Assembly: GCF_037392515.1 (NCBI RefSeq)
Contig: NC_090283.1
Span: 27,792,249 to 27,856,248, forward strand
Direction of reading: 5' to 3'
Length of the DNA: 64,000 bases
DNA from: Haliotis asinina
Lineage: Eukaryota; Mollusca; Gastropoda; Lepetellida; Haliotidae
Below, one piece after another: positions 1-64,000 of this stretch; positions within the stretch are counted from its first letter, which is position 1; the number at the start of each line of letters is the position of its first letter. Under the pieces are notes generated by a model. The model was not told the DNA's origin, ran no database searches, and saw nothing but the letters and a program-made list of their open reading frames with translations. The translations under genes and the position numbers were made by a program.

Positions 1-1446
1 TATTCGATAACACGTTTCAGGCAATTTGGTGAGATGAAACACACAAACGACCAACATATTTTCTCAAGCATTGCTTTTGGTTTGCCAGCCGTAACTGGGA
101 TTAAAATACGCCTATTCTGGCCCACCACACAGAAGCCCTTATTATTATTATTATGTTTCACAGATTAATGTGAAAATACAGCAGAGAGGGTTGGGGTGAT
201 CCTGGCACAGTCAGCCTGGTAAGGCTCATCAACAGCTCAGGGCCCTAGCCCCCTCTACATGCAACCCAGAATGAGAATGGGACTCCTTTCAGGAAACGCT
301 GCCTAGTCGAACCCACCAAGAACTTTCCCGATAATATAGGAATCCCCAACACCGCAGCCTTCTGAATAATCTGATTGTGAGGTTCTATTTGTGAGCACCG
401 TACTTGTGGTCACAGGTTTAAAGCAAAGGGCAGTTACACAATAACTAACGAGTGACGGGACATGACAGATTTTCTTTCTCGAGCTAAATTGAGTAATATA
501 ACGAGGGGAAGGTGGATGTGGGACTCTTTATATCCCCACGCGTGGTACGGCTTCTTTTCCAAGAATTACCGCTCTTAAAAGGGTGTACTACCCAAGGCTA
601 AATAGTCCCTTGGAAACATTTTTTCTCAACTAGTATAACTTCAGTGCATAGATTTTAAAATATCAAAAATACATATGTGTTTTCTGTACTTGATTGCTTG
701 AACTATGCATTAATTGGAAACAACCCCGTATTATATCAAATTTGCTTGTGAGTAGCTGGTTTGGAGTACAGACGTGACCGTCTCGGGCGCAGAGCTTTGG
801 TTTGGAGTGGAGACGTGAGAACTTGTTCAGTAGCTGGTCCAACAATATGTGCAACATTTCCCAATATGTTGCCGCCAACCTTCACTCGGTCATTCTCATC
901 TATTGAAGATGACATGTTCGTATACATCGACAAAAGAAGAGGGGTGGTTTGTGACGTCTCAACGTTGACGTTCGCTGTCTCGTTCCAATGATTTCAAGCA
1001 CACGTGTTGCATCATTTTTGCAACATTGTTTTGTTGTTGTTGCTGTTGTTGTCTTTTTGTTTTGTTTTTGTACAGCTGATATTTCTAAGAGTGTACGGTG
1101 ATGTACTGAGTTTACTGTGTAACAGGTTTCTTCCACGGGTGAACTTGAAAGTTTGAGTGTAAAACAATAAATGAAATGAAAAAGATGAATGAAGTCGTCC
1201 AGCATGCATATTCGTTTTAACCAATGAAACCGTTGATTGTTTGAAGCAGCCAATCAGGAATGACTTGCAGGAAAAATAAGACATCTAATACATTACTTTG
1301 AACTTCACTCACTCACTAAACTGAAACCACAGATTAAAACTGAAATATTTTGTTCAAAGTAGCGCTTGACTGTTCTGTCGTTCCCATTGTTACTCAAACA
1401 ATCTGGAAATGGAAACAGAAACGCATTCAACATCCTTTGCCTTCAG

Positions 1447-1935
1447 GTGCAGCTGTTTTTGACCCAGGTTCTGGGATCCGATGTCGGGATATCAGTGGCT
1501 GGATTCTTTGTCATACAGAAGTCTACTTTCCTCACGGTAAATATGAAAGAGGATTTGGGATGGAAAAGCGATTTTATTCAGTAATTTATTATTGATAACT
1601 ACTCGTTAGTAAACAAAACTGGCAAATTAATGATTAGAAAAACGGACTACATAAACATGACCACACAGTATCGTCTCTCACTTTCTAGGACGTCTACTTT
1701 TCTTTTGTATATTTCAGAAAATCAGACCGCATTAATAACAACTTTCGTCATTGACACATACCAATAAATCTGTAACGGAAATTGTCATGTTACTGATAAG
1801 GGTTGGTGAAAAGTCTGCATAAAGATGACACAATATCTTCACTCAGGTAAAAACGTTTGTGTTAATTTTCAGATCGTTGAGACGTTGATGACATATGCGG
1901 CTGTTGTTCTTCAACTCCCATCACCAGAGGCTTGA
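1447..1935 (+). CDS. GR-like receptor, last two exons only (5' part before the window)
   Basis: Exon 3 is 1447-1536 and exon 4 is 1873-1935, ending in TGA. Acceptors are CCTTCAG and TTTTCAG and the donor is GTAAAT; both introns are phase 0. Exon 3 codes for a segment ending in a GFF motif followed by VIQKSTFLT. Exon 4 codes for IVETLMTYAAVVLQLPSPEA, which carries the TYhhhhhQF-type signature of TM7 in gustatory receptors. The sequence is identical to exons 3-4 of the gene at 13728-19877. From the duplication offset, its exon 1 should begin about 4.2 kb before the window start. Positions 1-1446 would then be its intron 2. Confidence 0.85.
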
Positions 1936-2150
1936 CAGCTTGACATTGGGGTTGATTTTAATTTTACCTTCTTTAGTCGTTTAATGAGACACTGGAATTA
2001 CTACCACTTGCTGGTTAACGGTACTTGAATCTGACAGAATATACATTGACAGAATATACAACTTTGTCTAATCGTTTTCCTCTGCCGTCATTGATTCCAC
2101 AGCTACAACGTGTTACTCATAAAAGTCACAGTTTGAATGTACAGGTAACA

Positions 2151-2181
2151 CACGCACGCACGCACGCACGCACGCACGCAC
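2151..2181. repeat. (CGCA)n microsatellite
   Basis: Seven or so ACGC units in the 3' flank of the partial GR gene; the same tract is at 20093-20123 in the duplicated copy, with the same length. Confidence 0.9.
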
Positions 2182-2876
2182 ACTGACACTAGTCTCTACC
2201 TTCAATAAGTTCGGCGTATTTGGGTGAATTTCTCAATTTCTTCAAAAACGTGGCTTCAAATAATATGGCACTACTTCATAAAGTGGGCAAATAAATAGGC
2301 AAAACATTGTAAATCTGGACACTTTTTAAAGCTACTTCAGCTATTGATTACTATTGATTCAACTATTGACTCAAATTTACACTTTAATTGTGTATTTTAT
2401 CATATCAAGCTAAACATATCTTCGGCTTGCCATGTACACAAAATATGTAAACTAAACCGTTTTGCAAACCGTATTCTAATTAATGACGTATCATTTTCAA
2501 CATTCTCAACATTTTTACCACTGAATGGAGCCACATTTGATATAAGAGTAATTCAAACGCTACCGTTAGTGTACTTTATTTATTATCTTTGACACAAAGA
2601 ATTCACTTTTCACACATTTATAATTTCTTCCATATGTGAACACTTGTTTAATCAGTCGCCTCTTCGATTTCCACTACTGTAGACCTGTCTTCATATTATT
2701 TGAAAAAGTTTAATTGACAGACATTTCTATGACCGGCAATCTATGACCAGCACAAAAAGTTTCTTTGTTCCACAGTGTACATGTCCCAAATCTTGACTGC
2801 TTGTGAATTACCCCGTTTAATACTGTTCAGACAAATATGGTATGTTTGTTTGTCTTTTAACATACATGAGATCTCA

Positions 2877-3237
2877 CGCCAGTGGAATATTGACTCTTCT
2901 GGTGACGTGTACTTCTACAAAAGGTCAACTTACATCAGATGGAGGCTCGTAGCAACGACAAGATATCTGGCAATCTGCCACATCCCGAGTGCACCAGCAT
3001 GGTCCATTTTGAAATACGCAGTTGATTGTGGTTTAGGTACATAGATGTATGGAATAATGTGTTTGTATTCAATCATATGATAGACGTCAGGCCAGCGGAA
3101 TATTGACACCTCTGTTCGCCTTTACCACTACAAGAGATCAGGTTACATTAGGCGGATGCTGTACAAAGGAACTACTAGATATCTGACTGGATGCAACATC
3201 CGGGTAGGCTGAATACACCTGCATGACCCGTGTGGAC
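2877..3237 (+). repeat. Two copies of the ~150-bp GR 3'-flank module
   Basis: The module at 3090-3237 reads AATATTGAC...TACAAGAGATCAGG...GGAACTACTAGATATCTG...CATCCGGGTAGGCTGA. A more diverged copy is at 2877-3005. Copies occur downstream of the other GR-like genes at 27951, about 34040, 40106 and 40684. It is probably part of long 3' UTRs or of the ancestral duplication unit. Identical copies of this pair lie at 20819-21179. Confidence 0.75.
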
Positions 3238-3520
3238 TTTTTTTTCGGATTTTTAACGTTTATGGTTTCTGATCATGATAACCTTATGGTTTAGTATAAT
3301 TTGTTCATGACATTTACCGTCGCTTTACAAACATACACAGAGTTTGGTTTTAGAGTTCACTAAATGTATTTGTTTTAATGTATTTAGAAGTTGTTATTTG
3401 AGATATTTTAAGGGATCATTACAGATCCCGTCACGTTGTGTGGAAAAGGTGAAAGAATATTAGTTCATGAAATATCTTGTTTTTTTTGTTTCAGTGTTGA
3501 GGAAAAAAACAGTCTGACGC

Positions 3521-3720
3521 TAATAACTAGAGAATATTGTATAATTTATAATACATAATAACTAGAGAATATTGTATAATTTATAATACATAATAACTAG
3601 AGAATATTGCATAATTTATAATACATAATAACTAGAGAATATTGTATAATTTATAATACATAATAACTAGAGAATATTGTATAATTCATAATACATAATA
3701 ACTAGAGAATATTGTATAAT
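3521..3720. repeat. 35-bp tandem repeat, 5.7 copies
   Basis: The unit TAATAACTAGAGAATATTGT plus ATAATTTATAATACA is repeated at 3521, 3556, 3591, 3626, 3661 and 3696, with rare single-base changes. It is A/T-rich and just upstream of the candidate poly(A) signal at 3764. The same array with the same copy number is at 21463-21662. Confidence 0.95.
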
Positions 3721-3763
3721 GAATGTACATTTATGCTTTACATGCGTCTTTATCAATGTGTGA

Positions 3764-3769
3764 ATTAAA
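3764..3769 (+). terminator. Candidate poly(A) signal ATTAAA
   Basis: ATTAAAGTTTAAACTGTC follows a conserved TTATCAATNTGT stretch. The same motif is downstream of each paralog: 21706, 28295, 34351 and 41057. It would give 3' UTRs of about 0.9-1.8 kb. It rests only on conservation among duplicated flanks. Confidence 0.4.
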
Positions 3770-4636
3770 GTTTAAACTGTCTGTTTGATATCTGTCATAT
3801 ATTGTGAAAATGTCATTCTTTTTCAACGTCAGTATTTAGTCCTTCAGGTGAAAGATAAAATAGATAGAAAAGATAGATAGATAGAAAGATAAATAATGAA
3901 TCATAAATTCATCATTTTAAAGGGGCACATATATACTTTACACGGTAACAATGTAGGCTTCGATAGTTCCTATCAGAGCACAAGGAGGTTCTATTGAGCA
4001 AAAGGCAATTTCTGTCTTTGATATACAGGTTCAGTATATGGCATCTATTTGTGTTCGGAAATCATTTTACTCAAGTATTGCTAGTATTCCTCATTTACCA
4101 ACTTATCGTGTTATTATATATTGTCACTTACACATAGATTGCGTTATTGTTGATTGTGAGTTTATATATCACATTTTTCCTTGTTTATCAGTATATGGTA
4201 CAATAAACAGTGTACTTAGTTTTGAAACAGGTGCATATCGGCCATCGGGTAATACATCATAACTATCATAAATCCCTGTACAAGCTGATAATCACTTGTT
4301 CTTGTTTAACCCAGCTCGACGCTAAAATAGTCTATGTGTTGCAGGTAGTAAGGTTGATGGATAAATCTTTTCTGAAAAAACAATGGTGGGGAAATCATAT
4401 TATCATAATAGAGATATGGGACACTGGGTCCTTCAAGATCCCCTTAGTTTATATATTTAGGCATATATCTCGCTTGTCATCTGTTATCTGAATTGCATGA
4501 CCTAAAATCGTTTGACACACTCTTCCTAAATACTTCATCAAATCATTGGGCGTTTTTTTCAGTGTTTAATGTTCCCTATATGTCTGTTAATGTTCCTTGA
4601 GGGCGAGGGAAACATAGACACACATCAAGGTCACAT

Positions 4637-5342
4637 CAACCCATGGGCCCCGAGTGACCAGTGAACAATCACGTTATTCGAGGTAAAGAAGTACTGCCAC
4701 GAACTACAGAATGAGTTGCCACTGGCAGCGGGGTACTTTGCATTGTACCTCGCTTGAAAGATGGGTACACTGAAAGTAAAAGAAGAGTGTTTGGCCAATC
4801 AGAAAATGAATTTTATGTGTGAAGATAGTTTTCTATGTACCCCACTTACAAGTGAAGAACATTTCAATGTACCACGCTCGGAATGGCGGACGCATTTGGT
4901 ACTTCGTGGTAGTTCTTCTTTATTTCGAATAACATTGAATCATGTATGATGTAGGGAAATGCGAATGCAAATCAATGAGAGGGAGATCACGTTAAATCTG
5001 CTTTTCTTGTCGTGTCATGTGCATTCCAATGAAGAAATTTTGACAAAACGTTCAAATGCAGTCCCTGTGAATACTAAGAAGGGGAATTACATCGCGTCGA
5101 CTTTACTAAGACTGCGGGAAAAACAGCAAGATGCAAGATTCGAATCGTTTAATTCACACAGTTTGGCTGAAGTGTACAATCAGGTACCGATGCTTCAAAC
5201 AATTCAGAATTAACATTGAGGAGTTCGATAAGATAAAGTCGTTGTTCACTGGTACCACGGGGGCCATGGGTTGTACCTTCGATTTTGTTTATGTTCCCCG
5301 AGTCCGATTCATCAACCCATGACCCCCTCGTGACCAGTGAAC
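4637..5342. repeat. Three-part inverted/direct repeat, possible MITE
   Basis: A 30-bp motif (CAACCCATGGGCCCCGAGTG then ACCAGTGAAC) at 4637-4666 recurs inverted at 5244-5273 and direct again at 5313-5342. The last two form a hairpin with a loop of about 39 bases. The first and second could be the ends of a 637-bp element. No clear target duplication was seen. The whole is duplicated at 22579-23284. Confidence 0.45.
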
Positions 5343-6240
5343 ATCTTTTAAAGTGTTATTTATGTTGAACTATGGCAGGGTGTGTCCAGAAACGAGACGC
5401 CAGACTACTATAAGCAGACACAAGTGTAATCATCTAGTACCTCGTAAACCTCATGCCACATCAACTCATTTAAACTCAGCTCAACCATACGTGTAGAAAT
5501 GACCGACACTGGACGTCTGTTGCTTCTCCTGGCAAAGTCGTTCCCAGCCAATAGTTCATGTTTGTCTCCCGGTGCATTTACATGGCCATCCAATGAAACC
5601 ACAGCAGCATTTGCATGCCCTCAAACTAAAACACGGTATCATTTACCTCAAACCATAAATTAGCATCGTTTTATTGACAACAATCCACAACACGGTATAT
5701 ATGTGACAACAAACCATAAACAGTATCATTTACATAAACCCACACTACCCAGCAACATGACACATGAAATCAACACAAATATGCTAGATTTATATCTCAG
5801 ATCATTATTGGCTTCTGCTCTCACATTATCCCATGTGTTTTATTGTAAGTTTCCAATAGATAACTGAACCTAACAACATTGTATTTAGAGAGCAAACGTC
5901 TGTGTGGTCAGAACACAGCACAGCCGAAGACTAAATTTGAGTTGCACATTTTCAGAAACACATTGTACGGACCTCATGTCAATGGAAATGTTTACCTACG
6001 GTTTACCTTACCACAAATGATAGCATCAAGAAAGTCACGGCATCATCCTTTTATTGAATCAGTTGGTATTCCATTGTCTGGTGCTTATGATTGCCGTTTA
6101 CGAACTAGTCAGCATTTTTAGATCGATATCACACACACGCACTTTGTGTATCTAAGTACCATCAACCACATGAGTTACCAGTGTATTACATTAATAATAT
6201 AACACAGTAAAACCTCAGTAGCAGCTGGATCACGGGCTCA

Positions 6241-9200
6241 ATGTGGGCTGAAAAGAGATCGACTGTTAAAGGAGAGCAAATCACGGTGTCCGTTCAGAAG
6301 ATGAGAGGTGTTGGTTATATCTGTGATGTGCTGATTCTTTGTCTCAATATTGGTGGCATTTATACATACGGTAGCCACATTCGCAATGGGACGGCAGTCT
6401 GGCGTGGTTTGGCATTTGCATTCCTCGTCAACTGTGTCCTCACAACGTGTGTTGGATGGTTACACACAGTTCGGTTGTTTTACATAGCCATACTCGACGA
6501 CGTCTTCAAGTCTCGAGGTGCTTTGAAGCTGATGTTTGCAGTCTATGCTTTGTACTTATCAAGCATGCAGACATGCATGGTGTTTCTGTCAAAGCGCTTG
6601 ACCAAGCTAGGGAAGGAAATCAAGACTAGAGGAGATGGACTAAGTCGGAGATGGATCATCATATTCCATGTGTCTCTGTTGTTGACACTAGTTACGTCTA
6701 TCATTTTATTCACTATTTATGTATTCACAAATTCAAATGACGACGCTGACTCGAAGACGTCCATTGTGTTCCTTTATGTACTGCCATTTCATCTCAACTC
6801 GCCTCAAGGACACATCTGTCTTGGACTCTTCTACTATGTTTTCGGGTTCAATCTCTTCAGGATGGTGATTTGGCTTTTCCTTACGGGTGTTCTATGTTAT
6901 CACATCAGATACAAATTCATCGACATCAAATGCAAACTGGAAGACATTTCCTCCACAACCATTATCAGATATGATGTTATTGAAGAACTGCGACACACAT
7001 ATGAACAAGTGATTGACTACATGCGAGAAGTGGACACAGTTCTGTCATGGCGGGCTCTTCTCATGTTGGCAACTGTCCTGTTCACTGACTGCTTTTCTAT
7101 ATACTGCATTAAGGTTTGGTCCGCAGGAAAGGAGGAGTTCATTGTCTTCGTGGCTACTGTTTGCTTTACCAATGTTGTTCTTTTAGCACATATCATCTTG
7201 TCAGCTCAAGTTCACAGTGCAGTAAGTAACGTACAGTGTTTTTAACGCATGAATTCAAATATGTCGCTTATATATTTGTAACGAAACACAACCAGTTTCA
7301 TTATCTGTTTGGATTATAAGTGTGAGTAATGTCTGCACAGTAGCAGTACTGGAAATCAGGAAGTAAGGACTGTCTTTATACACCAAACAACGGGAACATT
7401 TTCTTTCGATGTTCAATATAATGTGTGTCTTTCATTTCATGGATACTTTCAGGGAAAAGCAGTAGGTGATGTCCTGCCAAAAATACACCTGAGTGACAAC
7501 AGTGTGGATACAGGAATATCGGTACGATGAAGGTCGAGAAGATGTCCATTTTAGGGTTTGGCAGAGTAGTCAAGTTGGTGATGGCGTGCGCTTGTCACCG
7601 TAAGGGACAGGTCTTTATATGAGAGCTTGAAAAGCCAATTCAGCTATACATGTCGTTTACTTACATTTTACTCTTTTCTAAACACAACTACACCAGCTCG
7701 AATTTGATTTCAATGCTGTGAATTGATTATGTTGTAAACTGCTGTAATTAATTCCCTTTCATTTCATAACATACACAAAAAATCCAGTCGGGTTTTGAAG
7801 TATGGGGAACAGGTCAAGCACATCACTTTCAGTTACCTATGGAATCCGAGAAGGGACATTGTCGCGTTGTCGCATTGTCGCGTTGTCGCCCTCTCAAAAA
7901 CAAGCAAAATGAAGCAAAAACTAACCAAAGCGCGACAATGCGACAATGCGACAATGCGACAACGCGACATTTCGCCTGTTTGTCGCATTGTCGCGATGTC
8001 GCGTGTCGCGTTTCGAATAACATTTTCTCTGTTCCTCCAAAGTGCGACACGCGACATAGCGACACTTTTCAAGGTCAAAATATGTCGCGTTGTCGCATTG
8101 TCGCCCTATCTACGATGTGTAAAAAAACCCTAAACATTTACTAAAACGCGTTGTCGCCCTTTTCGATTACCGATGCGCATGCGTAGAAAGTCAATTATAG
8201 TACGCATGCGCAGGAAAGGTTAAACTCTGTTTAACACTTCAATGGTCCTTTTGATACTTCGAATGGTTTTTAAAGTGAAGTAGTGCTTGAAATGGTAGTT
8301 GGGCTGCTTTTCTTGAACTTAATGCAAATATTCATTGTTGGTTAGAAAATTATTTTATATATAAATGTATTTAGTGAATGAAGTGTGTTTTAGCAGCAAG
8401 ACAAATACTTGCGCAACTTTTCATTGTAATCAGGGCACACGTTTGCCTCGTCATTCAAGGCGGGGCAATTTGCTGTGCAGATTAATGTCTCTTTGTCACA
8501 CCAGATAGCTATTATCATAAGTTCGAATCCCAGCACCATACACATTAATCACTTTGAACATTTCGCCGGTATCCAGATGACAGGTTGTGAGAAACTGAAA
8601 TATTGTTAAAATTCAAGCCACATCGGCAGAAACATCAGGTCATGTCATGTCCTCGAATGGGTCACTATGTTCCATAATGTGGCTCCTGACACAGTTTCAT
8701 GGTACAGTCCTGTCCGACGCTGATGAACTTGTTCGAGATCTGCCTCTGTTCAGCCAGCAGTGGATGGATACCAAGTAGAATGAGATATCACGTAACCACC
8801 AGACACGTCAAAGACAGTTTAGGTCGGCTTTGAACGTGATAATGGGAAAACGCCATACAAATGGACTGTTATCATTGTGATATACTACCCCAAGAAATAA
8901 ACGCATAGACGAGAAATCTGTTGAAAAAAGTTTCAAACATGTATAACTCGTCCATAAATAGACTTTAGTGCATGAATTTTACATCAGTAATGAGTGCATG
9001 TGCTTTAGAAGAAGGTAATGTCTATAAAACAAATAATATACTTCTAGACAGCGAAGACGTTGATGACGACGTAGCACGACCCTGACGTCGGGTTTTCTGC
9101 TTCTCAAACGAATCTCTTTCAGCCTGTTCCGTACAGTTTGACCTGACATCCTCTGAAGGCCAGGTGCCCTGGCTGTTGTGCTCTCACCCGTGGGAGTACC

Positions 9201-12200
9201 ATCACGCAACTGTAGTACCCGCATGTACCTATTTGAGTTGCAGTGGTAACTCTAGATCTGCCTGCAAAGGGGCAGTGACTTCTTATATCTGTTTGGCTGC
9301 AACGAGCTGCAAGTCATTATATCTTGCTCAGACTAACATTCAGACGCCTGGCAACAGAAGAGTTGTAAAAATACAAATCGCCTATGCGTTTCTTTTGGAG
9401 GGATGGTTTATTAGAAACGATGAAATAGCTTGGTAGTGTTGCGTACCCTTGAAGTGCCAGAAACCAAGTCTCCCTCCTTCCCTCCTCCTACTCTGCGACG
9501 CTCCACTCCATTCCACACCACACCTCTCCTCTCCCCTCCTCCTCCTTCACTCCTCCGGCGCTCCGTTCTACTCCGCTCCACCCTAGCCCACTCCTCTCCG
9601 CTTCGCTCCACACCACTCCTCACTCCTCCACCGCTGCACTCTCTCAAGGTTTGGCAAGATTCGCAAATTAGCAAGGTATTTCAATACAATAATGTGTTGT
9701 CATGTCTGTTTTCAGTTCTATTTGAATCCTGTCTTATTAACCCTGCATGTGAGATAATTCACAATATAGTGGATACTTGATCAAGCGATACTTATGTACT
9801 TGTATCGTTTGAAACATGCACCTACTGAATCATAATATTCTTCAGCAAAATGGACAGTTTGAATACGGCATTCCATTAACCACGCACCCTTAACCCACAC
9901 ACTAACACGGCAACATGGATGTTCATTTATCATTGTTCTGAGTTCGAATCACGGGTATCTCAGCTCTTCACGAAATGTCGCATTGTCGCATTGTCGCGTG
10001 TCGCGTTTTAGTTAATATCTTATAATTCACACTGTAGTCAATATTTTAACAAAACGCGACGCGCGACAATGCGACAATGAGACATTTCATCAAAATGTCG
10101 CGTTGTCGCATTGTCGCGTGTCGCGTTTTAGTTAATATCTTATAATACATACTGTAGTCAATATTTTAACAAAGCGCGACGCGCGGTAATGCGTGAATAC
10201 GACATTTCATCAAAATTTTATTAGTTACGGCGGAATGTTAAAAAAATATGACAAGCATGATTATTTTTCGATATTTTTAAAGGGTTCAGATATCCAGGGA
10301 TCGACATCAGAACAATGATAAATGAACGTACATCTAGTCGTGAAGTCCAGAGTGGTTGAGTGTCGTTGCTTAACGGAATGGTTCTGTTCAGACTGACCCT
10401 TTTGCTGAATTTGTTTTTGATATAACAGCCGTAGGTTTACAACGATACAAGTACATGTATATCGCTGGATCTAGTAACCGTATGAAAAAATTATGAGGCA
10501 TATTGTGAATCAGGCTATGTGCAGGATTAATAATATAGGATTCAAACAGAAATGAAAACGGGCATCACAATACATCATTGTAATGAAATACCGTGCTATT
10601 TATACCAATAAACCTTGGGTGAGTGGAGTGGAGCGGCGAGAAGAGTGAGAGGAGTGAGGGAGGGAAAGCTGGTTTCTTGCACTACAAGTGTACGCAACTC
10701 TACCAAGTGATGTCATTGTTTCTAATATCCTACTGTCAACAGTCCATTTGTAAGGCGTTTTCCCATTATCACGTTCAAAGTCGACCAAAACTGTCATTGA
10801 GGTGACGGATGGTTCAGTGATATCTCATTCTACTTGGTATCCATCCACTGCTGGCTGAACAGAGGCAGATCTCAGACAAATTCATCAGCGTCGGACAGGA
10901 CTGTACCACGAAACTGTCAGGAGCCACATTATGGAATATAGTGAGCCATCACCTGATGAATTTGCCGATGTGGCTTGAATTTTAAAAATATTTTAGTTTT
11001 TCACAACCTATAATCACAACCTGTCATTGAAATCTCCAAAGTGATTAATGTGTATGGTGCTGGTATTCGAACGTATGGTAATAACTATCTGGTGTGACTA
11101 AGAGACTAACTCTGCTCAGTGTGCCGTAATTACAATGAATAGTTGCGCTACTAATTCGTTTTGCTGCTAGAACACACTTGACTGGCTAAATACATTTTCA
11201 ATATGTAAAACAATAAAGAAGGATTTGCATTAAGTTCAAGAAGAGAAGGCCCATTGCCATTTCGAGCACTATTTCAATTTAAAAACCATTGGAGGTAACG
11301 AAAGACCAGTGAAGTCTGGAATAGAGTATAACATTTTCTGCGCATGCGTAGATTAAATGACTTTCTACACATGCGCACCGGTAACAAAAAGGGCGACAAC
11401 GCGACAATGCGACATACATTTTGTCGCATTGTCGTGTGTCGCGTTTCAGTTAATTTGTTAAATGCATACTATGGTCAATATTTTAATAAAGCGCGACACG
11501 CGACAGTGCGACATCGCGACATTTTGATGAAATGTCGCGTTGTCGCATTGTCGCGTGTCGCGTTTTAGTGAATTCTTACATATCTTAGATAGGGCGACAA
11601 TGCGACAACGCGACATATTTTGACCTTGAAAAGTGTCGCTATGTCGCGTGTCGCACTTTGGAGGAACAGAGAAAATGTTATTCGAAACGCGACACGCGAC
11701 ATCGCGACAATGCGACAAACAGGCGAAATGTCGCGTTGTCGCATTGTCGCATTGTCGCGCTTTGGTTAATTTTTGCTTCATTTTGCTTGTTTTTGAGAGG
11801 GCGACAACGCGACAATGCGACAACGCGACAATGTCCCTTCTCGGATTCCATAGTTACCTGAGTTTCAGATGACCCTTCAGACTGAAACATTGACCAAAAC
11901 AACGTTTAACTCTACTAAATCTGTTTTCACACAATTTAAACATGGAACAGTTCAGCTATTCGACATAAGTGGCCTATCTTCTGTATTCAGGTGCAGCTGT
12001 TTTTGACCCAGGTTCTGGGATCCGATGTCGGGATATCAGTGGCTGGATTCTTTGTCATACAGAAGTCTACTTTCCTCACGGTAAGTAAAGATGTGGGTTT
12101 TTCATGAAACATGTTAATGTTTGATAAAATGTCTTTATTCATGGTTAACGATCTAAACTGCCAAATCACTGGAATGGAAAACTGACCCTATAAAAAATGA

Positions 12201-13131
12201 CAACACGGTCATTTCCGTCATCCATTCGTAGACAGCACCACCTCTGTGTTTATTCAATTTTCTGTGCGAAGGAAGGTCACTAAAACATCAAATATCAAAC
12301 ACATCCATCCGTTATGAGAGGTTTCATATTTGTGGAGCAGACCAAATGTTCCGTAACCGTTGTGTCCTTCAAAGGAGAGGGAGATTTTTCCAAGATTTGG
12401 ACGGTCACGCATATATGTTTTCACTCTCTTGCGTTGCTTGTCACTGTGACCACTCGAGTATTGGACGTCCTCTTATACAAACCATGCTCGCACCATAATT
12501 TGTCCGACAAAATATTATCTGATTTATTTCAGTATGAAAATGAAACGTAGGAAATACAGAGCGGGACCTAGGTAATGTGGTCAGAAATATCAAACGACTA
12601 AATGTCCATTCTAGAAATAATAGATGTGTCTCAGATGTGTTTTCCATCATGCTAAATTCCTTTGACGCATAAGCTTCTATGCCTCCGGTTGACCTCCCTT
12701 AGCAAATGACAACATAGATCCAGTGATCAAAGTAAGTACTCCCACGAAGATAAGCTCTGTGTCAGAACAGGAACGATGGAGACGGTGACGTAGACCTGTT
12801 TTCTATTTATTTACCTTTTCTATAGTAGATGTCAAGATTCGGGTGACACAGCATTCAGACGAGATCCCTAGGTAACATTCTAGGTCAATATTATGGATTA
12901 TATGTCAGTACAATTGTTGCAACGCCTCTTTGATATTAACATATCTTATTGCAGATTTCTCCATTCAGCAAATAGCATGTTTAGGCCCAAACTATACCCA
13001 TTCATGTGATTTGTAACTTCCACATACTTAATCAGTTCAGCTTAAGTAACTGCAGTGTTTATTTTCAGATCGTTGAGACGCTGATGACGTATTCGGCTGT
13101 TGTTTTGCAGCTCCCTTCGTCACAAGCTTGA
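6241..13131 (+). CDS. Gustatory-receptor-like 7TM protein, 400 aa, four exons (possibly chimeric)
   Basis: Exons: 6241-7221 (327 codons), 7453-7521 (23), 11991-12080 (30) and 13069-13131 (20 plus TGA). All introns are phase 0 with GT-AG ends. Hydrophobic segments lie near residues 25-43, 54-83, 95-116, 138-163, 191-221, 272-290 and 299-323, plus the C-terminal TM7. The C-terminus reads GFFVIQKSTFLT then IVETLMTYSAVVLQL, matching the GR family pattern GFF followed by TYhhhhhQF. GR proteins of insects are plasma-membrane ligand-gated cation channels; the ligand here is unknown. The ATG is shared by all paralogs (MWAEKRST). Up to 7185 exon 1 is identical to the gene at 24183; after that it differs (LLAHIIL against LLLVIIL), so it looks like a recombinant. 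Intron 2 holds a 4-kb foldback-like element; without it the intron would be about 450 bases, as in the gene at 37160. Confidence 0.87.
8170..8212. other. Paired GCGCATGCG palindromes in left foldback arm
   Basis: Two palindromic cores (GATGCGCATGCGTA and TACGCATGCGCAG) lie about 25 bases apart and have partners in the right arm at about 11339-11376. They resemble the NRF-1 consensus TGCGCATGCGCA. Function is unknown; they may be just part of the repeat. Confidence 0.4.
8889..9410 (-). mobile_element. Internally deleted Tc1-like element nested in the foldback element
   Basis: The right foldback arm lacks this stretch, which shows that it is an insertion. Its ends are imperfect inverted repeats, AAGAAATAAACGCATAG on the left and CTATGCGTTTCTTTT on the right, next to TA. 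On the - strand, part of a Tc1 transposase helix-turn-helix region can be read at 8979-9224 (SGQTVRNRLKEIRLRSRKP). The catalytic domain is absent. The right end resembles that of the Tc1 relic near 26700-26735, so both probably belong to one family. Confidence 0.65.
9460..9650. repeat. CT-rich low-complexity tract
   Basis: Pyrimidine-rich sequence of CTCC/CACTCC units in the left arm of the foldback element. The matching place in the right arm (about 10610-10680) holds a much shorter purine-rich complement, so the tract has expanded or contracted on one side. Confidence 0.7.
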
Positions 13132-13428
13132 CAGGTTGATGGAGAAATCAGTTCGACAGTCATTGTTTAAAGGAACCAGTTGGCTCTTCTTTTTGAATGG
13201 TTATCAGCGAAAGCAGTGTTATTGTTAGTATGGACAGTTGAGCCTAATAATAGTTACGGCTTGGTAAATATGTGAGTGATACACGTTTTCAGGAACTACT
13301 TTAAATTAGCTTCATGACAGCGACGGAAAGTCTCCTTGTTCACTGTATTATTGTCAAATGTTCGCTTAGGTTTAGGTCAGACTTTTCTTGACATGTTAAT
13401 AGTTCTGTTCATAAACGTCCTTAAATAA

Positions 13429-13430
<2 letters not shown>

Positions 13431-13461
<31 letters not shown>
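13431..13461. repeat. (AT)n microsatellite
   Basis: Uninterrupted AT dinucleotides between two GR-like genes, 5' of the gene at 13728. Confidence 0.95.
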
Positions 13462-13467
<6 letters not shown>

Positions 13468-13727
13468 GTTAGCACGGACCAAGATTTACTTTGAAATAGA
13501 TCTAATGCCAATGTTTACAAATCATTAATGATCAATAATGAACAAATTACGAGAGTCATATTAACTCATTTAATCGTGATATCTGTTTGGCTGCTTTTAC
13601 CTTCAAGTGATGGAATCAAATGCTAAGCACGCACTTTGCATTTGAATCGAATCAGATCCCGAGTTAGCAGTACATTGCCTTCCTCACTTGGAACAACCGA
13701 AATCAGTGTTGGTGAATCACAGGAACG

Positions 13728-15058
13728 ATGTGGGCTGCAAAGAGATCGACTGAAACAGAAGACCAAGATACGGTGTCTGTTCAGAAGATGAGAGGAGTGG
13801 GCTACATCTATGATGTGTTGATTCTATGTCAAAATATGTGTGGCATGTATACGTATGGTAGCCGCATTTGCAATGGGTCAGCAGGTTGGCGTGTTTTGGC
13901 ATTTGTATTCCTCGTCAACTGTGTTTTCACAACGTGTATTGGATGGCTACACACAGTTCGGTTGTTTTACATAGCAGTACTTGACGACATATTCAAGTCT
14001 CAGGGGGCATTAAAACTGACACTTGCAGTCTACAATTTGTACTTATCAAGCATGCAGACATGCATGGTGTGTCTTTCAAAGCGTTTGACCAAGCTAGGGA
14101 AAGAAATCAGGAATAAAGGAGATGGACTAAGTCCGAGATGGATCGTCATATTCCATGTGTCTCTGATACTGACAATACTGACATCTATCATTACGTCCAG
14201 TATTTTTGCATTTATAATTTCAAATGACGATGCTGGATCGAACACGTCCCTTGCATACCTTTACACTCAGCCATTCGATCACAACTCACTTGAAGGACGC
14301 ATTTGTCTTGGACACTTTTTCTATAGTGGCGCTTTTGCTCTCTTCAGGGAGGTGATATGGCTTCTCCTTACTGGTGTTCTCTGTTACCACATCAGGTACA
14401 AATTCATCGACATCAAATGCAAACTGGAAGACATTTCCTCCACATCTGTCATCAGATGTGATGTTATTGAAGAACTGCGACACACATATGAACAGGCGAT
14501 TGACTACATGCGAGAAGTGGACACCGTTCTGTCATGGCGGGCTCTGCTCATGCTGGCAACTGTCCTGTTCACTGACTGCTTTTCCATTTATGACATAAAG
14601 ATTTGGTCTGCAGGGAAAGAGGAATTCATTTTCTTCATTATGTTTCTTTGCTTTTCCAATGCCTTTCTACTGGCAGTCATCGTCCTATCAGCGCAAGTCC
14701 ATAGTGCAGTAAGTATATTTATGAATTATTTAGCACACAACAAGCAATGTATTATCATGATATCCTTTCAGTTTCACTTGTCCGATTATTGTTACAAATA
14801 TTCAGCTGTAGACCCAAATATAATAAGTAGGAATCTTTATGTCCAAATGTCTGGTTGGTAGGATGTGATATCATCAATGAATTATATTACACAAGCTTTC
14901 TATACCTTCAGGCAAAATCAGTCGGTCATGCCCTGCCGAAAATACAGCCGAGTAACAACGATGTGGAGACTGGAATATCGGTACGGTAATGTTCCATCAG
15001 AGTAACATATTTTAAACTTATCCCATCTCACGTACTCACGTATTGTATTGTACATTCA

Positions 15059-15115
<57 letters not shown>

Positions 15116-18100
15116 CATAAGAAAGTTGGGTCCCACCAACGAACCCGAATTGCACATTTAACCACTGTTTTCTACCAGATATCTACTTTTTTATTTATTT
15201 TATTTTTTATATTTTCTTTCTTTTTTCTTTCTCTCTTTCTGTCTTTCTTTATTTATTTTGTTTATTTACTTATCTATTATTTTTTTTTCGGGGGGGGGGG
15301 GGGGGGGTATTTTTTGCTTATTTTCAAGACACAGCTTGTTTTCACAGACAATTCTATCAAAATCACTTATTGCTATAATGGATATAAATCGTCATGTTAC
15401 AAGCAGTGTCATGCAAAATACATATTTGACTACGAGTAGGAAGCAGTTTTGAACTTTTAACTTGATGGGGAAAAAAACATAGTCCAATTGATTCTCAAAC
15501 TGACCGTGACGCCACGATTTTAGAAAATGGCGGCGGCCTGTCACGAACATACGTTAGTCCCAGAATAAATGCTATTTAGGATTGTTTACACCGAGTTACA
15601 AAATCTGTATTACTTTCTACTGATAGTAAATGTGTATTTGATTGATAAACAATAGGATTTTGCATGACATTGCTTATAACATAACAATTTCACTCTTGAA
15701 AGCGAGGTGGGTGTCAATATTATACACTGACAATATTAGTGTCACTTCGACCAAAACCTCGATCGCAGCAAGTTGTGTCATGCAAAATCCTTTTGGTTCT
15801 CAATTATTTACTAGTAAGTAGTTTTGATTTTTGTTAACTCGATGGAAACAAGTCTAAATATACTCTTTTTTTTAAAAAAAGTAGGGGAACCTGACCTTTG
15901 AAGTCTCTTAGAAAGTAACCCATTGAAGAATGTTACAATGACATTCATCTTGGGTATGCAGTAGCATTTTACGTTATCACCAAAAACAAACACACTGCAT
16001 GGGAAGCACGTGCACAACGTGGGAGCCTCCTACATGTGCACGGGGTGTCATCATGAATCTTGACGTTTTTTCAGGCAGGTCGATAGATCACTGTAGACCA
16101 TTTTTCCGATAATTTAATTGCATCTGTGCATGGTCAGGGTCACAACACACTACCGACTGAAAATTGTAAATCTGAAATTTTCATGTCCTACTCCAGTCAC
16201 CTAACAAGGGGGATACCTGAACGAACAACATTGCTTTGAATAATAGCCATGTGGTGATGCATTCTCAGAACATCCATTCTTATTGTATGAACAATGATTA
16301 AATCCAGTGTCTCTCCCAATTTCGACAATCGTACATTGTAAGTACAGTTCCCCTACTTTTTGTCAAGAGTATAGCATCTTCTATCTTGGAAGCGAGGTAG
16401 GTGTCCAACCACCTGATTATATACGTACAGGATTCCACAAAGCTTGCTTTGCACTCACATATTTAGCACGAACTGAGGTGTCCCGTGGAAATCTGTGCAT
16501 GGTGACACCATCACCCGACGCCTGGGAGCACTTACTGGCAACCTAACGATTCGGCATGTCTTTGTTGACGTCGAGAAATAAGCAATTTGACGAGCTTGTT
16601 ACACATTTTATATACAACCTCCTGAAAATCACATGACGTCACCGCAGGGCTCTAGCGACAGAGTTACGTAACCTGTCTGCGTTTTCGTTTGAACGCGAGA
16701 GGGACGGGGGAGACTTTTGGCAACTTTTAATCGCTTGGTATTAATCAACCACGCGTTTTTTTTCTTAAGAAAACAATTGGTGTTCCACAAGTCTTTCATA
16801 GGTAATGGATAAAATGAGTAAAAAGATTTCTCCCAAACTGATCCGCATATATGAACAACTGATAGAGAAACGAGGGTGATGGGCTCCGTTATCAGATATG
16901 ATCCTTCTGGACAAGACTCTGGATATCTTTTTTATCAACTCAACTACATTGTGCTTATAGGAATAGGAAAGGACTGGCACAGCAAAGAATTGGTGGCTTT
17001 GACCTTGCTTTTAGCATTGAGCTGCAGATTGTGTTAAAGCGGGATTTGTACTCTGCCCGAAGTCTGTCTTGAAATCTGGGCATTCTGGAGCTTGTCTCGA
17101 ACTTGATTTTCAAGACAGGCCTGATCTTCCACAGCATACTCAATATATTCCGATTACTGCCCCAATATAACTTGACCAAACCATCATGACGTACCTGACA
17201 TGTTTCAAATGTCGAGTCCAAAAGTCATACCAATATCATTAGAAAAGGACTTGACAAGGAAAGCCTGTTCTGTCAAACTGGCATTTGCTTTGTCAAGGAG
17301 TTCGATGTCATCCATGCAAATTAAATGAGTAAGTGGTGTTGGTGATCTGTGCTGAGGAGGTCCAGGATGGCAACCCTCCTCCCAACTGAGCAGAACGCTC
17401 AAAGGATTTAAAGGCAAGCAAGAAAGCAAAGGACTAACGGACCCCCCTGGAACATTCTCCTTCTGATTGGAATAGATTCCGAAGTCTTCACCTGCTCACC
17501 TAGTTACTCAGGCAGGTCAATACAATCAAGTGACATCAGATCAACTGATCAGGGATAGAGTCATATGTTTTTTGTAGTCAATCCAGCACACGATGAGGTT
17601 GCGGTGGTGTGTTTTAATCTCTTTCAAAATCATTTTACGTACGAGAAGTTGATCCTTGCACTCCTGGCATGCCTTTCAGGCTCCCTCTGCTATCTACTAA
17701 CTGGAACAGCAGTAAGACGACACGATTGTGTACTATTCATGTGATAGGTCAGAAGTCTTTTCAGATTAGTTAAGCCTCCTTTTTGGTGACGGAGTATTAT
17801 GCAGGCTGTGCAAAACCATGGGGGGACTTTGCCTGTATCCTGTAAATAGAAGCAGTGAAGTAATGGTGTTTGGACACACGGGAACACTTTCAGGTAAAGG
17901 TTTCGAATGCCACCAGGCTCTGCAGCTGTATCAGATTTCCACTATTCGATAACACGTTTCAGGCAATTTGGTGAGATGAAACACACAAACGACCAACATA
18001 TTTTCTCAAGCATTGCTTTTGGTTTGCCAGCCGTAACTGGGATTAAAATACGCCTATTCTGGCCCACCACACAGAAGCCCTTATTATTATTATTATGTTT

Positions 18101-19877
18101 CACAGATTAATGTGAAAATACAGCAGAGAGGGTTGGGGTGATCCTGGCACAGTCAGCCTGGTAAGGCTCATCAACAGCTCAGGGCCCTAGCCCCCTCTAC
18201 ATGCAACCCAGAATGAGAATGGGACTCCTTTCAGGAAACGCTGCCTAGTCGAACCCACCAAGAACTTTCCCGATAATATAGGAATCCCCAACACCGCAGC
18301 CTTCTGAATAATCTGATTGTGAGGTTCTATTTGTGAGCACCGTACTTGTGGTCACAGGTTTAAAGCAAAGGGCAGTTACACAATAACTAACGAGTGACGG
18401 GACATGACAGATTTTCTTTCTCGAGCTAAATTGAGTAATATAACGAGGGGAAGGTGGATGTGGGACTCTTTATATCCCCACGCGTGGTACGGCTTCTTTT
18501 CCAAGAATTACCGCTCTTAAAAGGGTGTACTACCCAAGGCTAAATAGTCCCTTGGAAACATTTTTTCTCAACTAGTATAACTTCAGTGCATAGATTTTAA
18601 AATATCAAAAATACATATGTGTTTTCTGTACTTGATTGCTTGAACTATGCATTAATTGGAAACAACCCCGTATTATATCAAATTTGCTTGTGAGTAGCTG
18701 GTTTGGAGTACAGACGTGACCGTCTCGGGCGCAGAGCTTTGGTTTGGAGTGGAGACGTGAGAACTTGTTCAGTAGCTGGTCCAACAATATGTGCAACATT
18801 TCCCAATATGTTGCCGCCAACCTTCACTCGGTCATTCTCATCTATTGAAGATGACATGTTCGTATACATCGACAAAAGAAGAGGGGTGGTTTGTGACGTC
18901 TCAACGTTGACGTTCGCTGTCTCGTTCCAATGATTTCAAGCACACGTGTTGCATCATTTTTGCAACATTGTTTTGTTGTTGTTGCTGTTGTTGTCTTTTT
19001 GTTTTGTTTTTGTACAGCTGATATTTCTAAGAGTGTACGGTGATGTACTGAGTTTACTGTGTAACAGGTTTCTTCCACGGGTGAACTTGAAAGTTTGAGT
19101 GTAAAACAATAAATGAAATGAAAAAGATGAATGAAGTCGTCCAGCATGCATATTCGTTTTAACCAATGAAACCGTTGATTGTTTGAAGCAGCCAATCAGG
19201 AATGACTTGCAGGAAAAATAAGACATCTAATACATTACTTTGAACTTCACTCACTCACTAAACTGAAACCACAGATTAAAACTGAAATATTTTGTTCAAA
19301 GTAGCGCTTGACTGTTCTGTCGTTCCCATTGTTACTCAAACAATCTGGAAATGGAAACAGAAACGCATTCAACATCCTTTGCCTTCAGGTGCAGCTGTTT
19401 TTGACCCAGGTTCTGGGATCCGATGTCGGGATATCAGTGGCTGGATTCTTTGTCATACAGAAGTCTACTTTCCTCACGGTAAATATGAAAGAGGATTTGG
19501 GATGGAAAAGCGATTTTATTCAGTAATTTATTATTGATAACTACTCGTTAGTAAACAAAACTGGCAAATTAATGATTAGAAAAACGGACTACATAAACAT
19601 GACCACACAGTATCGTCTCTCACTTTCTAGGACGTCTACTTTTCTTTTGTATATTTCAGAAAATCAGACCGCATTAATAACAACTTTCGTCATTGACACA
19701 TACCAATAAATCTGTAACGGAAATTGTCATGTTACTGATAAGGGTTGGTGAAAAGTCTGCATAAAGATGACACAATATCTTCACTCAGGTAAAAACGTTT
19801 GTGTTAATTTTCAGATCGTTGAGACGTTGATGACATATGCGGCTGTTGTTCTTCAACTCCCATCACCAGAGGCTTGA
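13728..19877 (+). CDS. Gustatory-receptor-like 7TM protein, 400 aa, four exons
   Basis: Exons: 13728-14708, 14912-14980, 19389-19478 and 19815-19877 (TGA), all joined in phase 0 with GT-AG borders. The protein starts MWAAKRSTETED and ends MTYAAVVLQLPSPEA. The short second exon (AKSVGHALPKIQ...) is the most diverged of the array, with HA for DV and QPSNND for RLSDNS. Exons 3-4 are inside the duplicated block, so they are identical to the partial gene at 1447. Exon 1 is outside the part of the duplication that can be seen. Intron 2 is 4.4 kb long and holds a CT repeat, a poly-G run, a MITE and a LINE relic, so splicing across it is an inference from gene order. Family role as for the gene at 6241: membrane chemoreceptor channel, ligand unknown. 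Confidence 0.83.
15065..15113. repeat. (CT)n microsatellite
   Basis: About 24 CT units in intron 2 of the gene at 13728. It is followed by T/C-rich sequence up to about 15290 and by a run of G at 15291-15307. Confidence 0.95.
15863..16369. mobile_element. MITE with TA target duplication (Tc1/mariner type), 507 bp
   Basis: The left end contains AAAAAGTAGGGGAACCTGAC and the right end CAGTTCCCCTACTTTTTGTC; these are inverted copies with CTCTT/AAGAG outermost. TA flanks both ends (15861-15862 and 16370-16371). No transposase reading frame is inside. It lies in intron 2 of the GR-like gene at 13728. Confidence 0.6.
16960..17890 (-). mobile_element. Non-LTR retrotransposon (LINE) reverse-transcriptase relic
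   Basis: Reading the - strand at 17205-17429 gives HLICMDDIELLDKANAS and then FSNDIGMTFGLDI. This is the catalytic xxDD box and downstream region of a LINE reverse transcriptase, with C in place of the usual Y or F. Upstream on that strand, near 17570, a WIDYKK stretch fits the DYKKAYDSIP motif, in a broken frame. Downstream (16955-17221) a fragment with CQVRHD and KLYW resembles the C-terminal part of R2/R4-like elements. Several frameshifts break it, so it is dead. The clade is a guess from memory of similar sequences. Confidence 0.6.
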
Positions 19878-20818
19878 CAGCTTGACATTGGGGTTGATTT
19901 TAATTTTACCTTCTTTAGTCGTTTAATGAGACACTGGAATTACTACCACTTGCTGGTTAACGGTACTTGAATCTGACAGAATATACATTGACAGAATATA
20001 CAACTTTGTCTAATCGTTTTCCTCTGCCGTCATTGATTCCACAGCTACAACGTGTTACTCATAAAAGTCACAGTTTGAATGTACAGGTAACACACGCACG
20101 CACGCACGCACGCACGCACGCACACTGACACTAGTCTCTACCTTCAATAAGTTCGGCGTATTTGGGTGAATTTCTCAATTTCTTCAAAAACGTGGCTTCA
20201 AATAATATGGCACTACTTCATAAAGTGGGCAAATAAATAGGCAAAACATTGTAAATCTGGACACTTTTTAAAGCTACTTCAGCTATTGATTACTATTGAT
20301 TCAACTATTGACTCAAATTTACACTTTAATTGTGTATTTTATCATATCAAGCTAAACATATCTTCGGCTTGCCATGTACACAAAATATGTAAACTAAACC
20401 GTTTTGCAAACCGTATTCTAATTAATGACGTATCATTTTCAACATTCTCAACATTTTTACCACTGAATGGAGCCACATTTGATATAAGAGTAATTCAAAC
20501 GCTACCGTTAGTGTACTTTATTTATTATCTTTGACACAAAGAATTCACTTTTCACACATTTATAATTTCTTCCATATGTGAACACTTGTTTAATCAGTCG
20601 CCTCTTCGATTTCCACTACTGTAGACCTGTCTTCATATTATTTGAAAAAGTTTAATTGACAGACATTTCTATGACCGGCAATCTATGACCAGCACAAAAA
20701 GTTTCTTTGTTCCACAGTGTACATGTCCCAAATCTTGACTGCTTGTGAATTACCCCGTTTAATACTGTTCAGACAAATATGGTATGTTTGTTTGTCTTTT
20801 AACATACATGAGATCTCA

Positions 20819-21179
20819 CGCCAGTGGAATATTGACTCTTCTGGTGACGTGTACTTCTACAAAAGGTCAACTTACATCAGATGGAGGCTCGTAGCAACGA
20901 CAAGATATCTGGCAATCTGCCACATCCCGAGTGCACCAGCATGGTCCATTTTGAAATACGCAGTTGATTGGGGTTTAGGTACATAGATGTATGGAATAAT
21001 GTGTTTGTATTCAATCATATGATAGACGTCAGGCCAGCGGAATATTGACACCTCTGTTCGCCTTTACCACTACAAGAGATCAGGTTACATTAGGCGGATG
21101 CTGTACAAAGGAACTACTAGATATCTGACTGGATGCAACATCCGGGTAGGCTGAATACACCTGCATGACCCGTGTGGAC
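20819..21179 (+). repeat. GR 3'-flank module pair, duplicated copy
   Basis: Same pair of modules as at 2877-3237, carried by the large duplication and lying downstream of the gene at 13728-19877. It differs from the first pair by one base (20971). Confidence 0.75.
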
Positions 21180-21462
21180 TTTTTTTTCGGATTTTTAACG
21201 TTTATGGTTTCTGATCATGATAACCTTATGGTTTAGTATAATTTGTTCATGACATTTACCGTCGCTTTACAAACATACACAGAGTTTGGTTTTAGAGTTC
21301 ACTAAATGTATTTGTTTTAATGTATTTAGAAGTTGTTATTTGAGATATTTTAAGGGATCATTACAGATCCCGTCACGTTGTGTGGAAAAGGTGAAAGAAT
21401 ATTAGTTCATGAAATATCTTGTTTTTTTTGTTTCAGTGTTGAGGAAAAAAACAGTCTGACGC

Positions 21463-21662
21463 TAATAACTAGAGAATATTGTATAATTTATAATACATAA
21501 TAACTAGAGAATATTGTATAATTTATAATACATAATAACTAGAGAATATTGCATAATTTATAATACATAATAACTAGAGAATATTGTATAATTTATAATA
21601 CATAATAACTAGAGAATATTGTATAATTCATAATACATAATAACTAGAGAATATTGTATAAT
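21463..21662. repeat. 35-bp tandem repeat, duplicated copy
   Basis: Same copy number and same variants as the array at 3521-3720. A fast-changing array that has not changed points to a very recent duplication (or an assembly repeat). Confidence 0.95.
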
Positions 21663-24182
21663 GAATGTACATTTATGCTTTACATGCGTCTTTATCAATG
21701 TGTGAATTAAAGTTTAAACTGTCTGTTTGATATCTGTCATATATTGTGAAAATGTCATTCTTTTTCAACGTCAGTATTTAGTCCTTCAGGTGAAAGATAA
21801 AATAGATAGAAAAGATAGATAGATAGAAAGATAAATAATGAATCATAAATTCATCATTTTAAAGGGGCACATATATACTTTACACGGTAACAATGTAGGC
21901 TTCGATAGTTCCTATCAGAGCACAAGGAGGTTCTATTGAGCAAAAGGCAATTTCTGTCTTTGATATACAGGTTCAGTATATGGCATCTATTTGTGTTCGG
22001 AAATCATTTTACTCAAGTATTGCTAGTATTCCTCATTTACCAACTTATCGTGTTATTATATATTGTCACTTACACATAGATTGCGTTATTGTTGATTGTG
22101 AGTTTATATATCACATTTTTCCTTGTTTATCAGTATATGGTACAATAAACAGTGTACTTAGTTTTGAAACAGGTGCATATCGGCCATCGGGTAATACATC
22201 ATAACTATCATAAATCCCTGTACAAGCTGATAATCACTTGTTCTTGTTTAACCCAGCTCGACGCTAAAATAGTCTATGTGTTGCAGGTAGTAAGGTTGAT
22301 GGATAAATCTTTTCTGAAAAAACAATGGTGGGGAAATCATATTATCATAATAGAGATATGGGACACTGGGTCCTTCAAGATCCCCTTAGTTTATATATTT
22401 AGGCATATATCTCGCTTGTCATCTGTTATCTGAATTGCATGACCTAAAATCGTTTGACACACTCTTCCTAAATACTTCATCAAATCATTGGGCGTTTTTT
22501 TCAGTGTTTAATGTTCCCTATATGTCTGTTAATGTTCCTTGAGGGCGAGGGAAACATAGACACACATCAAGGTCACATCAACCCATGGGCCCCGAGTGAC
22601 CAGTGAACAATCACGTTATTCGAGGTAAAGAAGTACTGCCACGAACTACAGAATGAGTTGCCACTGGCAGCGGGGTACTTTGCATTGTACCTCGCTTGAA
22701 AGATGGGTACACTGAAAGTAAAAGAAGAGTGTTTGGCCAATCAGAAAATGAATTTTATGTGTGAAGATAGTTTTCTATGTACCCCACTTACAAGTGAAGA
22801 ACATTTCAATGTACCACGCTCGGAATGGCGGACGCATTTGGTACTTCGTGGTAGTTCTTCTTTATTTCGAATAACATTGAATCATGTATGATGTAGGGAA
22901 ATGCGAATGCAAATCAATGAGAGGGAGATCACGTTAAATCTGCTTTTCTTGTCGTGTCATGTGCATTCCAATGAAGAAATTTTGACAAAACGTTCAAATG
23001 CAGTCCCTGTGAATACTAAGAAGGGGAATTACATCGCGTCGACTTTACTAAGACTGCGGGAAAAACAGCAAGATGCAAGATTCGAATCGTTTAATTCACA
23101 CAGTTTGGCTGAAGTGTACAATCAGGTACCGATGCTTCAAACAATTCAGAATTAACATTGAGGAGTTCGATAAGATAAAGTCGTTGTTCACTGGTACCAC
23201 GGGGGCCATGGGTTGTACCTTCGATTTTGTTTATGTTCCCCGAGTCCGATTCATCAACCCATGACCCCCTCGTGACCAGTGAACATCTTTTAAAGTGTTA
23301 TTTATGTTGAACTATGGCAGGGTGTGTCCAGAAACGAGACGCCAGACTACTATAAGCAGACACAAGTGTAATCATCTAGTACCTCGTAAACCTCATGCCA
23401 CATCAACTCATTTAAACTCAGCTCAACCATACGTGTAGAAATGACCGACACTGGACGTCTGTTGCTTCTCCTGGCAAAGTCGTTCCCAGCCAATAGTTCA
23501 TGTTTGTCTCCCGGTGCATTTACATGGCCATCCAATGAAACCACAGCAGCATTTGCATGCCCTCAAACTAAAACACGGTATCATTTACCTCAAACCATAA
23601 ATTAGCATCGTTTTATTGACAACAATCCACAACACGGTATATATGTGACAACAAACCATAAACAGTATCATTTACATAAACCCACACTACCCAGCAACAT
23701 GACACATGAAATCAACACAAATATGCTAGATTTATATCTCAGATCATTATTGGCTTCTGCTCTCACATTATCCCATGTGTTTTATTGTAAGCTTCCAATA
23801 GATAACTGAACCTAACAACATTGTATTTAGAGAGCAAACGTCTGTGTGGTCAGAACACAGCACAGCCGAAGACTAAATTTGAGTTGCACATTTTCAGAAA
23901 CACATTGTACGGACCTCATGTCAATGGAAATGTTTACCTACGGTTTACCTTACCACAAATGATAGCATCAAGAAAGTCACGGCATCATCCTTTTATTGAA
24001 TCAGTTGGTATTCCATTGTCTGGTGCTTATGATTGCCGTTTACGAACTAGTCAGCATTTTTAGATCGATATCACACACACGCACTTTGTGTATCTAAGTA
24101 CCATCAACCACATGAGTTACCAGTGTATTACATTAATAATATAACACAGTAAAACCTCAGTAGCAGCTGGATCACGGGCTCA

Positions 24183-27100
24183 ATGTGGGCTGAAAAGAGA
24201 TCGACTGTTAAAGGAGAGCAAATCACGGTGTCCGTTCAGAAGATGAGAGGTGTTGGTTATATCTGTGATGTGCTGATTCTTTGTCTCAATATTGGTGGCA
24301 TTTATACATACGGTAGCCACATTCGCAATGGGACGGCAGTCTGGCGTGGTTTGGCATTTGCATTCCTCGTCAACTGTGTCCTCACAACGTGTGTTGGATG
24401 GTTACACACAGTTCGGTTGTTTTACATAGCCATACTCGACGACGTCTTCAAGTCTCGAGGTGCTTTGAAGCTGATGTTTGCAGTCTATGCTTTGTACTTA
24501 TCAAGCATGCAGACATGCATGGTGTTTCTGTCAAAGCGCTTGACCAAGCTAGGGAAGGAAATCAAGACTAGAGGAGATGGACTAAGTCGGAGATGGATCA
24601 TCATATTCCATGTGTCTCTGTTGTTGACACTAGTTACGTCTATCATTTTATTCACTATTTATGTATTCACAAATTCAAATGACGACGCTGACTCGAAGAC
24701 GTCCATTGTGTTCCTTTATGTACTGCCATTTCATCTCAACTCGCCTCAAGGACACATCTGTCTTGGACTCTTCTACTATGTTTTCGGGTTCAATCTCTTC
24801 AGGATGGTGATTTGGCTTTTCCTTACGGGTGTTCTATGTTATCACATCAGATACAAATTCATCGACATCAAATGCAAACTGGAAGACATTTCCTCCACAA
24901 CCATTATCAGATATGATGTTATTGAAGAACTGCGACACACATATGAACAAGTGATTGACTACATGCGAGAAGTGGACACAGTTCTGTCATGGCGGGCTCT
25001 TCTCATGTTGGCAACTGTCCTGTTCACTGACTGCTTTTCTATATACTGCATTAAGGTTTGGTCCGCAGGAAAGGAGGAGTTCATTGTCTTCGTGGCTACT
25101 GTTTGCTTTACCAATGTTGTTCTTTTACTGGTTATCATCCTGTCAGCTCAAGTTCACAGTTCTGTAAGTTTATCATATAATATTGAATGGTTGATGTAAC
25201 ACGATAGAAACTCAATAAGAGTACCAGAAATTAAATTCTCGCATGCAGGTTCTTGAGACTACACCATATATAGAAACACATTATTCTTATTATTAATTAT
25301 TATTCATTTCATGGATACTTTCAGGCAAAATCGGTGGGTGATGTCCTGCCAAAAATACGCCTAAGCGACAACAGTGTGGATACAGGAATATCGGTAAGAT
25401 GAAGGTGGATCAGATCTGAAGGATATCCCAGTCGTTTTAGCGTCCTCACTTAACAACGATTTAAGTGCACATGAATGTGACGAAAATCAACATTATCACT
25501 ATACCTGGTCAGACTGGATTTTAATATTCTCAAATGATTGTACTGTATGTTTCATTAACTCAGTCCAAAACGCACCAAAATCTGTTTTCCTCATTAAATG
25601 GAATAAATTGTGAACGGGAAGAAATTCATGTTTTTTGCACGCACATCCCATGCATCATTTCCATGCAAGTCGGGGGGGGGGGGGGGGGGGGGGGTCAATG
25701 CTCTTGCGAAAGATGACAACCTTAAATTTGGGGTTAAAGCCATGCGGAGACTTACTGAGCCAAAACAATGCGATTGGCCATTTGGAGGTTGGCCAACTGA
25801 ATGTGTCACAGAGTACCAGCAAGGGTCAACACGTGATCGCCCCAGGTCAGGTCGACCCCGTGTGACCACGCCCGCCCAGGACAGGTTTATTCGGCTTCAA
25901 CATTTGCGGAACAGGTTTACCACAGCATCCTCCACAACATCGGACAACACTTTCCGATCAGACTGTGAGGAACCGCTTACGTAAGGCTGGTAACCTGTCC
26001 TTACACGTCAACATCGTCAACAACGCAGACAATGGTGTCGCCAACAGCTTCCCTGGTCATTGCAAAGGTGGAAAACTGTCATCTTCAGTGATGAGTCACG
26101 TTACATGCTGCGACGTCCAGACGGAGGAGCACGTGTCATGGTTTGGAATCTCATACAGTGGCAGGACAGATCTCATTCAGATCCAGGACAATTTGACAGC
26201 TCGACGTTGCCGTGATGAAATCATCAGGCTTCATGTCCTTCCTTTCATGAAGCGCCAGAACGTCATTTTTCAGCATGATAACGCTTGGCCGCGTACAGCA
26301 AAAATAACCAGAGATTTCCTTGCTCAGAACAACGTTCAGATCCTTGATTGGCCTTCACGATCACCGGATCTTAACCCCATTGAACATTTGTGGGACGTAT
26401 TGGGTCGTCGTGTGCGACAGCGTGACTCTCAGCCACAGACGTTACCTGCTCTGTTTGTGACCTTGAAGGAAGAGTACCAATCATTCCCGGGCACATATGG
26501 TCCAGTCTATGGGACACCGATGCCAATCAACCATTAGCGTTTATGGTGGCCACACAAGATACTGACTACTCAGCGACCTTGACCTTGAATCACTTTTTGA
26601 CGTACAGTTTCTTACAGCATTGGACCGTTAATGTTCATTCAGGTTTTAATCATGACTGCCCTGTATTGCTGAACATTAAGTGTAAAAATTGCTAAAAAAA
26701 ATCAGGCATGCGTTTCTTTTTTGAGTAGCATATCAACAGATTGCAAAGAAATGCTGAAAATAATGTTTTGATAAAACTTAAAACTTTGACCCTTAGGAAA
26801 AGGTGAACACAATGGTAACGCCTCGAAATGTGAGAAGGAAAGTTGTGTCAAGATCCAATTATGTTGAGTTCGCAGCTATAGTTTCGTTTTTGCACGTACC
26901 TTTCATGAAAAAATGTAATAGTCAAAGGCTACCTTCCTTTTGTGCTCCCTAGTGGACATATATTGCAACCGACATGCTATTCAAAGCTGACGTTTCTTCA
27001 CCAACCCTCTGCTCCAGGTACAGCTGTTTTTGTCCCGGGTTCTTGGATCCGATGTCGGGATATCGGTTGCTGGATTCTTTGTCATACAGAAGTCTACTTT

Positions 27101-27396
27101 TCTCACCGTAAGTAGTTATCTGAATTTGAAGAGGAGAAATTTTTAATGTATTTGAAATAGACACCACAGTGATTAATAACACCAAATAAACGTTAAACAA
27201 AGGGAACTGGCAAATTAGTGATCGGAAAAAACGTCACCGGGATAAAGGTCACTCATAAAATCGAACAGAATTCAGTAATGTGATTTTTGCACTGTTTGCA
27301 TGTCACTTCAGTAAATCCAGTGTTAATTTCCAGATCTTTGGGACGTTGATGACATATGCGGCTGTTATTTTGCAACTCCCCACACCACAGGCTTGA
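24183..27396 (+). CDS. Gustatory-receptor-like 7TM protein, 400 aa, four exons
   Basis: Exons: 24183-25163, 25325-25393, 27018-27107 and 27334-27396 (TGA), all phase 0 with GT-AG ends. The first 944 bases of exon 1 equal those of the gene at 6241. The end of the exon (LLLVIILSAQVHSS) looks more like the other paralogs, so this gene is the better candidate for the parental form. Exon 3 has LFLSRVLGSDVGIS (SR where upstream paralogs have TQ), as in the gene at 37160. Exon 4 reads IFGTLMTYAAVILQLPTPQA, with F-G replacing V-E, and keeps the TY...QL signature. Intron 2 (1.6 kb) contains a decayed Tc1 element. Predicted role: membrane chemoreceptor channel of unknown ligand. Confidence 0.87.
25676..25694. 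repeat. Poly-G run
   Basis: About 19 G in a row in intron 2 of the gene at 24183, just before the Tc1 relic. The run length is likely to be unreliable in sequencing. Confidence 0.9.
25700..26735 (+). mobile_element. Decayed Tc1-like transposon in GR intron 2
   Basis: The helix-turn-helix linker STRDRPRSGRPRVTTPAQDR is at about 25825-25880. FSDESRYMLRRPDGG, with the first catalytic D, is at about 26085-26130 in one frame. FQHDNAWPRTAKI and SPDLNPIEHLWD, with the second D and the E, follow in another frame within the open stretch 25965-26537. At least one frameshift separates these parts, so no full transposase is made. The right end (GCATGCGTTTCTTTT, about 26708) resembles the end of the nested copy at 8889-9410. 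The left end was not found. Confidence 0.75.
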
Positions 27397-27950
27397 CATG
27401 GAGAATATCATCTTCTGGGAGCAATCATTTGTCGATTTGTCTTGTTTAGACATTCAATGAGAAACGAAACTTTTTATCACATGCTGGATCAAAGTACTAT
27501 AGTACCTGTCGAAATCTTGCAATTATTGTCTGAAGTTTCCTATAGGTTTACACTGGAGGTTTCTCAATGGGTTCACGTTCCCTTCACAAACGTGGCTTCA
27601 AATCATTTGTCACTGGTATAACACAATATTGTCTTAGACACAACGAATATGTCTCTCCGTCTCACTAACCGCCCATGACGAATGTTCATCTTCACTTTTC
27701 ACACATTTATTGACTTTGTCATATGTAACAAGTTGCTTGGCACACAAACAGCAGTCGTGTCAGTTTGTATGATAGTATACCTTTAGCTAATATTACTCGG
27801 TGTAAAGGACGATGAATACCGTAATTGAATGTTTCTTTGCGTAAAAGTCCCAAATATGTAAACGCGAATGCTGGTGAATTACTCAGTTGAATCCTGGTTT
27901 GGACACATAAATCTACGGGACATTTCTTTGTCCTTAAAGGTACAATAGTC

Positions 27951-28095
27951 AGTGGAATATTGAAACCCCTGTTCACGTTTACCACTACAAGAGATCAGGT
28001 CACGTTAGGCGAGTGCTGTACAAAGGAACTACTAGATATCTAATTGTCTGTAACATCCGGGTAGGCTGAATACACCTGCATGACAGACGTGGACA
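27951..28095 (+). repeat. GR 3'-flank module
   Basis: Single copy 555 bases after the stop codon of the gene at 24183. It keeps the AATATTGAA start and the CATCCGGGTAGGCTGAATACA end, with CTAATTGTCTGT in place of CTGACTGGATGC, as in the copy at 40684. Confidence 0.75.
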
Positions 28096-28294
28096 TCTTG
28101 CAAACTGTTGAAGCTGTGTGTTTTTATCTTGATAACCTTAAAGTATAGCTTATTTTATACGTGACATTTACTATCGCTAAACAAATATACTTTGCTTTTA
28201 GTGTTCAGTTTTGTATTTGTTTTTCCTAATGACTATTGAATATTGTACAATAAATGTATATGTATTCTTCATTTACATTGTTATCAGTCTGTAT

Positions 28295-28300
28295 ATTAAA
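28295..28300 (+). terminator. Candidate poly(A) signal ATTAAA
   Basis: Conserved position relative to the other genes of the array (TTATCAGTCTGTATATTAAAG), about 900 bases after the stop codon of the gene at 24183. Confidence 0.35.
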
Positions 28301-29070
28301 GTGTTATTAACTATTATTAACTGTCCAGACAGACTGAAGGGCCCACATACAGATTAACACAGTAACTACCTAGGCCGAGATGGACTCGAACAGATCACAA
28401 GGACGGCCCTGTTGAGAAATGGTCCGAATGACTTCTGTCTGTGATGCGTATATTTGGCCTATTCATTCGGTCTTGACATTCCGCAGAGTTTGGTGCGTTG
28501 CTATGTTACTAGCTGTGTGCAGATTTATAAACTTTTGACTGTGAATGTAATTACATGTATCATGAATTTCATTGTTGATCAATAAATGGTGCATAAAATA
28601 GTTGGTGTAACGTCGTTTCAAATCTATTAATGTCATTCAACCTCGATTAAGCAGTGAAAATATCCATCACCATAATATTAAACAGCCTGGACCAGTTCGA
28701 AATCACAGGTTCTTTTTAACCTGATTAGATGCTAATAATAGCTGTCCAGTCAATTTGTACACGCAGAAGGACGGGTCATTCGGCACTTCGTCGGTGATAA
28801 CAAAAATCTTTTCCAACAAAAGCAATGCTGACCAACGGCCATTACCATAACAGAACAGAGAAATGACACTTTGGATACGCGAGAATACCTACTAATATAT
28901 ATTTAGGCATGTATCTCGCTTGCCATTGTATAACTGGTGTGTAAATTGGTATATGATCTAAATTGTTAACCAACCCTTGACAAATACATCACAGACAATG
29001 CATTTTCAGTTCACTAAATATTCGATTTTACAGTCATAGGTTTCTTAGGTTTGTCAATAGGGTAGCCCAG

Positions 29071-29072
29071 TG

Positions 29073-29136
<64 letters not shown>
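29071..29136. repeat. (TGCG)n microsatellite
   Basis: About 16 uninterrupted TGCG units between GR-like genes. Confidence 0.95.
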
Positions 29137-31811
29137 TGTGTTTGTTATGTTGTCTCTGGCACTCATAAAGAGCTATCGCTTCTCCTGGTGAGTGTTCGGT
29201 ACCACTAATACGTCTTGTCTAGTGTGGACCAAGGGTAGAGTTGGTCCTCAGCACCTCATTGCGGCCGTAAGAGGCGGCCAAATTGGCCACTGTAGTGATA
29301 TCAACTTACAGTAAGTTTTACACTGGTAGACGAGTTGTTGTTATTTACGACGTCTGAAGTGATAGGAATGGAATTTCACTTATTTATTCTGTCGGTATAG
29401 GTATATGCCACATTCAAGCACTTTCATGCGGAACAACGCTGTTGCACAATAAATAAGTTAATTATCCATAAAGACTAGTCATTTTATTACTTACTCCTTC
29501 TAGAATGCAAAACAGTTCTGAAGTGATCTTAGTGTTCTTGAGAAGTGAGCCACGATACTTATTCTTTCAGATATCATGGCTTTTCAAATCACTGCACTCT
29601 CGCTCTGGTGGGTGGTGGGTAGGATTTCTGAATTTTAATATCATACTACGGGTGAAACGCTCAATCTGGTTCACCTAAAACATATTTTTTTCTTCTTCCA
29701 ATGAAGAGATATCTCCTTTCGGGGAGAGATTCTTGGTCAAGAGTTTTGTTGACGTAAGTCCCCCAAAGATAAATTTGTCTCAAAGGTATCTACAGAGTGG
29801 TTAGTCGAACGCGTCTCGCCAGGTGGAATGCTTTACAACAAAATGAGGGCAACCTTCTGTCAACCTGCTACAGTGTATGAGAAGTATTAATAGGGACAGT
29901 TCCCGTTGTTTCTCAGATCTGACAGAAGAGGAGAATGTGACCGAAAGACTTTCTGTGAATCGACTTAGCATGAAACAAGACTGAGAAAATGACTACCTTT
30001 TCACCCGGGTGTTACAATTACCAAACGTTTGGATCTGACACTGGCAAATCCATGAGTTCTATCTACAGCGTAGTTCATAACAGGACTCAATACACAATGA
30101 CATAAAGTGTGCCAGCTGTAGTGGTGAGCTCGTGGAATCCTCCAGATCCTGTCAGATGTCTGAATATGTGAATATGAGATAAGTTACTGTTCAATCAAAA
30201 CTGCTCCCACATGATGAAACATTAGGTATATTGGACACATTGATGTACTGGAAAAAGAATCTGAGATAACCTTTGATGATACTACATCACGTACAGAAAC
30301 ACAAATCACAACAATGCATCATTTACATGAACACTAACCATAACACTGCATCACGTGCATAAACAAAAACATACCACCGCCTCATTTACATGCCCACGAG
30401 ACACAAAGCAGCTTGGCAAATCCAATCTAGGCACAATGTATGATATACATCCTGCATCAATAATCAGAATGTTCCTGTTCACATGAGTCCAACCCAATCC
30501 TGCTCCTTACCCCTCACAAACCAATACAACGTGTATAATTGTAAACTGATATTTGAAAATAACGGCAGTGTAGTTAGATAGAAAGATCAAACATGAATGA
30601 GTTTAGTACACAGAACATACGAAGACGGTGTTTGAGTTTCAGAAAATTCAGGTCAACATTGTAGGGATCTCATGCAAACGGAAATATTTACGAATCATTT
30701 AACGACCATAAATTAAGAAACCAGGAAACTCAAATTTTATTTTATTGAATCAACTGGCTGTCTATTGGCCGCTGTTTCAGATTACCTTTTACGAACTATT
30801 CTTCATTAATAAGATCAATATCACGCAGACGCTCACTGAATTAGACTATGTGCAACCACATCAGACAACTAAAGACCAGACTGTGTTGGTGGATCACGAG
30901 AACGATGTGGGCTGAAAAGAGATCGGCTGAAATAGACGACTAAGATACGGAGTCAGTTCAGATCAGAGGAGTGACATATATCTATGACGTGCTGATTCTA
31001 TGTCTAAATATCGGTGGCATATATACGTATGGTAGCCGTATTAGAAATTCGACTGCAGTCTGGCGTGTTTGGTCATTTGTATTCCTCGTCAACTGTGTTT
31101 TTATAACTTGTATTGGATGGCTGCACACGATTCGACTGCTTTATGTAGCCATACTCAACGACGTCTTCAAGTCTTTGAAGCTGATGTTTGCAGTCTATGC
31201 TTTGTACTTATCAAGCATGCAGACATGCATGGTGTTTCTTTCATATTGCATCGTCATATTCCATATGTCTCTACTGTTGACAACAGTGACATATATGTAT
31301 TTATAGTATAGTTATGAGTTCACACATTTAAATGAGGATGCTCGCTTGAATACGTCTATTGTGGTCCTACACGTACTGACATTCGATCTCAACTCCATTG
31401 ATGGGCGCACCTGACTTGGTTCCTTTAACTATGTTTGTGGTTTCGCTCTCTTCAGAATGGCAATTTGGCTTCTCCTTACGGGTGTTCTCTGTTATCACAT
31501 CAGATACAAATTCATCAACATCAAATGCAAACTGGAAGACATTTCTTCCAAATCCGTCATCAGATGTGATGTCATTGAAGAACTGCGACACACACATGAG
31601 AAGGCGATTGACTACATGCGAGAAGTGGACACGTTTCTATCATGGAGGGCTTTGTATATGTTGGCAACTGTTCTGTTCACTGACTGCTTTTCTATATACT
31701 GCATTAAGGTTTGGTCTGTAGGGAAAAATAATTTCGTTTACTTCGCCACTCTTAGTTGCTTTTCCAACATTGTTCTTTTGACAGTTATAATCTTGTCAGC
31801 GCAAGTTCATG

Positions 31812-32269
31812 CATTCTCTTCCCACAGAGGTTACTTGTGATATCTTCCTACGAACCTCTTCCTCTGTTCTAATACGGCCATATTTCGCGGTTCTCAAAAA
31901 AAAACCCTAGCGGCAAAAATGGCAGCAGATTTATCTCCATTTTTTCTGTCCAATCAGAACACTTGTTAAATCGACTTAGATTCAACTGGACAAATGCAAT
32001 CAATGAGGAGAAACAAAAATGACATGACTGAGTTCTGTCTAGAAGAGCCATTTGAGTATCGCGCTCGGGAAGAAGTTCTAGTTTTCATGATGCATCCGGA
32101 AATTACCCAGATCTTTCGAACGATCACTTTTGAAACAGGGTCGCTGATTGCACTACGAAATCTGATTGCCTCCAATCACGAGTCTTGAACACTCGCACCA
32201 TGAAAGGGTCATATCAGAACAGAGGTTACGTAGGAAGATGAGACAAGTAACCTCTGTGGGAAGAGAATG
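31812..32269. mobile_element. 458-bp MITE with 27-bp perfect TIRs and 9-bp target duplication
   Basis: The ends begin CATTCTCTTCCCACAGAGGT and are exact inverted copies over 27 bp. The target duplication AAGTTCATG is at 31803-31811 and 32270-32278. Removing the element restores the family sequence AQVHGA followed by a GTAAGT donor. A 9-bp duplication with such TIRs fits Mutator-like elements; it has no transposase. It interrupts exon 1 of the GR pseudogene. Confidence 0.9.
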
Positions 32270-33063
32270 AAGTTCATGGCGCTGTAAGTATATGGCAATA
32301 TTCATGTATTTTGTTGTTTATTGTTTTGTTACTAGTAAACAGACGTGGTCAGTGTCTATGATGCATCAATATAAGAAATTTACACAGGTCCTTGGCACTT
32401 TCAGGCAAAAGCAGTAGGCGATGTTCTGCCGAAGATACACCTGAGTGACAACAGTGTGGATACAGGAATATCGGTATGACATCACTTCTTTTCTTATCGG
32501 CCAATGAGGTAACACAGTGTTTAAAGCGTCGCAGCTCCAATATGGCTAAGTTCCTAGGACTTCATTCCTGCCCCACGACGGAGCACACTTGATACATGTG
32601 GCATCACCTTAGGCATGTTTGTTCAAAATTGTCTCTCCACACAGCAGAAATCGGTACCCATTGAAATAAGCCGTGAGAATGAACCTTTTAGCGCCTGACA
32701 TGCTATTTTCGGTTATCCGGGGTTATTTGCCAGAACCATACTTGTGATCATAGGAGGTAGAAGCTAAAGGCGTGACTTTGATCTCCCAAGTTCAGTGGAC
32801 TCATGTTGTAACGAAATTGTTCTTCAAAACTCACCTTTATTCACACCATCTGAAAATGGAACCTTTCTGTCACAGGCTAAAATGTTTTGTCATTAACACT
32901 GCACCTTACTTTCAGCACTCACTGAAGTTGGCATACACAGCTCACCTTACTTGTGGTCTGACAGGTACATCCTGGGCCTTGGCACATGCAGCCCATGCAA
33001 GTGTTGCAGAGGCAGATCATATGACTGCTCTCTATAAAAGCTACATGTGAGGGGTCCAGCACA

Positions 33064-33359
33064 CACCATGTCAGTCAACAACTATAGCATGTTGTTGTGG
33101 TCCACAGGTATGTTGTGAATTTTGAATGATTGTGGTAATTATGTAGAAGGTATTTATTTCTCATGTATGACTTTTATTCAACATAATATCCAACCATGTT
33201 TTGAAAGAATTGCAAATGATAATTTTAAATATACATGTATAAAGTACAGTTAAGTCCACGAAATATATTCTGAATATTGGACAATTATTTAACCTTAATA
33301 TTATCTCTGGACTCACCATGTCTGGCAACAACTATAGCATGCTGTTGTGGTCCACAGGT
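33064..33359. repeat. 46-bp direct repeats, 250 bp apart, with internal palindrome
   Basis: CACCATGTC...CAACAACTATAGCATG...GTTGTGGTCCACAGGT occurs at 33064-33109 and 33314-33359. It contains the hairpin CAACAAC-TATAGCAT-GTTGTTG. It lies in intron 2 of the pseudogene. The origin is unknown. Confidence 0.7.
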
Positions 33360-34039
33360 TTATTATTCTTCGAATAAAACACATCAGCCAGAATCAACTG
33401 TGTGTCGTTCCGGCGACATTTCAACTGTTCGACATTAGTGTTTGTTATGTGGCCTGTCCTCTGTTTCCAGCTGCAGCTGTTTTTGACCCAGGTTCTTGGA
33501 AGCGATGTCGGGATATCAGTGGCTGGAGTCTTTGTCATCCAGAAGTCTACTTTCCTAACCGGAAGTGAATATATGGATTTCAGGGGGAGAAAAAATTTGA
33601 TTATCTTTGAAACAATTTGCAATATTGATGGATGAAAGTAAATGAATATTAAACGAACAAGACTGACTAATGCGTGGTGATTGGTAAAATGATTGCATAG
33701 GGGAAAATGGCAATAATTTGGAAGTCGCATCCTACAAAGGACATATTATCATGAACAGAGTATGTGTAAACTGGAAGAGTATAATGGTCATCTTGTGAAA
33801 GAAAATGATAGTCTTTGCTTAAACAGAAATAAGGTTTAGATTGGGAGTTTCAGAATGGGTCCATATTTCCTTCCACAACATGGCGTCTAATTATTAGCAG
33901 TATTTGGTAAACTGGGCGAATACATTAATGAACTTGGTCTAGACATATGCCTTTTCGGGATGCCGTACGGAATACGTGTGTCTGATGTGCACAAATAAAT
34001 CTATCTGAAGCAATATTTGTTTGTAGTTAAAGATATGAG

Positions 34040-34140
34040 ACCTCACGGAGTACAATATTCACACTTCAGTAGATGGATGCTCAAAGGCACAACCTCCATC
34101 TGACTGTCTGAATACACCTACCTGACTCGTGTCTTACAAA
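34040..34140 (+). repeat. Decayed GR 3'-flank module
   Basis: Shortened, diverged copy (ACAATATTCACACTTCAG... TGAATACACCTACCTGACTC) downstream of the pseudogene. It confirms that the region after 33700 is the pseudogene's 3' flank, although exon 4 is missing. Confidence 0.55.
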
Positions 34141-34574
34141 CTGTTACACTTGTATTATTTCTAATCTGGATAACCTGTGTAGTTTTGGTATTTTGTACAT
34201 GATGTTTACTGTCCTTTTACCAATCTACACAATGTTTGCTTTTAGTGTTTAATGAATGTATTTTTATTAATGTGAATAAATCCAGCGACCTTATGCTAAC
34301 TCTACATCGTGCCCATTGTGTAATGCATATATCTCGTTATTAATCTGTGGATTAAAGTTTATCTTATATTAACCGAGTAAATTTTGTCAATCACTGGATT
34401 GTCTGTTCCAATCTTGCTTGTTTGGAGATAACGTTTATCAGATTTAATACTGCTGAAAGCGGGAACAAACAAACACAAATGTATGATCTAGCCACAACTG
34501 TACGATCGATTTTACTTTGAGTCCTTTTACCAAAGTGGAAGGGTATCGATGTCTCTATTATATATAATAGATAG

Positions 34575-35165
34575 CATATACTACAAGCAGAAAGTTTGGG
34601 AACACCCTAAAATTTGATAATCATATGTAACCTTAACCTCGATGAGGTCATTCATATTCTAAGTTAAGCTAACTAAGTTAACTTTTTGTGCTCAATGGGT
34701 ACTTAAAACGAGATGTTGGAACATGCAGTAAAGCATCTTATTCAATATTCGTCGAGTTTGTGTGAAATGAACAATTGTCAAACACAGTGGGAAACAGCGG
34801 TGTCAAAACACACCAGAACCATGTTAGAATCAAACGCAAAACACAACAGCCTGGTGCACGTGGAAGACAGATTTCTCATGCCGGCGCACTGGGCACTGAA
34901 TCGGTTACGAAGGGCTTGGCGCAAAACATATCTGCCTTTGATGTTGTTTTCTGGGTCTTCCAGAGCGAGGTCTGTCCTGTACTCTACCAGTGGCCTGGAA
35001 CCTGTCCCAAAACGCGTGAATGACAGAGGGACACGGCGGAAAACAGCGAGCAACAGTTCTTATAAACTCATCACCCTGCAACCATGCAATGATCCTGCTT
35101 CTGTCGTGGGCGCTTAAAGGTCTGTCGTATGGCATGGTGAAGAAGTTGTGATGTCTCAGCACTGC
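34575..35165 (-). mobile_element. Tc1-like transposon relic (N-terminal part)
   Basis: Read on the - strand, 34905-35162 gives RPLSAHDRSRIIAWLQGDEF, then HAFWDRFQATGRVQDRPRSG. This is a paired-type helix-turn-helix and GRPR linker of a Tc1/IS630 transposase. A frameshift then leads into ALRNRFS. The catalytic domain is missing. The left edge AAGTTTGGGAACACCC near 34590 looks like a Tc1 terminal sequence; the right edge is unclear. Confidence 0.7.
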
Positions 35166-35404
35166 CTGAAGCTTCTTTTAAAAGAAACTTTGCCACAAGC
35201 TCCCGGGGATGTCCACCTGCACCAAGCTGTTGGGTTTCGGCGTTTGAATCGTTTCCGACAACGCAATGTTGACGAAGGTTTATCATCATGTAATCTGAAT
35301 TAAATGATAACCTTAACATGTTGACACTCTTGTTAAATACACCACAGGATGACAAGACATTTTCATCTCTCTCAACTTGCTGAACGTGAAAGAACTACTT
35401 CCAT

Positions 35405-35610
35405 CCCCAATTCTTTGTGGAATTCCAGCTATATGACGGCGGTCTGTAAGTACTGGAGTCTGGGCCAGACAGTCCAGTGATCAACATCATGAGCACCGAT
35501 ATACATAACTGGTATACAATGACATGTGTCAACCAAGACATCGAACCCGACCAGCTGATCCGGTTAGTCGCCTCTATCAACAAGCATGGATTGCTTGAAT
35601 TCCGTGCTTC
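35405..35610 (-). mobile_element. Dispersed abalone-type SINE-like repeat
   Basis: Contains TTCCAGCTATATGACGGCGG, a GAGTCTGG(A/G)CCAGACA(G/A)TCCAG stretch, GTGATCAACAT, GACATGTGTCAACCA and GTTAGTCGCCTC. The same blocks occur in order at 41335, 48880 and 53300. Orientation is given by the copies that end in (CACT)n. Confidence 0.65.
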
Positions 35611-37159
35611 AAGTACCCAGTAACACGCGGAAATTGCCCGGCACAAGACTTGCATGGGCTGCATGTGCCAAGGCCCATTTATCTTCTAAATGAACATCAC
35701 TCAGTATTCGCTGCTGAACGTATATCTATTCCTCATGCTGTATAGTAGGTAAATATATAAGATCACGAGGCAGTTAGTTTTACTGACAACGTTGCTATTA
35801 CGACAGTCAAATCTGATATCAGTTGGTGAAGAAGTTATATTGTTTATAAAGCATTAAAAGTGTATGCATTGCTGGATTCAGAGTATATTGCGTGTGATAG
35901 GGTGTGAATTCCGGGGAATGTTAGGCTGCATGGAAATTAGACAACAGTGTAGCTTGCGAAAATAACGGCTTGCTAAATCCTGGGGTCATGTAACCGGTCG
36001 TGATAGGGATAAAGAAAGTCTAAACTCAGCCTCCAGGTTTTTTTTGCAGATACTGCCAGAGAGGTGACGACACCCTGAACTACACAGAACACCATCATCA
36101 GATGACACCCTGAAACATGATACACCTTTCACAAACATGTACACATTGGCATATATGACGGGAGGTCAAAAGGTTTGTAGAACTCACTACCTAAATTTGT
36201 CAAGCACCGATGCCGGTACTAGTGTTAAATATATTGGTAATTCATGTGATACCCGTGAAGGTTCAACACCTCGCAAAAACAGAACTAATATAGTGGCAAC
36301 TGGAAAAGTGGTAGTTCAAACATTTTTGCCTCCACTCGTAAATCTCCTAGTCGTTTATGTATAAAATCGTTAAAATTAACACGAAATAAAGTAAAGAATA
36401 TAGTTAGGGCGATAACTTAATGTCTGTTTAATAGACACGATGCATCTAATATGTACATGGACTCGCGTTTAATCAGTTCAAGCAGACTAGGTAAGCATCC
36501 CATTTCCACTATTCACTTCCTCTCGTTTGATGCCAGTTGATGTCTATGGCACTTCAAAGAGTTTCAATTCGCCCTAAAACCTAGCCAGACATGATACCGT
36601 TCTATTCAGGAGAGGTTGGGGACTTGTGTTCTCTTATCACAGGTTGACAATTTCATTAAGAGTAGAATTTCTGGGACCTTATTTTCGACGGAATCATTTT
36701 GGCCTTTGTTGAATAGTTATCGATTAAAGCAATGTCATCGTTAGTATTGCTAATATACTCTGAAGGTAAATATGTGAGGGACAACTACTTTAAATTAGAT
36801 CCATGCATAGATGAAATGTCTATTTGTTCCGTGAGCTATTGTCTGAGATTCCCAGTAAGTATAGATCAGGATTATTTCAATGTATTTGTGTTTCTCTGGT
36901 GGCTTGAAGACTCAATTTAAGCATACATTAGTTCACGTCACTGGAAATGTTTACAAGCCATTTAATGATCAATAATGTAAGGATCAAATTACATGTTTTA
37001 GTTGAATCAACTGGCTGTACATTGTACAATGTTTCTGGATGCTACAATATGTATATAAAAGATCAATATGCTTAGTACGCTAAATTTGAATCCCATCAGC
37101 CATGCATTATCTTTGTAACACCAAATAACCGAGATCAGTGTTGGTGGATCACCGGAACG

Positions 37160-39362
37160 ATGTGGGCTGAAAAGAGATCGACTGAAACAGGTGACCAAGT
37201 TAGGGTGTCTGTTCAGAAAATGAGAGGTGTTGGTTATGTTTATGATGTGCTGATTCTGTGTCTAAATATCTGTGGCACATATACGTATGGTAGCCGCATT
37301 TGCAATGGGACAGCAGGCTGGCGTGTTTTGGCATTTGTATTCCTCGTCAACTGTGTTTTCACAACGTGTATTGGATGGCTACACACAGTTCGGTTGTTTT
37401 ACATAACAGCACTTGACGAGGTATTCAAGTCTGAGGGATCTTTGAAGCTGACATTTGCAGTCTTTGCTTTGTACTTATCAAGCATGCAGACATTTATGTT
37501 GTGTCTTTCAAAGCGTTTGACCAAGCTAGGGAAGGAAATCAGGAATAAAGGAGATGGACTAAGTCCGAGATGGATCATCATATTCCATGTGTCTCTGATA
37601 CTGACAATTGTGGCATGTGCTGGCTCACTTATTATTGTTTTTACAGTCACACATTCAAATGAGGATGCTAGCTCGAACATTTCCTTTGTATACCTATACA
37701 TAGGGCCATTCGACCTGAAGTCACTTGAAGGACGCATCTCTCTTGGACTCTTTTATTACTTTTGCATTTTTGCTCTTCCCAGACTCATGATCTGGATGTA
37801 TCTTACTGGTGTTCTCTGTTATCACATCAGATACAAATTCATCAACATCAAATGCAAACTGGAAGACATTTCCTCCACAACCATTATCAGATATGATGTT
37901 ATTGAAGAACTGCGACACACATATGAACAGGCGATTGACTACATGCGAGAAGTGGACACGTTTCTGTCATGGCGGGCTCTTCTCATGTTGGCAACTGTCC
38001 TGTTCACTGACTGCTTCACTATATACGACGCTAGGGTTTGGTCTGCAGGGAAAGATGAGTTCATTGTGTTCATCACAATTGTTTGCTTTTCCAATGCTGT
38101 GCTACTGGCAGTAATAATCCTATCAGCACAAGTTCATGGCGCAGTAAGTACATGGCACCATTCATTCATTCATTCATTCAACGGAGTTACACAATCACTT
38201 CACTTTATTGTGTAATCACTGTAGTCATTACTGCGAATGCACTCGTATTAGAAATTGTATTCGTAAATCTTGAATTGTAGACTACATTTAATGTTGATCT
38301 ACAGGTCTATTTTCTGTGACATTTCAGGCTAGAATAGTGAGATTATTGGTGAAATCAAGGTTCAAAATCAATTTCTTGACACTTTTAGGCAAAATCTGTT
38401 GGTGATGTCCTGCCGAAAGTACGCCTGAGTGACAGCAATGTGGATACAGGAATATCGGTAAGATGAAGGTTGATCAGAAGTTATTGAAAAGGGAAGAAAT
38501 TGAAGAAATTAAAACGGGTATTCGTCCCAGGTTAAGCCCGGTTCCAAATCCTTGCAAGATTGGAGGCAAATTTAATTATGGCTTGGCTTGAAATGACGGA
38601 ATAAACACAGCCTCGCGTCTGCTTGCATCTGATGGCGAATTAGGACCACAAATTTTATGCTCACACCTTTAAACAGAATCCGTTCACCAAATTTATGTCT
38701 CCTGGAAGTGTAAAGATTCCCTTTCTTCTTGATTTTTCGTTTGCCATCACCACTGTGGTCACAGGTTTAAAGTGAGGGTCAAATGACTTTGAACTGCCCG
38801 CCCTCATTAAACTGAAACTACAAATGAAATATGTTGTTAAAATGGCGTTTGTCTATTCTAACGTTCTCTTTTCTTCTCAATTTACAAACCTATTCAACAT
38901 CTTTTGTCTCCAGGTGCAGCTGTTTTTGTCCCGGGTCCTAGGATCCGATGTCGGGATATCAGTGGCTGGATTCTTTGTCATCCAGAAGTCTACTTTCCTC
39001 ACGGTAAATATGGAAAAGGGTTTTATTTATTAGTTTATTATCGATCCCTACAAGTAAGTTCATAAAACTGACAATGGAATATCTCAGTTATTCATGCATC
39101 ACACACTTCAAATGTCAATACAACCTTAGTACCATCAGCTGGAGTGTCATCCGTTAAAATCAACAATGCAGTTCATAAGGAGTATGTACTATGTTTAAAC
39201 TTGCATGTAGCATTTCCAGACCCGCTCAAATGAAAAAAAATACACTTATTACCGATTGTATATCAGTTCAACTTTATTAACTGTAGTGTTAATTTTCAGA
39301 TCGTGGAAACGTTGATGTCATATGCGGCTGTTGTTCTGCAGCTCCCCACGTCAAAAGCTTGA
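37160..39362 (+). CDS. Gustatory-receptor-like 7TM protein, 401 aa, four exons
   Basis: Exons: 37160-38143 (328 codons), 38389-38457, 38914-39003 and 39300-39362 (TGA). All introns are phase 0 with GT-AG ends and are short (245, 456 and 296 bases). This is the most compact and clearest gene model and a good reference for the others. The protein starts MWAEKRSTETGDQ and ends IVETLMSYAAVVLQLPTSKA; S replaces T in the TY signature. Residues 138-190 (third membrane segment plus outer loop) differ strongly from paralogs, and one codon is gained there. The block RYKFINIKCKLEDISST and the segment after it are almost unchanged. Predicted membrane chemoreceptor channel; ligand and tissue unknown. Confidence 0.9.
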
Positions 39363-39404
39363 CACGATAAAGAGGCCTCTTGATATAGATGCTAATATGT
39401 AGGT

Positions 39405-39600
39405 CCAGTTATTTTTGCCTGGTTCAGACTTGATTATTTATAGACCGCCGCCATATAGCTGGAAATATTGCTAAATGCGGCTTAACACTCACTCACTCAC
39501 TTCTATTTGCGATGCTCATGTTGTTAATCACTGTCTTGTCTGGTCCAGACTCGATTACTTACAAACCTCCGCCATATAGCTGGAATATTGCTATTCGACT
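39405..39600 (+). mobile_element. Two tandem SINE-like repeat fragments in the 3' flank
   Basis: 39420-39502 (AGACCGCCGCCATATAGCTG, then AATATTGC and a CACTCACTCACTCAC tail) and 39520-39595 (GGTCCAGACTCGATTACTTA, CCGCCATATAGCTGGAATAT) are two copies of the same repeat 3' end. They lie within 250 bases of the stop codon of the gene at 37160. Confidence 0.65.
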
Positions 39601-40105
39601 CACTACATTCTCATTGCACTATTGTGTAAGGTTACTCAAATGTTTAGATTGGGAATTCATCAATGCGTCCATGTTTTTCTTCACGAAGTTGCTTCCAATC
39701 ATTTGACACTACTTGATACATTAGGCGATACACTTTATCATTTATTCCTTCGAACTTCATCAAGTTGCTTTAGTGGGTACAATTCCGCCTTAAGCGTCAG
39801 TCATTATGAAAATCTCTTAAAAATATCCCAATGTTGTAATCCTTGTGCATTTCCATGTATTATCAATGCGTTTTGTCTTAAAAAAATTGTATGATACGGA
39901 AACATGACACTTTTTTGTAAACTGACGTATGTGTTTTACGGTGTGCCGTACGCAATATGTATGTCTGAAGTGCATAACTATGGTCTGTTTGCAGTGAAAA
40001 CGTACCGATGAATTCTGTTGTAAACAATTTTTTTTGTATCACTACAAACGGACTATAAATCTATCCTTAGGAATATTTGTTTGTCTAATAGACCTCATCT
40101 AATAG

Positions 40106-40850
40106 ACCTCACGCCAGCGGAATATTGACACCTCTGTTCACCTTTACCACTATAAGAGATCAGGTTATATTAGGCGGGTGCTGTACAAAGGAACTACTAG
40201 ATATCTGACTGGATGCAACATCCGGGTAGGCTGAATACACCTGCATGACCCGTGTGGACGTCTTACAAACAGTTGAAGTAGTGTGTTTTTACCTTGATAA
40301 CCTTAAAGTATAGCTTATTTTATACGTGACATTTTTCATCACTGTACAAATATACCCAGCTTTGCTTTTAGGCTTGACATTTATAATATCATCTGGGAGC
40401 AATCGCTTTTGAAATTGTTTTGTTTAGACAATAAATGAGAAACGTTGCATTGTCAGAATACACAACTTCAAATCCATCGGTTTTTTCGCTCGCTTCGTTG
40501 ATTCAGCAGCTTTGACAAATCCTACAAAAATCACGACACACCAACAGGAACTACTTTAAATAAGCTCCAAGCATCGATACGTCATCATGGTATTATTGTC
40601 TGAGGTCTCCTATAGGTTTACATTGCTAAGTTGAACCTGGTTTAGACACATACATGTATGGAACATTCATTTGTCTTTAAAGGTACAATAGTCAGTAGAA
40701 TATTGACTCATCTGTTCACGATTACCACTACAAGAGATCAGGTTACGTTAGGCGGGTGCTGTACAAAGGAACTGCTAGATATCTAATTGTCTGTAACATC
40801 CGGGTAGGCTGAATACACCTGCATGGCCCGTGTGGACGTCTTACAAGCTG
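40106..40850 (+). repeat. Two GR 3'-flank modules, 578 bases apart
   Basis: The modules are at 40106-40260 and 40684-40850, downstream of the gene at 37160. The first is of the CTGACTGGATGC type and the second of the CTAATTGTCTGT type. Both end with CATCCGGGTAGGCTGAATACA. Confidence 0.75.
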
Positions 40851-41056
40851 TTTAAGTTGTGTGCTTTCTTATAATACCTTTTTAAAGTGCGTGACATTTA
40901 CTGACTTTTCACTAATGTACACAGGCTTTGCTTTTAGTGTTTTAAATTTTTTTGTTTTAATGTTGATAGAACTGCCCATCTCATGCCAAAGTGTTTGGTA
41001 CACATTGTTTAACGAATGTACTATTTTGCTTTACAGACATCGTTATCAATCTATAT

Positions 41057-41062
41057 ATTAAA
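41057..41062 (+). terminator. Candidate poly(A) signal ATTAAA
   Basis: TTATCAATCTATATATTAAAG, about 1.7 kb after the stop codon of the gene at 37160, followed by the same GTTTAAACTGTC stretch as at 3769. Confidence 0.35.
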
Positions 41063-41334
41063 GTTTAAACTGTCATTTTCATTTCTGTCTCATGTTGTGC
41101 GGGTGACCTGTTTTCTATGTCTGTGTTTCCTCTTTCTTTGTGAGACCTTGACAACCAGTCTGTGTGTCTAAATGAACATATAAGATGATATCGACTCGAC
41201 CAGATGACATGCATAGTGGGTGTGGGGCGAGACTGGTGAAGGAAAGGATGACATGGGGAAAATGGAAGAGGAGACGCTGATCTGTTCATCCATCGAACCC
41301 TTATGGGCTATGGGTGTAGTCAGTAATTTGCGGG

Positions 41335-41525
41335 TTAAGTGAGTTTAGTTTCACGCAACACCCAGCAATATGCCAGCTATTTGACTGTAGTCTGTAACTA
41401 ATCGAGTCTGGACCAGACAATCCACTGGTCAACAGCAGGAGCATCTATCTACGATCAACCAAGTCACCAAGCATGACCACTCTTTTCCGTTTGGCACCTC
41501 TTACAAGCATGGGTTGTTGAAGATG
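41335..41525 (-). mobile_element. Dispersed abalone-type SINE-like repeat
   Basis: GTGAGTTTAGTTTCACGC, CAGCAATATGCCAGCTAT, ATCGAGTCTGGACCAGACAA, CTGGTCAACAGCAGGAGCAT and ACAAGCATGGGTTGTTGAAG occur in the order seen in the other copies. Confidence 0.65.
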
Positions 41526-41999
41526 AATTCTAATCTGGATCTTTATGGGTATTTCAGGTTAAAATGCAGCATGGTATAGCGTGTACACACACACAGGTTC
41601 CGACACACATTAGCTATAGTGATCGTCAGGTGGTTCTGCCGCAATATCACTAGATAAATGTTTGTCCCAGTGACAAGCCGCAGCTAGTCCCGAAGCTGGG
41701 AACTACTGTGCCGCCAGAGACAAAACATATTAGCAATTATTGTTCAATACCGTCCCGTGTCGAATACGGCAATTAGTATAGAGGTAAACACTGCTTTTTC
41801 CAATACAGAATGCTGGACAAATGTTTTTTGTCAAATATTTTAAGAAGTGTCAATACAGAATGGCTTTAGGTGTATGACATCGCAGAAAGATATCCTACAT
41901 AGTCAAGCTGTTTATCGATCCACCATGATCACTCTCGGGATCTGGTGGGTAGGGTGTCAATCCGCCAGCTGACTCAGATAGTACTCTGAAAGGGGCGGT

Positions 42000-42098
42000 G
42001 GGGTAGTCTAGTGGCCCATGCTTTCACTCGTCCCATCGATGACCCGGATTCTATTCCTCACAGGGGTACATAGAGTGATGCCTATATCTGGTGTCCCC
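42000..42098 (+). mobile_element. tRNA-derived SINE head, truncated
   Basis: GTGGGGTAGTCTAGTGGCCC gives an A-box-like motif and GATTCTATTCCTC a degenerate B box; CTGGTGTCC follows. The tail is cut where the Tc1 relic begins. Confidence 0.5.
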
Positions 42099-42660
42099 AA
42101 ACGTTATATTTTTGGAATATTCTGAAGAAAAATCGTGATTCGTCACTGAATGAGACTTCCAGTTTCCATGGTTCCAGTTCCGGACTCGACGTAAGTTACG
42201 ACACCAGCGCAAACAACTGCGTTGATCAAGGTCTCTCAAACCAAGGGCGACAACTGGCCATCTTGATCAGTTCCCCCACTTCACGCAGTTGATTCCAGAT
42301 TCTCAAACCAAGGATGCGCTAGCGCTGTGACTTGCCACGGCTGTGTCAAGACGATGACGGAAGCAAGCAGCCCGTGTTCGCACGTGAATAAATCAAGACG
42401 TTTACAAATATCCAGCTTTCACTGGTGAATAAATCAAAACGTTTGGTCGGCCGCTTCTCGGGCGATCTTGACCGGAATTGGTCAGCAGGAAATGGTACCA
42501 AAGGCGAGATATGGCGCTCTGATGAAAATTGAAATGTCGAGCACCTGCCGACTTCCGACCTTGAAGGCGGCCTAAGGCGATGTTTTGATTGGCGGCATTC
42601 AGTCGCAGTATGGTGATTTCCGCTTTCCCAGGCAAAAACGAATGACGAAATTAAACACAA
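42060..42660 (-). mobile_element. Tc1-like transposon relic
   Basis: Read on the - strand, 42470-42640 gives ARHFNFHQSAISRLWYHF followed by QDRPRSGRP, a Tc1 helix-turn-helix and linker. 42051-42239 gives RVRNWNHGNWKSHSVTNHDF, a decayed version of the segment around the first catalytic D. Much of the rest is missing. Confidence 0.6.
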
Positions 42661-42663
42661 CGT

Positions 42664-44090
42664 GTGCCCTTTTATAGTATTTGTTGTTTAACGACACATG
42701 CTTTTCCACTTACTTGCACGTGCATTTTGGCTTGCATGTTTTCTTGGTGAAGTTTTGGCGAATACTTCTTTAAACGCCTCCAAAATAAGGGAAAATGGTA
42801 AAATTGCCGTGTTTTGGGGCCAGTCATCACACACTGGTTAGATTTTTGAGAGAAACAGTACATTTTATTATTTTGCCGGAGCTACATGAGTCAACATTGC
42901 CCAAATCGTGTATCCGTTTCTTTTATATTTGAAGACTGTATGTCTGTACACTAACACCTGAAGAAATTAATTGGGGTCTCATCTCTTCAGCTTATTCGTC
43001 GTCAGTATCATCTGTGGGTAATTGTGAAAGAATGTCGTAGTTACGAACATGCCAAATATGCAATGGATGTTGATAATCGACCCTTTGCAAACCAGTGGTT
43101 GACAGCATGAGCCAACTGGAAGCATGTTCTGCCCTGAAATACTCGTGGGTAACTACTTGATTCTTTATTCAGTGTGGTGTGATGTCTTATTCTGAATATC
43201 TTAAACAAAGCGTCTTTCCTCGTGTTAAATTATTTTAAAACAATCAGATGAAGTCTTCGTAGCACAGATGGATCTCAGAAAAAAAGGCGGGTTCGAATCC
43301 CACAGGGTACATTTTGTACTTTCTCCATTGTCACAAATGGAATCATAAAAAAACAACCATAAACTGAATTTGATCAAATCTCTTCTTTAATGTCTTCAAT
43401 TTAACATTAATATGAACTTTATGAAGGCCGCGTTTCATACATATTATGACTTCGCAAAATATTATGGAGATACTCTCAAAAGTTCTTGATACAATTTGTA
43501 AAGGCACAGATCCCAAAAGAGGAAAAATTGGTTCACAATATTGCAGGAAATATATCTATATAAGGTCAACAAGAAAATAGTCATATATTCCACCAAAATT
43601 GCAGAGAAATTCAAACAAGATGAAACTTAAAACACGCGCGTTTTAACACGTAAGTGGAAACACAAAGCATACGTGTTGATACAAAAGTAGAACACAGTTA
43701 ATGAACCGGGCCCCGTTCTACATAGCGACTGCAGCTCTAAGACAACCGTCAGTCTATGTTGCAGCATGGGAGTTTCGATCACTTACCGCTTCGATCACTT
43801 CGTGGAACGGTGCCCGATGATTTCGCAAGGCAACAATGTGATTTTACATGCGCTTGAAACTCTGTGGCAATTCCCGACACCGTAGAATTTTCTAACAAAA
43901 CAAACAGTCCCAGTCCTTTTGGTTGTAAAACATCTTTCAGTAGCAACTATGTAAATATAGATCTATACACATACATTTTATCAACATATATTGGTTAGCC
44001 GTGTGCACAGGGCATATTGATTTATTAATATTCATTGTGACTGGTTGGTGCATTGGGAACATGCATACACACTGCACTGAACCCTAAACC
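42664..44090. other. Stretch without recognisable genes
   Basis: A/T-rich sequence with no convincing open frame. One tRNA-like B box (GGGTTCGAATCCC, about 43290) may be a SINE scrap. Part of it could be 3' UTR of the - strand gene at 46177, but no clear poly(A) signal decides this. Confidence 0.5.
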
Positions 44091-44094
44091 AATG

Positions 44095-44258
44095 AGTGAG
44101 TGAAGAAGTGAGTGAGTGAGTTTATTTTTTCGCCGCCTCTACCAATTTCCCAGCACGGAGGGGCACTCAAGATATCAGCCTCAAACTTTGTACCCATCTG
44201 GAGAGACGGCGTGACGAGCGAACGCTGTAACCACTAGGCTACCCTACGGACCTCGTCA
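44095..44258 (-). mobile_element. tRNA-derived SINE, diverged
   Basis: In + strand order: GTGAGTGAGTGAGTTT tail, a decayed core, TTTGTACCCATCTGG, GGCGTGACGAGCGAACGC and TAACCACTAGGCTACCC, the complement of a tRNA-like head. Same family as 47222 and 57120. Confidence 0.6.
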
Positions 44259-44264
44259 CTAGTG

Positions 44265-46176
44265 ACTAACTACAGACATCGAAAATTGTTTAAGCAATAG
44301 AAACGTAAACATGCATTGTATTTTTCATCTCAAGGTAATTTCATATCCGCCGCCGAGGTTACCTTCATTCACAAATAATATCACAAGGTTTTGTAAGCTT
44401 TAAAGTAGTCTTATCTAATCCAATATTTAGTTCAAAGTGTAAATATACAGTTAAAAAATACCGTATGTTGAAATATGCCTACAACCAGAGAGTCGCAAAA
44501 TACAAAATGTGTACAAAATAGAAACATTTTTCATATTCCCGACGACAATATCATATATTGGTCAATGGTCAAAAGCCTAGTTTAATGTGCTTGAATACAG
44601 TTTGTGTTTTTAAGTTACATATGCAAACATATCTTATAACACTTTGTTTGTTTGAGCACAATAACCCCATAACATATTTCACTTGGCGATACTCCATAAA
44701 AAGATTCTAACTGATGACAATAGTATGCATTCATGCATACACCATTCGTCATGCACGGAGAAAACATAAACCGCTTATACATTGTGCTTTCATGAGGAAG
44801 CTTAGTATAGTTTACTTTCTCAGAAGCCACCCATGGTGATATAAGAAAATATACCACTTACACTTTGCTAAGGGTCACAAAAATTCACAACTTTACTTCA
44901 ACGTAGATTAATATTTTGAAATTGTATCATTTAAAATTAGATAAATAATGATATGGTAACCCCTCTTAGGCAAACAATCGCTTTAATCAAACCTTATGTA
45001 CCTGATACATCAGTAACCATGGAAATGGTGATCATGGCACCAATCAGCCTTCTGCATGTCAAGGAAAGAGTTATTAACAAGAACACAACATCTGTCAATA
45101 GCAGGTATGGAATCCAATAGGTAAGATGACATACTGAAACTACGGACTCTTACAATAGGCTTAGATATTTAAACCAAATTGTACCCCATTCTGTTGATTC
45201 TGTTGAATCCATGATTTGACCTTCAGAGAAGAATAGTATACATATACAACATAAACAGAGAAGAATGGCAACACAGGTTATTTCAACTTTTCAAAAACAG
45301 TATGTAAATATTTCGACAGATTCTTTAGTTGAAAGAAGTACGTTGAGACCAGGAGAAGTTTATCAGCATTGTTCCAAGTGTCCTTTGGCACAATATATCT
45401 GTCCCAAAAGTCAATGGAAAAGGTATCTCTAACGATCCTGAATCCTACACCTTAATACTGACTGAAGACTGACGGTTCAAAGGTTATTTCCTCCTGCGGT
45501 ACTTGTCTCTGTCACACATCACTGGTTTCACAGGCCACAGAGGGGAACTGAGTAGAGGCCATGTACCACATGAAACAGTGTTCGAAATTAACTTTTATCT
45601 CTTGTAGCAGGTACTTGCTACCTGATATAAAACAGGTAGCAAAATCCCTTACCCGGTAGCAGCATTCTTTTGTATTGCTGTTAACTCCTTCCTCCCAGTC
45701 CCATTACTGATTTTGACCACATGGAACTGTATTAGGTTTCCTGACCCTCCACTCCCCAACCATCTGTTCACTAGTGGTTTATCAAAGTCAAATTAGAGAT
45801 CAAATTCTCTAAACGTCTGTGGTTCTAACCTTTGAAAATGACGGGTTCACTAAAAAGGCGGTTTCACTCAAAAATACCAGGTAGCAAGTTGTAGCAAAAT
45901 AGGATTTAAATTCGAACCCTGATTAAATCAATTAAAATATCACAGGCCAATGAAAGAAGTGCCACAGTGGTACTAGACAGACTCAGATGTCTTGGATGAA
46001 CAGGCCAAAGATTCGTAATTCACAGCAAACGTTCGTACCTTTTATCTGACAATTCGACTGACGATACTTAATTATACATCAAAGTTTTCATCCGTGTAGA
46101 TGACAACAAAATTTACATAATTCTCAACCAAAAGGGTTCTTGCTACGTTGAACTAAAACTAACATCTTATCTGGCT
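44265..46176. other. Non-coding stretch, possibly 3' UTR of the - strand gene
   Basis: No open frame of note. It lies directly downstream of the stop codon of the gene at 46177-47143 and contains a candidate hAT-type MITE. Confidence 0.4.
45576..45921. mobile_element. Candidate hAT-type MITE
   Basis: The left end CAGTGTTCGAAATTAACTTT and the right end (inverse) CAGGGTTCGAATTTAAATCC are similar. Next come CAGGTAGCAAG-type motifs in opposite directions on both sides. CAG(T/G)G ends are typical of hAT elements. The expected 8-bp target duplication is not clear. Confidence 0.5.
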
Positions 46177-47143
46177 CTAAAACGCTTTCGTACTTCGACC
46201 CGGCTGGGAAACCAGGTGCCATTTCGAACTCTGTGAGAATATTTGTCCCATAGTGCCTCGGTTTTTCTTGCCAATCCGCCTTGCTGCCGAGTTGGTTGCC
46301 CTAGGGGGCGGGGCCGATGGTGCCGGGAAGCTACCAGCGTCGTGCATCAGTCGGGACATCCGGCCGCCTTTGTCCAGATTTGCAGAGTCCTCACCCCCCG
46401 ACGTCACTCGGGGAGCCGGTCGAGCAGACGTTGGCTGATTGCCGTAACTCGTGAACAGATTGCCCATCCGTTTGCCTTGATCAAGCGCTGCGTTATTTTC
46501 TGCTTCCGGTTTAACACGTGGTACCCCCCGCATCGACCGTGGAGTTTCGCCATATCTACCCATAATCTTATTCATCTGTTTACCTTTCCCCAATGAGGCA
46601 TTGTCGTCTGCGTCTGGTTTCACTCTTGGAACAGGTTTAGGTGTCTCTGGCAAATCTTTTGGATTGTGCAATATCGAACTCATACGACCTCCAAGATCCA
46701 TCGAAGCATTGACCTGTGCTTCAGGCTTGACCCTTGGTTCCGATCGTGCTGACCTCGGTAAATTACCATAGTTTGTGAACAATGCTGCAGTGCCCTTTCC
46801 TTTGTGGTTGTCGGCGATACCTGAGGCCTCAGGTTTGACCCTAGCATTGGGACACGCCCCTGGGTCTGGACGGGGCGTGACCTTACCACCCAACAGATTG
46901 CCAACGTTTCCCGTCCGGCCAAGCTCGTAGTTTTGTTTAGCTTCGTAGGTATTGCATTTAGGAACTGGTAGGGGAGCTGGCCCAGGACCCGTGTCTCTGT
47001 CGTCGATTGCGAATAAGTTGATTGAACCTTTGTGCTTCCGGGAAATCTCCTCTGCTTCCGGTTTCACCCTCGGCATCTGACGGGGCGTCTGGTACGACCC
47101 GGTGGCATCAAACCCGGGGTACGGGGCTTCCTCCCTCATGTTA
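46177..47143 (-). CDS. Repetitive PRVKPEA-motif protein, about 320 aa, last exon
   Basis: The open frame runs 330 codons from 47169, but an acceptor (TTTCTTTTCCTGTGTAG) ends at 47144. The likely start is therefore the ATG at 47139, giving 320 residues (MREEAPYPGF...), with the 5' UTR spliced from an upstream exon. The protein is made of about seven diverged units of 35-45 residues with the pattern PRVKPEA, xxNAxxxxG, (K/R)M, (L/I)(F/M) and YGxxPxSxRxxP. PRVKPEA or close forms recur through the whole length. It is rich in P, G, N, R and K, with no signal peptide or membrane segment, so it is probably intrinsically disordered. G/C use is higher than in the surroundings, and the long open frame in a repeat-rich region supports a real host gene. 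I do not recognise the family and assign no function. Confidence 0.75.
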
Positions 47144-47221
47144 CTACACAGGAAAAGAAAGTATTCCATGTAATGACATTACATTCACGTGGTTGTCTAT
47201 TGTTAGTTACATTGTGAACAT

Positions 47222-47388
47222 AAGTGAGTGAGTCTAGTTTTACGCCGTTTTCAGCAACATTCAAGCAATATCACGGCTGTGAACACCAGGAGTGGACTTC
47301 ACACATTGTAGATCTACTTATGTAGGGAATCGAACCTGGGTCTTTGGCGTGGCGAACGACCGCTTTGACCACTAGGCTACACCATAAG
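47222..47388 (-). mobile_element. tRNA-derived SINE
   Basis: In + strand order: GTGAGTGAGTCTAGTTTTAC, GCAATATCACGGC, ACACCAGGAGTGGACTTCAC, GGGAATCGAACCTGGGTC (complement of a tRNA B box) and ACCACTAGGCTACACC. It lies in the presumed 5' intron of the gene at 46177. Confidence 0.75.
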
Positions 47389-47938
47389 TATTTTGCAAGT
47401 CGTTTTGATTTTAACCCACTGATCACAAACAGTGAGTACGAGTTGCTAAAATGCCAAAGATACCGGACCCAGCTCGGAACGTCAACGCTTCACGTTTCGA
47501 GTCCGTCGTTGACGATTAAGTCGGTTTTGACGTTTTAATTACTTGCCCAAAACAATTATCTACAGACCCGGGTGCCATAGTCTGCTGAGCGTTTTGAGGA
47601 GTGCCTTTAATAAGGACAACCACTGAAAATATTACGCCCAACCGCTTTCTTGTTGGCTGAGGATATAGTCCACGAAATAGACTGATAGTCTTTCAATTAA
47701 TTTACGGTCGAAACCCACAAAGAGGCTTATGAACGTGCTTAGCATCGTGTAAGTTGTTCAACAGACCGAGAAAGAGAAATTAAAGGGAGGTAACTCTTAA
47801 ATCCTTCATGCAGAGAAACCATGTTCGGCGCCTTATTTCAAGTTTCAATGATAAGTACAATATGTAGTTCCTACTTTGAATAAGGGAAAGGTAAAACAGT
47901 GTGCCAAATACGTGCTTTCTCTATATATGCATGCAGAC

Positions 47939-47940
<2 letters not shown>

Positions 47941-48001
<61 letters not shown>
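47941..48001. repeat. (GT)n(GA)n compound microsatellite
   Basis: About 15 GT units followed directly by about 15 GA units. Confidence 0.95.
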
Positions 48002-48003
<2 letters not shown>

Positions 48004-48879
48004 CTCGCGCAAGCGTGTGTCTGTGTGCGTGCGACATACGTATATTTTCCATAAAAAGATTACCATCGACATAAATCACTAGCAAAATGTTCAAACATCT
48101 TACTGGTTACGCATCCTGGTTCATTATAGAGTTTTATTTTAATAAGAGACCCGGGAACCAGGACGTCTGGTGACACTTCCACGGTGAATACAGAAATCCA
48201 TTGACTCTTGATCTTCCTTTGTGAAACGTTTCGCTCACATTTTTTTCAGCTCTATGCGCACATCTTTCTTTCCATTAACCCATGAAAAATACTCACAAAA
48301 CACAAACAGTCCTTCCATGCTACGTTTCTCGCTCACATGCTACGTCGCTCGGGAAGGTGCAGAATTTGTGGAATAATAGATTGCAATACGTGATAAACTT
48401 CCTTTTCTTCGTAACATGTTTCAGAAATACCATAGGCAGGTCCAGAAGGGTGTGCAGGGGTGCGCATCCCCAGCCCCACCCCAACTTTGTCCTGCAATTT
48501 TGTTAAATGACCATTGAAATTCGGGTGAAAATGAAGTGTGCATCCCCACTTTTCTCAACAGTGTGTATGTATGTGTGGTGTGGGTGGCTAGAAAATGGCA
48601 TCTTGGTTCCGAGATGAGCTGTCTGAACTGATATTATTGCATGGTTTTCACGTTTACATGATGTGTCCCATGGAGGGGTCCTCAAATCTGGGAGGAATCC
48701 AGACTAACCCTTAGTCACCGAATATATAATCTTGATAGAAGCACAAAAATTATATTTAAACTGCAAGGGAACACAGTGAGCCGGGAGATTCAGAACCCGA
48801 ATCTGAGTAATTGCTTCGTTTTTGCACTGCAGAAGGGGATGGACGAAACGGAAAAATACTGTGGTTCGGTGACAGTGAG

Positions 48880-49085
48880 TGAATGAGTGAGTGAGTGAGT
48901 TTACTTTAGTTTTACGCCGCACTCAGCAATATTCCAACTATATGGCGGTGGTCTGTAAATAATCGAGTCTGGACCAGACAATCCAGTGATCAAGAGCATG
49001 AGCATCGATCTGCGCAATTTGAAACCGATGACATGTGTCAACCAAATGAGAAAGTCTGACCACCCGATCCAGTTAGTCCCTCACA
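48880..49085 (-). mobile_element. Dispersed abalone-type SINE-like repeat, best copy
   Basis: In + strand order: GAGTGAGTGAGTGAGTTTAC, TTTTACGCCGCACTCAGCAA, TATTCCAACTATATGGCGGT, ATCGAGTCTGGACCAGACAA, GACATGTGTCAACCAAATGA and CCCGATCCAGTTAGTCCCTC. Used as the reference for the other copies. Confidence 0.75.
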
Positions 49086-49600
49086 ATTTTAGATAGAAGG
49101 TTCTGATGTCATTGAAGATGTCTATCAGTAAAGAGCTGTTGGGAGGATTACGTTTCCCAACAGCCGATATGTGATGTACGTGCAAGTTTACAAACAGACA
49201 CAACAACTGGGGTAATAATTAGTAGTTTTCAGTTAATATCAACCATCTAATTCAGCACTGTGCTATATGACAGCTCAAGACAGTACTGATGGGTGAGTGC
49301 TCTGCATGGCAGAAGAGTTCTTAAAGTTCTATCTATTTATAGTTATAAGTGTCCTGTCAAGCAATAACCACACAATGACATGTTACATGTGGATGTTGAC
49401 TCAAGTGGAAAACAAATTTAGTTAACCAAACAAACATGTTTGTCAACAATATCACAGTCTTGTGAGACATAGCAGTAAACAGCCAAATTCTCACTGTTTG
49501 TGTAATCTGTGAAAGGTGTGACTTTACCTGCCATTTCGTCTATAATAAAGACTCAGGTATTCTACCGTTTGGGTCATAAAAAGGTACTACACTATTAATA

Positions 49601-49905
49601 CCATTATTGTTGTTACTGTTCTGATCACTATTGACATTATTGTTGGTACTATTGTTATCACTATTGACATTATTGTTGGTACTATTTTTATCACTATTGA
49701 CATTATTGTTGGTACTATTGTTATCACTATTGACATTATTGTTGGTACTATTGTTATCACTTTCGACATTATTGTTGGTACTATTGTTATCACTATTGAC
49801 ATTATTGTTGGTACTATTGTTATCACTATTGACATTATTGTTGGTACTATTGTTATCACTTTTGACATTATTGTTGTTACTATTCTTATCACTATTAACA
49901 TTATT
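49601..49905. repeat. 33-bp minisatellite, about 9 units
   Basis: The unit is GGTACTATTGTTATCACTAT plus TGACATTATTGTT, with few changes. Because 33 is a multiple of three and the unit lacks stops in some frames, both strands show long open frames (11-residue repeats); these are by-products, not genes. Confidence 0.95.
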
Positions 49906-49964
49906 GTGGTTGATGTGTAAGTTATGGTTAATTGCATTTAAATTATTATTTTGTCACAATAAGG

Positions 49965-50310
49965 CATTGTCATGAATATTATGCCATGATAATATACTGC
50001 CATGACTATAATGACAACATAATGCATTGTCATGAATATAATGTCATGATAATGTATTGTCATGAATATTATGTTGCAATAATGTACTGTCACAAATACT
50101 GTGTCACACTCATGTATTGTCATGAATATTATGCCATGATACTGTATTGTCATGAATATTGTGTTGCAATTATGTATTGCCATGAATATTGTTGCAGTAA
50201 TGTATTGTCATAAATATTATGTTGCAATAATATTTTGTAATAAATATTCTGTTGTGATATTTATTGTTATGAATAGCATGTCATGATAATGTACTGTCAT
50301 ACATGACAAT
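49965..50310. repeat. 30-bp degenerate minisatellite, about 11 units
   Basis: Unit near ATTGTCATGAATATTATGTT plus GCAATAATGT, diverged between copies. It directly follows the 33-bp array but has no shared unit. 10-residue repeats such as MYCHEYYVAI in one frame come from the period of 30. Confidence 0.9.
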
Positions 50311-50319
50311 GTTATCGTG

Positions 50320-51170
50320 TCATGCCATTCACAGCCATATGTAAGTGATGACTAGGAAACAGGATTAAAGGTAAATAATGGAACTGTAGACCGCATGGCT
50401 CATTCACCGAGACTGATGAGTGATCCTGAATACAAGTATAATGACATAGAACTAGACCTTCCTTAAAGAATTATTTTTCATCTTTAATACATTGTGTGCT
50501 CAATTTTAATTACAAAAACACCTATTCTTAACAATATTATGTTCATTTCTTCTCGTGCGTGTGCATGTATGTGTGTGATGAGGGAGGGGGTGGGGGGGAG
50601 AGAGAGATTGTTGTCCCTGAAGTCATTACACATCCACCCTTTATCCGACAGTGTCTTTATTTATAGTATAACTCTAGTCGGTGTTAGCTGTAGTCTGCTC
50701 AAAAAATATCAGAATATTATTGTTACAATAAACAGGGTCAATGACGTTTAACAAATATTATGTGTAATACTGAACAAATAAGTCTACATTCACCTTCAGA
50801 CTGATACCGTATTATTTATATCACTGCATGCATGGCGTTAACGTTACTTTTTGCAAACCTGGCTCTATCATTCATAAAAATATTTCATATTCAACTCAAT
50901 ATTTTCGAATTGAGAATCCGTTTCCTGTTCAAACAGACTTAGTCATCACGTGAACGGATTTCACTGTTACGGAGATCACTTCCGTGTCAACGCATACCTT
51001 GCCCCATGCACAGATCGATAAAAACCGTAGATTGTTAAAAATACATGAACCCTCGATACAGTCGAGTTGCGTGCACACCTGGTCGATCATACACTTGAGA
51101 AACAAAACACCTATTACCCTCTAATCTTTAGCGTCATCTGTGTCTTAGTGTTGTAATCAGCTAAACAATC
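50320..51170. other. Stretch without recognisable features
   Basis: No coding frame, no named repeat apart from a short GA/G-rich tract at 50580-50606. It would be intronic to the - strand gene in the model with its 5' exon at 51184. Confidence 0.5.
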
Positions 51171-51183
51171 GCTTGATTCTTAC

Positions 51184-51542
51184 CTGTGAACACCTGCCAA
51201 TCAGTAGAGGAGGGAAGGGATGTCCTGACGCGATCGATAACAGTAACTTGGTCCGGTATAAACGTTACTTATATCACAACATCCACTATCCAACAATAAA
51301 GTCTTGTAATAAGTGCAGACGCCGATATATTAAACTGGATCGATCGCTGTTGAAGAAATATATGCGTAGCTATGGTAAACAAACCCAACTCCCGTGAGTC
51401 AAAGCCTCGTTTTCGCATCACTTCCGGTTGAGAGGGAAATAACCGAAACTTGTTTTGTTCGGTCAGTCGACTCGTTCCTATCTCGGATACGAAGTGTGTT
51501 GTCGGTGAGCTTGGAACTGTTCGTGTTGAGTTTCTTTGACAG
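51184..51542. promoter_or_regulatory. Candidate divergent promoter with 5' UTR exons on both strands
   Basis: On the + strand, a stretch with CACTTCCGGTTG (ETS-like) at about 51420 leads to a strong donor TTTGACAG|GTAAGAGG at 51542/51543. On the - strand, a strong donor TTCACAG|GTAAGAAT falls at 51184/51183, facing the gene whose acceptor is at 47144. The region between is richer in CG than its surroundings. If right, the - strand intron would be 51183-47144. No coding exon was found for the + strand partner. No transcript evidence. Confidence 0.4.
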
Positions 51543-52029
51543 GTAAGAGGTCCATTCGGTTAGATAATGTGGTCATTATTGAGTGACAGTTACACAGGAT
51601 TTCATACTGTATTATTTTTAGAATGGCAATGCGCCGATGTAGATTGGCATTTTGAAAACGTGCTAGACCAATCTCATCGTCTGTTTATAAGCATGGTTTT
51701 AAAGCTTATTTTGGCGCGGTTCAGCACCTGTTTCAAGGAAGTGACAGTTAAAACCAAAGAAACTTTTAATGGCAACGAGTCTTGAAGACAGCTTTTACTG
51801 TTGACAGTTATGTTCAAACAGAACACATGTTTACCCAACCAAATGTGGCCCACTCGATGAGGGGATCCAATCAAGTGAGCATGTGGGCAACTCGAAATGT
51901 GGAAGCCTGTAGTCTATAAGGTGGAGCAGTGGCGGTGTTTGTATGAATAGAAGATGACATGGACAGCCCGTTATATTAGTTAACCTGACATGCAATGACA
52001 AGTGCACTTCGGGACCATTCATAACTTCT

Positions 52030-52175
52030 GGAGGGTGGGAGTGATCGATGCACACGCGCACACGCACGCACGCACTCACACACACAATCCTATTCACATA
52101 AATGAATAAATTATGCGTACAACTGTGTGCGTGTGTATGTGTGTGTGTGTGCGCGCACGCGCGTGTAGGCGTGTG
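52030..52175. repeat. CA/GT-rich microsatellite cluster
   Basis: (CACG)n/(CA)n at about 52050-52086 and, after 45 unique bases, (GT)n/(GC)n at about 52120-52165. The two halves are roughly complementary and could pair as a hairpin. Confidence 0.85.
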
Positions 52176-52532
52176 TTTTCGTGCGTAGGGCGTCTTGGCT
52201 ACAAGTTCATCGATTAGATATATGAGATGACGAGATGTCAGCACTGATAGTCAATCTGACTGTGATGTACGGCAGTGTCATGTAAACATGACGTGTTTGT
52301 GTGACCAAGTATCTTATCACCAGACAATGTATACATTGTGTACAGTTGCAATAAAATCAGATTACAAATCTAAGAACAGTTATGGAACTGATAAATGACG
52401 TAAACGGTTTGTCGATATAAGATGCTCACATACGCATTGATGTGATAAACACAAGCCTCCACACGGCTGTGTCTTTATATAAAGTGCATGCATTCATATA
52501 ATGATTGATCTACAAGTGTGTGTCTGTGTATA

Positions 52533-52558
52533 GACACACACACACACACACACACATG

Positions 52559-52590
<32 letters not shown>

Positions 52591-52612
52591 CATACAGAGA
52601 CAGAGAGAGTCA
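52533..52612. repeat. (CA)n and (CATA)n microsatellite
   Basis: CA units followed by CATA units and a short GA tract. Confidence 0.9.
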
Positions 52613-53299
52613 CTAAAACAGATATTATTACTATTTTCGTCAATGACATGATTATGAATATAATCAATATGGATATCAATGAAGACTGGCCATTTTCCTC
52701 ACAGTTCATGACGCGACAAGTTCATGACCTGTAACAATTGTTAAAACGGAAGGACTGCATGCAAGTTTGGCCACTTACTTCCAATAATGGAAGCGTTTAC
52801 CCGTAAATACATGCAGGAATGTGGGCGGAACAAGCTCCTGTTGTTGAACAGAACCAGAGAATGTTAACTTGACAGTCTGCATTGAGCCCCACAGCAGGAC
52901 GCATGGAGAACCCCTTGTGTTGACAGAAAGGTGGGGAAATATGAGGTGTTTGGGTTCACAAACAGAGATACCTACACCCCTCTCACAAACAGAGGCACTT
53001 ACACCCCTATTTCGTTTGAATACCATATGTACCGATCATGCGTTAAGCAAGACTGCGAAGCTGCGTAATATCATGAAATGGCGAGATATTTTTCAGCGGT
53101 TTAAGTTGTATTTCGAATTCATTGACATTATCAACCGTAGGATGGTTAACAGTGGTGTAAGCAGCTGATATTGAAACATGAATATACAGTGGTCTGTGGA
53201 GTGTCTGACAGAGTGAACGGTGCTTCACAGATTCAGCTTCAGTTTTGTATAATAATTTAATCAGGGCTGAATCAGTAATTGGAAAGTGGTATAGTAGTT

Positions 53300-53468
53300 A
53301 ATTGTGTTGTTTTACGCCGCACTGAGCAGTATTGAAGCTCAGAACCAGACAGCTCAGTGATCAACAGCATGAGCATCGATCGACGCAATTTTGTCAGCTT
53401 TGTCAGCGAGCTTTACCAACCGATCTCCGTTAGTCGCCTCTTACGACAAGCGTGGGTTGCTGAAGATC
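53300..53468 (-). mobile_element. Dispersed abalone-type SINE-like repeat
   Basis: GTTTTACGCCGCACTGAGCA, CAGTGATCAACAGCATGAGC, ATCGATCGACGCAATTTTGT and GTTAGTCGCCTCTTACGACA, then AAGCGTGGGTTGCTGAAG. Confidence 0.7.
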
Positions 53469-53562
53469 GAGGTCTAGATTTTCGAAGCTCTCTTAGTGTC
53501 ATACATTAACATTAGCCTATGACTATCTTAGCGCTAAAAGAACTTCGAAAGTCTTGGCCCAG
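53469..53562. mobile_element. Small palindromic MITE
   Basis: TCTAGATTTTCGAAGCTCTC at the left and ACTTCGAAAGTCTTGGCCC at the right are partly inverted copies. It is the same element as at 57883-57998. Confidence 0.55.
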
Positions 53563-53599
53563 GAACTCCACGGGTGGTAGTATATGGAAGGCAGTGGGG

Positions 53600-53795
53600 A
53601 CATTGGGGATGCGGTAAAATGATGTCTTTCAAGGTCTGCGGGCTTCGTTTGTTGCCTGGAAGCAAAAGGTGTTCTCCTCGCGCAAAAATACCGGGTTCGC
53701 TTCCAGACATGGGCACAATGTGTGACATTTCATGCGTGATATTGCTGGAATATTGTATCGAAAAGCGGGTAAAATCAGACTCAATTAAATAGTAT
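53600..53795 (+). mobile_element. tRNA-derived SINE, diverged
   Basis: Contains a B-box-like CGGGTTCGCTTCCAG, then ATGGGCACAATGTGTGACAT, CGTGATATTGCTGGAATATT and a decayed end. The core matches that of the copies with (CACT)n tails. Confidence 0.55.
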
Positions 53796-55020
53796 GTCTC
53801 AACAGTCATTGAGACCACCCAATACCCAATTTAGCCAAAACGTGTATTTGGGAACGAATGTCGGGAGGCCCGCGGGGTGATGCAGCAGTCGGGGTCACAG
53901 TGGGAAGTCGTCTGGAGATTCGTCCCCCGCTGCGTGCCTGACGCTGCCCCGGCCGACGTTGTCAGATGTTGCCGACTGATGTTGACTTTAACACGGAAAT
54001 TACATAACGCACGTCGTGGTGTCTTGGCGTGAGAGATCGGATTCTTCACGTCCGCGTGTGGCCCTAAAACATTTACACTTCTTCAGCTGGTCTTTCGTTA
54101 TGTGTCCGAAATAAGATACATTACATAACTACATGGCCAGGAGACATGGAAACATTTTGTCCCTATATACTGAAGCAAAGAAATAAGGCTACAGCGTAAG
54201 ATATGGTATGTAACCGATGTAGACAGGTACAGCGCGCTGAACACACCGGATGTTAGTCACACGTTGCAGTCCCATATTGCATAGTTGATTAATGTTACCT
54301 GATGTTAAGTGCTTGTGACAGAACACAGCGGGGAAATATTTCTTCTCAGATATTCTAACATTAGGCTCGAAGGTGTGAGTATATATGTGAAGTAAGAGTT
54401 GAGGTCACGAACTATGTGTGTTCATCTTACTAATTTCAAGAAGCACAATCGTATTTATTTATTTATTTGTTTGTTTGTTTGCTGAAACTATTCCAGTAAA
54501 CGTACAATGTGTCTACTTGAATCAGAGTTCCCTTTACAAACAAAGTTACGCAATTAACGACATGTGTATTATAACAATCCTTTAATTTGAGCATTTTGGG
54601 GGCCATATGTTCCATCGTCTAATTTTATGACCGTCATTATCAAAGTCCCTCCGTCCGGATGCCAGTTACAACACCCGTGGAAGGGGACGCAACTCTTCTC
54701 CCTCTCCGGGAAGTCCTCGGGGTATCTTGTGCAATGAATTGTATCCAGAGTCAACGCAGGAGTGGTCAGACTGTAGTTTTAGACGCGTGAGTCGGGTGAC
54801 CGTGTTTGTTGAGCATTTACCCGATCTTTCCGATAACGGGTAGAAAAGAGCGCTCCTGAAAGGTAAACAATTCCTTGTATTCTCATTGCCACTGAAGATT
54901 AGCAGCTTGTTTAAGTGACGTCACGGTGCTGTGTTCCAGTGTATTATAGACGTACATCTCAAGTAATCGACACTCAACAACATACACTGACCGTGCATGG
55001 CCATCCGCTTTACATATATA

Positions 55021-56632
55021 CATATGGAAATTAATTAAGCAACACCAAATTCAAAGACACATAAAAACTTAACAAAGTTTAACGAAGTAATTTTGATGAT
55101 TGATTATTCAATTTTGATGTATTGACATACAGCATGAGCTTTTCATGGGTTGATATGACGCGCGTGAAGCTTGCACAGCGCACGTGCATTGCTTTAACCT
55201 CAACTTTCGAAAAATGCACTTTTTCCCTGGGGTGTTTACAAGCGCAGGTTGTCGATTGCATTCGGTTTTTCATTCATTTCAATGTCATGGCACGTAGGAA
55301 ATTATCAGAGGCCACTCGTTGGCAAATAATCGGCATGAGGAATGCTGGTATGTCTCTAAGACAAATCGGGACTCAAATCGGACGACATCATTCCATAATT
55401 TCAAAACTTTTGAAAAAATACCGGGCCACTAATGAAGTTAAAGACCTGCCTAGACCAGGAAGACCCAGGAAGACCACAGTCCGGGAGGACAGAGCTTTAC
55501 TGAGACTTGTACGGCGCAGGTCCTTCGACTCGAGCTCTCGGTTGAGACAGGAGTGGCTTCCAGGGAGACCCATCTCGAACAGGACTGTTCGGAATCGTCT
55601 GAAAGCTGCAGGATACCGGGCAAGGAGGCCAATCAAGCGACCCAGACTGTCTCCAGCCCATAAGGCAGCCCGACTGGCCTGGTGTAATGACCGTTTGCAC
55701 TGGAACATTGCCTCTTGGAGGAAGGTCCATTTCTCAGATGAGAGCCGGTTCTTGCTGCACATGGTGGACGGTCGTACTCGGGTCTGGAGGCAGAGGAACA
55801 CAGCAATGGCTCCACGGAACATCCAGGAGACTGTGGCCTTTGGGGGAGGTTCCGTTATGGTATGGGGGTGCATTTCCATGAACTGCAAGTTGGATATCAT
55901 TACCATCCGTGGCAACCTTAACGGTGTTCGTTACCAACAGGAGGTTCTTGACAGGGCTGTGGTACCTCATTTTGAGAACCATCCTCTGGCAACGAGACCC
56001 ATATTTATGGACGACAATGCTAGACCTCACAGGGCGCATGCTGTAAATGATTTTTTGCGGCAAAATGCAATTGACAGAATTCCATGGCCTGCCATGAGCC
56101 CTGACCTCAACCCCATTGAACATTTGTGGGACTTTATTGGCCGTCGTGTGAGGCAGAGAGACCCACCAGTCCATAATCTCAACGAATTGACGGCTGCCCT
56201 GCATGAGGAGTGGAACAGGATCCCCCAGAATCAGATCCGGAGACTCATCCAAGGAATGAGGAGGCGTCTGGAATCGGTGGTGCGTGCGCAGGGAGGACAC
56301 ACTAGATATTGATGAAAGTCGGTGTGCAGACTCTCAGATGACTGTTCTTTCTTTCCATGTGACATTTGTGTTAATACACCTGACAACAACGTCTGTGGAT
56401 GAATAGTAAATTGTGTCCATTTTTTCATGAATTTAAGACAGTTTTAAGAATTTGGATTTCGTTGCAATAAAGCAAAGTCTTGATACTTTTTCCCTTTAAG
56501 TTGTTTGTCAGAGATCGTCTGTTGAATAAAAAAGTGTCAAACTATATCAACCCGGCATATTTTGATTGTCAGAACACTTCAAAGTTGCTCCAATAGAAAA
56601 AATTGGGGTGTTGCTTGATTAATTTCCAGGTG
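55021..56632 (+). mobile_element. Nearly complete Tc1 transposon, 1,612 bp
   Basis: Inverted ends: CATATGGAAATTAATTAAGC AACACC on the left and, inverted, CACCTGGAAATTAATCAAGC AACACC on the right, flanked by TA at 55019-55020 and 56633-56634. It contains one uninterrupted transposase gene. The small differences between the two ends suggest some age, but nothing seen rules out activity. Confidence 0.9.
55287..56312 (+). CDS. Tc1-family DD34E transposase, 341 aa
   Basis: The frame is open from 55122, but the ATG at 55287 (MARRKLSEATRWQIIGMRNA) gives the usual Tc1 length of about 340 residues. An N-terminal double helix-turn-helix is present, with SLRQIGTQIGRHHSIISKLL in the first half and the RPGRPRKTT linker. 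The catalytic triad is in FSDESRF (D), MDDNARPHRAH (D) and SPDLNPIEHLWD (E), with 34 residues between the second D and the E. The glycine box GGGSVMVWGCIS is present. The enzyme cuts and pastes its own element at TA sites in the nucleus. No frameshift or stop was seen. It is not a host gene. Confidence 0.93.
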   Translation: MARRKLSEATRWQIIGMRNAGMSLRQIGTQIGRHHSIISKLLKKYRATNEVKDLPRPGRPRKTTVREDRALLRLVRRRSFDSSSRLRQEWLPGRPISNRTVRNRLKAAGYRARRPIKRPRLSPAHKAARLAWCNDRLHWNIASWRKVHFSDESRFLLHMVDGRTRVWRQRNTAMAPRNIQETVAFGGGSVMVWGCISMNCKLDIITIRGNLNGVRYQQEVLDRAVVPHFENHPLATRPIFMDDNARPHRAHAVNDFLRQNAIDRIPWPAMSPDLNPIEHLWDFIGRRVRQRDPPVHNLNELTAALHEEWNRIPQNQIRRLIQGMRRRLESVVRAQGGHTRY

Positions 56633-56639
56633 TATATAT

Positions 56640-57119
56640 TACACCAACAGAGATAACATTCTTCGCCTGGATATATTGCTGATTAAATTAACATTCCGTC
56701 TCCATATACAAGTGTACAGAAAAGGATGGATGCATGTTTTTTTTAATATTTCAGATGGAATGTGAAACTCTTTTTTGCAGTGCTTTGTTTAATTAACTGC
56801 AAAAATAACTCTGCTCTAGGTGTGGCATTATATGTCATAGTTTGGCCAGTCAGGTACATGGGTGGGTTTCACTTGCCTTGGGTGTGTTATCACATATCAT
56901 GAAAACACAACGTGGATATTTTGTAAATCCGACGGCTAGGTTGTGTCGTCGCATATGTATTTTTTTAACTGTTTCGACACGTGAGGTGGATTATGTTTTC
57001 ATTTCATTTTTAGGTTTTCTTTAGTTTTAGTCTATACTTAGTTTCATGCGTCGTTTAACACTGGGGTGGTGGTTTGTCCTGCAGGGTAGAATGTGTGGCG
57101 CGTTGTTTTCGTAAAATGC
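56640..57119. other. Stretch without recognisable features
   Basis: Flank of the Tc1 element; no coding frame or repeat that I can name. Confidence 0.5.
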
Positions 57120-57284
57120 GTCAGTGAGTTGAGTTCTACGCTGCCATTAGCAATATTTAATCAATATTATGGCGAGAGGCACCAGAAGTGGGCTTCACAC
57201 ATTGTACCCGTGTGGGGAATCGAACCTGGGTTTTCGGCGTGACGAGTGGACACCATAAAAACTTGGCTACCCCAACGCCCCTTT
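57120..57284 (-). mobile_element. tRNA-derived SINE
   Basis: In + strand order: CAGTGAGTTGAGTTCTACGC, AGCAATATTTAATCAATATT, GGCACCAGAAGTGGGCTTCA, GGGAATCGAACCTGGG (B-box complement), GGCGTGACGAG and TTGGCTACCCCAACGCCC. Confidence 0.7.
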
Positions 57285-57882
57285 AAAGGAAACATATACA
57301 TGTAGTATGTATCTACATGTATATGTGTAAAATTTTTCCCAAATAGAACTGAACTATTATATGATTAGACATGACCTAAGTAAGCAAGAAACTGTTTGTG
57401 ATATGTTCGCAATATTAAAAGGCTGAAATGCACGTTTCAACGTATCAGTTTTCACTTAAAGCTTTCGACAACAAACCCAGACTTAATACGTTTATCATTA
57501 CAAAGTTGATGCAATAGGTTTATTTAGAGACACGTGTATTGTACCCCGATTATCCGACTAACCAATGTCAGCGTTATCTAGCCAGCACGTTTACAATTAG
57601 CCAGCCCCGAGCTATGCACGTTACAGGAAGTATTAGCTGAATGATGGTCATGATAGTGTTGTCAGCGTACGCCGAGGGCTGCCGAGGGCTGCTGAGGGCC
57701 ACAACGCCTGAGGCCAAGGTCACAATTTTACTGCCTGGTATGATTCTGTCAAAGGGTTAATTGAATATTTAGTAAAATTAAGCACAGATTATGTTGGCGC
57801 ATTACGTGTCAAACGTTGCTGAAATGAGGGGAAACTGAAACAGCTAATTAAGGCTTTGACAGAAAATTGTCGTACATAAACT

Positions 57883-57998
57883 TCCAGGGTCTAGATTTTC
57901 GAAGCTCTCTTACCGCAAAGGTACTCGAAAGTTGATGTTGATGTATGGCACTTACGACTATCTTAGCGCCAAGACAGCTTCGAAAATAAAGGCCCTGG
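57883..57998. mobile_element. Palindromic MITE A, 116 bp
   Basis: CCAGGGTCTAGATTTTCGAA on the left and, inverted, CCAGGGCCTTTATTTTCGAA on the right; the inside also pairs partly. A related copy is at 53469-53562. Confidence 0.7.
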
Positions 57999-58116
57999 GG
58001 CTCCTTTCACGAAGCAACCTTAACTAAGGTTAACCTTAACCCCCATTCTTTAACACTGCACTGAGGTTACCTTAATGACTTTCGATCACATTAGCGCTTT
58101 GTGAAAGGACTCCCTG
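57999..58116. mobile_element. Palindromic MITE B, directly abutting MITE A
   Basis: GGCTCCTTTCACGAAGCAAC on the left and, inverted, GGAGTCCTTTCACAAAGCGC on the right, with GGTTAACCTTAAC and GAGGTTACCTTAATGAC inside. The type is common in mollusc genomes as far as I recall. Confidence 0.65.
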
Positions 58117-58205
58117 TTCAATGAGTTTTTAAGGTAGTCATTCCTTCCAAGTTCTAGTTGTTATTTCTGCAGCAACCAATGTTGCAGGTCGTATCTCCTC
58201 GTAGT

Positions 58206-58703
58206 ATGTAGGCGACTGTAGGACAAAACCCTCTGTGGACAAAACGCCCCTGGGACAAAAACGCCGAGGACAAGAGCCTCTTGGGACAAAACCCCATAAG
58301 GACGAAAACCCCAAATGAAGACCTGTGGACAAAACCCCCAAACATGTTTGAACTACTGAGTGATTTGCTTGAGTGACATGTTTTTATTGAATCAGTAATA
58401 GAGATTATAAGGGATAGGGATTAACAGGCTTCATAGAATAACTTAGTGTTTCGCTTATAAACATTATTGAGGATTAAACTCCATTAAAGCTTAATTAATC
58501 AACTTAGTATTTAGATATGAGGCAGAGTAGTGCTCAGATTGTTATGGACCCAGATTGTGCCAGTGCTCGTAACATGTAAGTGATATGGCTGAATCGACTG
58601 TGACTGATAAACAATCTTCATTATTCATTTGGAGCTTTTGGGGGTGTTGTCCTACTTGGTAGGGGTTTTTGTACCCGGGATTTTTTGTCCGTACACCTAT
58701 GTA
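58206..58703. mobile_element. Element with terminal arrays of GGACAAAAnCCC
   Basis: The left end (58220-58345) has about seven GGACAAAA(C/A)(C/G)CCC units. The right end (58635-58703) has inverted ones (GGGTGTTGTCC, GGGGTTTTTGTACCC, GGGATTTTTTGTCC). The outer parts GTAGGACAAAACCC and GTACGGACAAAAAATCCC are inverted copies. A/T-rich centre without a gene. Non-autonomous, family unknown. Confidence 0.5.
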
Positions 58704-58709
58704 GACACT

Positions 58710-59619
58710 GACTGATGTGTCAGTGCATGGTACTCAGTACTACCTACACTTGCATAGGATGGGCGTTTCAGGAGTGCAATATGCCTTTATCTTTGCAAGT
58801 GTTCGAAAGATCTGACTGCACATGTTTTTGTCGGGTTAAGAGAGTGTATAATTTATTAGGTTCTTTTGCCGAAAGGCTAACGTGTCTGAAATGTACCTGC
58901 GGCCCAGTCGAAAATACGAAATGTCATAAGTGTAAGCTGTCAGCAGTCTTTAGGAGATTAGAAGTCTTATGTCGTAACTTCCTAACTGCAATTTAAAGTC
59001 GAAGGCAATTCAACAACAGTAGTTATCAGCTGGAAGACTTCCTTGAATTGCTCGGTTTAATAGTTTTACGAGACCAGACTAGCAAAATGAGTTTGCGTCG
59101 TCAGTATGACGAATTCACGTGCCTACAGCAATTTCAGAATCCCGTGGTTTTCTTGACTGTTTTCAGTAATATTTCGTGCACTGTATTCACGCTACTGGCA
59201 TCGCGTATGGGATGTACGTCGGGATAAGGGTTATGGGTATGATATGATTGCAATCTCCACCTTAGCCCGCGGTCATGTACAAGGCGTCTCACCGCCCACC
59301 AAATGAGATCTTCCAGTCAGCGTCTTCTCTATTTCCGATTTATCGACACATCAAGAAGAGAAAAACGTGTCGTTTTGTGGCGGCGATTGTGATTGATTCG
59401 GCAATGAATGTTTCCGTTTTACCTCTAAATGTCAAACCGTAACTTTGGGTGTTTTAGAGCCACACCCACCAGATATAACGTTGGCGACTTTTTATGAGAA
59501 AGCATGTTTATGTTCGATATTTCCTTTTGCATAGTTTCAAACTCGTCACATTTACACACATACATCACAAAATCACATCTGAAGAACTTCAACACACGGT
59601 ACCATTTATCGTCCCTGCG

Positions 59620-59658
<39 letters not shown>

Positions 59659-60680
59659 ATGCGTAATTATCTGTACGTATGAGCTTTTTTGCATAATGGT
59701 AGCTACGGCCCTATCGTGTGATGCACGTGCAGAGGAGCAGCGTAATTCTAACCGCGATCCAGTCTATTAAAATGCTATCATATTCATCATAGTGATGTAC
59801 AGCGCAGTCTGCCTTTATGATACGCATCCCGGGCTTGTATTCCGCCACTGTGTCGCCTCTGTACCCACTTAATCAGCCTTGAAATTCACGATTACAATCT
59901 TGGAATCAGCAGATTTGTACCTGCCCGCAGAAGCAGCTTTCTTCCTTGACGAATCGCTGTAATCAGAGAATATGTGCGCGGAGTCGCAAGAGCTGCCTCA
60001 TTTGTAGCCGACCTGATCCAAATAGTGGCGTGTACATGTTGTTACTTGATATCGCAGAAGATACGTCTTCACAAATGGCTACGTTTTTTTGCCTCGTTTC
60101 TTGTTAAGCAAACAGCCTATGTGTATGTCGGTTAATTTATCAAGCAGCGACAGTAAAATTTATGTGAACATATTTTGTGCTATCTTCCTTTCAAAATAAT
60201 CGCTGTGATACATTGACGGTTTTCGAATTTATATATCATGAAGCGCCAGACTTTAGGCACGATGTTGCGATGATCTATTGTTACATAATCTTTTTTAACC
60301 GGACTCAAGCCCGTATCACCTGTGAGTGTATTTGTGAGTACACCGGCGAATAACACTGTCAGTAGACTACATATAACACGAAAGATGTGACGAAATATCG
60401 GGCAATAAAGTGTGACGTGACACCAAGAATATATCTTCCTGTTAAAATAGACGTCATATATGGCAAATCATCACTCGACATTCCCTATTACTAGCTTGTC
60501 CTGTAATGTCATCATGTGTAATGAATGCGCAAAAAAAGGACAAATGATCAGATAGATGCTTATGTGCTTGATATCTAAGTTCATATTGTCTTCACGAGAA
60601 ACTACCCTTTCCTGTTTGGAGTGAGGGTAATGTGAGTGAGTGAGGATTTGTGGACCAGATTAGGCATGTTATAATTCGTC
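58710..60680. other. Stretch without recognisable genes
   Basis: A cysteine-rich short open frame at 58715-58996 and a (CT)n tract at 59625-59657 are the only structures seen. No splice-supported exon can be proposed. Confidence 0.5.
59625..59657. repeat. (CT)n microsatellite
   Basis: About 15 CT units; the open frames with SLSLSL or ERERER across it are by-products. Confidence 0.95.
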
Positions 60681-61167
60681 GTGTCATGCATATGTGTTTT
60701 ATTCGACATATCGCTGTGGAACAAACTGTATGTGTCGAACTCGGACCATCAATATACCTTGTCCCACCCAGCCCTCTCTGAAGTTGAAGTTCACTCTGGA
60801 TTCCGTGTCAGAAGAAAAAGTGTACGCATGGCCTCTAAGTCTCGCGATACACTACTTCCAATACTAAGTTGGTTCCTGGCTCCCTTTGCGCACGCTAGAC
60901 GAGACGCAGCGTACCTCCGGTACCAGATTTCCGGTGAGAAGCCAATATTCAAGAACTGGTTCTGTTTCCAGTTTGTGCGACGGCCAAATATGACTTTACT
61001 AGACCGGACCAAGTGTGCATACATGCTTGGCTGTAACAGCTGTTGACAGTAGTAATACATGTCTATCTTAAGGATGGTTAGATCGAAAATTTGTTATTCC
61101 TGCAAGAATTATCGTAGGCTTACTGCCTACTGACAACCATGAGACCATTCGAAAAGATAGGAAACGT

Positions 61168-61770
61168 TGTTTGTCCCGCTATGGGCGAGCTGTCTAAGGC
61201 GCCAGGCTACTAAATCCAGCGAGCTTGGAGGTGCCGGGATCGAGCCCACCTGTGGCCGGGTGTGAAAAACTTTGGAGTCAACTTTGTGTGCAGACTCTTT
61301 CAGTGTCATCACAACCCCTATAGTGTGCAGTACACAACCCTGTACACTTAAAAGAACCCACGAATCCGTTGGTAGATGACCAGATGGTGGTCACACGAAT
61401 ACGTACAAACACCTAGTTGCGGACACAGCAACGTGCAGTAAACATGGACAAAGTATATATTTAATGACGAGTGCGTAGTGACGAGTGACCTGTGTAAGAC
61501 TAATTTCAGTGGTCCCTTGTAGTTCGTTATAAAAGTATTTTAAAGTATATATATCCACCCAGCTGTGAATGGGTACCTCGTAAGGATGGGAAAGCCACAT
61601 TAACTCGGTGCGCCTGGTAAGGCTGCAAGAGTTGTATGATCCCCAGGGAGTTGAGACTGAAAATACGATGTGCATTTGTTATGGACATCCAATGATCGAG
61701 GGGGACAAAGCGCCCTTGAGCAGTTGAACTAACTGGATATCGGCGCTATACAAATATCTAGTTGTATTGT
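61168..61770 (+). mobile_element. tRNA-derived SINE, second family, about 600 bp with an internal foreign stretch
   Basis: The tRNA-like head has an A box in GGCGAGCTGTCTAAGGCGCC and a B box in GGGATCGAGCCC (61190-61250). The body contains ACACTTAAAAGAACCCACGA and GTTGGTAGATGACCAGATGG. The 3' part has CAGCTGTGAATGGGTACCTC, ACTCGGTGCGCCTGGTAAGG, CCCCAGGGAGTTGAGACTGA and ATCGGCGCTATACAAAT. About 120 bases at 61435-61555 do not look like part of it. It differs from the (CACT)n-tailed family. Confidence 0.65.
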
Positions 61771-64000
61771 ACTAAAGTCTCGCGAAATGACCTATGTACG
61801 GGCCCTGTTCTAGCACGTGCCAAGGTGTTCCCTGAGTTGTTATAAGATACTGTACAGTATGTGTATATGTATTTTTATCGGATATGGACTTAAGCTCCTA
61901 TATAGGCGTTATGATAGTTGTAGCGCTGTGCTGTCACTATGTGACTGCTTGTGATTGTATTACTTTTTATGATGTGAACATCTCAGGACGCTCATCGTTA
62001 AAATCCCAACAAGTGGGTGGGATGTGAAAATTACACATATCTGGGAACTTCAGAAACCGTGATCCATCCGTTTTACTTCCATATCTGATCAGTTTGATCA
62101 ATATTGTGATGGTCATGGAAAAAATCTTGTTGAATGAAAAAGTTCTCATGCAAGTAGCATAGTATTCCTGGTATGATCTTTGCTCGACTACAGATAACAC
62201 ATCTCAGTACAAGATGGATATGCTATCAGGCTTGTGTGTATGTTAACAGTTTTATTTTTCCTGGAAACTTAAAGGGGTAATTGAATTTAAATCCCCTGTT
62301 TGAATTTTACTGCGATTAATCTTGAAGAGATCAGGGGTCAAGTGATTATTATGTACTCTCTTCTAGAGACGAAGGTATGGGGAGATGTCACAATCTGGTC
62401 GAGATAAGTGTCAGTTCTTGTGTTTGATGGGAGAAGGTCGTACCCGTGGCACGGGTCAGATCCTTATGGTATCGTCAGACCTCATCACTGTAACGTACTT
62501 TCTCAAGGCTGTCAACTACTGCATGGTGCTTCAGGTATAGAGTCGATCTCGGTCAGGGCGCTATTATCCACTATATCTAATCCAGTGTGTTGGCCTAAAG
62601 CTTAATGTGTTTACCTACAATGTTAACAAAGACGACGTACTATTGTTGCAATTAAATCGATATATCCGCTTTAACATCTACACCGAAGCGTCGCATCTAT
62701 TGCGATAGAGAAGTTGACTATTGAGAAGAATGGTTTATCTTTATCATACGAGCACTTTACGAAGACAATCTTAGTGTTAGTCACTACCATATCCACACGT
62801 GGTGAAATTGATCTGGATCTAATACAACACTAGCGGATCATTCATCTGTGTTTGTTTCATTGTTTCATCGTTAAGGCATGTGATGCACTTTTGCTGAAAG
62901 TGACCTTGAAGTCGTCAGAAGATATTATCTTGATACTTGTAACTACCATTGGTTGTAGTGTAGAGATTTTTGTTACGAATAATGAGCGAACTCCATGTTG
63001 TCGAGGTACGTAGCGAACTGCGTTATATTGAAGACCAGGGTTCGATTCCCCACATGTGTACAATGAGTGCTTCCCATTTCTGGTGTCACCCATCAGGATA
63101 TGGCTGGAATATGGCTAAAACCGGCGTTGAACAAACCTCACTCACTCACTCACTCATTAATGTAATAAGGGAATAGAAGATGAATTTCACGTTATACTTA
63201 TATGTGAATGCTACAATAATCTAAGAACCTGTTATTTACCACAAATGTATAATCACAATCCGTCTACCTATAAATTCAAGCAATTACTGTCTTCCACATC
63301 ATCTGAGTTATTGAATAGTCTTTGTAAATATTTATGTTTGAGCTTTGAGCTACGTCAGCGGTTGGTTAATGGATAGCACATTTGTATCCCATGGTGTCTG
63401 TTATGTTGTCATAAGCGTGTTTACAGTGTACTTGTGTATCATTCAACATACATATGTATGTATCTGTATAACTGTATATGGGCCGATGGCCTTCATACGA
63501 AATAAAAGACTTGACATTAAGTTAACGGGCTGCTGTAGCTCAACCATTGGTGATCGGCACCAGCAGTCCTGTGAAGAAGGTGTGCATAATTCCTGTTCTT
63601 CGATACAGACTTACATGATGTCAATGTCTGGCTGAAATGATTTGAAAAACGAGGTCCAGCTGTGTGTATTTCGTAACCCCAGTATCCGAATGGCGCATGT
63701 ACGGCATGCGTGTTGGAATGCGCAATCTCTTAGAGTTACGAGTAACGTAAGTCAGTCTGAGTGAGTAGGCTTTACGACAGACACGCTAATTGGGTGGACT
63801 CATCCGAGTCTTGTCTGCATGTCCAGTAGGAATCATGTTGCAGGTTCATGATGAACCAGCGTTGCAGGTAGCATGGTCTCTTATATACGAAATCTGGAAA
63901 ATCACTACCAAAACCCATATCCACTTACTGGCTTGTGTGACATATTTCCCGCTTCATTTTCAATTCATCTATTTAGGAATTTGAAATGATGGAAAACAAA
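61771..64000. other. Stretch without genes to the window end
   Basis: Apart from the SINE at 62985-63157, no coding exon or named repeat can be supported here. Confidence 0.5.
62985..63157 (+). mobile_element. tRNA-derived SINE with (CACT)n tail
   Basis: B box in GGGTTCGATTCCCCACATGT (63039), then TTCTGGTGTCACCCATCAGG, ATATGGCTGGAATATGGCTA, AACCGGCGTTGAACAAA and a CTCACTCACTCACTCACTC tail at 63138-63157. The head before the B box is diverged. Confidence 0.75.

Follow-up and report, generated by a model that had tools for sequence, protein, structure and literature searches.

A repeated non-autonomous foldback transposon family with IS3EU-type ends in Haliotis asinina

The 4-kb palindrome in the window (the whole stretch of 64,000 nt analyzed, from contig NC_090283.1 of Haliotis asinina) is a member of a repeated family of non-autonomous DNA transposons. 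The mobility of the family was shown by numerous copies that share these ends and are flanked by 6-bp target-site duplications. A sequence-only reading had proposed a foldback-like, non-autonomous element, and the same-ended copies, the target duplications, and the lack of a recognizable transposase of its own bore this out. We consider it likely that this is a non-autonomous foldback family with IS3EU-type ends, moved by a DDE transposase made elsewhere, with clustered sites aiding recognition. Foldback architecture has so far been described for MULE and P-type elements; here it is combined with IS3EU-type ends.

Structure of the element

The features of the element are listed in Table 1. The previously proposed limits (7839..11851) were 1 bp short on each side, the terminal T and A being counted to the element, and the proposed inverted 20-mer was present at both ends (2 matches with ≤3 mismatches, 0 expected). 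Of the "almost complete palindrome," the inverted arms were upheld but the near-completeness was not. The outer arms were 98.9% identical over approximately 280 bp (7839-8120; 271 matches, 3 mismatches, and one 8-bp gap). Four aligned inner-arm blocks had diverged (83.7, 89.6, 80.4, and 76.3% identity, with gaps), and hexamer modules and an insert were each found in one arm only. Long inverted arms of short subrepeats, the trait of the foldback class, were present.

Table 1 Features of the element in the window
Feature	Position	Strand	Description or basis
Whole element	7838..11852	.	4,015 bp, TATGGAATCC...GGATTCCATA; limits from comparison with 25 other paired copies
Left target-site duplication	7832..7837	+	GTTACC; junction alignment of paired copies
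Right target-site duplication	11853..11858	+	GTTACC; junction alignment of paired copies
Left terminal inverted repeat	7838..7858	+	TATGGAATCCGAGAAGGGACA; inverted 20-mer match
Right terminal inverted repeat	11832..11852	-	Inverted 20-mer match
Left outer arm	7859..8134	.	Alternating TGTCGC/GCGACA clusters (x4, x5, x4, x3, x3), 8/7-bp spacing
Right outer arm	11564..11831	.	Inverted copy of left outer arm
Extra hexamer modules, right arm only	11391..11563	.	No left-arm counterpart
Inner arm A, with nested insert	8147..9968	.	Blocks 76-90% identical to arm B; common to other copies
Inner arm B	10217..11390	.	Alignment to arm A; common to other copies
Two tandem 120-bp modules	9973..10216	.	(TGTCGC)n - AT-rich spacer - (GCGACA)n; 91% matches
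Nested decayed Tc1/mariner remnant	8883..9410	-	Approximately 530 bp, TA-flanked, degenerate TIRs; limits approximate

The arrays of TTGTCGCR octamers were as described: 29 of the window's 30 octamers lay inside the element (3.03 expected window-wide), as did 61 of its 77 TGTCGC/GCGACA hexamers. The central tandem units of the same motif, also claimed earlier, were found as two modules, and the predicted fold of 124 bases from 9973 reached -64.5 kcal/mol. Across 25 copies, same-strand neighboring hexamers were spaced by 8 bp 658 times and by 7 bp 188 times, and orientation alternated between neighboring clusters in 308 of 319 cases. Most of 50 terminal sequences, all chosen by the adjoining 20-mer, retained the first hexamer. 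A CpG-decay signal in the hexamers was rejected (27 of 84 single variants, approximately the share expected from two of six positions).

The Tc1/mariner remnant lay in the left arm, and the right arm had no counterpart. Its ORF (8979-9224, minus strand) matched HTH_Tnp_Tc3_2 (Pfam E = 2.6e-4, 21.6 bits; curated cut-off 31.5). Pfam gave only this Tc3-type HTH fragment within the element, the rest being at chance level, in agreement with the earlier claim that the element has no transposase. Of the 27 fetched loci searched for it, 8 (including the duplicate of the window's own copy) had the remnant with both of its junctions.

Copies of the family and their target-site duplications

The terminal 20-mer occurred in 259 exact copies in the 1.14-Gb genome (139 forward, 120 reverse; reversed control, 0), disposing of the possibility, raised by the sequence-only reading, that no other copies with the same ends exist. 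Pairs were drawn from the first 100 of the 259 end places, reaching part of C4: 52 ends formed 26 convergent pairs and 48 were without an exact partner. Paired copies ranged from 59 bp to 9 kb, and five larger ones had an additional middle region; the minimal copies (L060, 59 bp; L058, 160 bp) carried few hexamer sites. An element of 130 bp (L110) had the same TIR and no arrays, and its flanking hexamers did not match; a genome search with it returned itself and one 71% relative.

Of the 26 pairs, 21 had an exact 6-bp duplication (19 of 24 once duplicated sites were collapsed), two more matched at 5 of 6 positions, and three lacked the duplication (L059, L061, and L063). When both readings were compared in the duplication table, which has 27 rows for the 26 pairs since L072 has two left ends, 6 bp was exact in 21 rows and 8 bp in 6. 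The exact 8-bp duplication claimed earlier was therefore wrong, which weakens filing the family under superfamilies with 8-9-bp duplications. The termini were TATGG..CCATA; 24 of the 26 left ends had the T and all 26 right ends had the A, the inner ATGG being preset by the search word.

The locus lies inside a tandem duplication with a period of 17,942 bp (most of the stretches compared were 99.86-100% identical, and 3,374 bp across its upstream border were 98.6% identical), as might be expected if the palindrome were a local inverted duplication or an assembly artifact. That explanation was refuted by the same ends at many other sites, each with its own 6-bp duplication, and we give it practically no weight. 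A search for an empty site gave none, as the element is present in the upstream tandem duplicate too, and in the window's paralogous introns only exon-like parts aligned.

The ends did not follow the two inner-arm types. Median outer-end identity was independent of arm type (A-A, 0.941; B-B, 0.962; A-B, 0.946; six copies <900 bp and L074 left out). The inner-arm comparison covered 19 copies >1,200 bp, with arm type uncertain for L051, L054, L056, L064, L070, and L073. Where both arms of a copy were clear (L050, L052, L055, L059, L063, L065, L066, and L072), identity to the window was 0.95-0.97 for the same type of inner arm and 0.88-0.91 for the other type.

Superfamily and source of the transposase

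Because an IS3EU transposase was not found, we infer the superfamily of the moving enzyme, for which IS3EU/GingerRoot is most likely. IS3EU families are described as having TA..TA termini "always" and 6-bp duplications usually, and GingerRoot as having a 6-bp duplication and mostly TA..TA (PMC10045372); for fungal TET-carrying IS3EU families, 6-bp duplications, ends TAYGG..CCRTA, and TIRs >30 bp are given (PMC12730594). The window family had the 6-bp duplication, TA..TA termini whose TATGG..CCATA fits TAYGG..CCRTA, and, with regard to the TIR length of the fungal families, outer arms of approximately 280 bp. It differed in its kb-long composite arms, its alternating hexamer clusters, and the absence of a transposase in the copies read. 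Foldback arms are not part of the IS3EU descriptions compared here (PMC10045372, PMC12730594). Searches of the window element and of three middle regions (L065, L066, and L072) yielded neither an rve-type DDE transposase without HHCC, an IS3EU trait, nor a MULE domain; the element is non-autonomous.

Most described foldback elements belong to the Mutator superfamily. Mutator (MULE) foldbacks such as Tetris and Tm1 are described with the same anatomy, including long composite TIRs with internal tandem subrepeats and non-autonomous copies (PMC4079207, PMC3169594), and the 4-10 bp given jointly for IS256/MuDR duplications includes 6 bp (PMC10045372), which makes a MULE slightly likelier and the IS3EU-type explanation slightly less so. 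The duplications reported for Tetris and Tm1 are 8-10 bp (PMC4079207, PMC3169594), whereas here 6 bp predominated. Together with the fit of the ends to IS3EU and the lack of a MULE domain where searched, this makes a MULE foldback unlikely.

P-type target duplications are approximately 7-8 bp, against 6 bp here. Galileo, a member of the P superfamily, has a 7-bp duplication and longer tandem repeats than the window family. Sea urchin TU elements resemble the window family in that short tandem repeats make up their outer TIR domain but differ in their 15-bp repeats and 8-bp duplication. In favor of a P-superfamily foldback, the TIRs of Galileo of Drosophila are long and internally repetitive and contain numerous short sites, for which binding by the THAP domain is reported as demonstrated (PMC3688188). 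The sole THAP match in our data (L070) lay alongside DDE_Tnp_4 and YqaJ, inside its own 64-bp inverted repeat, and because of these features the region looks like a nested ISL2EU-type element. We regard a Galileo-like origin as very improbable. The hAT superfamily was ruled out by its duplication of approximately 8 bp, as given in PMC3706591, against 6 bp here. Dada was ruled out as well, since TIRs are present and the target hexamers are varied; its U6/U1 families are described as lacking TIRs, with snRNA or tRNA gene targets and 6-7-bp duplications (PMC3706591).

The sequence-only reading had envisaged a larger relative with the same ends and its own transposase; the paired copies that were read (from the first 100 of 259 ends) included none. 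In the fetched pairs (L050-L074), the longest frame between stops was 221 aa, and six-frame Pfam searches of the L065, L066, and L072 middle regions gave nothing significant (best ORF line Cas9_Topo, E = 0.0062, below its cut-off). Two free-standing rve-like ORFs examined elsewhere in the genome (L109 and L111) had no family TIRs in the surrounding sequence read (3.7 and 5.0 kb). The L109 protein had 125 matches in the genome, and of the 59 places on C1-C4 that were compared with the listed ends, one came closer than 10 kb; this match, at C1:67935549 in a 1,519-aa frame, lay 8.4 kb to the outer side of the end at C1:67927118. A search of the genome with the IS481 model scored 63 of 6,983 candidates, of which 30 were fetched. 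These matches were taken mostly for LTR retrotransposons because 5 of the 30 loci showed an RT motif (one strand scanned) and many matches lay in 800-1,500-aa frames. No TAYGG..CCRTA pair with a duplication was found in 3.4-3.7-kb stretches of the 30 loci.

Function of the arrays

Mobilization is likely to occur in trans, with the arrays as putative clustered transposase sites. A DDE transposase encoded elsewhere would recognize both ends and excise the element, which would then be joined to a 6-bp staggered cut; the TGTCGC clusters beside each TIR would probably lend affinity and specificity to a DNA-binding domain with a short site. By analogy with Galileo, in whose long TIRs multiple sites for the THAP domain of the transposase are described (PMC3688188), the arrays can reasonably be regarded as probable transposase-binding sites. 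The array-poor L058 and L060 and the array-free L110 argue against a strict need for long arrays.

In a competing explanation, which concerns the arrays and not the superfamily, the arrays are not binding sites; slippage and hairpin-mediated duplication would have produced them, and homogenization alone would maintain them. It agrees with the differences in module number between arms and copies, with the few sites in the minimal copies, and with similar octamer arrays in unrelated bacteria, which suggest a repeat-prone word; against it are the spacing and alternating orientation that hold across 25 copies and the retention of the first hexamer. We consider it possible but rather doubtful. The bacterial arrays came from a search of prokaryote genomes that matched 40 loci: 37 of 41 compared loci aligned at 1e-5, the best over ≤44 nt and in octamer arrays only. 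One match in viral contigs shared only 18 bp, and two further searches of viral contigs found no relative. Viral and prokaryote relatives of the element were rejected. The octamer strings had no match in a text search of the literature.

For the more specific proposal of an rve/IS3EU foldback family of independent origin, we put the chances at about even. In this proposal, a transposase encoded elsewhere would use the regular alternating clusters, of at most five sites each, as a multivalent landing platform, and homogenization of the ends would proceed family-wide independently of the arms. If it is true, foldback ends have at least three separate origins (MULE, P, and integrase-type transposons), pointing to a shared pressure, either to multiply weak transposase sites or to homogenize ends, and not to common descent. 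The 26 paired copies, 21 of them with exact duplications and spanning 59 bp to 9 kb, allow the number of array sites to be related to transposition success.

Inverted intronic copies may be sources of hairpin RNA and of inversions. A tRNA scan of the element returned 0 tRNAs. miRNA content was rejected, all 41 matches being below gathering scores; we read these matches as driven by hairpins.

Copy number and target-site duplication

The terminal repeat TATGGAATCCGAGAAGGGACA was found at both ends of the window element, in inverted orientation, and the 20-mer ATGGAATCCGAGAAGGGACA had no third match in the window when up to 3 mismatches were allowed. A search of the same genome (159 contigs, 1.143 Gb in total) returned exact matches to this 20-mer at 259 places, 139 of them forward and 120 reverse, and 0 matches to its reversed control. 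Among 100 listed of these 259 ends, 52 paired up convergently to enclose elements of 59 bp to 9,026 bp, and the other 48 were without an exact partner. The family contains at least 26 pairs, namely the window copy and 25 copies elsewhere (L050-L074).

With one terminal T and one terminal A assigned to the element, the 6 bp adjoining it on either side were identical in 21 of the 26 pairs. The flanking hexamers agreed at 5 of 6 positions in L060 and L071, and did not match in L059, L061, and L063. Because L074 duplicates the window copy and L051 and L052 share one insertion site (99 and 96 of 100 flanking positions identical), exact 6-bp duplications were counted at 19 of 24 independent sites. 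The 8-bp duplication proposed in the sequence-only reading was exact in only 6 of 27 junction rows (L072 has two left ends) and is not upheld. At the shared site, L051 is 2,246 bp long and L052 is 4,075 bp long; the element was resized by approximately 1.8 kb after duplication of the segment. The L061 copy (246 bp) lacks a target duplication, and its flanks themselves form an inverted repeat of approximately 66 bp, a configuration that reads as a palindromic rearrangement around the element.

Arms, ends, and arrays

The element had been described as an almost complete palindrome without a transposase. Its arms are inverted and the outer arms are nearly identical (271 matches, 3 mismatches, and a single 8-bp gap, equal to one octamer), but the palindrome is composite: the inner arms showed 83.7, 89.6, 80.4, and 76.3% identity in four aligned blocks. 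The left arm (arm A; the right is arm B) carries an insert of approximately 530 bp with degenerate TIRs adjoining TA and a Tc3-type HTH fragment (Pfam E = 2.6e-4, below the curated cut-off). Beyond this fragment, a six-frame domain search of the element returned only chance-level lines and no other transposase domain. The insert was found across both junctions in 8 of 27 fetched loci searched, seven of them besides the window's own duplicate; because both junctions are common to these loci, it probably pre-dates the spread of the copies carrying it. Both arms also contain inverted pairs of TGCGCATGCGTA-like sites, which we take to resemble NRF1 sites and which are possibly an old promoter.

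The element held 29 of the 30 TTGTCGCR octamers and 61 of the 77 TGTCGC hexamers in the window. Most hexamers occurred in clusters of 2-5, spaced by 8 or 7 bp, with successive clusters flipping orientation. From the start of the last hexamer to the start of the first in the next cluster, the distance was 13-25 bp where the orientation turned from minus to plus and 38-64 bp where it turned from plus to minus. Across 25 copies, same-strand neighbors were 8 bp apart in 658 cases and 7 bp apart in 188, and orientation alternated in 308 of 319 neighboring cluster pairs. Tandem TTGTCGCR arrays were also found at 40 bacterial loci (L002-L041; Bacteroidales MAGs, several contigs being from one MAG, and scattered others), with approximately 0.03 expected by an estimate from base counts alone.

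Eight copies had two clear arms (L050, L052, L055, L059, L063, L065, L066, and L072). Their inner arms showed an identity of 0.95-0.97 to the window arm of the same type and 0.88-0.91 to the other type; the contrast was weaker or unclear in the remaining copies. The outer ends were not separated by arm type: median identities over 19 copies, six with uncertain arm assignments, were 0.941 (A-A), 0.962 (B-B), 0.946 (A-B between copies), and 0.956 (A-B in the same copy). In all 19 copies, the best-matching end elsewhere was at least as similar as the copy's own opposite end. Thus, end homogenization is family-wide and not solely within an element, which speaks against simple intra-element fold-back repair.

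Five copies (L055, L059, L065, L066, and L072) were 7.3-9.0 kb long and consisted, in one direction or the other, of arm B followed by a middle region, the module array, and arm A; the middle region is absent from the window copy. No significant Pfam match was found in six frames of the L065, L066, and L072 middle regions, and those of L055 and L059 were approximately 98% identical to that of L066. A match of an L066 ORF to Cas9_Topo (E = 0.0062, under the cut-off) was taken as chance. The longest stop-to-stop frame in L050-L074 was 221 aa, a measure that intron-split genes could escape. Within arm A of L070, a region with THAP, HTH_Tnp_4, DDE_Tnp_4, and YqaJ matches, enclosed by its own 64-bp inverted repeat, looks like a nested ISL2EU-type element.

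Superfamily and proposed mechanism

The element is most likely of IS3EU type, an assignment based on ends and duplication length only. In the excerpts consulted, the termini of IS3EU families are always TA..TA and their duplications usually 6 bp long, GingerRoot being similar (PMC10045372), and in fungi the IS3EU families that carry TET combine TAYGG..CCRTA ends with duplications of 6 bp (PMC12730594). Dada, also in excerpt, comes near with 6-7-bp duplications but differs in targeting small-RNA genes and in its TIR-less U6 and U1 families (PMC3706591). The Mutator-type foldbacks Tetris and Tm1 are described, in the portions available, with 8-10-bp duplications, in contrast to 6 bp here; for IS256/MuDR jointly, 4-10 bp is printed in the excerpt (PMC10045372). 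A full-text search of the open-licence literature, as far as its texts were accessible, returned no description of an IS3EU foldback, and the octamer strings had no match there. A single paper in it names both, foldback solely among its references and IS3EU in a table. Two free-standing rve-like ORFs, L109 (Pfam rve, 4.4e-12) and its relative L111 (from a protein search with L109), had no matching TIRs within the 3.7 and 5.0 kb read, respectively, and no partner transposase tied to these ends was found.

Beyond the ends, duplications, copy number, and arrays observed in the family, we propose that an IS3EU-type transposase would act on the element in trans, and that clustered hexamers may help it to bind the ends more tightly or more selectively. 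The latter is by analogy with Galileo, in which, in the excerpt consulted, THAP-domain sites are located in TIR subrepeats (PMC3688188). Two short copies (L060, 59 bp; L058, 160 bp) and L110, a 130-bp element with the same TIR, no TGTCGC arrays, and nonmatching flanking hexamers, speak against a strict need for arrays but do not decide the matter, because they may have shrunk in place. L110 has one 71% relative (C10:32980070).

Genomic context

Coordinates of features in the window and in other copies.
Feature	Sequence	Position
Foldback-like element	window	7838-11852
Inverted TGCGCATGCGTA-like pairs	window	8172-8214, 11340-11382
Exon-like segments	window	7431-7534, 11966-12100
Tandem segmental duplication	window	1-7227, 17943-25169
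Long open frames, tandem family (recurrent exon-like segments downstream)	window	6226-7228, 13713-14715, 24168-25173, 31247-31809, 37145-38150
Tc1-like transposase frame	window	55290-56309
Copy with inverted-repeat flanks	L061	1-446
Region with THAP and DDE_Tnp_4 matches	L070	2162-6201
Array-free element	L110	54-183

The element is probably intronic, because it sits between two exon-like segments that both recur near the tandem gene copies of the window. The units of the segmental duplication are 99.86% identical and gap-free, with a period of 17,942 bp. The duplication continues in the upstream genome (L074 and L077), where the same insertion recurs one period (17,942 bp) upstream of the window element and shows 0 differences from it in the 4,013 bp compared. 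The duplication is either a recent amplification or an assembly effect; provided that it is not the latter, the insertion would be older than the duplication, since it is present in the upstream duplicate. No Pfam match was found in the three members of the tandem long-frame family tested, and the family looks like putative multi-pass membrane proteins. Elsewhere in the window, a full-length open Tc1-like transposase frame matched HTH_Tnp_Tc3_2 and DDE_3 above the cut-off.
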